A stretch of 64,000 nt of DNA from Polytrichum commune (lineage: Eukaryota; Streptophyta; Polytrichopsida; Polytrichales; Polytrichaceae). Location of the stretch: NCBI GenBank assembly GCA_950295325.1, contig OX485804.1, positions 58,578,429 through 58,642,428 on the forward strand, given 5' to 3'. A program made the position numbers and the translations under genes. The notes beneath the pieces are model-generated. The model did not search any database and was not told the DNA's origin. It was given only the letters and a program-made list of their open reading frames with translations. Positions 1 through 64,000 of this stretch are shown here, one piece after another. How positions within the stretch are numbered: the first letter of the stretch is position 1; every line of letters starts with the position of its first letter.

Positions 1-506
1 CTGTACTGTGCGGCCGATTCTCGGAAGGCATGTAACACAATTTGAAAGTGGATGCATGCACCAACTGTAACTACACAAGTTTTACATATGGTCTATGTTG
101 GGTGGATAAGCATCCAAACCATGCAACATGTGGATCGACACTGAAATGACTTGGAGGGTAATTTAAGCAACACAAGTGTTGACCATGGGAAGGGCATCTA
201 CATACCTAGTTTATGGGCAAAAACAATTTTGTGTCGAGAATTCCATACAAGATTCTTACAAACTCCCAATTAGTGTTGCAATCTCCTCCACACTCATTTG
301 AAAACACCTCACAGATTCGAGTGTCAAAGATCTCCACCAAGAATGCTTGAATTGCATAAAAAAAGTCCACTTGGGGTCTTAAAACCATTCTTGTAGGAGA
401 TCTTAACAATAGAAAGCATCAAAAGCATCAACACATTCAAACAATAGAGATACATCTCACATACTAAGTTCGGCATGCCCAAAAGCAACACATAACCTGA
501 AAGCAC
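1..506. other. AT-rich non-coding sequence, no gene seen
   Basis: No open frame here has recognisable protein features or a convincing exon structure. The only structured part is the 9-bp TGAAAGCAC at 498-506, which is the left target duplication of the following MITE. Confidence 0.5.
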
Positions 507-752
507 GGCTGGGGATTCGTGGCACTCAAGTAAAATCATCCATCCAAGATATCGTGGATGAAGTGGCTCCAATAAAAAAAGCCCCCCTATGGGGTTGAGG
601 GCCGATTCATTCGAATGTGACGTCACTAGACTAATTTGGGGCCTTTGACTCTATTTCCGGAATCAAATTGCCCAAAAATAGCCATTTAGATGATTCCTGT
701 GTTTTTTTCATCCGCACGGATGATTTTACTTGAGTGCCACGAATCCCCGGCC
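507..752. mobile_element. MITE with 9-bp target duplication (Mutator-type candidate)
   Basis: A 246-bp element starts GGCTGGGGATTCGTGGCACT and ends with the near-exact reverse complement AGTGCCACGAATCCCCGGCC; the inverted repeats extend for about 36 bp. It is flanked by identical 9-bp direct repeats TGAAAGCAC (498-506 and 753-761). A 9-bp duplication is typical of Mutator-superfamily insertions. The inside has no coding capacity, so it depends on a transposase encoded elsewhere. Its terminal sequence does not match the 18.6-kb Mutator-like element in this window, so that element is not an obvious source. Confidence 0.85.
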
Positions 753-1307
753 TGAAAGCACCACTACGTACCTTGATTTTCAGTGACCTTGGGTTAATAG
801 TTGTAATAGTCCAGTCTATTTATATCAGCAGCAGTGTGCTTTGCCAACAGCATGGGTAAAAGAAGTCTAATTTTTAAACGGGAACAGCCAAGGCCCGGCA
901 CATGGAAGTCTACCCTAATTGGGTACAGTTCCTACTTATTATTTTTCACAGTAGACCAAGCCATTGTCACCCTCAGTCCTGGGCCTTGACGCTTGGCGAT
1001 GTTCAAGTAGCAATAGCCAATGACAAATGTTGGTGGGTGTCGTTGATTGACAGTTAAACTGTGCCGTAGTAGGTAAGAGCTTGATAGTGGTACTGTTTCT
1101 TGTATATTACAGTCATGAAATACCAAGACATATATAGTCTATCCTTATGAACGGGGGAGAAGCACCGCTTAGTCGCAGTTGAACCAGTTGAGTTTGAGAA
1201 GTAACGGGTTGAAGTTCAAGACTTCAGGAGAGTTACCGATCATTTAGTCTAGCAGAATGTATGGAATCTACCCCAATTAGTAAAGAACAACCGGAAAGAT
1301 CACAACA

Positions 1308-1464
1308 CATAGCATTATTCAGATCCATAATAGTGTTCTGTGGGACTGACAACATTCTATAGAATATTCCCTCATTCAATCTGAATAAGGGATTCTTCAA
1401 GAATATACTATGTGGAATATTGTCAGTCCCACAGTTCACTGTTTTGGATCTGAATAATGTTATG
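1308..1464. mobile_element. Small foldback element (MITE-like hairpin)
   Basis: The two halves are imperfect inverted copies. The left arm carries ATTATTCAGATCC and GTGGGACTGACAA; the right arm carries TTGTCAGTCCCAC and GGATCTGAATAAT. The arms pair over roughly 60 bp each. No clear target duplication was found, so the family is unassigned. It has no coding capacity. Confidence 0.65.
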
Positions 1465-4299
1465 CATGTAACCAGCCGGACTTGGAAACATTGGGATTTA
1501 AACTCGATTTTGCCCAAAAATCTTCCCGGACACTGCTCTATCCTTGGGAAAAGTATCCTCGGGGTTGAGATTTCTTCAACGGAAGCTAAAGCAGATACAT
1601 CTAGCCTCTTTAGTGTGAGTGGTTCAACCTAAGGAGAGTGGGCCGGAAATGGACACCTTTGGTTCCTAGGATATGAAACATGCGATTAGTATGAGATGAT
1701 GAGCATATCCAAATAAAGGCCGTAGCCATCTCCTTCATAACATTCTGTGCTCATATGAGTAGTTCACTCATTATTAGAGCGGAGATTCCTTTTATTTTGA
1801 AATGATCATAGAGATCCTCCCGGGGGTTGGACTCTTCATTAGAAACCTAAATGACGTGCGTGGGTCATTATGAAAATTAAACCCCCTATATTTATTTGAG
1901 AAGGAAACAAATATATATGTACTAACAACATGTTAGAAAATGGACTCATGTGCTTATACCAAGCTTTTCAATTTAATGTGATCAAATGCCTCTACTACAT
2001 ACACAATATAAAAATCATGAATTAAATAGGCCTTTATTACTTATAAAATCCATGTTCATTTTCGCAATGAGCTACTCATTGAATGTCATTTCCATCCATA
2101 GCATGTAACTCAACGGTTGCATCAAACAAGCAAAGAATAACTTAGCCACAATCCAAAGAGCAAAACTCAAGGGATCCTGTGAGCTCTCCAAGAGCCTCTA
2201 GTTGTAAAACCTAAAACCCAAATGCAAAGCCTAACAAGAATGGACAAGGTGGTCATTGATGACTATTATCATATGACAATAATGAATGAAAATATGAATT
2301 AGATGAAACTGACACATTTATTGTCAAAATTTTCCTTTAAACCTTACTTGAAAACTCTTTTGTATATTTCACACTTCAAAACTCTTAATAACCTTTTGTA
2401 CACTTACACTTACTTCAAAATCTTAATAGCCTTTCTAAATGTACACACTAAAGAAAAACAATACCCCTCCCTTATGTATACCCCTATGTACGCTAACATC
2501 AAATAATATCCCTTCTTACACTCACATTAGCTCACATCATACGTTGCATGAAGAGTCCACCCTGGGCAAGTAGTATAATCACCCTAGTAATGAACATGGT
2601 ATTAACATAAAATTGACCCAAATAATCGATGACAACCCGATGTTCAATTTACACGGTTATTACATGCTCGGCTTGTCCCCCAACTAACGGATAGGCACAC
2701 TTCTCATCCAACCATCCTCCAACTCCACCACTTTCATCCACCCATCCAACCATCCATTCATCCATCCATCCGTCCGTCCGTCGAGGCAGGCACATTGAGT
2801 GCCGCCGCAGTAGTAGATCAGTGTGCGCAGTCAATCGATGAGATTGCAGGACCCCCACTTTCCTCACCAGCTTTCGATTTCATTTCTGGGCTTTTTTTCA
2901 AATTACATAAGTTAGCTTCCTCCCTCGCTTCCTACCCGGCGGCGTATCTCATGATACAATCACCACAAAACTCTCCTTCCTCAATGATCCTGATACCATG
3001 TTACATGCATTGCATGCCTGTGTCGTTGATGCATTTCCACAGTTTCAGTTTCATGGCTTTGGAGCATTTCCCTCTTCCGTTTGACTTGGGGGAGCTGTTT
3101 TTGAGGATGAAGTTATAATTTCAGTCTGGACCTTTTCTGCTCATTGTGGCAGCCTGTTGGGAGTCCAGATACTAATTACGTGCGAAGGCTTCTATCTATG
3201 GATGGTCCAGCTAGCTAATGCATTCGTGTCTGTAAGCTTTACCGGAGTTGCACCACTATTGGTGAGATTGTATGACCCTTCACGCCTGTTAGTTCTTCTT
3301 GACATGTAGGAAAATGATATTTGTTTGTAATCTCTTGCCCCACCGCCTGAGCTTGATCGGTTAGTGTCAAATTGTATATGTTGGGAGGAAATCCTAGTCA
3401 TAAGGGCGAGCATCTCATAAATTGTTGGGTATTGTTGTCTTGTGGAGAAATAAGCTTGTCTGGTTTGTATGTAATGCAAAAATGAGCTAGGTTTTCTAAT
3501 CATCAGCGGAAGCCAGACTGGATAATTTCTTGCCCTCAGGTGACCATCTGCCCACATGACAATATTCCCAAACTTGACTTCCTGCCCCCCGAATGCTCAA
3601 GTTTAATTGTTGCCGAGCTCATGTGTTGTGGTGTGCCTTGCTGATTGCCTTTGTGTTGTAATTAGAAGGACAGATAGGTTGAGCACATTTTCTTACCCTG
3701 CCTGTTGATTGCATGCACACTAGGACCGGAAGAGGGAGGCTAGAGTTTCGAAGTGGAGGATTGTGTCCATCGAAGGAGTAATATAAGCATGATGGAGGTT
3801 TCTGTGTCCGTATTCCTGTTCCTGGTGCTTCTGGTGCTCTTCATCTTCTTTCTGGGGGCTGCTGTACACCATTGGTACTCCACCAGAAAATCCAACATTT
3901 TGGCTGTGGGAGACTAGCTGCTGACTCACACTGCATGCTCTCTAGTCTCATAAACACGTCGTTGCAATGGAGCGGCACCGGATCAATTTACATGGAGTTA
4001 TCGAGTAATTAACTCATTGTTGGGGGTGTAATTGAGATGCGATCGAAGTTGCCGCTGACAAGCCGATTGATTGCTATAATTCTCGGTCTGCTGAGATCAG
4101 CAAAGCAGATTGTTGATCAATCACAGAAAGACCGGCCGCGTCACTCATACTTTTGGACAATGCATGGGGAGAGCCTAGCTTGGTCTAAGATTTCTGGTTC
4201 TGAGTTCTCAAACTATGGGAATATTAAGTGCTTTGCGTAATCTTTAATGGGAGAAGTCGATCTAGGACATGGGAGTCAGCTGCGTCAGGAAAGGCGGTC
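1465..4299. other. Non-coding interval with a CATC-type microsatellite
   Basis: No gene is supported. At about 2737-2781 there is a short run of CATC units followed by CGTC units. The remaining open frames are short, lack codon-usage support and match no family I recognise. Confidence 0.5.
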
Positions 4300-4740
4300 T
4301 CACTCAGGCGGAATAACTAGTACTAAATCAGAGTTTATAGGATGCTTGTGCTGATGTCTTTGCAAAACCATTTGTAACTGAAAGGGTTCGCCTGCGAACG
4401 CTCCATATTGAGCTCCAACATTACAATTTGGTTTTGGCTAAAATAGAATCAATGGCACACAATTAAAGGGTGTCTTCTTGTGTGTACCAGCTACTTCATG
4501 CTTCAATTACCTGCATATTTGATTCAGAAGTTCTATTTTTGGAACTAGTACCCAGTCATTCATACTTTAAATATACGATGCTTGTACAGAGGTCTTTGCA
4601 AAACCATTTGTAAACGAAAGGGTTCGCTCGAGAGCGTTTACAGATTAAGCTTCGAACATTTGGTCTCTGGCTAGAACTGATTTAATGGCGCACAGTGAAG
4701 GGATGTCTGCCCTGGTGTACAACTTCATGCTTTACCTGCT
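4300..4740 (+). pseudogene. Two diverged copies of a copia RNase H C-terminus
   Basis: Translation near 4340-4430 reads like the end of a Ty1/copia polyprotein: a stretch resembling ADVFAKPFVTERVRLRTL corresponds to the conserved ADxxTKxL...RFxxLRxxL tail of the RNase H domain. A second diverged copy of the same stretch plus its downstream sequence lies at about 4555-4740. Both copies have stops and frameshifts. The arrangement suggests a partial tandem duplication of an old copia 3' end. No LTR borders could be placed. Confidence 0.5.
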
Positions 4741-6399
4741 ATCAGAAGTCCATACTTTTGGATTCAGTGTCTTGAGCTCAAATTAGGGATACCGGATTGA
4801 TAGTTATTGGTGAAATTAATGTGTGCAAAGCTCAGGTTTAAACATAGCTGTCAAACTCAAGAGTAGTGCTTGTAGACCCAATTAATCCCTAGACATTCCT
4901 GAGTCGACACCGATGACTAACGGTCCATGTAGCAAGCTCATGTTCAGCAGATTGATCTCGTGAATACATAGGTGGGCTGGATATTCGATGAAGATTTTTT
5001 CTAACTTCAATTTCTGGGAGGCAAATGAAGTGAATCCACTGCCGTAGTGATGAAGTTTCGTAATTCCAAGCTCTTTGCACATCTTGGAATATCTTACACT
5101 GAAATGCCGTATCAAAAGGTTTACACTCGCTTGTAATAATATAGAGCTTCATTTCAGACTTAGCCTGCACAAGTTTCAAGTTTGACATCATTTCAAAGCA
5201 CCCTAAACCAAATTTGGACCTCCGAGATCACACAGATGACATTGGGGATAGCCGTCGGCATCAGCCATGGCCATCTCACAAGGATCGTTTCTGTCCCTCT
5301 CATACTAATCTTTCGTTTGTCCACTCCATTTATGAAGCACTAATTGTGAAGAATGCAGGTCAGGATAATAGCAAATTAAGATTGAGCTTAACGCTCATTA
5401 CATTGGTCTGCCTGAAGCAATTTACCGCACTCTCTCACTGTCACTTGGCCAGCCCAGTTTGAATGAGAACTTACAGAAGTAATAGTCACTAAGGTTGAGG
5501 CATCTATAACCGACAAAATAAGAGAATTTGCATCTGTTTAGGAGGAGGAACAGTGGGGAGTTATTTTTCTTGTGAAGAGAAACGTATTCTAAGGAGAATG
5601 CACAAAAAAATAAAATTGTTCTCATGAATACGGAAATTGCTACAAATTTCAAAGCAGTAAAGTTGAGGTAACACATAGTCGATCCATAGGTTAACCCATA
5701 ACCATTCATCTAAATGCTAATGCTCGACTATAATAATGTCAAAATTCTTTTGAGGGCAATCAATCACAAGCTGCCACCACATAAATCTTACCTCCATGCA
5801 CCTCAACACAAATATAGTTCTCATTCGTGTCAGCATTACGTGACCTTAGTGAGCGGTTAAATGAACCTAATCGACTATGGATGCCTCGACCTTAGTACTT
5901 GGGAAACACCTGTGATTCGAATGATTAGGTAGGATTACAGTAGGTGGATTAAGGTTTAAGGGATTGTACAGGTGGTACATACTGATCCGGGGTCAGATTT
6001 ACGGTACTCAGGAGGTCTGTAGTATGATAATATTTTTGATGGGAGGGGCAACGTAATAGGTACAATAAATATCAAATATTAAAGATGGCAAGAAAGCAGC
6101 GTTCCGGATCAAAAATAATGAGCTCATTGGTGCAGATGCAATTGTCTTTACTCCCAACAATTTATTTGTTAATATTTTCTTCTTAATCTGAAATTCATGT
6201 ATTTCCAAGTGGTGATGGTAAACCTCAAACGCCAAGTCCAACTGTAGACTTCTGTGTACCATGACAGATCTAGGTGGAACTTCTGGATTAGAGTACACTG
6301 TTTATGGTATTTAGTGTCACATGCGTAATAGGGTCACTTATCCTATTCTGAGGCGTATGCTAGGTTACACTAATGATCAACAATTTCATCATTAGTGTC
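4741..6399. other. No gene or element recognised
   Basis: AT-rich sequence with only short open frames on both strands. A minus-strand frame at 4882-5115 contains GPLVIGVDSG, which superficially recalls papain-type proteases, but nothing else supports that reading. Confidence 0.4.
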
Positions 6400-6646
6400 A
6401 CCTCCTAATACTTGGCGTGCAAGTGCATTTACTAATATCTTGGAATGAGTATGTTCAAAAATGTTATGAGGTGTCTACGAGTCCACTAGAATGACACTAA
6501 CAAAATATTCATTAAAATGAGAGTTTTCCAGTGAATTGAGAGTACATAAAGAAAATTATTAATCCAAGAATGAAATGAAAACCATTGGAAAGTTGTAGAG
6601 TACAAGTAAAAAAATAACATTTGATTTTCCGCTGTAAATTCCACCG

Positions 6647-6970
6647 TAGTTTCCATTAAAATGAGAGTATGTTAAGCTGAGAAATCGACTCATTTAGGTC
6701 GACTCAACCTAAATTGACTAACATAATTGTCCTCATTTAGGTCGACTCAACCTAAATTGACTAACATATTGTCCTCATTTAGGTCGACTCAACCTAAATT
6801 GACTAACATAATTGTTCTCATTTAGGTCGACTCAACCTAAATTGACAACATACTATCCTCATTTAGGTTGACTCAACCTAAATTGACAAAATATTGTCCT
6901 CATTTAGGTCGACTCAACCTAAATGAGTCGATTTCCCAGCTTAACATACTCTCATTTTAATGGAAACTAC
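6647..6970. mobile_element. Foldback MITE filled with a palindromic minisatellite
   Basis: The termini are long inverted repeats (about 50 bp), beginning GTAGTTTCCATTAAAATGAG at the left and ending with its reverse complement at the right. The interior is six tandem copies of a roughly 41-bp unit, each holding the dyad TTTAGGT-CGACTCA-ACCTAAA. No target duplication was identified with confidence. Confidence 0.75.
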
Positions 6971-7099
6971 ACGTCTGAAGTATAATCTAGTATTTATTAA
7001 TCTAACATGACTTTTAGGTGTCCAAATGGCCAATATTATTTTGAGAGGATCCCACTCTCTTAAAATATTGAATATCGTGTTCACTTGGCATTAATATTC

Positions 7100-7510
7100 C
7101 ACGGGGAGGTCACTTCATTGTCAAGTTGACACCACGTGAGGACAAAGTTTGCTACCCCTATATTACATGCCATATATAATTTTAAAATTTATGATATTTT
7201 TTCTACATATACATAACCATTGATAGTATCTTTTGTATACTTTTTTGAAATTTTTAGTCATCTTTATTTTTTTTAGTAATTTTTTTAGTTCAATTCTATG
7301 TCATTCTAGTTAGAAATGGTATGTTTTATGAAAAAAAAAAATCATCAAATTTAGTTACCACTTTTAACTATGTCATAGGTACTGTGTATATCTACTCATG
7401 ACAAAATTTTGATAAAATTTTGAACCATTTTGGTGGTGCAACTTACCAAAAGAAGATTTTTTTTTGGTCACACGTGGTGTTCAACTTGACAATGGAGTGA
7501 TCTACCCGTG
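7100..7510. mobile_element. MITE with 8-bp target duplication (hAT-like candidate)
   Basis: Inverted termini of about 40 bp start CACGGGGAGGTCACTTCATT and close with the imperfect reverse complement. Identical 8-bp repeats TAATATTC flank it (7092-7099 and 7511-7518). The paralogous repeat at about 38660 lacks the insert, so it acts as an empty site. An 8-bp duplication suits hAT-type insertion. The interior is AT-rich and non-coding. Confidence 0.75.
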
Positions 7511-7640
7511 TAATATTCTCAAGAATGTCGTCCTCTTGCATACTAAAAATGTAAACACATGACACTTTTCATTGATATGTTCAAGAGTTTCTTCTTGCAT
7601 ACTAAAACACAACATTATCATCTCAAGTATATATCCCAAT

Positions 7641-9749
7641 GTGCTACGTTAAATGTTGTAATGTTAAAAATGATTCACTTTCAAAAGTTACTTATATTGA
7701 TAAATATATAGTGTCATATTTGCAATTGAGTGGATGTGACACTTTGAGACTTGTAGGCACCTAGTTTAGGCCCTTTGCAAATAGTGTACGTGACGATGAA
7801 GACCACAAACTGTGTACTACTGTACTTTGACTTGAAACCTTACTATGAACGTCTCTGATTTCCCATATTTCTCTTGGTGCAGACAGGAAAACTGTAATCA
7901 TCATTCATCGAACCTCATAAGCTGTAGAAGATCCTGAACTTGTTACAGCCATCTATTCCTATTTTATCATTAGAGAGGGAGAAGAAGTTCATGTACGATG
8001 TACACACGTCCCTCCGATTGGCACAGGGTAAGGTGAGTGGAGGACACTTAGTTCTGGTGAATATTGGTTGAGTGACTTATAACCAAACTTGGTACATCTA
8101 GACACGACAGATTAAAGAAGTGCAGTTTCTACGCTGGTTTGATGACAAACTTAGTTTGAGGAGGTTTGAGTAATGCTACTCAATATCATCTGAGAGGTCT
8201 TCTGTGATTCATCCAGCCCAACATTGCATACCCCATTGTTAATTTATTCACTTCGAAGGACCTCATTTCAATCTAGTCACATACGCAATAGGGTAATTGT
8301 AGATGCACCTTATAATTGTGGATACATTTAGAAACGTGTGACTCTGTCCAGGGAATGCAATGGAGAACCAAGCCCTAGAATTGCTAATCCCGTGAAGTGG
8401 TGCCTCCGACGCAGATCATGTGCACATCTATGGAAGCCAATATGCACAGCAGGCTGGCATTGTGGGTCATGGGAGGTGTGGCCGGGAACGGTGGTCCGAG
8501 ACTATTGGGTGGTGCCGTGGTTGTTGCGACATGGTTGGAGCAAGGGCGAGGTTTGGGACAACGATCAGTGTTTGTAGGTGTAGTTTAGGAGTGATTGTCC
8601 TGCGTAGGTCATGTGGTTGTACATAGGCCGTATGAGTTTGGTGGGTCTGCCCGAGGAAAAAAGGGCGGAGGGGAGGACCTTTCCCTGCACCAGTGGTTAC
8701 CGCTGTTGGCTACCTTGTCCCATTTGGTTACCCACCTTGGTATCGATTCTCCATCAATTGCTTTCTCGTATGGATGACGAGGATTATATCCCACCAGGAT
8801 GATCCCTTCGTGAGCATCAAAGTGAGCCAATGGGGACTGACATTAAAAACACCAAAGAGCAATTGAGGCATAATTTAGTCGAGCATGGGAGCAATCGTGT
8901 GTCAATCTATGTATTGAGATACAAGGTTTGTCAAACGGGGAGTAATGCTCAAAATATTTTCGAATGTTAAAAGGTGAAGAAGTGATTGTTAAGCTAATTC
9001 ATGCACTAGGGGTGCTGAAAGTGCATTTTGGCATCTGATACTTAAGAACAATGTTCAAGATTGGAGACTTCACAACCCTTCAAACTAGATTTTTCCCTTC
9101 CAAATATACTTCCTTCACAAATGCCCTTTACAATAATATGATGAAGTTGAAATGAAAACGTCACAAGAAGTGTTGTGCTGAAAGTGCCCTTCACGTAGTG
9201 TTGCTATATTTTACATGTAAAATATTCATCACAGTAATTACATCATTACACTATCCAAGATTCTGGCCATTGGAGGGGATTTGGATGAGTAATGCCTTAG
9301 AAGTGGTAGCATGTACTTTTTTATCATGCATAAATAAAACTCTCATGTTACGTTGATGTGTTGTACAATTTTGACTTGAGTTGAAAATTGCGAATATAAA
9401 TTGAAAATGCGACATTTAAAGTGTTGTGTTGGAATGAAAGAGTCAAGTGAAGTGCTGAAATTTAATTTCCCTTGACAATTAAATTCATAGGAAGCCTTCA
9501 ATCTCAAACACTGCTTAAGCGAGCTCTATTCTTATACTCAAGCCCACTGCTTTCTATTTTACGTAGATACATATGCAAGTACTGTATGTCAGGCCCAAAA
9601 CAATCTACAATACTAGAAATGGGGAAGAACTAAGGCTCTTGGCACAACATGCTAGCACTTTGTTACAACATACATACATGCATACTACATCGCCCACAAT
9701 GCAAGTTGCTATTCGAGCCTCAAAATATACATGAGTCGTCGGCCACAAG
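7641..9749. other. No gene or element recognised
   Basis: Open frames around 8338-8800 overlap in several phases on both strands and reflect a locally GC-richer patch rather than a protein. No repeat borders, RNA gene or splice-bounded exon series was found. Confidence 0.4.
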
Positions 9750-12700
9750 TATTTGAGAGAACCTGGAGGCATTGTGGAGCTTGCAAAGGTGAACGTGCAG
9801 CTAGAGATGGTTGACATTACACTCAAAGATGTTGGGAGGCGTGGTACAGGGAGAACAATACATGTTGGCCCCCTTCTCCAACGATTTTGCGAAGACCAAC
9901 ATCTTACACCAAATCCTTTGATGGGCCTCTGGACGATTGTATAAGAGCATTGGCCACACTGAGGTGCGTCGGGAGGGCTTGAAAAATGGCATTTGATGAA
10001 ACTAAGGAATTATACTACGCTGCCATCAAACACCATCGGGAAGAGGTTTGTGTGGGTACACTTCATTGAGGGGCTCCCATCAAGCGATGATGGCATCTCA
10101 CTGGATTAGTTAGGTAGTTTAGATATTAGGGCTCCTGCGACATTGTGTTCGTTTTTTGTAACTTGTGTAGTTGTTTGCTACGACCATCAATGGGACCCTC
10201 GACTTTGAGACGTGGAGGTGGACAACGAGCACGGCAAAGGGCACCCCCAACATGTTAAATTCTCGGAGTGTTGGACATGCAATGGGAAGGCTAATAAACA
10301 ACTTCCAGCCGTCATCCACTGGCAGAGAAGGCAAACGATTGGATGGAGCAACAATTCTTATGCTAGTTGTGGAGAATATACACACATATCCAACCCCCTC
10401 ACCACCTTCCCGCCACGTGGTGATGAATTGTGCGGATGTAATAAATGACGCCACATTCCTAGACCAATATGGAGTGCAAACGCCACCACTGCGGAACGTG
10501 ATTCGGACAACAACAAAACCTAAGCAATACACAAAGAAGAAGGTTTTTGGGTTGCTGAACCACATAGACAACATGTGCATGGAGGGTGAATAGTGGGTTG
10601 TGATCATGACCTTGACGGATGAATTCCTCCAAGTGAGAGTGGACCCGGCCACGCCATGGCTGCCCTTAATGCTTAGACCAAGACCATTTCCAGTTGGCAC
10701 GGCACAAAGGGCCATAGCAGAGTATAGTGCTACAACGAAGTATAGTGCGCCCAAGCTTGCAATCATTGGGAAATTCTTCTACCATGTTGTCCCAAAGTGC
10801 AAATCAACAAACGTTGTGGCTATGGTCTATGTGCACGATCCTATTGAGAAACTCATCCCATGTCATGTGGCTGAATATGCTTATATATGAGGCATCTAAG
10901 CACTTTAAAGCTGTTGCTACAACCCAATGCTCCTACATGTGGCAATATATGGGAAGTTTCGAACATCATCCAATCCCAACCAATTGTTGATCGATTGCCA
11001 AAGTACATCGGTGGAAACAGATGATGATGACACTATGGAGATCTCAAACCCGGTAGAGCCAAGGCGACCACCTTTGATGCCACATTTACATACCCCATTC
11101 ATGCCAAGGCCCATGGCAGCGGGTGCCCATGCATAAAACACAAGGCCACAATGAATGGCCCCGTCACTTTTAAATCAGCCATGGCTTGAACAATGATGCA
11201 AGCCACTTATGCCATGAAGCGTTGTTTCGGGAAAGTAGGGCTGAGTGTGCATGGCAAGCCGCAGTCCAGCAGTGTGAAAACCTTGGAGAATGATGTGGAG
11301 TATAGTAGATTGGCATGCGAGTACACCCCAATTGATCTTTTTTCTTGGATTGATGATGCATCCGAGGGCTCTGACTCCTCAATGACCAATTTGAGGGAGC
11401 TTTCTATGGCTCTAGTGCACGAAGTAGCAAGGAAATTGAGACGCGATCCGCCCGCGCACTCCCGCCTTGGACGTACAAACCCTTCCTGATAGTGATCTAG
11501 ACGGTGGGTATGACACCGATGTTAGCAAGTATGCGCCAAGGCCAATTTTTTTGCGATAGTCTCGGTGCAATATCGGTCACAATTGCTCAGACGCAGGTGT
11601 GGACAAGGCTGAGACTGCAATACAAAAGGTGGAGGAGGATTTCATGGCTATTGATTTGAAATACAATGCGGTACGCGAAGTCCAAAACCTAGTTGTCATG
11701 GGCCTCAGTCAACATGTGAAACATGTAAGCATATATTATTTCCTTGAATATATATGTACCATTCCCAATGTATTTTGTCATTGGAGACAAAAAAAATTAT
11801 ATAATAAAACAGGTGGCAAGGCTCGAATGTGCATGAGGTCGATGACGAGGCGTTGGCAATTGCGGCTTTACGAAAACGATTCTAGAAAGCGTTTGATGTT
11901 AAACTTGGGCTAAGCTATGAAGATATTGTGGAGGGGCAAACAATAATTACACTTGGTCGGCGACTTCAAAATCTTCTGTGGCCTCACATTGTCTTGTTTT
12001 TGTGTTTAGCCGGAAGCACGGGGTTTTCGGTAGTGAAAATTTTGTAATTCAAATATGTTTAAGAAACACAAGTTAGTTTCTAACAATTCATTTTTTTTGC
12101 AAAAAAATCTGGATTTTTTATTTTTATTTTTACAAATAAGCTATTAATTCAATATTCAATTTCTTGAAACATCCATTTAATTTATTATTTAAAATTAAAA
12201 CCTCACTTTGAATCAAATCAAATTTTCAACCTTCACTCAAACTAAACTTTGAATCCTTTGTTTAAACTACACTCTTCATTATAGACATGGAGGCATGACA
12301 AATTCAATGGGGGGTCTTCCAACAATGAAACCGATTATTTGGTTAAATACAAAAACCGGAATGAAACCTGGAATTTATATTGCTCATGCGCAATTTGCAT
12401 TGAGACATTAAGTGACTATCAGGTTGGGCTACCAAAACTCCCCACCATAGCCTTAACTGTAAGTACAAAACTATCATGATTTCTAAGCTCTAGAGGAAAA
12501 ATATATGTGGAGATGCATTGAAATTGCGAAAATATATAAGCTCTAAGAAAATGGTAAACGGTTGTGGAGACATTGGTATGCACCAAACACTTGATTTAGA
12601 TATGTCTTCATAGTGTAAAATGTAGTCATGGTATACTTAACTAATGAGTGAAAATGGTCCATTTTTTGTCATCAAATTTGGCATATGGTTGTGGACACAC

Positions 12701-14160
12701 GATATAGGCCTGTGCATGAGAGGAATTGCGTACATTAAGGAAATATTTCAATTCAATACAATTTTTTTTTGTCATGCAGTCATTTTATACCAAGTATACT
12801 ATATAAAAATAATGGATTTAAAGTGAACAAGTTAGACACAATTGGTTGCGGGGGGGGGGGGGGGGCGACCAAACGTTTGTTGTCTAACACATGGTCCTCC
12901 TATTGGGACAACATGGAGGTGAGCTAGACTTAGTCACTAGATGGCATGGAGGGATACAAATAATTAAGTATCAAGGCCAAATGCCCCATTTTAATATGTC
13001 CGATTTCATCCTAGCACTACAAAATATGGCATGTAATTGTTTTAGCACTCCAATGTTGGGAAACATTAAATTAAAGCACGGCATGGAGAAGTCAATTAAA
13101 ATGTGTTTCAAATGATGTGTAGATGTGCAGGAACATATTTGCTAGAGCTGAGCATCGACATCGATCTATTGCACCTGCAACCCATACAAAACAAGAGGTT
13201 GACCTTGAAGATGCATTCAAAGCTGTTGTTTGTGGGTTGGATTATGTTTTTATTAATGTTGAACGGATTACGCATAACCAGACCATTCATCAAAGCCATA
13301 ATGACGTTTGCATGTGACAACACCCTAACAAACGTAGATTATCGAACCCTTAGCACATGGGATGCAAACTTCATTGCCTACAAACCTGCAATTCATAATG
13401 CATTCAAGCAACTCATGGTTGAAGATGTTGATGTACAAAGGAGGACCGTGAAATCAGTGACAATGCAAGATTACTTGGAGCTGGTATGGGCAATCATGAA
13501 GTTAGAACCAGGGCCTACATTTGTTGAAGCCATTGGAGGACTAAGAATAACACATATGTTGAAGTGGTTGTTCTTGGACGGTGCTGCAATATGGGAGGAA
13601 TTGAATGCATTGACAACATCATGGAATCGCCCGGGTTGACATTGCTAGAGAAGAAGAGGATCTTGCAGACAAAAAACAATTTCCGAAGCTTGCCACAATT
13701 CTATAAGCCTATTTTTGGAGTAGATTTGAGGAGTGATATAGGAGATTTTTTGAAAACCTGCGTTTACGTGAATATGAAGATGGCCATGTAAATAAGTACA
13801 TTCAACGTTCAGTATCACCAAATGTCATTGACCTTTATGGTATTCTTTGTTGAATGAACCACAATGCTCACATCTTTGTAACTTGTGTATTACAAACGTG
13901 GTCTAAGACATGAGTGCCAAGTTTGCCCATCAGTGAGCTTCAAAACCTCTTCTTCTTCATCATTGACTTATGGTACTTCCAGTATGCAACAAAATGATTG
14001 TTGGGAAGTCGGAATGGGGGCAGGAAAAGCTGCCGACAACTGCTACGTATTTCAACACCCTGTACATGCCATTCTACAAAAACGAGTTACTAATGACACA
14101 AATTTTGTGCATACAATGGCAAATTGTGAGGGATATGGCCTTGTTTGATATATGGTGATG
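9750..14160 (+). pseudogene. Decayed coding-like tract of unknown identity
   Basis: Several plus-strand stretches look like former exons: about 10171-10590, 10600-10890, 11193-11489, 11599-11725 joined by a plausible GT-AG intron to about 11815-12047, and 13330-13640. They have protein-like composition, for example YRTLSTWDANFIAYKPAIHN and HEVDDEALAIAALRKRF, but are broken by stops and frameshifts. I do not recognise a family. The spacing suggests the remains of one or more transposon genes or a dead host gene. A 16-base G run lies inside it at 12850-12865. Confidence 0.35.
12850..12865. repeat. Poly-G run (16 G)
   Basis: An uninterrupted run of 16 guanines sits in AT-rich DNA. A run of the same length occurs at 15819-15834. 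Such runs can form G-quadruplexes and are also error-prone in sequencing, so the exact length is uncertain. Confidence 0.8.
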
Positions 14161-15649
14161 GCAACAAGAAGAACAAGATGGAGGTTTGAGACATAGTGGT
14201 GTGTGAGCCACACCCATTTGGTATACAAAGAGGCCATGTGAGCAATCAAGATTAGGATTAGGGTTGAGGGTTGAATGACAGAGGGTTTTGGCATAAGAAT
14301 TGCCTGAAGTAATTCCGCTCTTGGGAGCATAACAATCACATTGTCTTGACAAGGAAAATGGTAGGCAAACTCATGTGCCCTCTAAGTTTTTAATTCCAAG
14401 GAGAATATATCAATGTTTTTCATTATCATGACTACGGTTTTATCTTAGTACTTGAAATTGCTTCGCCATTGCAGTGTAGGCTATCTTGACAGAGTCTTTA
14501 AAGGATTGCTTTAGTTTTGTTGAGGCTTAACTTTTGTATGTACATTGGACTCATCAATAATTACAAGGTTTATGTTCTCACCCATCAATACATGCTCCTC
14601 CATTTTTCCTTTAGCAAATTGATAGTTATATTTCTTACTCAAGGTTATTATGCGCTGCATACTTGAAAAGATTCGTTCATATGGTTTTTCAAGATAAGCC
14701 CTCAGAACCATGTAGCCACAAAATGTGTGCATTCATTGTGCATTCATTCTTTTTAACTTATTGTGTCATGGTAGAGTTGTTGTGAGCTCAGAGTGTGCAT
14801 AACAAGTACTTATCGTTCCTTAATTGGAATGTAGCTAGTGTTCTCATATACTAGTAAGAAAGCTTTTGTTGTGCTAATTGTGCCTTGTTGATTAAGAGAG
14901 GAGAATTGTTACATATATTTGTTGTCATATCGCTACAAAGCAAAAATAAGAGCCAAATAAAACCAAATAATTGATTCTTGCATGGGCGATATTATAGAGT
15001 TTGTCCATGCGGTTTGCGCTCCATTACTAAGAGCCACATGAAGCCTAACGTGAAACGAGTCAAGATTGTGCACACATCATGCAAAGGTATCAAATTGGTT
15101 GTGCACAATTGGTGTAATCCAAAATTATGGTTGAACAACATGGACGTTCACCTACAGTGGGCCCACTAAGGTGGAGATTACCCCGCATGCTTTCGGGTAT
15201 TCTCAATTGCAATAAGTTGTATTTGTGAGCTATACGATGCAAAACAATCTCTAAGGACTAGTTCAACATTGCTAATCACAGCTGCATCATCCCATATTTC
15301 TACATGAACATGTTTGGTGTTTGAGTTTGTAGCCTGACATTACTTTGCATATGTTTCAACGTGCTTTATATCTTTTCAATCTTGGTCTTGATTGTATGCA
15401 GCTACTAGTTGTGGCGCACACCCACGCACCTCAATTTTGAAAGGCCCCATTTGCAACACATTCTGCATATCTCTTTTGTGTTGCCACATTCTCCTATGAC
15501 ATGGTATGAGCCTAAAATCAAACTATCACTTGAGACTGAATTTGTTTGACATGTCCATTATGTAGCTTCAGATCCAATGGTTGCCTGAACAAAGTTGTGA
15601 CATAGTTTAGCATATACTTTATTATGACATTGTTGTTGATGATTAGGTG
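14161..15649. other. No gene or element recognised
   Basis: AT-rich sequence with short frames only. A minus-strand frame at 14511-14732 is the longest and matches nothing known to me. Confidence 0.4.
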
Positions 15650-15910
15650 TCCGTAGACCCAACCTCGTCATTTTAGAGTGAAATGATCTATGTACATAGA
15701 AAAGGAAACTTAAGTCTAAGTTTAGTAAGACTTAAAGACTTCTAAAAGTATCTCCTAGATACTATGGATAAAGAAGGATAAGACTAGGAGTTCCTTTGGG
15801 ATATAAAAGAGAGAGCTCGGGGGGGGGGGGGGGGTTCTCAAGGATTATGCAATCTTGCTTGCGTGATGTGCTTCTAATTTTTGTATTCATTTTGTACGTG
15901 TTTTATAACA
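15650..15910 (+). other. LTR-like segment with TATA box and poly-G run
   Basis: The stretch resembles a retrotransposon U3-R region: short direct repeats (GACTTAAAGACTTCTAAAAG), then TATAAAAG at about 15802, a 16-base G run at 15819-15834, and a T-rich region. Terminal TG...CA borders, a primer-binding site and coding sequence were not found, so solo or truncated LTR is only a possibility. Confidence 0.3.
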
Positions 15911-18280
15911 TACTTAAATGCAATTGTTGTTACATGTTAGAATCATAATGTCCAAAACCAAAAGTATAGAACTTACATACAATTCATTGTGAAGAAGTTG
16001 AGGTGAAATTTAACCCTATGAGGCATTCACACATATTTTCTAGTTACTTTATACGGTGTTAGAAATTTCCAGATGCTAAATCGGCCCTATCGAGCTTTGT
16101 CTACGTAAGAATCCATTGCCCCTAGTCCACACGTCAATGCCCATACCAAAATTTTCTAGTCATGCCCACATTGTTGCCCGCAATTTGCTTGACCGAATGA
16201 CATGGATGAAGTTAGCTCTATCAACATCAATCATCCTTTGACGTAGGGACCCTCCTCGGACATTGGGGAAATTGCCTGCTCTCATTTCCTCGGCTCCATA
16301 CCATATTTGCTAATGTGCTATGCAAACAAGATTTATTAATGTGTTATGCATCATATCCACAAATGTGTTATGCAATGAAAATAATTGATCCAAACTTGTT
16401 AGTGCGCACAATTTTTTCATACAAATAGTGCATGTAATCAAATGTTCTTCCTCTCTAAGCTTGTGATGCCAAAACTCTATAGCTTAGTGCAGAGATCCTT
16501 TTTGTTTTGTGTTACACTCATACAATCTGTAGATTGTGCATGAGTATTTCAGATTGCACTTGATTTGATTATATGTTGGTAGTTGATGTAGTGTTAATTT
16601 TTTTTACTACATCTAATGATTATGGTAATTCACTATAATGTACTATTCATATCAACATAAACCCATGACATGTTCGATTGGATCATTACTTATGAGTCTT
16701 GTGAGTCTCTAAGAGGTTAGTTAATCCAATTGGTTTAATAACACCGATTTGTTGATTGAGTAACATATATCCATACGCACATAACATATTGATTTGTTGA
16801 GTTTTGCGGTTGCAACACAATTGATCAAGACATGGCTAGAAACATGTTGTAGTTTGAGCAAAATACTTACAATTCTCATTATAGGAGAGTCAACTTTATC
16901 GACTTCAAACCCAACTACGGGACAAATGACAAAGATATCACTTTGATCCGGTTGTCTGTACAACTGTGCATGCAAATTTGAAAATGCAAATTACGAGAAT
17001 TGGCTCCATACCCACCGAGAAGCCCATTCACACTTTAGGACCTCCAATGAACTCAACAAATTATCTTCGGAGACAGTCTCTACAAGACCATGAACTATGC
17101 AGTCACACCTTGGAAAAGAATCAAATTTGTGTCATGCAAAATTGGGAAGCATGATATATGCATGAGGTGCACCTTTATATATTGAACCTTGAAGGTGAGG
17201 TGCACTCAATATGAATTTTGTGAACAAGTAGCCTTCAAATTTAATTTGGTTGAGCAGGGTGGGCACCCATCTCGGACGGGGTGGCCAGAGGCGTTGTCCC
17301 CATTTTGAGAAGCCATTATAGACAAGGCCTAACTGATGTTCAAATTTAAGACCTCTACACATATAAAACCATACACACCCAACCCAACACAAAGTTACAC
17401 ATATATGCAATGCTGCCCACCGGTACCAGATGTTCCACTGGGTTCTCGTATCAAGTTCTAACAGGGAAAAATACATTGGCGTCTGGCAAACAAACCGAAA
17501 ATTGAACATGTAGGTCACCAAAGTTTGAGGATAAATTTGTAATCGGTTACTTGCTTCATTCCAGTTGAGACTCACATAATCGCATTACAATCTCTCTGCA
17601 ATCACAGCTGCAAATTCTGCACTACTCTAATTTAGGGCGAGCTGTCGTGTATAATTTCTAATTTTGAAACTTTAGATGACAATCTTCAAGAATTGTAACC
17701 GCCACGACCGAAGGTGACTGTAGTTGAAAGTGTCCACGATAAGACTGCACGATGTAAAGGTGAGGAAGCCGTATTCGGTGACTAATTCTATTCGGGCACG
17801 TACAGTTGCACGGTTTGTGCTTAGGTGTGGATCCAAGAATGGACACCAAAACGTGTGAAAGATGAGGTGCCTGCAGCCAACCAGGGAGTGCAACTAGAAC
17901 ATCCATTGTACTCAGTACACCAATCAACCTGATGCAATTGTTGTTATCTCGTTTGCAGTATTTCTCGCCAAATTGGACAGATCTTGGGTTCCAAATCGTA
18001 CATATTAATAGATCTAGGGTACACTTCGTGTCAAGGTTCTTGTGGGCGGTAAGTTACTCTGCTCTTGTTTATAAAGTTGCAGTGCAATATTTATTCATAC
18101 AGGTGGTATTACAAAAAGATAGGTTGTTCATGAGTTCCCTCCGCATGAACTTACCAATAGTACTGTCTGGATCTAATCGCTTAAGATATATCAAGTGCTA
18201 AGCATACACCCCACCTCCTGGAGGCAAACGGCAAAACTACATTCCACAAGGCAGACAACCATATGGGCAGTGCGCTGTTG
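15911..18280. other. No gene or element recognised
   Basis: Mostly AT-rich. Open frames at 17132-17575 and 17658-17927 (minus) show no domain features and no splice context. Confidence 0.4.
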
Positions 18281-18592
18281 CTACATCACATTGCACCGGA
18301 ACAAGGCGGTGCCCACATAATTCGGGGTGAAGCTGAAGTAGTAGCCCTGCGAGTTCAAAAGATCATAGATGCTGAGGCAGTTATCCATTGACGAGTATTC
18401 CAGAGTGATAAACCCACCGACGTGGTTCATTATCGTCACCGACGCTCCGCTGTCCAGTTGCCCATGAGATTTGTTGATGTTCTTCGAGGCAGTGATCATC
18501 GTGGTCGATCGTGCTGCAGAAGCAAACCCAATACTCATTGTGTCGATGAGTGCAAAGGCAACCAAGAGAATCTGGAGTTCCTTCGACCCCAT
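18281..18592 (-). CDS. Small secreted protein resembling the S1 / S-protein-homologue family
   Basis: A 103-residue frame read from the ATG at 18592. The N-terminus has a hydrophobic core (LQILLVAFALI) followed by small residues, as in a signal peptide. The rest follows the pattern of plant self-incompatibility S1-like proteins: VTIMNHVGGFITLEYSS, then DNCLSIYDLL, an aromatic stretch YYFSFTPNYVGTALFRC. Family members use two disulfides; the cysteine normally found just before the serine-acid stretch is a tyrosine here, and the usual C-terminal aromatic tail is missing. A GT directly after the RC codon could start an intron. S1 relatives are secreted signalling proteins of mostly unknown role. 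It is isolated among repeats, so it could be a decaying copy. The call is tentative. Confidence 0.4.
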   Translation of the reverse strand: MGSKELQILLVAFALIDTMSIGFASAARSTTMITASKNINKSHGQLDSGASVTIMNHVGGFITLEYSSMDNCLSIYDLLNSQGYYFSFTPNYVGTALFRCNVM

Positions 18593-18652
18593 AGTAACAG
18601 TCTTCAACTCCATCGCTGACATTGTAGTCTGCAGAAACACGATGAAGTACAA

Positions 18653-19784
18653 GCATCAAGACTTGTTTGTTCCAACCATTCAATTTAGCCTGACACACTT
18701 AATACTACATACACAAAGAAGTTTTCAATTTTGTGGATATAAAGTACCAAAGTACGCCCATTTGATATGGAAGCTTGCATGTTTCAACGCAATATGTGAC
18801 CTGCAACAGCTCGAGGTCTGGAATGGTGTGCTCAAATGCCAACCAGGTGGATTGAAGAACATGCTAAAAAATGAGTGACGAAAGTAAATTTGTAGAGTCT
18901 GGGATTACATCCTTTAAAACTTTGATGATTCTAGCGTATGTCAGAACGCAAAAATGTGCAAATTGCTATTGATCGGTGCAGAGAGCTATGAGCAATTCAG
19001 CTAGACTGAGATTATGGAAATCACCTCGTCCCTTGAGGATCTGCTGGAATAAATTGTAGAGTCGGGAAAGTTGAACTGTACCTTGGTGAGAGAGGACAAC
19101 ACCAGGACAACAGAAGCTGAAGGCGATCAGAAGCCTGAACAAAACCTCAAGATGTTCTCTGGATAGCAGTCGTCTTATACCCATTGAAGGCAGCTATTGC
19201 TGATCTGGGTAGATGTGGAGGTTACACATGCATGCCTTTTGTGTACGCAATAATAATCCTTCAGAATTATTTTCAATCACAGCGTAAGGGCTACTTGGGG
19301 CTAGTAAAGGCACTCACTGGTGATCTGTACTGGCAGCCAATCTGTAACAACAAGGTCTCAAATGTCTTCGAGTTGCCTCTTGCAGCAGACAAAAATAAAG
19401 CTTGTTGAGAAGACTTCTCTCTTTGAAGTGTGTCAATATTGTGTGTGAAATATCCAGATCCCTTGGTTGCAGTTTAGAACTCCCGAATGAATCTGAACCC
19501 AATTTAAATCCCACCCCTCCTCACCAACCACGGATGTTTGCAGTACATCTTCAAAGTCAGAATTGCAAACATCAAGAGATTGCTATCAATCTGTTACGCC
19601 CACATAAATCTGTTATCTGTGCGATCCACGTAACTACGGAGAAAGTTTCCGTGTGGGTTCAGTGTTCGCAGATTCGCAGATAGTTGAATGAGAGCCACGA
19701 CTAGATAACCATATGGCTGTTGGAATTTATGGCGGTGTTAACCCTTACCATGCGAGTGTTGTTAACAACAGATGTTCAATTGAC
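18653..19784. other. No gene or element recognised
   Basis: Low-support open frames only. The right edge is the LTR end of the copia element. Confidence 0.4.
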
Positions 19785-20084
19785 TATTGGAACACCCTTA
19801 ACCAGTAAACAAGGCTGCACTGACACATACATAACTCTCTGCAAGACACTCATGAACAGTAATTTTCTTTATTCAGATTCTTGATACTTTGATCAAGCAA
19901 CTTACAAATCCTCTACAGTGCAGACACGCACTTACTTCACGTACATCACACTCTCACGCACCAGATAAGAGTGATGCCGGCTTTTATTCTTTTTGCTGAA
20001 GGAAGCTTCTATCACTAATCAGAAATCAGTTCTAACTAATCAAGTAACTAATCTTGAACAATGCTCAACGAATTATCTCCAATA
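19785..20084 (-). repeat. 3' LTR of the copia element, TA...TA termini
   Basis: Read on the minus strand the 300-bp segment starts TATTGGAG and ends TTCCAATA, so its ends are short inverted repeats with TA...TA instead of the usual TG...CA. It is preceded by a purine tract (GAGTGGGAG, plus-strand 20085-20093) that fits the polypurine tract, and contains an AATAAAAG box and AATAAAG signal. Non-canonical TA...TA ends are known for some plant copia elements. The matching 5' LTR was not found in the window. Confidence 0.7.
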
Positions 20085-20125
20085 CTCCCACTCGTTGAGC
20101 ATTGAAAGGTAAACCAAGCTCCCAC

Positions 20126-21187
20126 TCAATGCTCGACGGAGCACATACCAAGTTGATGACGCAGACGGTGAAAAATTTCTTTTGGCAGTGCTTTGGTGAA
20201 GATATCTGCAAGTTGATCATGTGAAGAAACAAAAGAAGGAAGAAGAAGATCTGCAAGAAAAGCTTCACAGATGACATGGTACTGAACATCAATGTGTTTG
20301 GTTCGTCGATGAAATTCAGGATTCTTAATGAGTCGTAAGGCACTCTAATTATCAGTGAATAAGGGAGTAGGAGAAGTGGGAGTTTTCCCAAGGCTGGTGA
20401 GCAAGCGTCGGTGCCAGATGATTTCCTTGGTAGTGGAAGAGGCAGCCAGATATTCCGCTTCAGTAGTGCTGCTGGCACAGCTCGCTTGTTTTCGAGAAGC
20501 CCAAAAAACAGGTCCATGATTAACGAAAAGGATGAATCCGGAGCGCGATTTCCTGTCGTCAAGGTCCATGGCGAAGTCGGCATCACTGTAGGCAGTAAGG
20601 GATAGGGGATGATTATTCCCGGAGAAGGAAAGACCGAGATTAAGAGTACCGGCTAAATACTTGAGGATCCTGCGAAGAGCGTTGCAGTGAGCCGGGGAAG
20701 GATTAGAGCAGTATTTTGCAGCAACACTAACAGCATATGAGAGATCTGGGCGTGTGCCAATGCAAGCAAATTGGAGACAACCAACAATGGTCTGACAGGG
20801 AAAATTAGGAGTAGAAAAAGAATCATCAGAGGAGAGGAAACTTAATTGAGTATGAGGGTCAGCGGGGACAGAGAGAGGAACTGCGTTAAGGAACCCAAAT
20901 TTACAAATCAGTTTGCTGAGATAATGAGTTTGATCCAGGAAAAGTTCATGGTTATCGCGGCGACGGGTGATTCGAAGGCCAACATAGCAACCTGCAGGTC
21001 TTCGAGTGTTGGAAAAAGCCTTGTCCATGGTATCCAGGATATGGTCAATATTAGTGCCTCTGGAAAAACAGATAAGTCCATCATCGACATAAATGAGTAG
21101 AATGATAGTTTGCCCACCTTGAGAGGAATAGTAGGCACAGGGATCAGCATCACTAACTTGAAAACCAAAGTGAAGAAGAAAGGTATG
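20126..21187 (-). pseudogene. Copia polyprotein, C-terminal half: reverse transcriptase end and RNase H
   Basis: The minus-strand reading begins HTFLLHFGFQVSDADPCAYY, passes the reverse-transcriptase active site YVDD (about 21090), then the RNase H domain with SRSGF, STTEAEYLAAS and the tail DQLADIFTKALP. It ends at a TGA at 20126-20128, 41 bp before the LTR. One in-frame TAG at 20345-20347 replaces the glutamine expected in the DNQSA motif (CAG to TAG). The N-terminal half lies 18.6 kb away at 39820, because a DNA transposon is inserted between the codons for KF and HTF. The element cannot make a full polyprotein. Confidence 0.92.
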
Positions 21188-21197
21188 AAACTTATGA
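21188..21197. repeat. Left target-site duplication AAACTTATGA
   Basis: The 10-bp AAACTTATGA is repeated at 39810-39819. Both copies lie in copia coding sequence; joining the flanks through one copy gives an uninterrupted frame ...NHKF-HTF.... A length of 9-10 bp is the signature of Mutator-like transposition. Confidence 0.92.
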
Positions 21198-21230
21198 GGA
21201 CGAAGCTATTTTGCGAGCGGTGAGCGGTAA
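21198..21230 (+). repeat. Left terminal inverted repeat with two GAGCGGT heptamers
   Basis: From the tip: GGACGAAGCTATTTTGC, then two tandem GAGCGGT units. It matches the right end except at three of the first five bases and by one fewer heptamer. The terminus is short (about 33 bp) compared with classical Mutator ends of 100 bp or more. Confidence 0.88.
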
Positions 21231-21647
21231 CTTCCGAGATATTTTGATTTAAATGTTATTTTAAGCAGTAAATTTATGGTATTGTTGGACTAAATTTATT
21301 TTTAGTAATTTATTTTCTAAACTTAGTGAACAGTGTGACCTATGACCGTGGACAATTAAGGGCTCTGATACAAGAAAAAATGTTATTGTATCAGTGAAAA
21401 ATATGGTTTAGGGTGTTAAATTGAACATTTGGAACTAATATCAGTAATAAATATGGGTTTGTCTCAAGTCAAACACGTATTGTTTTAGTATAATGAGAAT
21501 TAGTGGTACTCTAAAAAGGTCACGCAACTTTGGAACAACGAAATACATGTGGTGCGTCAAATGTCTTGTAGTGGTCCTTTTAGTCTCACTACATCATGAT
21601 TATAACAAATCTTACATACATATGTTACTTTAAAGAAACAGAAAACT
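21231..21647. other. Left terminal non-coding region of the transposon
   Basis: AT-rich sequence between the terminal repeat and the transposase stop codon; it would hold the transposase 3' UTR. No further structure was seen. Confidence 0.6.
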
Positions 21648-24600
21648 CTAAGAGTCAAGGTACTTCAGCAAACCACCTTCCAAAACTCGCTTCACTTCGT
21701 TGAAGCTAAAACTAGCTGCATGAATGAACGTGTCTGATTCTGAGTCCAAACCACAGACTACAGTAAACAAATAGTACAAATGCTTACAGTTGGCCCATTG
21801 ACCCCTTTTTCCAATTGCTTTAGTCGCCATGTCCTTGAAGTTAGGATAAGTGCATGCTGGCAGTTGCGAAATCGTCAAGTAGTATTGCTGAACCTTTGGG
21901 GGCGTGCCGAAATCCAACGAGACGATGCATCCTAAGCCAGGGGCTGGAAGCATGCACAATTTGTGCACTTTGGCTTTCAGTGATAGGGCTGAGGCACAAT
22001 TATTGGCGTGTTTTGTTGGCGGGGCCTTCTTGTTGCGCCTAATCAACTTCCCTGAACGCCGGGTGGGAAACTCATCCGGATATGCAGGAGTCGTGTAGCT
22101 TGCTAAGTCCAAAGGTAACGGGTGGTCCTGAAAAATTCTGGAAGGTGTCATCTCCTTCCGCTGGGGCAGTCTAAATCCTGCGTTTTCTAAAGAGAGGATC
22201 TCTTTGCAGGTTAAGTTGGTCCCCAACTTAACCGGCCATACCTCCGGAACGTTCGGGATTGAGACCACCCACCTCCTTTTTGTACCCTTAACGCATCTCT
22301 CAATGTCGTCATTGCAGAAAAAGAAGTCTTGAGGGTCCAATCTCTTCTTCCGATAGTTATCCATGAGGCCTGAGTAGGTAGGTGCAGCGGTGCTCTTCCC
22401 GTCTTGTACAATCCAAGCGACGCACTTCTTCTTGGTGATTGCTTGTAGAGCAAAGCAAGCCTTCGCAGATGTCTTAGGCAGCCGTGCGATGTGCCACTGG
22501 GCAGGGTTGCATAATGTCTCCTCAATCGCGGTGACGTGGTGCCGATCTACCCGTTGCAGAGCGTCGTGTGTTGGAAATTGTGGTTGGTTTTCATCTGAAG
22601 TTGTGGGAGAATATGGAGTTGTGGGAGAATATGGAGTTGTCACAGGAGGTGGATAATCGTTCAGTCGGGCAGATCTGGTTTGGACGCGTGGTCGGGATAT
22701 ACTGATCTTGTCTGGCCTGTGAGATTCACGTTCGTCACCGAAAGCAGTATCCGGTTTACGCTTCAGAGAAACAAATACCTCTTTCCCTTCGAGGTGGGGA
22801 GTCCTGGTGCACCACTCGTCAGCGCCAGGCATCTTCAAGATGGCCTCATGCAGCGGTTTCGAGATTCCTGTTTTTACGGCAGACCTCTGAGTACGCCTCA
22901 GCTTCAATTCCTCCTTCGACGGTCCAGTTCCAGGGTTCTCTCCCTTTAGGAATTGGGAATATGCTGAACACTGCATGAAAGCACGCACGAAGTTATCGAT
23001 TGTTGCCACATAAAGGTCGCTGCCCCGATCGCCAGATTGTTGCTTCCACTTGTTGTGGATAGATTCAATAAGGTTACAGGATGGCATTTCCGCTAGTTCA
23101 GCTTCACTTAGATCCTGCAATGCCCATACAGTCCGAATTAGAATAATGGCGGAATCAATGTAATTGAAGCATAAAGTGAGAACTATACAGGAAATATAGA
23201 GGGAAGCATAGACTTACCAACTCCATAAATCCACCCCATTGGCGGAAACGGAAATGCCAAAAGGCCAGCCAGAGCTCCAGTCGAGGTAGACCTTGTTCAG
23301 TTGCTGCCCCGGATGACATCCACCATGCCCGAATTGCCAAATATTTTGTCTCGGCCTCCGCCATCGATTTTGCATTCTTGTATTGCTGGCATAGTATTCG
23401 ATGCTGATGTTGCAGGTCTTGACGGATATCGGCCTTGGTATGTTTCTCCAAGGACTGCGTCCAATGGAAAAGACAAGTCCTCTCTCTATCCACCATCTTC
23501 TCAGACACATCTCCACTTCCGTAAATGATTCGAACAACATTCCAGTTGGCTTGGGCACTGTCGGCCATGAAACCTTTAAAATTGACTTTGTCCACTCCAT
23601 GTTGAGCCATGAGAGCGTTCAGGTTCTTCCATACGACTGACTGGGCTACAACATCTTCAGACTGCATGTCGCATACTGCGATGGTCATGACACGGCAATA
23701 TGTGGAATCGTACACATGGCAAGCCATTATCGTCCACGACCTGACACGTTTGACATGGTCAAACATTATCCAGGAGTTCTCCAAGTCACCACCGGGTTGC
23801 ATTCGTTTGACAAGGTCGACTCCGCTGCCCGGTCCAACTTCAGACATCTTGAAGACAAAGACCTTGTCCATGTCCGCTCCTTGCCCTGGAAACCTATTCT
23901 GTTGCACGAACCTCCAATTGCTAGCACCGCGTAACTTGGTAATACTATCCATGACTCCAAAGCGACGCATAGTCCTGAACGTGGTGACTGCGTTACGAAT
24001 GTTGGGCAGTGTCGCAACCCTTGCTAGGTCCCTTAATAATCTTGCCAATTTTCGTTTCTAGCAAAGGTTACGAGCGCTAACCCTTCGCATTCCGCCATGC
24101 TAATGGATAGCTCCTCTTACCCCGGACCAATAGTTCATAGGAGGGAACCAACCCTCCTACTTTGCTTTCGGGACTCACCCCTTAATCGGTAACCCATTTC
24201 CCCAATGTGGACTTCCATCCATGGAAGTCCAATCCTATGTTGATCATCGCGTTGCCGGAGCAACACTACAACAACCCGAAGCATACTAGGCAACTATGGC
24301 CTCACAATAGGCCAAAGCCCATGGAGGCCTTGCCGTTCGGCCTCGGGTGGGTGAGGCCACACCACCTCACCCATATAAGCCTCTAGGACTTCACGCGGGG
24401 CCCCTACCCCACCGTCAACCAACCTCTTGTCTCTCTACCAAGAGTTGGGGCCAAGTGGACATTTTCCTTTAGCTGCTGGGCCTAGAACCCCCCAGCAGCT
24501 TCAGACCATCATAACTTCCTTGTATGATGTCTGATCATAACAACCAACCACTCCATCTTCATCTACGTTTCACGTAGATGCCGATGGACTCCTCACTTGC

Positions 24601-27177
24601 CCCATTTGGGCAAGTTATGAGGACGTTATGCCTCTTTGAACCTTGGCAGTCCCGGGAGTCACTCCCAGGCACTGCTGCACCAGGGCGCTGTCCCGGGACA
24701 GCGCCCCACTCAAATGGCCATAACTCCTAGCTCACACCTCCGATTGAGGTGTTCTTGAGCATTCTAGAATCACCACGCTATGAGCTACGCATAGCTCATG
24801 GCCTTACCCTCATGCTTCCTAGTCTCAGTGGGTGGGAGGCGTTCCCAACGCCCGGGGCCCTCACCCACACTAGGATCACTTGGGCCCTCTCACCAATGGC
24901 GCCACAAGTCCCGGGTGTCACTCCGGGGTCCCCCTTGTGCCCATGGTGTTTCGGGCACTCCTTATGGAGAGGTGCGCGACAGGCGAGGTGAGGTGCTTAC
25001 ACCGATCGAAAATAACTTGCAGCTCGTCTAGCTCCAAGATCTTTTGTGGGTCACCTTCTTTAGCAAGGAGGAGTGGGCCCAGTACTTCCTTTGCAGTTTC
25101 AAGCACAATAGCGGAGCAAGTGGCTGATGGGGTGCGTTCGACTTGATCCCCAATCAAGGTGTTTGTCAAATCGATGAAGTCCCAATGATCACCTGACTTG
25201 ACGGGATGGTCGTGAGATCCCAAGTGCACACAAGCCCTCGTCATGTGAGGTGTCGCGGTAACATAGTAGATCTTCGCAGTGCAGACAGCAACACAGGTGG
25301 GAGGGACGTTACATGATTTGCAAACAACGGTCGAACCAGTTGGAGGCTTGGAACCCACTTCAAACAATTTCTCAGACAATCCTTCTCACTCTGTTTCATT
25401 CACTTTGGAAATCCTATGGTCTCGCTGAAGATACTCACAGGCAGGATTGTCGCAACGGAGGTGGCCCAAACAAGAAGATGCACGAAACAAAAGCTTCAGA
25501 TCATTTTGAATATTGGATGTAATTGTGCGAGTCCAAGCATGGCCATCGTACCTTCTATCCATTCCACGAAGCAGCTTGGCCTTTGTATTATGGCCATGGT
25601 CACCTAAAGGTGGAAACTCGAAGATAACGTCCCCATCGTAACGAGGAGGAAGGTAATCAACCTGTTGGAGTCTGATCGCATCAAAGTTAATTCGAGATAA
25701 CACACTTTTGGACCGCTTACGAGCTCCAAGGCGCATCAATGAATGAATGATATTGACAAGAGGACTTGCCACAACCTTGGCCTGACCAGGATTAGGAGAC
25801 GGACTAACAGGAGGAGTTGTTTCCTTGCGAACTACTTGTGGAGACAACGAAGCTTGGACTCTGCTCGCTGATTTTAAGAATTCAACATCGCCGTCGGAAT
25901 CATCACTCAACTCATAAATTGTATTTAGACCGGGCTCAATTTTGACCTTAGACAGCACCGGTCTCTCAATGCTAATAGTGGAAGACTCCTTGGGTGTTAG
26001 AAGTTCAGTGGAACACTCAAACATAGACTCGGAGACTCCATATACACGATATTTTCCAGGCTTCAACAACCAGAACGTACCGACGTCATTATCTACTCTA
26101 GTCTGACGAACTGCATGTGAAACTAGACCGGTATGATCGTCAAAAACTTCTTCTTCGACAAAGATAGTGACCTCACGATATTGAAACCTCAAACTCAATG
26201 TTGCACAAGTGACTATAGCATGACCGTCTTCACCTAATGGAAAGAGGACCGGAACAGAATGAGGTTCAGCATGAAGCAGGGCTATAGTATACCACAGAAC
26301 TCTGAACAAAACAAGTACTGTGAACATTGAAATGGCATGAATATATAAGAGGGAACAAATTACTGTGCAAACTGGTAATTTATGTACCAGCAAGCAGAAT
26401 TTCAGAAGATAATAGAGAGACATGGAGAGTAAGCTGAAAGACGGCTGAAAAACCATTTTTGGATGCAAGTCCCAGATAGGTAAGAAACCGATATCTATTT
26501 CAAACATAATATTCCAATATAAATAGAGCAAAAGAGGTGGGCGTATCATATACACTCACAAGGTGTTATGTTTACCTGTTTGCAAATAGTAGAAACCAAG
26601 AACAGACATACATACATTCTAAACATTGTTGGTTATAATATATATTGGCAAATAAGGCCATAAGAATGACGGCCGCCACGAATAATGTGGAGAGCATGAT
26701 AGTAGCTCTGCAATAATAAATCCCAAACAATAGAATGCTACATTGTGATTAACGACAAAGACGCTTATGGGGCCCTTTGCCATTTTTGTCACCGTCATGT
26801 TTATGACAATGGTCAATCCCTAAACTATGAACTGCAGTGCATCCTGCGCAACCGAGTTTCTGTCGTTTGGGAAGTGGGAAACTCCTTAATACAGATCTAG
26901 AGTACGTGCCCGGTTTAATAACCCCTGCTCTAGAATATGCATGAGTCTGTAAAGTAGACAAGTCCTCTATCAGCGTTGCAACATCCGCTTGCAAGGATGG
27001 AGTCCGTGCATGTGGACTCTGAACCACGACCGCCGGAGTAACTGTTGAGTCAGGTGGGTTGTCAATCTTCATGTTGTTGACAACTGCGAAACCATCGATG
27101 GACAACGTGGTGTGAACTTGAGATGTACTAGGAGAACCTAAAGGAGCAGGGTTTGGGAGACTTGAGTCAGTACCCAT
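21648..27177 (-). pseudogene. Mutator-type transposase with GCM1/WRKY-like zinc finger, one nonsense codon
   Basis: The likely start is the ATG at 27177 (MGTDSSLPNP), about 55 bp after a TATATAA on the same strand. Exons follow at about 27177-26751, 26290-25003, 24040-23218 and 23114-21648. The second exon encodes a cysteine-histidine module: CLGHLRCDNPACEYL, CKSCNVPPTCVAVCTAKIYYV and RACVHLGSHDHPV, whose closing HxH fits the WRKY-GCM1 finger often found next to MULE transposases. The third exon has the RNase H-fold pattern: FDHVKRV, then FKGFMADSAQANWNVVRIIY with CLFHW. The fourth begins DLSEAELAEMPSCNLIESIHNKW, a typical post-catalytic helix. The 103-bp intron 23115-23217 has perfect GTAAGT/GCAG borders. 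A TGA at 25386-25388, where the pattern suggests TGG, interrupts the finger. The product would bind the termini and cut and paste the element. Confidence 0.82.
24041..25002 (-). other. GC-rich 962-bp intron or insertion in the transposase gene
   Basis: Between two clear coding blocks lies a GC-rich stretch unlike the other introns. It holds many short perfect dyads, such as GCGCTGTCCCGGGACAGCGC and TGGACTTCCATGGAAGTCCA-like sequence near 24215. Splicing from GTGTAAGC (5' end at 25002) to TTGGCAAG (3' end at 24041) joins the blocks in frame as ...VIFDR-LLRDLARV.... Its composition suggests a transposable segment, perhaps an LTR fragment, that has become or enlarged an intron; no target duplication was found. 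Confidence 0.5.
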
Positions 27178-27615
27178 TGGAGAAGAATATGATGAGATGA
27201 CATGAAGGAATGGGTACAAGCAATCGGGTATTATATACACCTAGGGTAGACACCAATGCACGAATATTTGATAACATGTTAGATCAATTAATAGTCAATG
27301 TTTATTTATGTAAATGTTGGACACCCTGTTTCATGTAGGAAAAGAATGTACTACAATAATAGTCAATACTTTATCAACTACCAAATATGTGACATGGCAG
27401 GATTCTATTATGTAGAATAGGTTTTAGTGCCGCCAATTGTAGTGTATTAATGCTGTGTGGATTAACAGAGGAATAAATCAAGGAAATGCAGATTAATTAT
27501 CTAAATCCAATGTGAACACAATTATCCAAAATGTGAACATAATGATGGAGAAGATGTTAATTATGACAGAGTTGACAATGATATATAAGATCTGTTTGCT
27601 TCAATATTATTAGAG
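27178..27615. promoter_or_regulatory. Divergent promoter of the two transposon genes
   Basis: The 438-bp gap separates the two divergent starts. A minus-strand TATATAA lies at 27231-27237, about 55 bp before the transposase ATG, and a plus-strand TATATAAG at 27582-27589, about 27 bp before the ATG at 27616. The paired TATA boxes support both chosen starts and suggest co-regulated divergent transcription. Confidence 0.6.
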
Positions 27616-28489
27616 ATGAACACTAGGTCGAGAGCGAGAGCAGATCGAAAGATTAGGAGGACTATTGAAAAACAGAGGCGTATTGAGAGAAGGCAAAGGT
27701 TAGAATCAAGAGGGAGCTTAGGAACGCCGTACAACTTGTGGACAACAATGGGTAGACGAGGGGTTAATTCTTCTAGGGGCACAGGTAGAGGTTCCAAAGG
27801 GGAAAAAACGTTTGATGTTTCAGAGGTAGCTCCAGTAGTATTATTTCCTGTATCGGAGGAAGACAACGAAGTTGACAAAGGGGGCAGTGAGGTGATGTTT
27901 ATCTGCAATCATAATGAAATTTTTATATGTGCAATCATAATGTTAAGTTCTATCACGGATAGTTGGAACAGATGAGACCCTCTAAATTCCCTTGTTGTGT
28001 GGACAATGGTATCGGCTCCTTTATGTTGTGTTTTATGTTTGGTGGGGGATTGTGAATTGGGTTTGGTTTGGGTATCTGGAACAGGGAATGACGCAGACAC
28101 AGGTTCAACCTGAGGCAACCTCCAGTGCCTCAACATCAGATCAAAGTGAGGAGCAGGTTTGTAAAGATTGTAATCAATTGGTGACTTGAATGGTTTTGGG
28201 TTTAGGGTAAGGGGTCTTTCAAATGCTAACATTGTATAAGGCCAAATTCATAGCTAATGAGCACCGGACATATACACTTAACAGATCCTTGGCGAATTCG
28301 ATCAAGGCGCTGATAAAGGTGATCTTCGCGAAGCAAGAATGGACAATGAAGAACAGCAATTCGGGGAAGAGGTACGTTGTCCCACACAAAAACACCCTGA
28401 ATTTTATTTTTTTGCATAGTGTTCGGAGATCCAAGATTGTAAACTGAAATAAGGTAGACACCTATACCTGCCGAGGGAGACATTTCTGG

Positions 28490-30470
28490 TGAGGGGGAGG
28501 GTTGACGGTTGAGGGTGAAGGTGAGGGTTTTGTGTCGTTCTTGGAGTTCTTGAAATCTGATGTGAGGTCTAGATATGGACGTATTAAGGTCAAACTGATG
28601 TGAGGTTAGATATGTGGGTTACAAGTGTTAGGTTTTCTAAGGTTAGTTAGCTATGTTGGGTATTAGGGTAATCTGATGTAAGCGTAGAAATTTTGAAATT
28701 CCAGGGCCGAGTTTCAGTGTCTCAGTGCCGAGACACAATTTCTGGTTTTCAAACTGTAAACCCTACAATCATATTTGATATGGAAATCTAGATTTACTTT
28801 GTATAAGGGTACTCTGATATGAGACTACACATGTGTGTTTGAAGTGAAATTTGATGTGAGGTCTAGATATGCTAGTATTAAGGTCAAACTGATGTGAGGT
28901 TAGATATGTGGGTTACAAGTGCAATCTGATGTGAGGTCTAGATATGCTAGTATTAAGGTCAAACCGATGTGAGGTTAGTTTGCAATTGTGGGTACAAGGC
29001 TAATCTGATTTTAGCTTAGAAAATTCTGAAATTCCAGGGCCGAGTTTGAGTGTCTCGGTCACGAGACACATTTTCTGGTATTCAAACTATAAACCCTACA
29101 ATGATATTTGATATGGAAATCTAGATTTACTTTGTATAAGGGTACTCTGATATGAGACTACACATGTGTGTTTGAAGTGAAATCTGATGTGAGGTCTAGA
29201 TATGCTAGTATTAAGGTCAAACTGATGTGAGGTTAGATATGTGTGTTTGAAGTGCAATCTGATGTGAGGTCTAGATATGCTAGTATTAAGGTCAAACTGA
29301 TGTGAGGTTAGATATGTGGGTTACAAGTGCAATCTGATATGAGGTTAGTTTGGACTTGTGGGTATACGAGTAATGTGATTTAATTTTCGAAATTTCTGAA
29401 ATTCCAGGACCGAGTTTGAGTGTCTCGGTGCCGAGACACAATTTTTGGTATTCAAACTGTAAACCCTACAATGATATTTGATATGGAAATCTAGATTTAT
29501 TTGGTATAAGGGTACTCTGATTTGACACCAAACATGTGTGTTTGAAGTGCAATCTAATGTTAGGTCTAGATATGCAAGTATTAAGGTCAAACTGATGTGA
29601 GGTTAGATATGTGGGTTACAAGTGCAATCTGATATGAGGTTAGTTTGGACTTGTGGGTATACGAGTAATGTGATTTAATTTTCGAAATTTCTGAAATTCC
29701 ACGACCGAGTTTGAGTGTCTCGGTCCCGAGACACATTTTCTGGTATTCAAACTGTAAACGCTACAATGATATTTGATATTCAAATCTAGATTTACTTGGT
29801 TTAAGGGTACTCTGATTTGACACCAAACATGTGTGTTTGAAGTGAAATTTGATGTGAGGTCTAGATATGCTAGTATTAAGGTCAAACTGATGTGAGGTTA
29901 GATATGTGGGTTACAAGTGCAATCTGATATGAGGTTAGTTTGGACTTGTGGGTATAAGGGTAATCTGATTTAAGCTTCGAAATTTCTGAAATTCCAAGGC
30001 CGAATTTGAGTGTCTCGGTCCCGAGACACATTTTCTGGTTTTCAAACTCTACTACCTACAATCATAGTAGATATTGATATCTAGATATGCTTGTTATAAG
30101 TGTACTCTGATATGATGTTAGAAATGTTTGTTAGAAGTGTAATCTGATCTAAGGTTTGATATCTGTAAGGATAGGTAGGTTTGAAATTGAATTTTAGAGT
30201 TGATTTCTAGTTTCTCGGTCCCGAGAGACTATTTGAGACTATCAAACTCTTCCACCTCACTATGACTTTAGGGGCTATAAGTGTAATCTGATATAAGTGT
30301 AACCTGATATGAGTGTAATCTTATATAAGTGTAACCTGATATAAGTGTAATTTGATATATTGTAAATTTGCAATGTGAGCTAAGAGGGTGATCCGATGTA
30401 AGGATCACTATTTCATGAGTTGAATATTTGTGCCTAGTACTAGTGTCTCGGTCCTGAGACATGTCTTTTG
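28490..30470 (+). repeat. Array 1 of palindrome-bearing repeats (seven dyads)
   Basis: Diverged units of about 295-370 bp, themselves built of roughly 30-bp phrases such as AATCTGATRTGAGGTTAGAT. Each main unit holds a dyad close to GTGTCTCGGTCCCGAGACAC: 28717-28736, 29050-29069, 29420-29439, 29715-29734, 30010-30029, 30210-30229 (degenerate) and 30443-30462. GAGTTTGA on the left and TTCAAACT on the right of many dyads form an outer inverted pair. The array lies in the intron before the ParB exon. Confidence 0.9.
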
Positions 30471-32559
30471 ATGGTCAAACAATACCACATACACTTATAA
30501 CTGATGGCAGCTGAGCTCATGTTCTCTCCTTGATTAACTAATACATATATTTTGCAAGTAGAGAACAACGCAATGGAGGATGTTCCTGCTCTTTCTCTGT
30601 TTTCTCTAGACTATTCTGAAGAGGGTCAGGATGAGGATGAAGAGGGGCTTGGAGATAGAGATCCATATGAAGGGGATGAAGATGATATCAGGACCCGACA
30701 GAAACTTAATTCTGTTGCCACGATTTCTCGACTGAGAGTCCAACCCCTGAGTTCCTCAAGGTTCCTTATTCCCTTGTGCAGAATGTTGGCCATGCCTATG
30801 GTGAGGCCAACTCTCCCAAGTGATCTTGCTAAATTGGAGCAGGAGTTTGTGCATGGGTATAGAGAGGGTGCCTCGGTATTTTATGTGACAATAACAAATG
30901 AAGAAGGAAAAACACATGAGGTTACTGAGGCTGATAAGGCATCGTGGGGTCCTATTTGGAGTGCCAAAAATGAACAATTCAACTCCTTTCTTCTGTCCGT
31001 TCCAGAGTTAGCCGGTTTTACGAATTTGATGTTCTTTGTTTGTGACGGGAACCATAGGCGGCAGGCTTGGTTGAACCATATTAAACGACTTCACAAAACA
31101 GAAGAGTCCTAGCATTTTTTGGTGGATAGCATCCTCCTTGACACCAAGGGAAAAATTGGTATTGTTATGCAAGTTATGCATAATATCAACAAGTAAGTTT
31201 TCTAAGTCCATTTTTTGAGGTTTTCATCTATGTACATATATTATGTTGTTCTTGTCTTTAATATATGATTGTTACTTGTAGACATACGGAAGATTCTCAC
31301 GTGAAGACAAACACAGTTCACACTCTATTTAGGATGCAGAAGTATGGACTTATGCCGCTCGAACAGTACCAAGACATTTTGACTCCCTCTGACATTAAAA
31401 GGTGCAAGAAATCTCAAACTTCAAAGAAGACATGGTATTCATTAAATCTACATGTATTCACGAGCTTCATCTTCCAGGTATGATGTGATGTTGATGCTTG
31501 ATGATGTGATTACTCTTATATCTAATCCCTTTCAACATTTGGTACTTATAATTGATGTTTGAATGTTTTTGTTTCTTTATGTGCTTTCATAACACCTTTT
31601 TGTCGCAGTTGTTTGATTACAAACTAACTATGGTAATCCCTTTCCAGCACGAACTGGCACTTGCTGCAGATGAGGGCGTTCGTCAACTTCTTGAGCAAAC
31701 GGATGGAGAGGTGTCTGCTGCTGAAAAAGCAGCCGCCATGAAGGTCGCTGCTTCAAAGAGAGTCGAGGCACTTCATAAGAAAATGTCAAAACTAGTTTGT
31801 GTGGCAAACCCAAACTTGACAGATGGATGGCTTCGGGAGGTATGTCCACTATTTTAAAACCCATTCTACATTTTTCAAGTAATTCATTAATCTCCATGAT
31901 CTTAATATATTGCTCTATGGGTCACAGATTGCGCGTCACTATACTCTTAATTCAATTGCACCCGAGCTCAACTTAGAGAAATTGCAGTTGATCGCTACTG
32001 CAAAAGCATCACCCGCTTGTAAAATCAAATGGTTGGAATATTTCAATTCCTCTTCATCAACATGTGAGGCTCGCAAACTGCCAACCAAGCCCACCAATGA
32101 GGACAAATTGCAGGCATTCCTAGCCAAGGCATGTTTTTGGGAAGGAGTGAGTACATAATCCCCTATGTACCCTTTAGTTCGGTGTTACTTGATTTGATCC
32201 CTTACATTAATTGGTCTTTCTCTTGGTTTCACGGTTATTTCAATATATGAATCGATGTTGCTCAAATTCTTGTTCATATTCACTCTCTGTATATACAGAT
32301 ATCCGATCAGGCTTCCATTATATTTGAAAACACTTTGCGCCAAGACAGACTTGCTATCAACTTTGCACTACCCAGTGAGCCCTTGACCTTGGTTGCATAC
32401 ATCGAGGACTGTAGAATGAAATTATGGGACAACGCGTTTCCCACATTCTTCCGAGGGCAGGAGGCCTTTAACAAAACTCACGAATTTGAGGGATTTAACG
32501 GGACAGACTTGATTGTCCGAAGAGTTATCTTTCGGTGAGTTCTCTCCTTTCATACTACA

Positions 32560-34500
32560 GTTCTATATGTGTGTTATAAGTGTACTCTCATATGATGTTA
32601 GTATGCACTTTGAGGTATTAGGGTAATCTGATATGAGGTTAGAAATTTGTGTTATATGTGAAATCTGGTGTGTGCTCTACATTTGGTTGTATTAAGGGTT
32701 ATATGTGAAATCTGATATGAGGTTATATATGCTTGATATAAGTTTAATCTCATATAAGGTTAGTTAGCAATGTTTGATATCTACAGGTACTTCTTATAAG
32801 TGTACTATGATATGAGGCTAGATATGTGTGTTATAAGTGCATTCTGATGTGATTTCTAGATATGCTTGTATTAAGGTCAATCCGATATGAGGTTAGATTT
32901 GTGTGTTATAAGTTTAATATGATGTGAGGGTAATCTGATATAAGCTTAGTTAGTGATATCTGATATAAGCTTAGTTAGTGACATTAGTTAGGGCCTAGTT
33001 TCATATAAGCCTAGAAATCTCTGAAATTCCAGGGCCTGGTTTGAGTGTCTCGGTCCCGAGACACATTTTCTGGTCTTCAAACTCTAAACCCTACAATGAT
33101 ATTTGATATTGAAATCTAGATTTACTTGGTATAAGGGTACTTTGATATGAGGGTAGAGATGTGTGTTTGCAGTGAAATATGATGTGATGTCTAGATATTC
33201 AAGTAGTAAGGTCAAACTGATGTGAGGTTAGATATGTGGGTTATAAGTGCAATCTGATATGAGGTTAGTTTGCAATTGTGGGTATAAGGGTAATCAAATT
33301 TAAGCTTAGACATTTCTGATTTTCCAGGGCCGAGTTTGAGTCTCTCGGTCCCGAGACACATTTTCTGGTATTCAAACTCTACTACCTATAATCATAGTAG
33401 ATATGTGTGTTATAAGTGCATTCTGATGTGATTTCTAGATATGTTTGTATTAAGGTCAATCCGATATGAGGTTAGATTTCTGTGTTATAAGTGTAATATG
33501 ATGTGAGGGTAATCTGATATAAGCTTAGTTAGTGATATATGATATAAGCTTAGTTAGGGTAGTCTGGTTTAAGCTTGGTTAGTGCAATCTGAGATGAGCT
33601 TAGGTAATGAAATCTGATATAATCTTAGTTAGGGGAGTCTGATATAACCTTAGTTTGGGTAACCTGATATAAGCTTAGTTAGGGCCTAGTTTCATATAAG
33701 CCTAGAAATCTCTGAAATTCCAGGGCCTAGTTTGAGTGTCTCGGTCCCGAGACACATTTTCTGGTATTCAAACTCTACTACCTACAAACATGGTTGCTAT
33801 TGATATCTACCTATACTTGGTATAAGTGTACTCTGATATGAGGCTAGATATGTGTGTTATAAGTGCATTCTGATGTGATTTCTAGATATGTTTGTATTAA
33901 GGTCAATCCGATATGAGGTTAGATTTGTGTGTTATAAGTGTAATATGATGTGAGGGTAATCTGATATAAGCTTAGTTAGTGATATCTGATATAAGCTTAG
34001 TTAGTGACATCTGATATAAGCTTAGTTAGGGTAGTCTGGTTTAAGCTTGGTTAGTGCAATCTGAGATTAGCTTAGGTAATGAAATCTGATACAATCTTAG
34101 TTAGGGGAGTCTGATATAACCTTAGTTAGGGTAACCTGATATAAGCTTAGTTAGGGCCTAGTTTCATATAAGCCTAGAAATCTCTGAAATTCCAGGGCCT
34201 AGTTTGAGTGTCTCGGTCCCGAGACACATTTTCTGGTATTCAAACTCTACTACCTACAAACATGGTTGCTATTGATATCTACCTATACTTGGTATAAGTG
34301 TACTCTGATATGAGGCTAGATATGTGTGTTATAAGTGCATTCTGATGTGATTTCTAGATATGCTTGTATTAAGGTCAATCCGATATGAGGTTAGATTTGT
34401 GTGTTATAAGTGGAATATGATGCGAGGGTAATCTGATATAAGCTTAGTTAGTGTTATATGATATAAGCTTAGTTAGTGACATCTGATTTGGCATAGTGTT
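32560..34500 (+). repeat. Array 2 of palindrome-bearing repeats (four dyads)
   Basis: Same repeat family as array 1, filling the intron 32535-34567. Dyads are at 33045-33064, 33340-33359, 33736-33755 and 34208-34227. A 472-bp unit (about 33600-34480) is nearly perfectly duplicated, so it expanded recently. Additional phrases AGCTTAGTTAG/GATATA occur in tandem. Confidence 0.9.
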
Positions 34501-35639
34501 TTGGTTTTTAATATGGCAGCTATGTCAATTGCAAGGTATTTAATGATGAGCTGTGTCTTTCCCGCAGGTATTTCAAGTACGAGCTCCTTGCAAAAGGAAC
34601 AATAACAAAAGAAGATCTCCCTATATTCCTCTCAGCATGGCTTGACAGGTCTAACTCCACGTGCATGTTCTCAGCAAATCAACAGCGTACATGGTCCACC
34701 TCACATCTCACTGGAGGTGGTTGGTACCTTGACTGTGCTCCTAGTTTCACTCCTTCCTTTGAAACTGAACTTAGGAAGTCAAGGGAGGCAGTTGGAGAAT
34801 CTGGTGTTGAGATGATTGACTTACAGGGCATAGAAGACGAGCATGAGAGGGCAAAGGCCCTATCCCGACGTCTAGAAGAGGATAGGAAGAAGGCGCTTAG
34901 AGTAAAGGAAGCAGAGGAGAAAGCCGCATAGAAAGAGATGGAAAAACTTCAAAAATCATTGGAGAAGACTACCATGAAGGGGAAAAAGAAGATGAACCCC
35001 CATTCTGAGCTAGAAGGTAAGAGTCCCGTTGCTCCAAGTCCAACCTATGAATCTGGTTCTCATGCTCCAACATTTTCTAGAGGAACAAAACGCGATTCCT
35101 CCTATGAGCAGTTGAGTCAAATTCCTATTTTGACATCGGGGGAGGAGCTCGATATCCATATTCAAGAACTCATTCTCAACGCCTCAATGGAGGACGTTCT
35201 TGGCAGTGACACGGAGGAATTCACCCCTTCCTACAACGAGTTGAAAAGATTCATGCTCAAGGTACTGCTCTTCCTTAATTTTGTCATAACATGTTTGCAT
35301 TTAAATTTATGCATTTCAATGTGGTCCACATTGAACATTCAGTAGGTACTACTTTTCATATTTCAGTAATCGGCCATAATTTTTTTTGGGACCGAATCAT
35401 GGATCTGACGAGTAAGGTTGGTAGGGTATAGTTTATGTGGGACCCAAACACCATGTGGAGTGCGAGCTGAGCCCTCAATGGACTCGGCAATTTGTTTTGT
35501 GCTTGCAATCGGCCATTTGTTTTGTTGTACCATTTTGTTTGTGGAAATTAGGAGTTGAAATATGAATGGTGAGGTGTCATGTTAATTTTTGAACTTTTTT
35601 AGTCGGAACACTGTTTAAGTGAAATCCCCGCCCTCTCTG

Positions 35640-36640
35640 AATTCTACCTTCTCTGAAATATGATGTGAGGTCTAGATATGCAAGTATTAAGGTCAAACTG
35701 ATGTGAGGTTAGATATGTGGGTTACAAGTGCAATATGATATGAGGTTAGTTTGCAATTTTGGGTATTGGGGTAATATGAGGCAAGTTTAGAAATTTCTGA
35801 TTTTCCAGGGCCGAGTTTGAGTGTCTCGGTCCCGAGACACATTTTCTGGTATTCAAACTGTAAACCCTACAATGATATTTGATATTGAAATCTAGATTTA
35901 CTTGGTATAAGGGTACTCTGATATGAGACTACACATGTGTGTTTGAAGTGAAATTTGATGTGAGGTCTATGCTAGTATTAAGGTCAAACTGATGTGAGGT
36001 TAGATATGTGGGTTACAAGTGCAATCTGATGTGAGGTCTAGATATGCTAGTATTAAGGTCAAACTGATGTGAGGTTAGTTTGCAATTGTGGGTATAAGGG
36101 TAATCTGATTTAAGCTTAGACATTTCTAATTTTCCAGGGCCGAGTTTGAGTGTCTCGGTCCCGAGACACATTTTCTGGTATTCAAACTCTACTACCTACA
36201 ATCATAGTAGATATTGATATCTAGATATGCTTGTTATAAGTGTACTCTGATATGATGTTAGAAATGTTTGTTAGAAGTGTAATCAGATCTAAGGTTAGAT
36301 ATATGTGTTGTAAGGTCTATCTGAACTGGGGTTGAATATGGGTGATATTACTGTAATCTGATGGGAGATAAGATATCTGGGCTATATTTGTTATCTGATA
36401 TCGGGTTAGATATGTGTGTGATATGAGGTTAGATATGTGTGTTATAAGTACAATCTGATGTGAGGTTATATTCGCATGTTATAAGGTCAATCTGATATGA
36501 GGTTGAATATGGGTGTCATAAAGGTACTTTGATCTGTGGTTAGATATGTGGGTAACAAGTGTAACCTGATAAGAGGTTAGATTTGTGTATTATATAAGGT
36601 TAGTAATGAGTATAGATATGTTTGATATAAGGGCTAGTAC
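35640..36640 (+). repeat. Array 3 of palindrome-bearing repeats (two dyads)
   Basis: Same family, in the intron 35262-36705 immediately before the methyltransferase exons. Perfect dyads are at 35821-35840 and 36150-36169. Flanking phrases are nearly identical to array 1, which suggests exchange or recent copying between introns. Confidence 0.88.
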
Positions 36641-38184
36641 TAGGCAATGTACAAAGCAAGGAGGATTATTTTAACACCAAACCTGGTTGTCCTTTGATTG
36701 TGCAGCACTCAAAAGACAAAACCCGGCACTACAAGGGTTCTCCGGATGACCATCCCTGTTTGGACTTGATTCTTGCAGATATACCGGAAGGTCTTCCTGT
36801 TCCTGGCATATCAAACCCACCGTCGTCCATTCCCGCTTGGAATCAAGAATCGAAAGAGTGGTTACAACCACTCTTTGACTTTGCCGACGAACATCTGCAC
36901 GACGACGGGGCAATTATTTTGTTTCACCCTTTTCGCATGAGTACGAAGTCCAATATTCTTGGATATTGCAAATCGTATGGTTTTGCAATTCGGAAAGAGT
37001 GGTGGGGAATGAACCGCCTTCATCTTACATCTCCAATAAATCCAGCATCAACTGTAAGATAAAGCTTAAGTCTTCTTTCTGATCACCGCATTCAGTTTCA
37101 ATTTCATCCTTGAGGTAGTTCTGAGTGTAGACCCACCTAACTATTATACTCACGCAGTTCTGTTGTTCACTTTGTAAAGTAATATTGATCTTTATGTCTG
37201 GTACATTATAGACCATGAGGCTCGGTATTTCATTGGCGGTCAGGAGCGTGCCGGGGTCACCTGCATCGAAGTTTTCATTTCGCCATGTCCCTGAATTGGA
37301 TCCTTATGGGGTGGATGTTGCACGGGATGATATTCTCCAGAACTTGGTCTCTCGTGAGGACCAGCTAACTAATGGATCCACACCATGGCGAGGGCCTCGT
37401 GAAAAGTCCGTGCTTCTAATGCAAATGCTAATTGAAGCATGTAGCTCCCCATGGGATATTATTCTAGACTGCACGGCAGCGACCGGTATGTCTTTGTAAT
37501 CTTGCATTTCAATTGGTTAATTGTTAATATTGTTTTGTTCTACAAAATTCATAGTGGTTTTTGTACTAAGTTTTTCCAACTTCTTTATTTGCAGGATCTT
37601 CCATTCATGCCGCAATGTGCACCGTCACATTGCGGCATTAGAGGCTGATGTAGATATTTTTGAGGCCGTACTTGCTCCATTGATTATCTCTAGAGCAGCC
37701 TCTGAAGTCACTCTTGAAGACCGTGTCACCAGTGTAGAGGATCCTGAGGGTGAAGATATTCCCGTTGAGAGGATTGTGAAGAGATCTCGGTTTACTAAGT
37801 GAGTATGGTCCACAAATTCTCTTACCAGTGTTATGTTTTTTGCTGTCATTTCTTCTAAAGTTGAGTTATGAACATGGTACCATTGGCATTTGCAGATGCG
37901 ATAAATTGAGCTATCCTATTCACCGGCCTTTTTTTTGTGACCCTAAATTCTATCCCAGCCCTCCAAAGTCTTAGCAACTTCCTACATAAGCAAATGTTAT
38001 TGCTAATCAACTAGCTGGAGGTTCTTATCAGACTTTTACATCTAAATATCATCCAGGAAGAGTTTTAGAGTTTTTGGATATAGAAGCTTTAGAATCAGAT
38101 GGTCAGGCCTCCTCTGATGCATATATTAGTGATTCTAGAATGTCTTCATCATCACGTGATCACAGTGATTCGGATCTGATGTAA

Positions 38185-39769
38185 TAGCTTCATGTGAATG
38201 TCTGTGTACTATCTAATATACCGGTTTTTCTTCCGTTGGTTTTTCAGTTTGTGCACTCATTCCGCATGAAATTCATTGTATTTGTATTACTTTCGGAATT
38301 TATGGGATTGCATATATAAATTTGCAGATTTAGGTTAACTTTTGACTTCGTGTTTTCTGATATTGTTCACTTAATTCCATAATCGGCCTATTAGTTCATA
38401 CCCTTCTCTTTGAAATTTAAGGGTTTCCACTATTCTTCTATTATCGTTTTCATATATTTTTTCAATGCTTGCTTACGATTTTAGGCGAATGTTGGGTTGA
38501 ATAATTCACCATCAACCTCACCATTAATGTCACCTCATGAAATTTGGCATTCAAGTGTCTTGACTAATATCTCGGCATTAGTATGTTCCACAATGATATG
38601 AAGTGCACACCTATATTACACAATGGTCTACAAGTTGACTAAAGTGTACACCAACGACACTTGACATTGGTATGCTCAAGAATATCTTCCCCTTGCATAC
38701 TTCAATGCGGTCTAACAAACTTTTAGTACATATAGATCCATCTCTAGTTAATTCTACTAGAATAATTCAAGGTCTTTGATCTTGATTAAGGTGTTAATTG
38801 GGTTTAGACCAATCATTCACATGTTCTACATGATAATTAGTTTCTTTGCTCTCCCCTTTAGTAGGTGTCAGGAAACTTTAATCCCAATCAAGGATCAAAC
38901 ATTATGGCAATACTATAAGTTGAAGGTGACAAAAAGTTTATTGTTTAATATCGCTTAGGTTTTTAATTATTAAGACATAATTTACTTTAGACTCATGATC
39001 ATAGATATACTCCAAATGAGGTTAGAATATGCAATTTTAATGTCAAAAACTTCCAAGTTCACATAGAATTGTGGTCATTGGATTGGATCATAATTTTCCC
39101 ATTTGGCTAGCGATTGAGAACCAAGAAAATTTTTATTTCATGTTTCAAAATTGAAGTTGAGATGCAAAGGTTATAATAAGTCAAAGTGAAGAATTTAATT
39201 TTTTTAAATGATGACTCGAGACCTCCTAGTTGTGTTGAGTGTTAAACCAAGAAGGCTTGTGCTTAAAATATGGACATCATCCTAGGTTTTATGTTCAACA
39301 CAATTGCTCTTCTTAAATAACCACCTATATTTGAGTGGTATATAGTAAGGTGTTGTTGTTAGAGGAACATGTTGTAAACACTTCCAACATTTTCAGTTTC
39401 TTTAATATTTTCTTTAAGTTTCTTTCAACATTTTAAGTTTATGCTCATATATATATATACACACACATACAAACGGATGGGTCTTCATGGGCATTACGTG
39501 TGAGGCCTGCAGCATTGGGGTTTGGAGATTCCCTCACCACAATAGATGGAATCTTACTTGCTAAATTGCTAGAGGTTGTCATGAAATTGTCGTGGTCAGG
39601 TAATATCCTGAACCTCCAAGAAGGTGCAAGCAAATACTATATAGGTTCCTCCACCACGGTTATAGGTTCTTTTTGTCAATAAATTTGTCAATAAATATTT
39701 CAAAAGTTAGCTCTACACCATGGCCATAGGGCATGTTTCACCTGACAAAATTTCAATATTCTAGAAAAC
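38185..39769. other. Right non-coding part of the transposon
   Basis: AT-rich sequence after the methyltransferase stop. It contains the dispersed repeat copy B (38490-38720), an AT/AC microsatellite at about 39449-39471 and, at 39480-39660, a slightly more GC-rich patch open on both strands that could be a captured exon fragment; I do not recognise it. Confidence 0.5.
38490..38720. repeat. Dispersed non-coding repeat, copy B (empty site for a MITE)
   Basis: Colinear with 6400-7560, but without the two MITEs found there. The segment GACATTGGTATGCTCAAG here corresponds to GGCATTAATATT...TCTCAAG interrupted by the insertion at 7100-7510. Confidence 0.6.
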
Positions 39770-39809
39770 TTACCGCTCACCGCTCACCGCTCGCAAAATA
39801 GCTTTTCCC
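39770..39809 (-). repeat. Right terminal inverted repeat with three GAGCGGT heptamers
   Basis: Reading inward on the minus strand: GGGAAAAGCTATTTTGC, then three tandem GAGCGGT units and TAAG. The left end has two units. Confidence 0.88.
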
Positions 39810-39819
39810 AAACTTATGA

Positions 39820-40620
39820 TTCCAGTTGCGAGAGGCTTGTTTGAGACCATATAGAGCTTTGCGAAGAAGGCAAACATAATCAGGATGATCATGATCAACA
39901 AAACCTTCAGGCTGCTCCATATAGAGAAGCTCAGCAATATCACCATTTAGAAAGGCAGTTTTGATATCGAACTGGATAATTTTGAGATCATCTGCAGCAG
40001 TGATAGCCATGACAATTCGAACAGTTTCGAATTTGACCACGGGAGAGAAAGTTTCACTGTAATCAATCCCAACCTTCTGGGTGTAACCCTTAGCAACAAG
40101 ACGGGCTTTAAATTTGTCGATATTGCCGTTGGGAAGATACTTAGTTTTGAAAACCCATTTGCACTGGATAGTTTTGCGCCCATCAGGGAGACGAACCAAC
40201 TCCCAGGTCTTGTTTTCTTTGAGAGAATTGATTTCCTCTGTCATTGCATGAACCCATTGAGCAGCATCAGGACTGTGTAGAGCTTCCAAATAAGTGAAAG
40301 GGTCATCTGGAGAGAAATCGGTTGTAATAGGATTGGTGGTTTGTGAAGAAGGAATTGAGGACTCGAGTGAGGGTGTGCTAATGACTTGGGAAGAATCGGA
40401 AAAAAATGTGGCTCAAATGGGCATGAGTGGATGGAGGAGAAGGAACAGAGGATGATGAACGAGGAGCAAAGTGTTCAATCTCGGCAAGAGAGCGTAGGCG
40501 AACAGGTGTGTCCATTTGGTAATTAGGGTGAGAGAGAAGTGTCCTTGGTGTAAGAGGAGATAAATTGGCAGCCTCTGTAGAGAAATGTGCAATAGGATTA
40601 GTAGCAGGAATCAAAGAGGA
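39820..40620 (-). pseudogene. Copia polyprotein: linker and N-terminal reverse transcriptase
   Basis: This is the upstream half of the copia frame continued at 21187. It shows the conserved order AAQWVHAMTEEINSLKENKTW, CKWVFKTKY, FKARLVAKGYTQ, DYSETFSPVVKF, IQFDIKTAFLNGDI and LRKALYGLKQASRNWNHKF, where the 18.6-kb element interrupts. Upstream (40330-40620) is the serine/proline-rich linker between integrase and reverse transcriptase, with one apparent frameshift at a T run. It stops abruptly at 40620 where the CACTA element begins; integrase, protease, gag and the 5' LTR are not in the window. Confidence 0.93.
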
Positions 40621-41714
40621 CACTATAAGAAACCCGCGTTTTTGGGGTCGTTTTGGGGAAACGAGTGATGTCTTCCGAGATGTCACTATGTTCGGCAATA
40701 AACGCCCACAGAATTGCAGATTTTATTGGACGTTGCGTGAAACATGACAGATCATGGGCCAGGACATGGCGATGTCAGGAAGGATAGCCATGTTCTTGTG
40801 GATGTCATTTAAAACATGCTGACGTCCTGCGTCGGGCCGTTTGTAAGGCCGCTAACGCCACGTCATCCCCACAGGTCTATCCACGGCATGTATAAAGTTG
40901 CGGCGGGCAGACTTAAAGTGCTGCCCGGGAAAAAAAGGTTGGAGAATGTTCAACTATGTGTGGTTGGCTATAAAAGACAAACTTGTTCCCAAAAATTTGA
41001 GGGAATGCCACATAAATTTCTCACGGTGCATCAATATGGTTCTTGGCATGCATGTTATTCTCCCGAATTCCGTTCAAATATTTGTAGCGGATGAGCCAAA
41101 AAACACGGGGGTGGTTGAGTCCTTCTCTAATTGCCATAAGGTAGACATGCGGGACCACAATTGCATACCGTAGGTTCATATATAGCTGGTTCAACACATG
41201 TTAGCCGAATAATTAATTAAAGTGGAAAAATGCCCTTTGGATTAAAATAGAAAAATTATGAAATTTCAAGTTTTGCTACAAAAGGAATGTTTTCTCATTC
41301 ACTTGTTTATAATTTAGTTTGTCATATGTTGATTTTGATTTCAAAGGATTTCAAAGGTTATATATTTGTACATTTAGACACGAGGAAATCAAGGGAAGAC
41401 TTTTGCAAGCAAAATATGGCACTTCATTGCTCTCACATTTCCAAAAATACATGCGCCAAACGTGGGAGTGCCCACGTTGGATCTCGTGGCCACATTCCAC
41501 ATATAGACGAGCAACTGCTACTGGAAAATTTTAGTGCCTAGAAAATTATGACCATCCGTCTGTTTGAACACAAAGGACGTCTCCGCGGACACCCGAGTAG
41601 ACATCAGCCTTGACAGTTGGTTCTTCTCCAGCAAGGCGTCCCTTGTGACGCAACCTTATACATTGCATGCCATGTGTGATGTGACGTTGCTATAGGTGCT
41701 TTGGGTTGTAACCA

Positions 41715-44700
41715 CTAATACTGTGTTCCTTCGTTTTCTTCTTCCCCACGAACATCCAACGAGGCTGGGATGTGCATGCCGCCGTCCGTTGCGGGCTCTC
41801 TAGTGGGCTCTACATCTTGCATTTGTGGTTGTAAACCCACAAAGTCAGCATCGTGGCCGACATCGATTATGCGCGGTAAGGTCTGGTTGGTTTGTAGTTG
41901 CCCACGTCTACCCCTCACGTCCGTGCGACATACAACCTTCCATCCTGGCCTCGTCGGGTCATTGGAGAAAAAAACTTGTTGACAATGCAATGGAAATGCA
42001 AAAGAGTTTGAGTGCACTTTGCCATCCATGCGGTTGAAGTTCGCAACGGTGAAACCATATTGATCCCGTGTGATGTTAGGGTGTCGAGGATCTGCACTTG
42101 GGCGAACCCAATCGCACACTAGCACAGTGGTGCAATGATTTCGGTAGTCTAGCTCCAAGATCTCTTCGATGTAGCCCACATACTCCTCGGTTGTTTCTAT
42201 GGGTCGCCCATTTCTCAAGCCCCATGGTATTTGTCGTGTAAATGAGGCCACCACACATGAATCGCGCGTGACGAGGCCACCCTCAGCACCTCGTACTCGG
42301 AAGTGCATGCCAAACGCATACATTTTCCGGTGTGAGATTGCATATCGCTCGGGAGGTTGCGCGTATTGCGCAACATCGACGTCCACAACTTCGCCGGAGG
42401 AACGCTGACGTGACAGACGCGACGTCAACCATGTTGCAAAGGGAGGAAGATCGTGTAGTTCCAACGGATACCGCACTACCAAAGTTGGATGCCGGCGGCG
42501 ACACATTTTCCGAAAGGCCTCCCTCTCTTTCCAACGCGAAACTCTCTAGCTGCCATAAACTCCCTGTACAAGGTTGTGTGCCATTAAATTGTGGTTAGAA
42601 ATGGCCCTTGCATATATATAAAGGTGATGCAAAAGTGTGATGGCCATCATCTGCAATATCACATGTGACGCGTATATCTCAGAAAGAATGTCATTTGGGA
42701 CATCATGTCCAACACATCCTCATGCACTGCTGCATGTCACAGTTGACATGGCACAGGTATTTTGCATTGGGTGACAGTATATATCATCGAGGCTTGAAGT
42801 AAAGTAAGTATGGATTCCACTAACTCTCTGCAACGCTCCAATGACGACGCATTGTCCAAAACAAAAGCGTGCGCATAGTTGCGGAATTCGTCGGACATCT
42901 TTCGCTTTTGTTGTGAGTTGCAACGGAGAATCTCATCGTTCATGGTTGCATCCTCTTCAGCGTCCCATACACGATGTGTAGTTCCTCTGATGCATGTACT
43001 CCGTGCAAAAACCAAGCGTGTCGTCCATTTGATAACCTTCCGCTATGCTACCCTCCGGATGTGCAAATGTTCGAACGTAATCTTTCAACGTTTTCATGTA
43101 CCATTCTATGGGATATATCCATCGACAATGCACTGGACCGCACGTGTACAACTGCTCCACCAAATGGACGGGAAGATGCGTCATGACATTCATAAATGTG
43201 GGAGGGAACTCCTTCTCCATGACGCACGTCGCCATCACCACATCCAACATTGTGCCCTCCTTGTCGCCTCTCTTCACCTCCTTGGCGCATAGTCTCTGAA
43301 ACACTCTACTCAGTTTGATAATAGCTACGCGCACGCTTTCATCCAATAGGTTGCGTATAGCCACTGGAAGAATCTGGAAGACATGTATTTAGAAAGTCAG
43401 AGAACGATTGTGTCGCGCCCCCCTGGACATCAGACAGAACATCTAGAAGCGTCATGAAGAACATGGAGTGCGAGAACAGTTTGAGGATAACGTCCCCCAG
43501 GATGTTGACGCGTCAACCATGTTTGGAATGAGGTCTCAGTAGACATCATGCGGTGTGTGCCTATACTCTAATGACACATTGATACATTGTATTATAACAT
43601 TGCCATCCCCGAGGGTGTCCTTCTTGACTTGCCTGTTGCATGAGAACATGGTAGTCGTGCGTTTTCATGTACTGTAATTTCCCATCCGCTAGGCGCTTGT
43701 GAATGCTACCCACGTAGTTTGTGGGGGTGCGAATATTGGAGACGATTCCAACAAACTCCGCGCGTTCATGTGGCCTAAAAACATAGGGAGCGTGCGGCAT
43801 ATAGTACCCATCCTGTGGCCGCCGTGGGGGTTGCAACCATATCTCTTCGCGTATTCCCAGGTCCTCCGCGTCGACCCTGCTTCCAGGACTATCATTCATT
43901 CCAAACAATGTCTTCAATAAGTTCTCGCACAACTTCTTCTCACAATGCATAACATCGAGGATGTGACGCTCTAGCAGGTGCTGCACAAGACACATGGGCA
44001 ATTTCAGACACATTGCCAGCACTTTCATGGACACATGCATGCCTCGTCTATCCGTATGAGCAAAGCTGGTAATCATCATGGCCTGAAGCGTCAGGTCAGA
44101 TGTCTTGGTGAACATCATTACAAACTACGTGACTGAGACGGACGTCGCGATGTCCACTTCAACATCTGTGGACAGGATGTGCAAACATTAATTGTTATAC
44201 GGGAATCACCTGCCAGTATTCCAGCTCGAACAACGCACTAAGTCTTTTGACGCTTGTGACATGCACAGGATCGTTGGGTCCGTTCTCTCTCCCGCCCATC
44301 TATAGGTATGAATCGCACCAAGCTGCGTATCGAATGATATCATCCCCCGACATCGGTTTTGGCCTAGGACGTTCCTCTTCCTCCCCATTGAATCTCCTAT
44401 TCCGGCGATACGGGTGGTGACGGGGTAAATAACGACGAATGCCGCCGTAAACAATTTTGGTGCCCCTAATGCTCCGATTTGGAAGCATGTCTCCGGTTTT
44501 TGCCATCCTCGCATCGGTGTTTGGTCCACAACAAGGGCACCCCTTGTAGCCCTTACAAGTAAGACCAGAAATGAGGCCGAAAGCGGGAAAATCGGAAATG
44601 GTCCACATAAGTATGGCATGCAAAGTGAAAGTGCGACTCCCTTGTGGTTGGGAGAAATCTAAAGCCTCAACACCATGCCAAAGCTCTTGTAGCTCCTTCA

Positions 44701-45311
44701 AAAGCGGTCGTATAAACACATCAATGTTTGAAGAGGACGGCGACTTCTTCCCGGAAATCAATATACACAACGAGATAAAAAACTTTTTGGTCACCAACCA
44801 TGGCTCGAAATTGTAAATCAAAATCAATACCGGCCACGTCGACCAGTTGGTGTTGTTTAGTTTAAAAGGATTCACTCCGTCCAAAGCGAGAGCCAGTCTC
44901 ATGTTCCTATCGTCACGCCCAAAGTTGCCAAACGCGACGTCATTGTTGATGTGCTTCCATGCAGGGCTGTCAACCACAGAACGCATGATGTCATCACTAC
45001 TGACGTGTTTGGTGTGACCTGTCAATAGACGCGCTATCTCAGACGAGCGCCACATCCGTTTCAACCTAGGAAACATCGAAACCACAATGGTCACGTCGAT
45101 GACCTGGATCTTTCATTCCCGCACACAATGGGGAGCGCACAGTGTTCGAATTAAGCACATGTCGCATTGGGTGTCTTACATGACGTCCAAGAAAACATTG
45201 GTATCTACGACGCCAGTAAAAAAAACAATGTAACTGACCTTTTCCCACGTGTCCCAGAGGGTATTCTAGGCAGTGGATGCCCCAGAGGACCCTGAGAAGG
45301 CTCGCCGACAT
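41715..45311 (-). pseudogene. TNP2-type CACTA transposase, fragmented
   Basis: Blocks in family order from the 5' end: 45094-44300 matches Transposase_21 (MFPRLKRMWRSSEIARLLTG, RNMRLALALDGVNPF, STWPVLILIYN, LKELQELWHGVEALD, CPCCG). It continues at 44118-43561 (LERHILDVMHCEKKLCENLL, LADGKLQYMKTHDYHVLMQQ). DUF4218 is at 43364-42957 (FPPTFMNVMTHLPVHLVEQL, EGSIAEGYQ), and DUF4216 at 42506-41715 (LDYRNHCTTVLVCDW, NDPTRPGWKVV). The N-terminal transposase-associated domain is missing, an in-frame TGA lies at 45113-45115, and there are frame breaks between blocks. The enzyme would cut at the CACTA termini; this copy is probably inactive. Confidence 0.88.
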
Positions 45312-45376
45312 TCTCTAAACCCTAAGTGTTGCGGCTTCACCTTTGTACGCTCATTGCTTGAACATCCCTTAGCAGC

Positions 45377-48300
45377 ATGGCGGTGTCGCGTTCAGCACGA
45401 AAGCCTGGTAGGGTTGTCCGTTTTATAGACACATCACAACATCCACAAAGGGTGGATGCGGATGACTCCGAGGCCGCTGCAGTGTTGTCCACTTTGGTGT
45501 TTGAATGCGAAGAGAAGAATGCAATGATGCCATCCCAAAAACCCAACACAATTCAAAGAACCCAACGTGCACACCGTCGCCGCCGCTCACGCTTGCTCAA
45601 CTTCTTTGGGAGTGAAAATTTCACAACACCCACTGAGTCATCGAGCATCGCTATCAACCCAGTTCCAAAACAGGTAAATCTTCCATCTCATATGCATGCA
45701 TCACAATTTAGGTCACGGTCAAGTTCAAATTTTGCTGTGCGGCGAAATTTTTCGCCGCTCTCGGCCACTGGCACTGGGAAGCCCGCATGCGGACACGCGG
45801 CAGCCCCCGGTTTTAGGTGCCTGTACGGCCTCCAGTGGGTTGGGCATAGGGTCACAGTCGGCCGCATAATCGAGGTATCATCGGAGGAGGAGGATGCGGC
45901 TGAGGACGTGCCGGAGCAATCCTGGAGGTAAGTGGGTCTTTCTCCTCCTTTCCTGACCTCTTCCTGGTGTTGATGCTATGCTAGACAGAGACAGAGACAG
46001 AGACAGAGAGACAGACACAGACACAGACACAGACCACGCCACGCTCCAGCTCCCTGGAGCTCCATGAATTTTTTTCCTTTATACCTGCAACTTGGGGTTT
46101 TGACGACGGTTATGGGACCATGAGCTTTTGACCACCCTGATCTGCAGTCACTAAAAGACTGCAGATTTGTTTTGTGGGTTTTACAGCTAAAATTTTAAGA
46201 ATTTGGGGGCATGTTATATACCGTTGGAAAGGTATTGAAAATATCTTTCCAGCGGTATATAACATGACCCCAAAGTCTTGAAATTGTAGCTGGAAAACCA
46301 AGAAAACAAATCTGCAGTCTTTAAGAACCCATTTCAAGATGGTTTAGGTAGGACGACTCAAACATTAGACCATGTTGTTGTGGAATGTGGTTGTTGTAGC
46401 CGAGGATACGCAACCAACTCGGGCACGGAATCAGACGGCGATCAGGAGAACAGTGATGGGATTGAAACATCACATCCACTACCAACACGTAAGGGAGGGG
46501 GGAGCACTGCCTTGAAGAAACGTGTGGAGCTGGATGCGCAAGGGCAGCCTTTTGGCGCCATGAAGGTTGTCCTGTGCACCGACATCAAGAAGTATGCAAA
46601 GGACCTGGATCCCACGACGGGATGGGAAGGCCAGCCACGGCACGAGAGGAAGCGATTATTCAAACGCCTATACACAGGTAAGGTTTGCACATCAATTTTT
46701 TGGCATGTATGTGTCGCGTTAATTTGCGATGTGAAACCCGAATCTGACATTTTAAGTGCAACCAAACATCATTCTGGACATGAGCAACAGGGTGTATGTC
46801 TATGTAGGCAGGCATGACATTCTCGCTGACGTCAGGGTGGACATGTATTTAGCACAGAGTGTCATGCTGACAATCTGTGAGTGGATGCCGAACAGGACGT
46901 CCGTGCGTTTTTATGGACATGTGTACTGAAACGCTCGACAATCGCTATCGACGTCCATAGGGACGTCGATGATATCAATTTTCTCTCTTGTGGTGATATA
47001 CTGGTTTGTACCCTTTCTAACGTTGGTGTAGTGTGGGCACCCAGTGTTGGTCGCTTGTGAAGTGAATGTGATGGCATTGACGTGTGTGTCCGGCATGCAG
47101 ACTGGGAGATGTGCGGGCATTGTGACAAAGTGTGCGAGAAGTGGATGCGGCCTATTATAACAAAAGTACTCATCAACACCCGGTGGAGGTTAAACCAGCT
47201 CATAGACAACAATGCGGGTAAACCAGCCGATGTGGATGCAGAGCATTGGAAAACACTTGTAGGTATGCGCGCCACCGAGGCTGCGCATTTGAAGTCTCAG
47301 CACATGCGCTCAATTTCAAAAGGAAAAGGATCGACCACAGCTCAACTGAAAGCTATTGAAAGGGAGGTCGTCTCCCGTCTGGTAAGAGTGCCACTATGTC
47401 TATGTTGACATGGCTGACAATGTTGCAATTCTCTTTATAAATCTGTGATGGCCCTTATCCCCTACAATGTCAATGTCGACAACAGATGTCATCCAACACG
47501 TTTACTTAGACGTCCGATGAGCCGACAATGTAACTCTAGTTGTTTGAGTTGATATTCGATGTTAATCATGGCACTTCCAAAGGCGTCACGGGACCTGCAC
47601 CTGTTGGAACGCATTGTTGTCGACGTCCCCTTTCATCCGTAATGACTTTAATATGTCATGCAGGCGATATTGAAGAACAGGGCACCGTACGATGCGGAGG
47701 TTGACGCCGAGGTTGCCAAAGAGTACCAACGCATACAGGAAGAAAAGCGCCGAGCGTGTCCCGATCATGGCTCGGAATGGAGTCGATGCGCACTCGAGTG
47801 ACGGATTTGGAGGGCAGCGTCACACGCCTTGGAGAGAATGTGGCAGCCTCAAACAAGCGCATGGAGGACATGATGCGAATGATTCTTCAGAATCAGAGTC
47901 AGAAACATCCGACTAACATTGATAGCATGACGGAGCCTTCATCGTCTGCAAAGATGCTCGATATTTCGGCATTGACGTCAACGACGGAGGATCTGGTGAT
48001 GGTGGCACAGAAACAAGCTCCAACCCCAGTTATCAGCGCGGTGGGCGGTGCGGACATGCGTGTGGCGTCCACGATTCCTGTCCCGAGCGACGTCTCCGAG
48101 GATGCTGCGACTGATGCAGTCACAGACGTAGAAGCAGTGCCTCCCAGCTCTGAAACCATTATCGCGTCTATAATTGAGGACATTCTCGAAGTGCCGAAAA
48201 AAACGACACAGACACCTGTAATTGATGACCCTGTAGAACCCACCAACGAGGAAGTGCCAGTGCAAGCTATGGAGGACGTCGAGGAAGGACACCCTGAGAT

Positions 48301-48800
48301 ATCCAGCAATGCGGACGTGCCTGAAGAGATTGCATCTCTGGATCAGGTAACATCAAGTAACACCCACCCATATTAGACATACTGGAAACCCTCTCATCGT
48401 CGTTTAAAAAATTATACCTTCATGTATTTGTCTGGCATGTTCTTCGTGGTGTCATTGAGGATGTCAACATGTACATTAGGCTGGACGTTTGCCTTGACAG
48501 TTTGAATTATCGCAGAACAGAACGACCATAATTTGAAACCTCCGAGTACTAATGCGGAATGCTATTACAGGATGAGGTGCCCGTACCAGAGGAGTCAGGT
48601 GGCCGACCCCGCCGTGCGGGTAGAAGCGCACAAGCGAAATCCTCAATGGCCAAACTCGGTGCACCAAAAGCGGTTGGTTTGCCTAAACCTCCCCAAAATC
48701 TTGCGAAGGTGAGGGAACTAGTGTTTGCATGCCTACATTGCTTGCATGATTGCAGGAGGAGTGTGGAGCACTCGAATATAGTCACGTCGTTCGTGTGAGT
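45377..48800 (+). CDS. TnpA-like CACTA accessory gene (Transposase_24 / PTTA type)
   Basis: The start is the ATG at 45377 (MAVSRSARKPG). Exons: 45377-45927, 46400-46677, 47101-47381, 47664 to about 48346, then about 48571-48710. The first three joins are in phase at GTAAGT-type donors. Conserved parts are GQPFGAMKVVLCTDIKKYAK and WMRPIITKVLINTRWRLNQL with AEHWKTLVGMRATEAAHLKS, a pattern seen in plant PTTA/En-Spm proteins. A C-terminal heptad-rich block (RVTDLEGSVTRLGENVAAS) and an acidic tail follow. One frameshift is apparent near 47750, so the gene may be damaged. TnpA-class proteins bind subterminal repeats and bring the ends together. The gene is divergent from TNP2 with starts close together. 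Confidence 0.65.
45983..46034. repeat. AGACAG/CACAGA microsatellite
   Basis: Tandem AGACAG units passing into ACACAG units, inside the first intron of the TnpA-like gene. Confidence 0.9.
46153..46323. mobile_element. Foldback (MITE-like) insert in a CACTA intron
   Basis: A 171-bp near-perfect inverted repeat: arms begin AAAAGACTGCAGATTTGTTT and end with the reverse complement. The centre pairs TGTTATATACCGTTGGAAAG with CTTTCCAGCGGTATATAACA around a short loop. The transcript would form a long hairpin. No target duplication was placed. Confidence 0.75.
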
Positions 48801-49945
48801 CCATTTCATGTTCGGATGACCATTAATGTAATTCATGCGGTTTTGTGAATGGTGGTGGAATGGGGCAAGTGGGGACTAGTACGAAGGCACAGACACAAAA
48901 GAAGAAATGAGTGGACGTTCTCAATAACGACGCGGCTCTCCATTCAAGTGCTCATGAATTATCCACTTAGTCGTGGAGGTGTAGACTCGCGACTATAGAC
49001 ATGGATGCCTCGATCATGGACAATGTTTAAGTTTTTGGGCAACTAGCGATTGATGTGTAAATGCAGCCTCTTGGTTGCAATATGTTGTATCAATGAAAAC
49101 GTTGCATTTACGGAATTGGAAAGCATTGGTGTACATTTGTTCCACGCGTTCTTTGTGTCTGTTCCGACTGTCTGGTGGAACAGTTGACGTCGGTGTTTGT
49201 TCTCGTAGATGGCATAAGTGACGTGCATCTGACATTTGGTCCTGCTAATAGCCAAACAACTTGATGTCAGTAATGTGTTTGAGAATTTGAGGCAATCAGC
49301 CACGTCAAGGCGGGCTAAGCTTGAAAACGGCATCATCACTCCCAAACAAGCTGTGGTTTTGGCCAGAGGACATCCCCATAATTTGTAATGCCCCATTTGA
49401 TGTCACACATAACATCCCACTGTCAAAAAGGATGTCCAAGAAAACTAAAAGTCACCCCGAAAACACCCAAAAAATACATGCATACGTCGAGGAAAATGTC
49501 TCATGTGACATTTTCGTGTCGCAGAGGACGTCGGTAACAGCACACATCGCCACGTAATGCAATGTCCACGTCAGCAACAGCGAATGCCACATCAGTTTTT
49601 AATCGCATTCCACGTCATCTCAAGAGGGTCCACGAGGCCATCCACGTCACCGAGGGGGCGGAAAAAAGAGCGTGCCGATGTGGCACTGCCCGCAAAAAAC
49701 ATGCTTGCGTGGCATGCCGGTGGCGTCCACGTGTCTTCACGTGGACACTATGGAACACCATGTTTTATGTGACGTCACATAAAAACGTGCTGAAATTCCC
49801 CATGTTTTCGCATGTCCACGACGCGTTTTTCTCCTGTCTGACATGACGGATTTTAGGTGACGTCCAAGAGAAGAACCTCCATGTCAAAGTGAACGCGCAC
49901 TCCCGTTTTTTTTTACGTCATAAAAAACAGGATTTTCTTATAGTG

Positions 49946-50100
49946 ATTTCATGCAAGACAGTCCATTGCGGCAGAAATCCGGAGTGTGCAGGTTACAATG
50001 ATTCAGCAACCATGGCTGGATGGAGGCAGAAATCCGGAGTGTGCAGGTTACAATGATTCCCTAAACCATGGTTGGATGGAGGTCTTCCAAACCCTAAACC
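49946..50100. repeat. Two tandem 55-bp units to the right of the CACTA element
   Basis: The unit starting GGCAGAAATCCGGAGTGTGC occurs at 49970-50024 and 50025-50080 with few differences. It does not resemble the copia element found left of the CACTA element. Confidence 0.8.
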
Positions 50101-52627
50101 CAAAACACAGTCCCCGAGGGTGATTAGGTTACCTGGGTGGATGGATGTCGGCCATGGGCCACATGGTCCTCATGGCATGGGGATGCCATGATGGAAGGTG
50201 ATGTGATGTGAAGTTGGGCACGAGCAGCTTGACGTGCCAGCCTGGCGCGGGCAGCTTGGCGTGCCACAGTGTCGTTACAGCCCAGGCCAACAGAGGCTCT
50301 GCTGCGGGCAGACCAGGACCCGACCCCCGAGGGGCTGACCCACTGCCATGCCTCAATTTCAGCACAGCATTTACCTCCTTTGGGCTGGGTAATGTTAGGG
50401 GTATGTAACGACCATAGTCCAAATATCGGTCACAAGTACCAAGTGTCAAGTCTCACAAGGCGGGGCAATAGTCTTAGTATCCAATCATAGTCTCAAGTGT
50501 CAAGCCATAGTCTAGTAACTCAAAAGAAGAGGGGGAAGGCTTACGTTATATTCATGCCCTTAAGTATTCACCCAAACAATATGGGATAAACGCGCCATAC
50601 TCCCAAACACTAAGTTTGCCTCTCTACGCGACTACATTGTATCTCTCCTTTCTCCTCTACCCTTCTACTGGATAGTCATCGCGATGTACCCTCGCTCGGA
50701 CGAGTTAGGAGTCTCAATTGATTTAATAATTACTGATTCTTGCTTGTCCTTCTGACTTGACCTCGACATAATACAGAGGTAGAAAACAACACAAATATGA
50801 TCATCCTTCTTGGACATATATATTTTGGCTGTGGAATTGGATATCTATACTAGTAAAACAGATAATCCCTACTCACAATATTCATTTTCAATAATCAATT
50901 ATCTCTCAAGCATTGTCAGTGAACACTACACCTTGAGACGATTGTGTTATCCACAAAATAAAGTCATGACTTCAGCTTCTGCGCGTCTTTCTTCCTTGAA
51001 TGCACTAATTTACACCCCACTAATATCACCATACTAGGGTGAATTCTCTTTGACTACGACATTTGACAACAAACGTGCTTACGTACTTTTATGAGCACTG
51101 ACTCTCCTGAGAATTTATACTTCAATCAACTTCAAAAGTATTACAGAATTAAAGTGAGATGGAAACACGGATTTCACATCCGTGCACTTGAAAAGACAGT
51201 ACACCTTCTTTTTTCCAAACACATCACACTCATGAGCAGTCTTGTATACTTATATCAGTGAAACGAAGATGACTCGTACATAATGTATTCAATTTGTATA
51301 ACTCATCCAAAAGCGCACACACAACTTTTCCTTATTCAATAAAAGAATGTTATCTTTATTCAAACTACAAACAAAAGGATAGGCACTACACACATACATA
51401 CACTCATTCCCGCTCGACACACAATGAATTCCTGAAACTGAAAAAGTTTTACTTTCCTGAGAGAATTGTAAATCTCTTTCTTAACTAAAACACTATAAAG
51501 AGGAAACTAACCACTCTCTTCCCGAGAGGGTGTATGTTCAACTAGCTCTGCTCTCTTGAGTCCAAAAGATGACTGAATGACTATGGTCGATCCTCTTGTC
51601 TATAACCCCGAAGAAGAAGGGTTCGGTTAGTAACCACTATTCCAAACTATGGCCCTTTCACAAAATGTCTCTATTCACACTACAGTCTATGACCAACCAA
51701 TCTAAATCTTGGTAATTGTTACTAACTTTCTATGATTTTAGTCTCTAGGTAATAAATTGATCAGCTTGTCACTAATTGAGAACTATTCTAGAGCAATATT
51801 GTCTCACTCTTAACAACTAAAATCACAAAATGCTATCTCCAAAACAAAAATGTGGATTACTATGATCCAGCTCCTCAAATCTCTAAACCCTACCTCGTTG
51901 GAGAAGATGGCCATTCCATTACCGTAACTTGCCTTGTGGATTACATCCTTAGCTTTTCATTCAAGAAGTCATACCATGAGCTGGAAAGCCAAAACATGCC
52001 CACAAAGGTTTCAAAAGAACATTTGGTGGGGATTGGGGAATTTGATCCAATTTTTTCTTTTCTTTTCTTTTCTAAAGCATCCTATGCTCATAGATCATGC
52101 TAACTTAGATAAATCTCTAACTGAAATCACCGATTTTCTCATACCCATCCATATATTAAAAATAAATTGGTATATGTTTTATGGGGAGCATTTTACTTCC
52201 AATTTCTCTCGAAAAAATTGCCCAAATTAATTAAAACACCCCTTCTTTTGATCGCATGTTGCCATCCAAAACTTGGAGACTGCATCCCCTGGGGACAAAT
52301 AAAATTGGCAACACTAATTAAATTATATAGTGTAGTGTACACTCGATAGTCCTATTATTGTGGGTCACAATATTATTCTAGAACCCACGCTCCTTCTCAT
52401 TATGAGAACTAATGTGGGCCACACTAATTTTCAACCTGACCTAAATTAAGTCATGATCATGCCACGTCCATTGAGTGCAAATTCAGATTCGACCGAATCG
52501 ATATTGGATGCAATCCTCAAACCCATGCAACCTGTTCCATATATTCTGGATGAGATCGTGACCCGAGACCAATGGATATCAATCAAAATAATTTTTGTGG
52601 AAGGCCTGTACCAAAAACACACCAAAA
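50101..52627. other. No gene or element recognised
   Basis: Mixed composition with several short frames in a GC-richer patch (50130-50490), then AT-rich sequence. No LTR borders, domains or inverted repeats could be supported. Confidence 0.4.
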
Positions 52628-52630
52628 TTA

Positions 52631-53217
52631 GGGCCGGTTCACACTATGGCCGTCCAAGTCGAGAGGCCATGGGATTGAATGGCCAAACTTTGTTGAGAGT
52701 CCAAAGAAATGAGCTGAAAATAGTCAATAAAATATAGTAAGTGGAGCCTTTGGACGGGCATAGTGTGAAGCCTCCAAAGGCTAAGCCCAAAGTCCTAACC
52801 TTTGGCCATGAACTCCCACGGCCTCTCAACTTGGATGGCCATAGTGTGAAGCCTCCAAAGGCCAAGCCCAAAGTCCAAACCCAAAGGAGCATTCCAACTT
52901 CTTCCTTGCTCAGAATAACCCCTCCAATCTAATGGTCAAGATCTTGTCAATGATTGATATTTTAATGAAAAAAAAGTTCAGCCTCTTGACGAAAGTTTGG
53001 GTCGAGCAAAATGCTCGACCCAAACTTTGCTCGAGAGGCCGAACTCTTGGCGCCATAACTTCCTAAAAGTGATGCCACCTAGGCTCTTTTGGAGGCGACG
53101 TCCTTTGGACTTCAGCCTCTAGTGTGAAGGCCGAGAGGACGGACTTTGGACATTTCTGCATTTTCATTGGTCCAAAAGCTTCTCCTCTCGAAGTTTGGCC
53201 ATAGTGTGAACCGGCCC
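52631..53217. mobile_element. PIF/Harbinger (Tourist-like) MITE with TTA duplication
   Basis: Termini GGGCCGGTTCACACTATGGC and the exact inverse GCCATAGTGTGAACCGGCCC, flanked by TTA at 52628-52630 and 53218-53220. The 3-bp TWA duplication and G-rich ends fit PIF/Harbinger. Inside are two direct copies of GGCATAGTGTGAAGCCTCCA-like sequence (about 52757 and 52842) and a hairpin at about 52997-53030 with arms AGTTTGGGTCGAGC and GCTCGACCCAAACT. Non-coding. Confidence 0.88.
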
Positions 53218-53220
53218 TTA

Positions 53221-54669
53221 CTACATCTATTTGAGCATTTTGTGTACCGATGGTAAGGCACATCAGACTACAGAAGCTTTCCATGAGCACTATATATATC
53301 ATACGAGGTTATTTACACATCATATAAACATGTGACACTACTAGCATACGAGGTCTACACAATTTTCCCACATCGATGAAAGAATACTGCAAATTTATCA
53401 CTATGCTAGATTTGTAGATTTTCCAGCCACATAGGATAAGCTTTCAGTGATTTAGGTCAATTGCCTAGGACTCATATGCGTGTAATGTGATTACATAAAA
53501 AATGAGCAACTCCTTTAATGAGAATTTGCACACACGTGTGATATGCTCAAGTTTGTGTGATTTTCTAGCATGTTAATCTTGGTCTTTGAGATCTCTAGGA
53601 GCCAAAGCATGGTATAGTGAACAAAAGTCGTACTCTGTCATTTTAGAGGGGCAAGTAGCCATATGTCCTAGGTATATAACTTAAAAAAATACTAAGGCTT
53701 CATCTAACCCCTAAATGCCCAGGGAGCCAGAAAGTGGTTGCGAGCGTTTTTCAAAGATATATCTCTCAAGGCAAGCTTTACTCTTTTCTTGTTTTTCTTC
53801 TTCTTCTTATTGCATCTTGACATAATAAAGTTTTGCATCATCTCGAACAAACATATCAAAAGTTTATATCAATGATTGTAAGACATGGACCTTAAAGTGG
53901 TTAGAACCCTTCAATTTTCTTTGTTACAAAATTAGCTATTTTGGGAAAGCAACAATGACAATGACATGAGTATTTTTGGTTCTTCCCTCCAAATTATGCA
54001 CCTCAAACTTTTAGCCAATTGATCATATCAAAGATCAAGTAATTTGGAAATTTTGTTATTTTCCAAAGGAAAATGCTTGTAAAAGGGTTTGGTGGAGACC
54101 AAGGATAAAAATCCACATTCCAATTGTTACTGCACAAATGTGATTCAAAATAAACTCCTTAAAGCTTTCTCTTGTATGCTAACACAAAACAAAGTTTCTA
54201 ACTCATACTTTATAGTATATCTTCAATTCAAGTTAAAATCCCCATGCTTTTAGGGTTAAAGTTACTAATATGATGGATCATGATGTTTTGATTAATATTC
54301 TTGCAAACTACGTGATTTACATCCATAGAAGAAGATTCTAAAGTTTGCAAAATCTACGTCCATAATTTTTGGATTTCAGAAAGCAATAGTGAAGTAGACC
54401 TTAAGAAAATGCACTTTACTTCAAAATTTATGGCGTACTAATATATAATATGATCTCGCCAAAATACTTCAACAATACACACAAATCATAACAAATTTTG
54501 AAATGAAGTAGGTCTTAGCTCAAATCCACCACTCAGTTTAGGATCTACTTCATACATATCTCCATAACACTAATGAGTTGCAAAATGTGTATTATATTTG
54601 GCTCAAGCCAATTGGAGGGCTCCATGGTCTCAAAATGACATTTGTATAGACTTGAATTTACTTCCCTTA
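53221..54669. other. No gene or element recognised
   Basis: AT-rich non-coding sequence without open frames of note. Confidence 0.5.
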
Positions 54670-55195
54670 GGGGTTGTTTACATCATGGATTGTGAAGTCG
54701 TCCCATGTTAGAGGGCATTTTTCCATGGTCACAATACATGGTAACGCTTCCAAGTCTGATATTTTAAAAATGCATTCTCAAAGCCTTTGGGCCTCTCACT
54801 AGGTGTAAACATAATGACCATGCACCAAAAAGTGAATGCGTTGATTTTATATATATATATATGTCCAAAAAGGATAGTTTTGAAGAAATAAAAAATCAAG
54901 TTTGACCATTCTCTTGTCTTCACTTTTCAAAAAAAAATTCACTAAAAATTATAACATCATTTCTCTACCATGGGCCCTTGCATTTTCCTACCATAGCACC
55001 TCTCCCACAGCAAAACTCATTGGACCATGTCTAATGTAGGCCTCAAAATATTTTGTTGGGGACCTTGAACTCTGTCATCACTTTGACATTTTTTCCTTGG
55101 TGTAAACCGAAGCGATCATGCGATGAGTTCAACAACCAATCACATATTATATAAGGCCTTGAGACAACTTCATGGTCCATGGTGTAAACAACCCC
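54670..55195. mobile_element. MITE with GGGGTTGTTTACA termini
   Basis: The left end GGGGTTGTTTACATCATGGA is matched by TCCATGGTGTAAACAACCCC at the right; pairing continues weakly through TGAAGTxGTC. A second AACAACCCC directly follows, so the right border is ambiguous and no target duplication can be fixed. The termini recall Tourist-like or hAT-like MITEs. Confidence 0.6.
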
Positions 55196-55889
55196 AAAAC
55201 AACCCCTACTATATATGAGAAATGTGTCAAACTTCAAGGGCAAACCACTTTTCTTGTTCAGTTAGATTGCAAACTGTTACAAAATTGTAGTTATGATTAA
55301 AGGCTGTCTTAAGTTACGTGTTTCAGGAGTCCTTGTAAACCACTGTGATCTTAAACCCTCGTTAACACTATATTCGTTAAATTGAGACTTTCTCAAGTCT
55401 CAAATTAATATATAGATCAACCAACATGAAGATGCCCGAAACTATATTCAACAATCTCAAATATATTATATGTTATAATATCCCAAATCTATGATGTTTG
55501 GACATAAGCACATATGGTAGAGCACTCGACACCAACTTCATCAAAAAAACACATTGGGTAGAGCACTCCAAACAAGTTCCACCAAAAAACATATAAAAAT
55601 ATTTCTATTATTAGCATGCTCAATAGAATATAAACATTGCAACTACAAAGTGCATGTAATAAATGCATATTTCTTCAATTAACAATATAGTCCCAAACTT
55701 AATAATAAGATGAACTTCACATTTTTTTTGAAATATAGTAAATGGATATTCATCCAACCCCAAACAATATAACATTCGTAAGTTCTATCCAAACTCTACC
55801 CCAATTTTGAAGAGCACACATATGAGTAATTTATATTGCTATAATTACCCCTTAAACTATAATCATGCTAACACAATCCTACCAACTTC
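55196..55889. other. AT-rich sequence downstream of the DUF7869-like gene
   Basis: Includes a short tandem phrase around 55508-55590 (GGTAGAGCACTC). It is the 3' flank of the minus-strand gene; no terminator or element end was recognised. Confidence 0.45.
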
Positions 55890-58864
55890 TCATTCAACGT
55901 GGGTTGCTTCTTGTGCGATCTGAGCAAGGTTGTCTTTTGCAAAAGTTATGTACTTTTGAGGGATGGACACTGATCCACTATGGTTTTTCCGTGGTTTCCA
56001 TGCTATGAATATGGAATTTGTATCTATCCAAGATGGACCGTGCTCAAAATCCACCTTCCACCGAAAGTTTTGGTTCATATCCCAGCCTATATAATGCCGA
56101 AGCACATCTTCATTCCGTGTTGTCGGTCGGTAGTACTCCACTTGTATTTGTCGAAAATGAGGGCTGGAAGTTGTAAAATTTGGTTTGGACAAAGCTCTTG
56201 CCACCCACACTGGCTTCTCATATGTCTCGTCTCCAGGACGCAAAATGAGCATATAACCTTCATGACAATCCACTGCAATGTGGAAAGATGGTGGGGGACG
56301 ACTACTAGCAGGCCCCACGTAATGGTCGTCCACATCAAACTCCTCCTGAACCTCTCCATTTCCCAAAATACTAGCCTCCGAAGCTTGTACATCGACCCGA
56401 GTTTGTGGCCAAAATCCGTGCCTCAAAGTATGAGGGCTATCTTGGTGGAGGTCTGCCAAGGCGGCACAAACACGTGTCCAATAATGTATCCAACTCCCAT
56501 AACGATGCCAATATGATCCGCCAACATCCGCTATCTGCAAACTCTCCCAATATTGTATGAAGCTTGATATACCTTTCAAAATATCCTCCAAATTCTTCAT
56601 GGCTATTGGCTTGCAAGGCCTAGGCTCTCCATCCGGTAACATGGTATTTCCATCCGTATCCACACGCCACACAAGGAGACCCTCCGGCGGGCTCCAGTCT
56701 TGTGTCGTGCACAACAACTTGTACTGCATAGTCGGGACACCATCGTCACGCATGTAGAAGCGGAATTGTTGTGCCTTCGTATGCCCAATCAATCGGTGAG
56801 CTCCACTTCGAATATAAGGTTCTATAAATGCCTTGAAGTCTGGCACCTCCTCGATCATATGGGGGATGACGGGAACGTTCTCCAAATCCATGTACGACTT
56901 CATCAATAACGGGATTGTCGGAAAATCCTCCTCCCGCAACTTCATGCTCCACCGCCCAAAAGATGCATCAATATCATCGTGCGTGTGGCCTACCAATAGG
57001 AAGGACACAAATACCTCCTTGAAAATGCCTTTCGCAACCAACAACGACCAATACGCAAATACATATCTACTTTTATTGTCCTTCGCACAATTGTCCAATT
57101 GGACACGCAAAGTAGGGGGCAACTTCTTGGCAATCACGGGTTCATTGGGTGGTTCCGGCAACGAGTGCAAGCATACATCTTTTCCATCCAACACCGCTCC
57201 ATATAGAGGTGTTGAACCCATGTTTTCAAATAACACTCTTGAAGAATAGGTTGGCGGTTTCTCTAAATCACGTAAAAGCCTTGCAAATGATCCTATCGTG
57301 TGGTTTGAATCTGCTGGATACAAATCAAGAGCATAATGAGCAAACTTGACATCACCGTGTCCATGTGCAATCATTCCTGCAATGCCACCCCAATGTGATT
57401 AATATCTATGTATATCTAAACCATTTTAAGTGAATCCATCTTCTCAAGTACATCACGGAATAAGACACCACTACATTTATGGTATGTCATGACATTGTTT
57501 TGAAGTTCACCTGTAACCGATACAGGCAACTTAAAAAATCCATCCGTGGCCTTGATTTGATTCGCAAAACATGGGGAGGCTGTTTTGGCATGGTCCATTT
57601 TGTCATGGATGACCGTAAGAACCTCCAAGGGCCTGAAAATGGACAAAGCTCTATTTGTGTAGTAATCATTACGGTGTGCCTCTTGCATGTTTACGTGCTT
57701 GAAATAGTTCAATTGGTGCGCCGCATATGACTCGGTACCCATCGTGTGTGCATCCCGAAGGCGCTTCAACTTCTCGCAATTAGAACAGCGGCCAAATTTG
57801 TCCCCTCGTCTTTTTGTAATGTATTCGCTAAAGTTTGTTTTCTTGATTGCACTCAATTTTGACAATGAAATTGGCTCCAATCCAATTTTCTCGCCAACTG
57901 CATTCACGTCCAACAACATGTCTTTCCATTTTGTGCCTGTAGGAAGAACTTTCTCCACAACCTTTTCACCGGTTGTGAGCGTGCGTGTTTTGTGCGGCAT
58001 TGTATCAGCAAGGGGGACAATGATGGTCGCTAGAGTGGCCGTTGCTTGCCTTGTTGCTTCCCTAGGTTTCTTTAAACCCACGTTCCCATGGTGACGGGAC
58101 CGGCGGCCTTCCTTGGCATAAGCAGCTTGTCTGTAGAAGTCCGTTTTTGACACACCGTGAATGGTGTACCATGTCTTACAACACACGTCTATGCTTTCAA
58201 TGGTGATGACTTTGCGACCCGTCCCATTCACATGTATCGCCCTATGAACATCAAGTTTTCTTGTGGATCTTAGACGGAAATCTCCAAGCCACATTTCTTC
58301 TCGGATGGCCTTCAATTTGTCCCTTGGAAACAATTGGCAACAATGATGCACACAACAATCCTTTGTGGCAACTTCTCTAATGGACTCCTCCCCGAGTAAC
58401 CTTTGACGTTTACAATCAGTTGCAGACGGAGCAGGACGTGCCAATGTATCGTACTTTCTTTGACCCTTGCATGGCCGCATATTTGATTGGAGCTCCTTTT
58501 CGATTTGCATGTGTCGTTGCTCATGTTCACGCAAGCTAACTCCATCAATCGTGACATTCCTCAATGGCCACCTGCGGAGGGAGAACCTATGAGTGGGATC
58601 CACCTCGGAATGAACGAGCGACTCCAATATGACAACCCCAACGTCCTCAGTGCCAAGCGGGTTTTCATCAATGCAATCTTGCGGATGGGTGTTTCGACAA
58701 ATCCCCTCCGCCACAACAACTCCACTCTCATTAAGAAGTACCACCTCCAAATTCACCCACGAAGCCCTTGAAAGTCCCGTACATTCAACAGTGCGACAGT
58801 GCGGTACGGAAGGCGAACGTAAATCAAAATGATCTTCATCTGCACTGTCCCCACTACTTGCCCA
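55890..58864 (-). CDS. DUF7869-like protein, candidate transposase of an undescribed element
   Basis: Two long coding blocks (58864-57420 and 57374-55890; about 970 residues) are open apart from one short gap that looks like an intron ending TTGCAG at 57377. The first block has a cysteine-rich part (KDCCVHHCC), a linker with KKPREA, and a second CxxC module (CSNCEKLKRLRDAH). The second block holds VQLDNCAKDNKSRYVFAYWS (aspartate at residue 93) and FLLVGHTHDDIDASFGRWS (residues 126-143), the hallmark of DUF7869 proteins. The LDN and HTHxDID acidic residues resemble an RNase H-like active site, but that is inference. No in-frame ATG occurs near the 5' end; a pyrimidine-rich TTTTCCTCAG at 58865-58874 suggests an upstream exon beyond the palindrome array. 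The exact splice at 57420/57377 is one base out of phase with the obvious donor. Confidence 0.7.
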
Positions 58865-58876
58865 CTGAGGAAAAGG

Positions 58877-61180
58877 GTTTGGGTCGACCGACCCAAACTA
58901 TGTAGGGCAGGAAGGGCTCACAGTCCACCCCAGTACCTGCTCCATGTGGGCAAGGGTTTGGGTCGGTCGACCCAAACTATGTAGGGCAAGATGGGTTCTC
59001 AGTCAACCCCAGTACCTGCTCCATGTGGGGAAGGGTTTGGGTCGACCGACCCAAACCATTTAGGGGGGGATGGGCTCTGAAACAATCCTAATACCTGCTC
59101 ACTGTGGAGCAGGGTTTGAGTCGAACGACCCAAACTATGCAGGGGGGGATGGGCTCTGTATCAATCTTAGTATTTGCTAACTATGGGGAAAGGTTTGGGT
59201 CGACCGACCCAAACCTTGTACGGCAGGAAGGGCTTACAGTCCACCCCAGTACCTGCTCCATGTGGGCAAGGGTTTGGGTCGACCGACCCAAACCTTTAAG
59301 GGGGGAATGGGCTCTGAAACAATCCTAGTACCTGCTCACTGTGAAGCAGGGTTTGGGTCGAACGACCCAAACTATGCAGGGGGGGATGGGCTCTATATCA
59401 ATCCTAGTATTTGCTAACTATGGGGAAAGGTTTGGGTCGACCGACCCAAACCTTTTAGGGGGGAATGGGCTCTGAAACAATCCTAGTACCTGCTCACTGT
59501 GGAGCAGGGTTTGGGTCGAACGACCCAAACTATGCAGGGGGGATGGGCTCCATATCAATCCTAGTACCTGCTCACTATGGAGCAGGGTTTGGGTCGGCCG
59601 ACCCAAACCTTTTAGGGGGGGATGGGCTCTGAAACAATCCTAGTACCTGCTCACTGTGGAGCAGGGTTTGGGTCGAACGACCCAAACTATGCAGGGGGGG
59701 ATGGGCTCTATATCAATCCTAGTATTTGCTAACTATGGGGAAAGGTTTGGGTCGACCGACCCAAACCTTGTAGGGCAGGAAGGGCTTACAGTCCACCCCA
59801 GTACCTGCTCCATGTGGGCAAGGGTTTGGGTCGACTGACCCAAACCTTTTAGGGGGGAATGGACTCTGAAATAATCCTAGTACCTGCTCACTGTGGAGCA
59901 GGGTTTGGGTCGAACGACCCAAACTATGCAGGGGGGGATGGGCTCCATATCAATCCTAGTATTTGCTAACTATGGGGAAAGGTTTGGGTCGACCGACCCA
60001 AACCTTGTAGGGCAGGAAGGGCTTACAGTCCACCCCAGTACCTGCTCCATGTGGGCAAGGGTTTGGGTCGACTGACCCAAACCTTTTAGGGGGGAATGGA
60101 CTCTGAAATAATCCTAGTACCTGCTCACTGTGGAGCAGGGTTTGGGTCGAACGACCCAAACTATGCAGGGGGGGATGGGCTCCATATCAATCCTAGTATT
60201 TGCTAACTATGGGGAAAGGTTTGGGTCGACCGACCCAAACCTTGTAGGGCAGGAAGGGCTTACAGTCCACCCCAATACCTGCCCCATGTGGGCAAGGGTT
60301 TGGGTCGACCGACCCAAACCTTTTAGGGGGGGATGGGCTCTGAAACAATCCTAGTACTTGCTCACTGTGGAGCAGGGTTTGGGTCGAACGACCCAAACTA
60401 TGCAGGGGGGATGGGCTCTGTATCAATCCTAGTATTTGCTAACTATGGGGAAAGGTTTGGGTCGACCGACCCAAACCTTGTAGGGCAGGAAGGGCTTACA
60501 GTCCACCCCAGTACCTGCTCCATGTGGGCAAGGGTTTGGGTCGACTGACCCAAACCTTTTAGGGGGGAATGGACTCTGAAATAATCCTAGTACCTGCTCA
60601 CTGTGGAGCAGGGTTTGGGTCGAACGACCCAAACTATGCAGGGGGGGATGGGCTCCATATCAATCCTAGTATTTGCTAACTATGGGGAAAGGTTTGGGTC
60701 GACCGACCCAAACCTTGTAGGGCAGGAAGGGCTTACAGTCCACCCCAATACCTGCCCCATGTGGGCAAGGGTTTGGGTCGACCGACCCAAACCTTTTAGG
60801 GGGGGATGGGCTCTGAAACAATCCTAGTACTTGCTCACTGTGGAGCAGGGTTTGGGTCAAACGACCCAAACTATGCAGGGGGGATGGGCTCTGTATCAAT
60901 CCTAGTATTTGCTAACTATGGGGAAAGGTTTGGGTCGACCGACCCAAACCTTGTAGGGGGGATGGGCTCTGAAACAATCCTAGTACCTGCTCACTGTGGG
61001 GAAAGGTTTGGGTCGACCGACCCAAACCTTGTAGGGGGGGATGGACTCCGAGTCCACCCTAATACCCGCAATATGTGGGAAAGGGTTTGGGTCGACCGAC
61101 CCAAACTATGTAGGGGGGTGGGCTCTAAGTCAACCCAAGTACCTGCCCACTGTGGGGATAGGTTTGGGTCGGTCGACCCA
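58877..61180. repeat. Array of about 30 palindromes at 79-bp spacing
   Basis: Each unit contains arms GTTTGGGTCG and CGACCCAAAC separated by two variable bases (AC, AA, GG or CC on the plus strand). In some units an arm base has changed. Centres fall at regular steps, for example 59348, 59427, 59506, 59585, 59664 and 59743. The 55-bp between-palindrome parts fall into three alternating types, giving a 237-bp higher-order repeat between about 59650 and 60830. The array lies immediately 5' of the DUF7869-like gene, probably within its first intron. Confidence 0.95.
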
Positions 61181-61398
61181 AACTATCCGTAAATTCCGCC
61201 GTATAATGAGGCGTGAATATAGTGACTACTAAATATAGGCTTAGTACGGAAATAACAGTCGTGGATGGATGTTGTGATTGCTTGCTCATGACTGTGAGCA
61301 TGCTCTAACCTTGCAATAGAGCTCCAAGTGAGAGAGTTTGCTGCAATTTCTGGAGCGGGAGATGAGCAAAAAGGACCGACTTTTCGGGGAGGCTGGCC

Positions 61399-61406
61399 CT
61401 TTATAC
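61399..61406 (-). promoter_or_regulatory. Possible TATA box upstream of the palindrome array
   Basis: GTATAAAG on the minus strand, in a GC-richer stretch 220 bp beyond the array, is the best promoter candidate for the DUF7869-like gene. This would place the array in a transcribed leader or first intron. No exon 1 coding start could be confirmed. Confidence 0.35.
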
Positions 61407-61419
61407 TGTCCGCATCCGC

Positions 61420-61962
61420 TCCCTTGCTTCCTCTTGGATACCTTTCCCGCTTGATTCCCCTTTAGCCGGTAATTGAAACCTTCTGACATACTTTCCCGCC
61501 TAGTGTTTATAATAGAAAATGTGTACTTAGCATGGCGGCTCGGCATGGAATAAATTTGAATGGTTTGTTACAGTGCCACCAGCCCACCATCATTGATGGG
61601 GCGGCTGCTTTTTTGAAGATGTTGTCTGTTTGTATGTAGCAATTAGCATGGCACAAAGTATTATTAGGGACCGGTTACTTTTCTTTGCCGTTCATTTTGA
61701 AGGGTTGCAAAATATTTTGAAGGGAATGTGAAGGGCTTGACCCCAAAATAAGGGTAATAGCCCTTTAATTTTATTCCCTGCTCTTCGGTGCCCCAACCAT
61801 GAAGTTACTTGAGTTGACATATTTTCTGTGTGTAGAATAAATATGTATTGTCACTATTTGAGAAAAGTTAGCGGTTTTTTATTTTTTTAAGTGAATATGA
61901 CTTCCACCATTGGTAGGAAGGGTAGTAGCGGGATGTATTTTAACAAGTGCATTAAAGGATAT
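61420..61962. other. No gene or element recognised
   Basis: Mixed-composition sequence between the promoter candidate and the next element. No terminal repeats matching the far side of the DUF7869-like gene were found. Confidence 0.4.
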
Positions 61963-62204
61963 CACTACAAGAGTTTATATAACCTATTTGACAAAAATGT
62001 GACGAAATTCTGTTAATTTGGGTGTCATATAGGGCACCTTGATTTGGTCATACAATTAACAGAGTTCTGTCAATTTCTTTGTCATCTGGGACAATTATAC
62101 ACGTAGGATTCCATTTACTCCGGCCCCCTTGCCATGTTGGATTCTCTTTACCTCGTCATTTACCCATGGTGATGTGGTTTAATGTCCAAGTTATACTAGT
62201 AAAA

Positions 62205-62402
62205 AAATCCTAAACTAGTAATCCACCCTCGCATCCGGGGCCTACTCACATAGGTCTAAGGGCGAAGGGCCACATCACCTAACCTAGGCTAATGAAAGCC
62301 ACCTACCTACCCTAGGCGAAGCCAGGGGTGAGGGGTCAAGGGGATCGAACCTTGAACCTCTTGGCTATAGTGTGAAAGCCTTAGCCACTAAGCCACCGCT
62401 CA
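62205..62402 (-). mobile_element. tRNA-derived SINE
   Basis: On the minus strand the head reads GAGCGGTGGCTTAGTGGCTA, with an A-box-like TGGCTTAGTGG (complement of 62385-62395) and a B box GGTTCGATCC (complement of 62342-62351), the internal RNA polymerase III promoter. The body ends near a T7 run at about 62199-62206. It lacks a foldable acceptor stem, so it is not a tRNA gene. Confidence 0.7.
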
Positions 62403-62639
62403 CTACATGATATAGGCCAAGTATGTAAGAGTTTTGTATGAAGAAGCCATAAGACTTATAAACTTATGTATATATATTTTTTAATTAGTGAAAGTAAAAA
62501 CAAGCATAGAATTAATGTATTTACTGTTTTTAATTAGTATGTATTGTATTTGTATTAAAAACAATTTACAAAAATACTCCTAAACATTATTACAGTAATT
62601 ATTGTAATTATTTTAACTACATTAATTACAATAATTTCA

Positions 62640-62900
62640 GTATTTTACTGAAAATAGCAAATTTCAGTATTTACGTAAATTAGAAAATTTCAATATTTAC
62701 TTAAATTAGCAAATTTCAGTATTTACCTAAATTAGAAAATTTCAATATTTACTTAAATTAGCAAATTTCAGTATTTACCTAAATTAGCAAATTTCAATAT
62801 TTACTTAAATTAACAAATTTCAGTATTTAGTTAAATTGGTAATTTCCCCATTTACTTAAATTGGTAATTTCAGTATTTACATTAATTAATTAAATTAGTT
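62640..62900. repeat. AT-rich minisatellite, unit about 31 bp
   Basis: About seven tandem copies of a unit like AATTTCARTATTTACYTAAA TTAGCA (two halves written apart). Low-complexity decay follows to 62960. Confidence 0.85.
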
Positions 62901-63201
62901 ATTACATTAATTATAGTAAATACATTAATTATATTAATTACTTATACTAGTAATTACAATAATTAAAAACCTTTTGTAACACCTTTTGTAACACCTTTTG
63001 TTGTTAATAAATATGAGACACATGCTAAGGTGAAGGGAATAAGTTAAACGTGAAATATATAAATCTGATGACAGAAAATTGACACAAATTTTGAATAATG
63101 TCCGAATTGACAAAAACTCATAGCTTTGAGCTGATTTTGTCACTTCGGACATTTTAGTGTCACATTTTTGTCAATTATACACCCATTTCCTTGTAGTGTA
63201 T

Positions 63202-64000
63202 GAATATCAGATATGTGATTTACAAAATCATTCCCAACAACTTCCCTTTGATCCATCTAAGGAACATAATAAATTATGTTTCAAGATATTACTGTAATTG
63301 AACTCAAACATTATAATATATTTTAACAAATATTTAGACAAAAATGTGGCAACATCGTTTAAATCCATATGGTAAAAGTCACTAAATACAACAGTTAAAG
63401 TAGCTATTCAGACCATCAGAAGACGACGTATATGATATTAACAACAAAAAACAAACATGACATTGTGCAAATGAAAAAAATTAATAAAGCTCACAATATG
63501 TCATTTGTAAAGTGTGCACACAACGTTACTCCATTCTCAAGCATGCAATTGTGACCAATCATGTGCGTTAACCAAGTATTTGTTTAGGGGCTATTTATGT
63601 AGTCAATATGATTTTAAGAGACCCTTTTAGTAGAAAAAACTACTTGGTCTTCATTTCAAGTACCCCATAGGCTATTCTAAGTCAAAATGTAGCCTAATTC
63701 TTGGCATGCTATAGTACTTATATAACTTGGGCATTTGCTCATATGGACATTAAAGGTTTTAGGGTTTAGGGTTTGGCGTGGACATATGTGATGTACATAA
63801 GCATATTTGAACCAAACTAGAAAGCAACATAAAACAAACGAGCTTAGCAAAATTGTAACCACTGAAATCAAAAGAATCAAAAAACTAGTGCCTCAATATG
63901 CATTACTACTATGGTGAGTATTAAAAAACACGAAACATTAACTACAAATGTGGTGAGTGCTAAAAAACACTAAAGATACTATATGACTATCATTGCCCAC
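63202..64000. other. No gene recognised; short telomere-like motif
   Basis: AT-rich sequence. At about 63757-63776 there are two adjoining TTTAGGG units, the plant telomere motif, too few to be called an interstitial telomere. Confidence 0.5.

What the first reader, a model, noticed from the sequence alone, without database searches (positions are those of the whole stretch)
21198..39809. Plant Mutator-like transposon encoding a ParB-DNA methyltransferase fusion
An element with clear boundaries (inverted termini, 10-bp duplication, copia frame restored on excision) carries, beside its transposase, a many-intron gene joining a DGNHR ParB-type domain to a permuted amino-DNA methyltransferase. 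ParB-methyltransferase fusions are known from phages and plasmids, and eukaryotic DIRS elements carry a Dam-like domain, but I know of no plant cut-and-paste element with this gene. It could protect or mark the element, or counter host silencing through N6-adenine or N4-cytosine methylation.
Basis: partly seen in the sequence, partly recalled or inferred. Interest (0 to 1): 0.93.

Follow-up and report, generated by a model that had tools for sequence, protein, structure and literature searches.

The report
Plant transposon with ParB-methyltransferase and palindromes
A family of jumping genes carries, next to its own mobility gene, a DNA-binding and methyltransferase-like protein together with repeated palindromic DNA sites that differ between its branches, which looks like a home-made system for tagging or un-silencing its own copies.

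Summary
The element is real: 21198-39809, inverted ends with a perfect 26-nt match, 10-bp target duplication, inside a copia gene. It has a minus-strand transposase (IS256/Mutator-type by predicted fold) and a divergent plus-strand gene joining a ParB-type domain (GNHR) to a permuted amino-methyltransferase domain. The window copy is broken, but its 408-Mb genome holds at least 40 exon-1 copies (89-100% identical); 14 of 20 fetched carry all ten exons. As protein, exon 1 gives 1,133 candidates; the 150 scored are 41-100% identical. A relative (ParB exon 38%) sits in the same layout beside a related transposase and passes the Pfam N6_N4_Mtase cut-off. The methyltransferase exons are under purifying selection (dN/dS ~0.14), yet motif IV reads DIPEG, not DPPY. 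New here: four of six ParB lineages looked at carry their own palindrome with a 2-bp centre, in three of them repeated: TGTCTCGG-NN-CCGAGACA (13 in this element), GTTTGGGTCG-NN-CGACCCAAAC (9,231 exact in the genome), TGTTTGTGCGC-NN-GCGCACAAACA, AATCCCACGG-NN-CCGTGGGATT. Best reading: a VANC-like, self-targeting factor loaded at parS-like sites. Binding and function are inferred. ParB-methyltransferase proteins are already known from algal transposons; this is a new variant with apparent cognate sites.

The parts
21188..21197 (.). 10-bp target-site duplication, left copy (AAACTTATGA)
   Evidence: exact match to 39810-39819
21198..21228 (+). left terminal inverted repeat
   Evidence: 26 of 26 complementary to the right end over 21203-21228
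21648..23114 (-). transposase, last exon region (third acidic residue context NLIES, placed by eye)
   Evidence: open frame, acceptor; similar to the tail of P0006
23218..24057 (-). transposase core exon (VYD..., MADSAQANW, CLFHW)
   Evidence: 90% identical to P0001; predicted fold of P0001 matches ISCth4 transposase
24060..24945 (-). 886-bp repeated insert inside the transposase gene
   Evidence: two copies in L026 (96%), part in L043 (95%)
24946..26285 (-). transposase N-terminal part, with an in-frame stop
   Evidence: 81% identical to P0001 over 1-446
28717..30462 (.). seven copies of palindrome GTGTCTCGG-NN-CCGAGACAC (some with one or two changes) in the region between the two divergent genes
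30573..31192 (+). exon 1, ParB-type domain with DGNHR (in-frame stop near 31110)
31282..32534 (+). exons 2-5 (31282-31477, 31609-31839, 31928-32146, 32299-32534)
33045..34227 (.). four copies of the palindrome in intron 5
34568..35261 (+). exon 6, GGGWYLD motif and charged linker (in-frame stop near 34929)
35821..36169 (.). two copies of the palindrome in intron 6
36706..37053 (+). exon 7, methyltransferase motif IV region (DIPEG)
37212..37485 (+). exon 8, target-recognition stretch and start of motif I (LDCTAATG)
37595..37802 (+). exon 9, rest of motif I and adjacent strand (frameshift in this copy)
37896..38190 (+). exon 10, C-terminal tail (stops in this copy)
39779..39809 (-). right terminal inverted repeat, ends TTTTCCC
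   Evidence: same end before different flanks in 14 of 20 other copies
39810..39819 (.). 10-bp target-site duplication, right copy

Best explanation
This is a Mutator/IS256-class DNA transposon lineage with two long-associated genes: a transposase and, divergently, an element-encoded ParB-type/amino-methyltransferase protein. The protein most likely recognises its own element through the iterated palindrome with a 2-bp centre that lies in the shared non-coding region and introns. A ParB-type clamp would load there and spread, bringing the SAM-binding domain onto the element. The outcome would be self-marking (6mA or 4mC) or exclusion of host silencing, a VANC-like role, so that mainly copies with the cognate sites are affected. 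Shown: gene and transposase carried together in many copies and in a diverged lineage; methyltransferase homology and purifying selection; palindromes that differ between lineages and are more conserved than their surroundings. Inferred: protein-palindrome binding, NTP use, methylation or other chromatin effect.
For: Co-carriage: exon 1 and exon 7 each have 40 scored copies (of 108 and 139 candidates). 14 of 20 fetched copies have all ten exons, and 14 of 20 have the TTTTCCC right end before different flanks. 13 of the first 18 exon-1 rows (97% or more, full length) have a transposase on the expected side within 40 kb. Deep association: at C1:9652700-9672500 a relative (ParB exon 38% identical, methyltransferase exons 37-39%) lies divergent to a transposase 55% identical to P0001 in the core and 37% in the N-terminal part. 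Methyltransferase: PF01555 E=1.1e-7, 32.5 bits against cut-off 26.7, for that relative; PHROG 7.5e-5 for the window family. Selection: exons 7-9 dN/dS 0.135-0.14 at dS about 1.5 between subfamilies; ParB exon 0.16-0.185 against 79% relatives. Palindromes: 13 in the element and none elsewhere in the window; arms 97% conserved against 85-87% for flanks; 997 exact in the genome, 0 of the reversed control. Another lineage's palindrome: 9,231 exact, control 0. GxxR P motif (as GNHR) invariant in 9 of 9 aligned ParB exons.
Against: No binding or methylation data. Motif IV is DIPEG in 16 of 18 copies (IPEG in 18 of 18) and DIPYG/DIPDG in the sister family, so the window family may be catalytically dead. 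No profile calls the ParB domain, and its single-sequence model is poor (pLDDT 40: best fold match E 0.15). The sister protein had no phage match at E<=1 and only weak PDB methyltransferase matches (E 0.31). dN/dS is higher in closer pairs (0.415 for exons 7-9 of L014 against L029, 0.52 for L034 against L035), and L014 and L029 are themselves not fully open. The arrays also occur without a nearby listed gene: 14 of the first 50 listed sites of the window palindrome, several clusters of the other, and the 79-bp array at 58877-61183 of this window. Exact palindromes are absent near 5 of 9 listed ParB exons on the first 20 Mb of C1, two of them 89-90% identical. None was found in the 487-560 bp available upstream in L046-L049, two lineages. 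Palindromic satellites could arise for other reasons, and the transposase or a host factor could be the binder.
Confidence: 0.55

Rival explanations
1. Active self-methylation: the protein is a working N6-adenine or N4-cytosine methyltransferase that marks element DNA, for recognition by its transposase or to block 5mC-based silencing.
For: Domain homology over the Pfam cut-off in the sister family, permuted motif order IV-TRD-I collinear with phage methylases, purifying selection on exons 7-9; sister L035 keeps DIPYG.
Against: The residue at the catalytic aromatic position is Glu in the window family and Asp in L034; the first glycine of motif I is Ala (DCTAATG); no 6mA/4mC data.
Confidence: 0.3
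2. Non-enzymatic clamp: the methyltransferase fold is repurposed (SAM sensing or structural) and the ParB-type part, spreading from palindromes, evicts or blocks silencing factors, as the ParB-related VirB does against H-NS.
For: Conserved DIPEG under purifying selection; GNHR P motif; palindrome arrays; VirB is called a ParB-related antisilencer in the abstract starts listed.
Against: A SAM-like motif I is largely retained, which suggests cofactor use; no HTH or dimerisation domain was identified.
Confidence: 0.35
3. Transposition co-factor: the protein and the palindromes act in cut-and-paste itself (end pairing, integration, copy control), like a mudrB-type helper.
For: The two genes stay together over large divergence.
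Against: Palindromes lie in the middle of the element and in introns, not at the ends; transposase copies without a listed partner exist (24 of 40, lists truncated), and the transposase search had more candidates (876) than exon 1 (108).
Confidence: 0.2
4. Host gene caught by one insertion.
For: Long, many-intron gene.
Against: 14 of 20 other copies with the same right end and different flanks, all ten exons in 14 of 20, and a diverged lineage with the same layout.
Confidence: 0.02
5. Palindromes are neutral satellite sequence (hairpin-prone repeats) unrelated to the protein.
For: They sit in tandem repeats, and arrays without the gene exist.
Against: Arms more conserved than linkers (99.2% against 84% and 73% in the 79-bp array; 97% against 85-87% in the element) with a freer centre; the same design with unrelated letters in four lineages.
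Confidence: 0.2

Closest known systems
Ectocarpus Sola1-1_Ec32 and reported green and red algal transposons with ParB-methyltransferase proteins (PMC12477816, citing Iyer 2011 and Petroll 2025)
   Same: Accessory gene on the strand opposite the transposase; ParB-like domain plus N4C/N6A methyltransferase domain, 1,104 aa; giant element of 21.5 kb (passages, section 5 part 1 and part of the reference list read).
   Different: Transposase there is Sola-1, here Mutator/IS256-type; no palindrome array is mentioned in what I read; there one family (1,989 copies, 2 intact, table 1), here several coexisting lineages. Sequence homology between them not tested (sequence not held).
VANC/VANDAL anti-silencing MULEs of Arabidopsis (PMC5735166, PMC10398659)
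   Same: MULE-encoded sequence-specific factor; target motifs as tandem repeats in non-coding regions and introns that differ between related elements (abstract and sections 8 and 9 of PMC5735166, abstract of PMC10398659).
   Different: VANC21 motif YAGTATTAY is not palindromic; VANC has DUF1985/DUF287, not a ParB-type or methyltransferase domain; binding and demethylation were shown there, not here.
Prokaryotic and phage ParB-N6_N4_Mtase fusions (PMC12704722)
   Same: ParB-type fold fused to PF01555, on mobile elements (passages read).
   Different: Those are mainly phage/prophage; for eukaryotes that survey names sulfiredoxin as the commonest representative, and the words plant and transpos- do not occur in its main text.
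Transposon-captured DNA-modification enzymes: fungal TET/JBP (PMC12730594) and DNMTs in retrotransposons (PMC5890265)
   Same: Mobile elements that carry a DNA-modifying gene, proposed as escape from or use of methylation (abstracts read).
   Different: Other enzyme families; no cognate palindrome arrays in the abstracts seen.

Membership tests
Mutator-like element (MULE) | Terminal inverted repeats and 8-11 bp target duplication (range recalled) | tested here: met
   26-nt perfect TIR core, 10-bp duplication
Mutator-like element (MULE) | IS256/MULE-type DDE transposase | tested here: met
   AlphaFold model of P0001 (pLDDT 77, pTM 0.43) best matches ISCth4 transposase, E 7.8e-4, prob 1.00, low TM 0.19/0.32; that ISCth4 is IS256 family is recalled; acidic residues placed by eye; no Pfam transposase profile over its cut-off
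ParB / ParB-CTPase fold | GxxR P motif | tested here: met
   GNHR invariant in 9 of 9; motif from PMC12704722
ParB / ParB-CTPase fold | Profile or fold match | tested here: inconclusive
   no ParB hit in Pfam, PHROG, NCBIfam (in one search 2 of 9 members matched Phage_tube_C, best E 4.6e-4); poor model; the PF02195 genome search did not complete
ParB / ParB-CTPase fold | HTH and dimerisation domains, parS binding | not tested
   none seen in the scans; palindromes are candidates only
N6_N4 DNA methyltransferase (PF01555) | Score over curated cut-off | tested here: inconclusive
   window family 19.7 bits, below 26.7; sister L035 32.5 and L034 35.3, above
N6_N4 DNA methyltransferase (PF01555) | Motif IV (D/N/S)PP(Y/F/W) (recalled) | tested here: not met
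   DIPEG in window family; DIPYG and DIPDG in L035, L034. Hence filed as methyltransferase-like, not as an enzyme
VANC anti-silencing system | Tandem non-coding target motifs specific to each family | tested here: met
   motif arrays that differ between lineages; that they are targets is not shown
VANC anti-silencing system | VANC protein homology (DUF1985/DUF287) | tested here: not met
   Pfam scans of the protein pieces give neither
VANC anti-silencing system | Binding and loss of methylation | not testable with these tools
   needs ChIP/EMSA and methylomes

The most novel reading that the evidence does not exclude
A eukaryotic transposon lineage has turned the phage/plasmid ParB-parS logic into a self-recognition epigenetic system: an element-encoded ParB-type/methyltransferase protein loads on cognate palindromes with a 2-bp centre and marks or shields only its own family, and protein and palindrome co-diversify across many coexisting lineages with thousands of sites in one genome.
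Probability: 0.45. Interest if true: 0.95.

Novelty: new variant of a known kind. Interest (0 to 1): 0.86.

Why it matters
If right, it is a second, independently built sequence-specific self-targeting system in Mutator-type elements beside VANC, with a bacterial-style ParB reader, a methyltransferase-like effector and readable candidate sites. It gives several natural protein/site pairs to test, a possible source of 6mA or 4mC in the host genome, and a possible tool for directing chromatin changes by sequence. It also joins an algal observation (ParB-methyltransferase accessory genes of unknown purpose) to a testable mechanism.

Tried and rejected
Host-gene capture: rejected. Direct homologue search for the spliced fusion: none at E<=0.01 or, for the methyltransferase part, at E<=10, perhaps because single-exon predictions fall outside the length limits. 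Viral and prokaryotic contigs: no relatives of exon 1 (viral) or of the transposase. ParB by Pfam, PHROG, NCBIfam, PDB sequence and by a single-sequence fold: nothing usable. Sister protein against phages: no match. Transposase by PDB sequence profile: nothing. Rfam (gathering threshold) and tRNA scans of the window: nothing. An unoriented conservation count of palindromes was discarded because both strands were mixed, and the count located by the right flank alone was contaminated by false units; the figures used are those. The unit walk anchors on the best palindrome match within 5 bases, and the 13 element units were chosen by likeness to the palindrome, which both favour the palindrome somewhat. 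Genome-wide counts for TGTTTGTGCGC-NN-GCGCACAAACA and PF02195 could not be had (tool busy).
Full report
What is there. The element spans 21198-39809 (18,612 bp), with inverted ends (26 of 26 in the core), a 10-bp duplication AAACTTATGA outside and a copia gene on both sides. On the minus strand lies a transposase. On the plus strand, divergent from it, lies a ten-exon gene beginning at 30573. Between them and inside introns 5 and 6 lie repeats.

The window copy is dead, the family is not. This copy has in-frame stops in exons 1, 6 and 10, a frameshift in exon 9, an in-frame stop in the transposase and an 886-bp repeated insert there; its exon 1 stop is shared with L012 and L030. The whole genome was held (407.8 Mb, 64 contigs, window at C2:58578429-58642428). 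Exon 1 scored 40 copies of 108 candidates at 89-100% (plus one 37-base piece), the transposase core 40 of 876, exon 7 40 of 139. Of the 40 exon-1 rows 16 have a listed transposase on the expected side within 40 kb, and of 40 transposase rows 16 have exon 1 (all lists are cut at 40, so these are lower bounds). All ten exons are found in 14 of 20, and the right end TTTTCCC followed by a different flank in 14 of 20 (a 15th hit, L030, is a left-type end). Under my exon model 5 of 21 copies (window included) have open exons 1-9; two of those five show a changed splice donor and one has extra DNA before exon 10. So the gene belongs to the element.

The transposase. A protein search found 57 relatives among 7,597 candidates, up to 90% identical. 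No Pfam family matched over its cut-off. An AlphaFold model on the 57-sequence alignment (pLDDT 77, pTM 0.43) gave ISCth4 transposase as the top four PDB matches (best E 7.8e-4, probability 1.00, the only one under 0.001; modest TM-scores). With TIRs and a 10-bp duplication this makes it Mutator/IS256-type; that ISCth4 belongs to IS256 is recalled.

The methyltransferase half. The window family matches PF01555 below cut-off (19.7 bits), PHROG 3008 at 7.5e-5 and phage DNA methylases collinearly at E 3e-3 to 2e-2 (4 records covering 80% or more), aligned. A search of the genome with PF01555 gave five hits. Three are on small contigs C10 and C12; the one I read (L031) looks bacterial or phage-like. 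Two are on chromosomes and encode a single-exon relative (L034, L035) that passes the cut-off (35.3 and 32.5 bits against 26.7), though it found nothing among phages. Motif IV is DIPEG in 16 of 18 window-family copies, IPEG in all 18, and DIPYG or DIPDG in the relative. Against the diverged subfamily (L014, L029) exons 7-9 show dN 0.21, dS about 1.5, dN/dS 0.135-0.14, so the domain has been under selection with DIPEG in place; closer pairs give higher values (0.415 for L014 against L029, 0.52 for L034 against L035), as expected of recent, partly decayed copies. L014 is a chimera: its ParB exon is nearly identical to the main family (dS 0.03) while its methyltransferase exons are not (dS 1.56).

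The ParB half. The exon encodes ...FFVCDGNHRRQAW.... As a protein query it had 1,133 candidates in a loose first look, of which 150 were scored, 41-100% identical. Across nine aligned members GNHR is invariant, as are parts of the IPLCR, VRP and GYR stretches. GxxR is the P motif of the ParB-CTPase fold (PMC12704722, passages). No profile names it ParB (two of nine members weakly match Phage_tube_C), so ParB-type is a motif-level call, backed by the same two-domain order in an algal transposon.

Depth of the association. The L035 relative sits at C1:9652700-9672500 with a ParB exon (38% identical, one stop), methyltransferase exons (37-39%), a divergent transposase on the minus strand (55% identical to P0001 in the core, 37% in the N-terminal part), a repeat array between the genes and a similar right end. 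The same layout at this divergence means an old partnership. The left end of that element was not fetched.

The palindromes. The element holds 13 sites within two changes of TGTCTCGG-NN-CCGAGACA: 7 between the genes, 4 in intron 5, 2 in intron 6, none elsewhere in the window. Exact 8-2-8 palindromes of all kinds number 11 in the element (8 of them this one) against 0.32 in shuffles; outside the element the window has 30 against 0.92, mostly the separate array below (repeats are not independent). Arms are 97% conserved against 85-87% for 30-nt flanks, and in the diverged L014 the palindrome persists in changed surroundings. GTGTCTCGGNNCCGAGACAC occurs 997 times exactly in the genome, the reversed control 0. 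Of the first 50 sites listed 36 lie within 5 kb of a listed ParB exon (four exons, 77-98% identical), 13 form an array without one and 1 is alone; conversely 4 of the 9 ParB exons listed on that stretch of C1 have them, and five (64-71% and two of 89-90%) do not.

Other lineages, other letters, same design. L036: TGTTTGTGCGC-NN-GCGCACAAACA in a roughly 104-bp array between the genes, five sites, one with a symmetric change in both arms. L044/L045 (ParB 42%): GTTTGGGTCG-NN-CGACCCAAAC just upstream of the ParB exon, 9,231 exact in the genome, control 0. Both ParB exons of that type listed on C1 below 2.17 Mb (479556, 2160454) have such sites 0.6-1.5 kb upstream, but several arrays there have no listed exon (the list holds 150 of 1,193 candidates). 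L042/L043 (45%): a single AATCCCACGG-NN-CCGTGGGATT upstream. L046/L047 and L048/L049: none in the 487-560 bp available. In the window itself a separate 79-bp array (58877-61183) has 30 units of the L044-type palindrome, 25 exact, arms 99.2% against 84% and 73% for linkers, with varied centres, and no such gene in the window.

Reading. Palindromes with a fixed 2-bp centre that differ between lineages, beside a ParB-type gene, suggest cognate site and reader, as parS and ParB. The nearest worked example of the outcome is VANC, whose targets are tandem non-coding motifs that differ between related VANDAL elements (PMC5735166, abstract and sections 8 and 9). I therefore favour a self-targeting anti-silencing or self-marking factor. 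Binding, catalysis and effect are inference; DIPEG leaves catalysis open.

Known or new. ParB-methyltransferase accessory proteins are in print for a Sola-1 element of Ectocarpus and, as cited there, green and red algae (PMC12477816, passages, section 5 part 1, references part 2; Iyer 2011 and Petroll 2025 not seen). My searches (open-licence PMC only, listings read) showed no Mutator-type element with this gene and no palindrome arrays of this kind. A 2025 survey of the ParB fold does not use the words plant or transpos- in its main text. Hence a new variant of a known kind, with a mechanism that can be tested at once.

Host. No tool named it. Seven contigs of 42-78 Mb make up most of 408 Mb; a flowering plant with seven chromosomes would fit, but this is inference.

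Noticed in passing
window 58849-61186: 79-bp tandem array with 30 copies of palindrome GTTTGGGTCG-NN-CGACCCAAAC (25 exact), the palindrome type found upstream of another ParB-exon lineage, with no ParB-methyltransferase gene of that type in the window.
   Followed up: partly
window 24060-24945: 886-bp GC-rich repeated insert within the transposase gene; further copies in L026 (two) and L043 (part).
   Followed up: partly
G000 contigs C10 and C12 (L031-L033): Small contigs with DNA-methylase ORFs; L031 looks bacterial or phage-like, so these are likely contaminant contigs of the assembly.
   Followed up: no
L014 (C3:47635805-47645804): Chimeric copy: ParB exon of the main family joined to methyltransferase exons of a diverged subfamily, a sign of domain exchange between elements.
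   Followed up: partly
C1:468608-471946: Array of 13 GTGTCTCGGTACCGAGACAC palindromes, many 138 bp apart, without a listed ParB exon nearby.
   Followed up: no
all four palindromes: Each half-site contains a CG dinucleotide, so CG methylation by the host could affect recognition.
   Followed up: no
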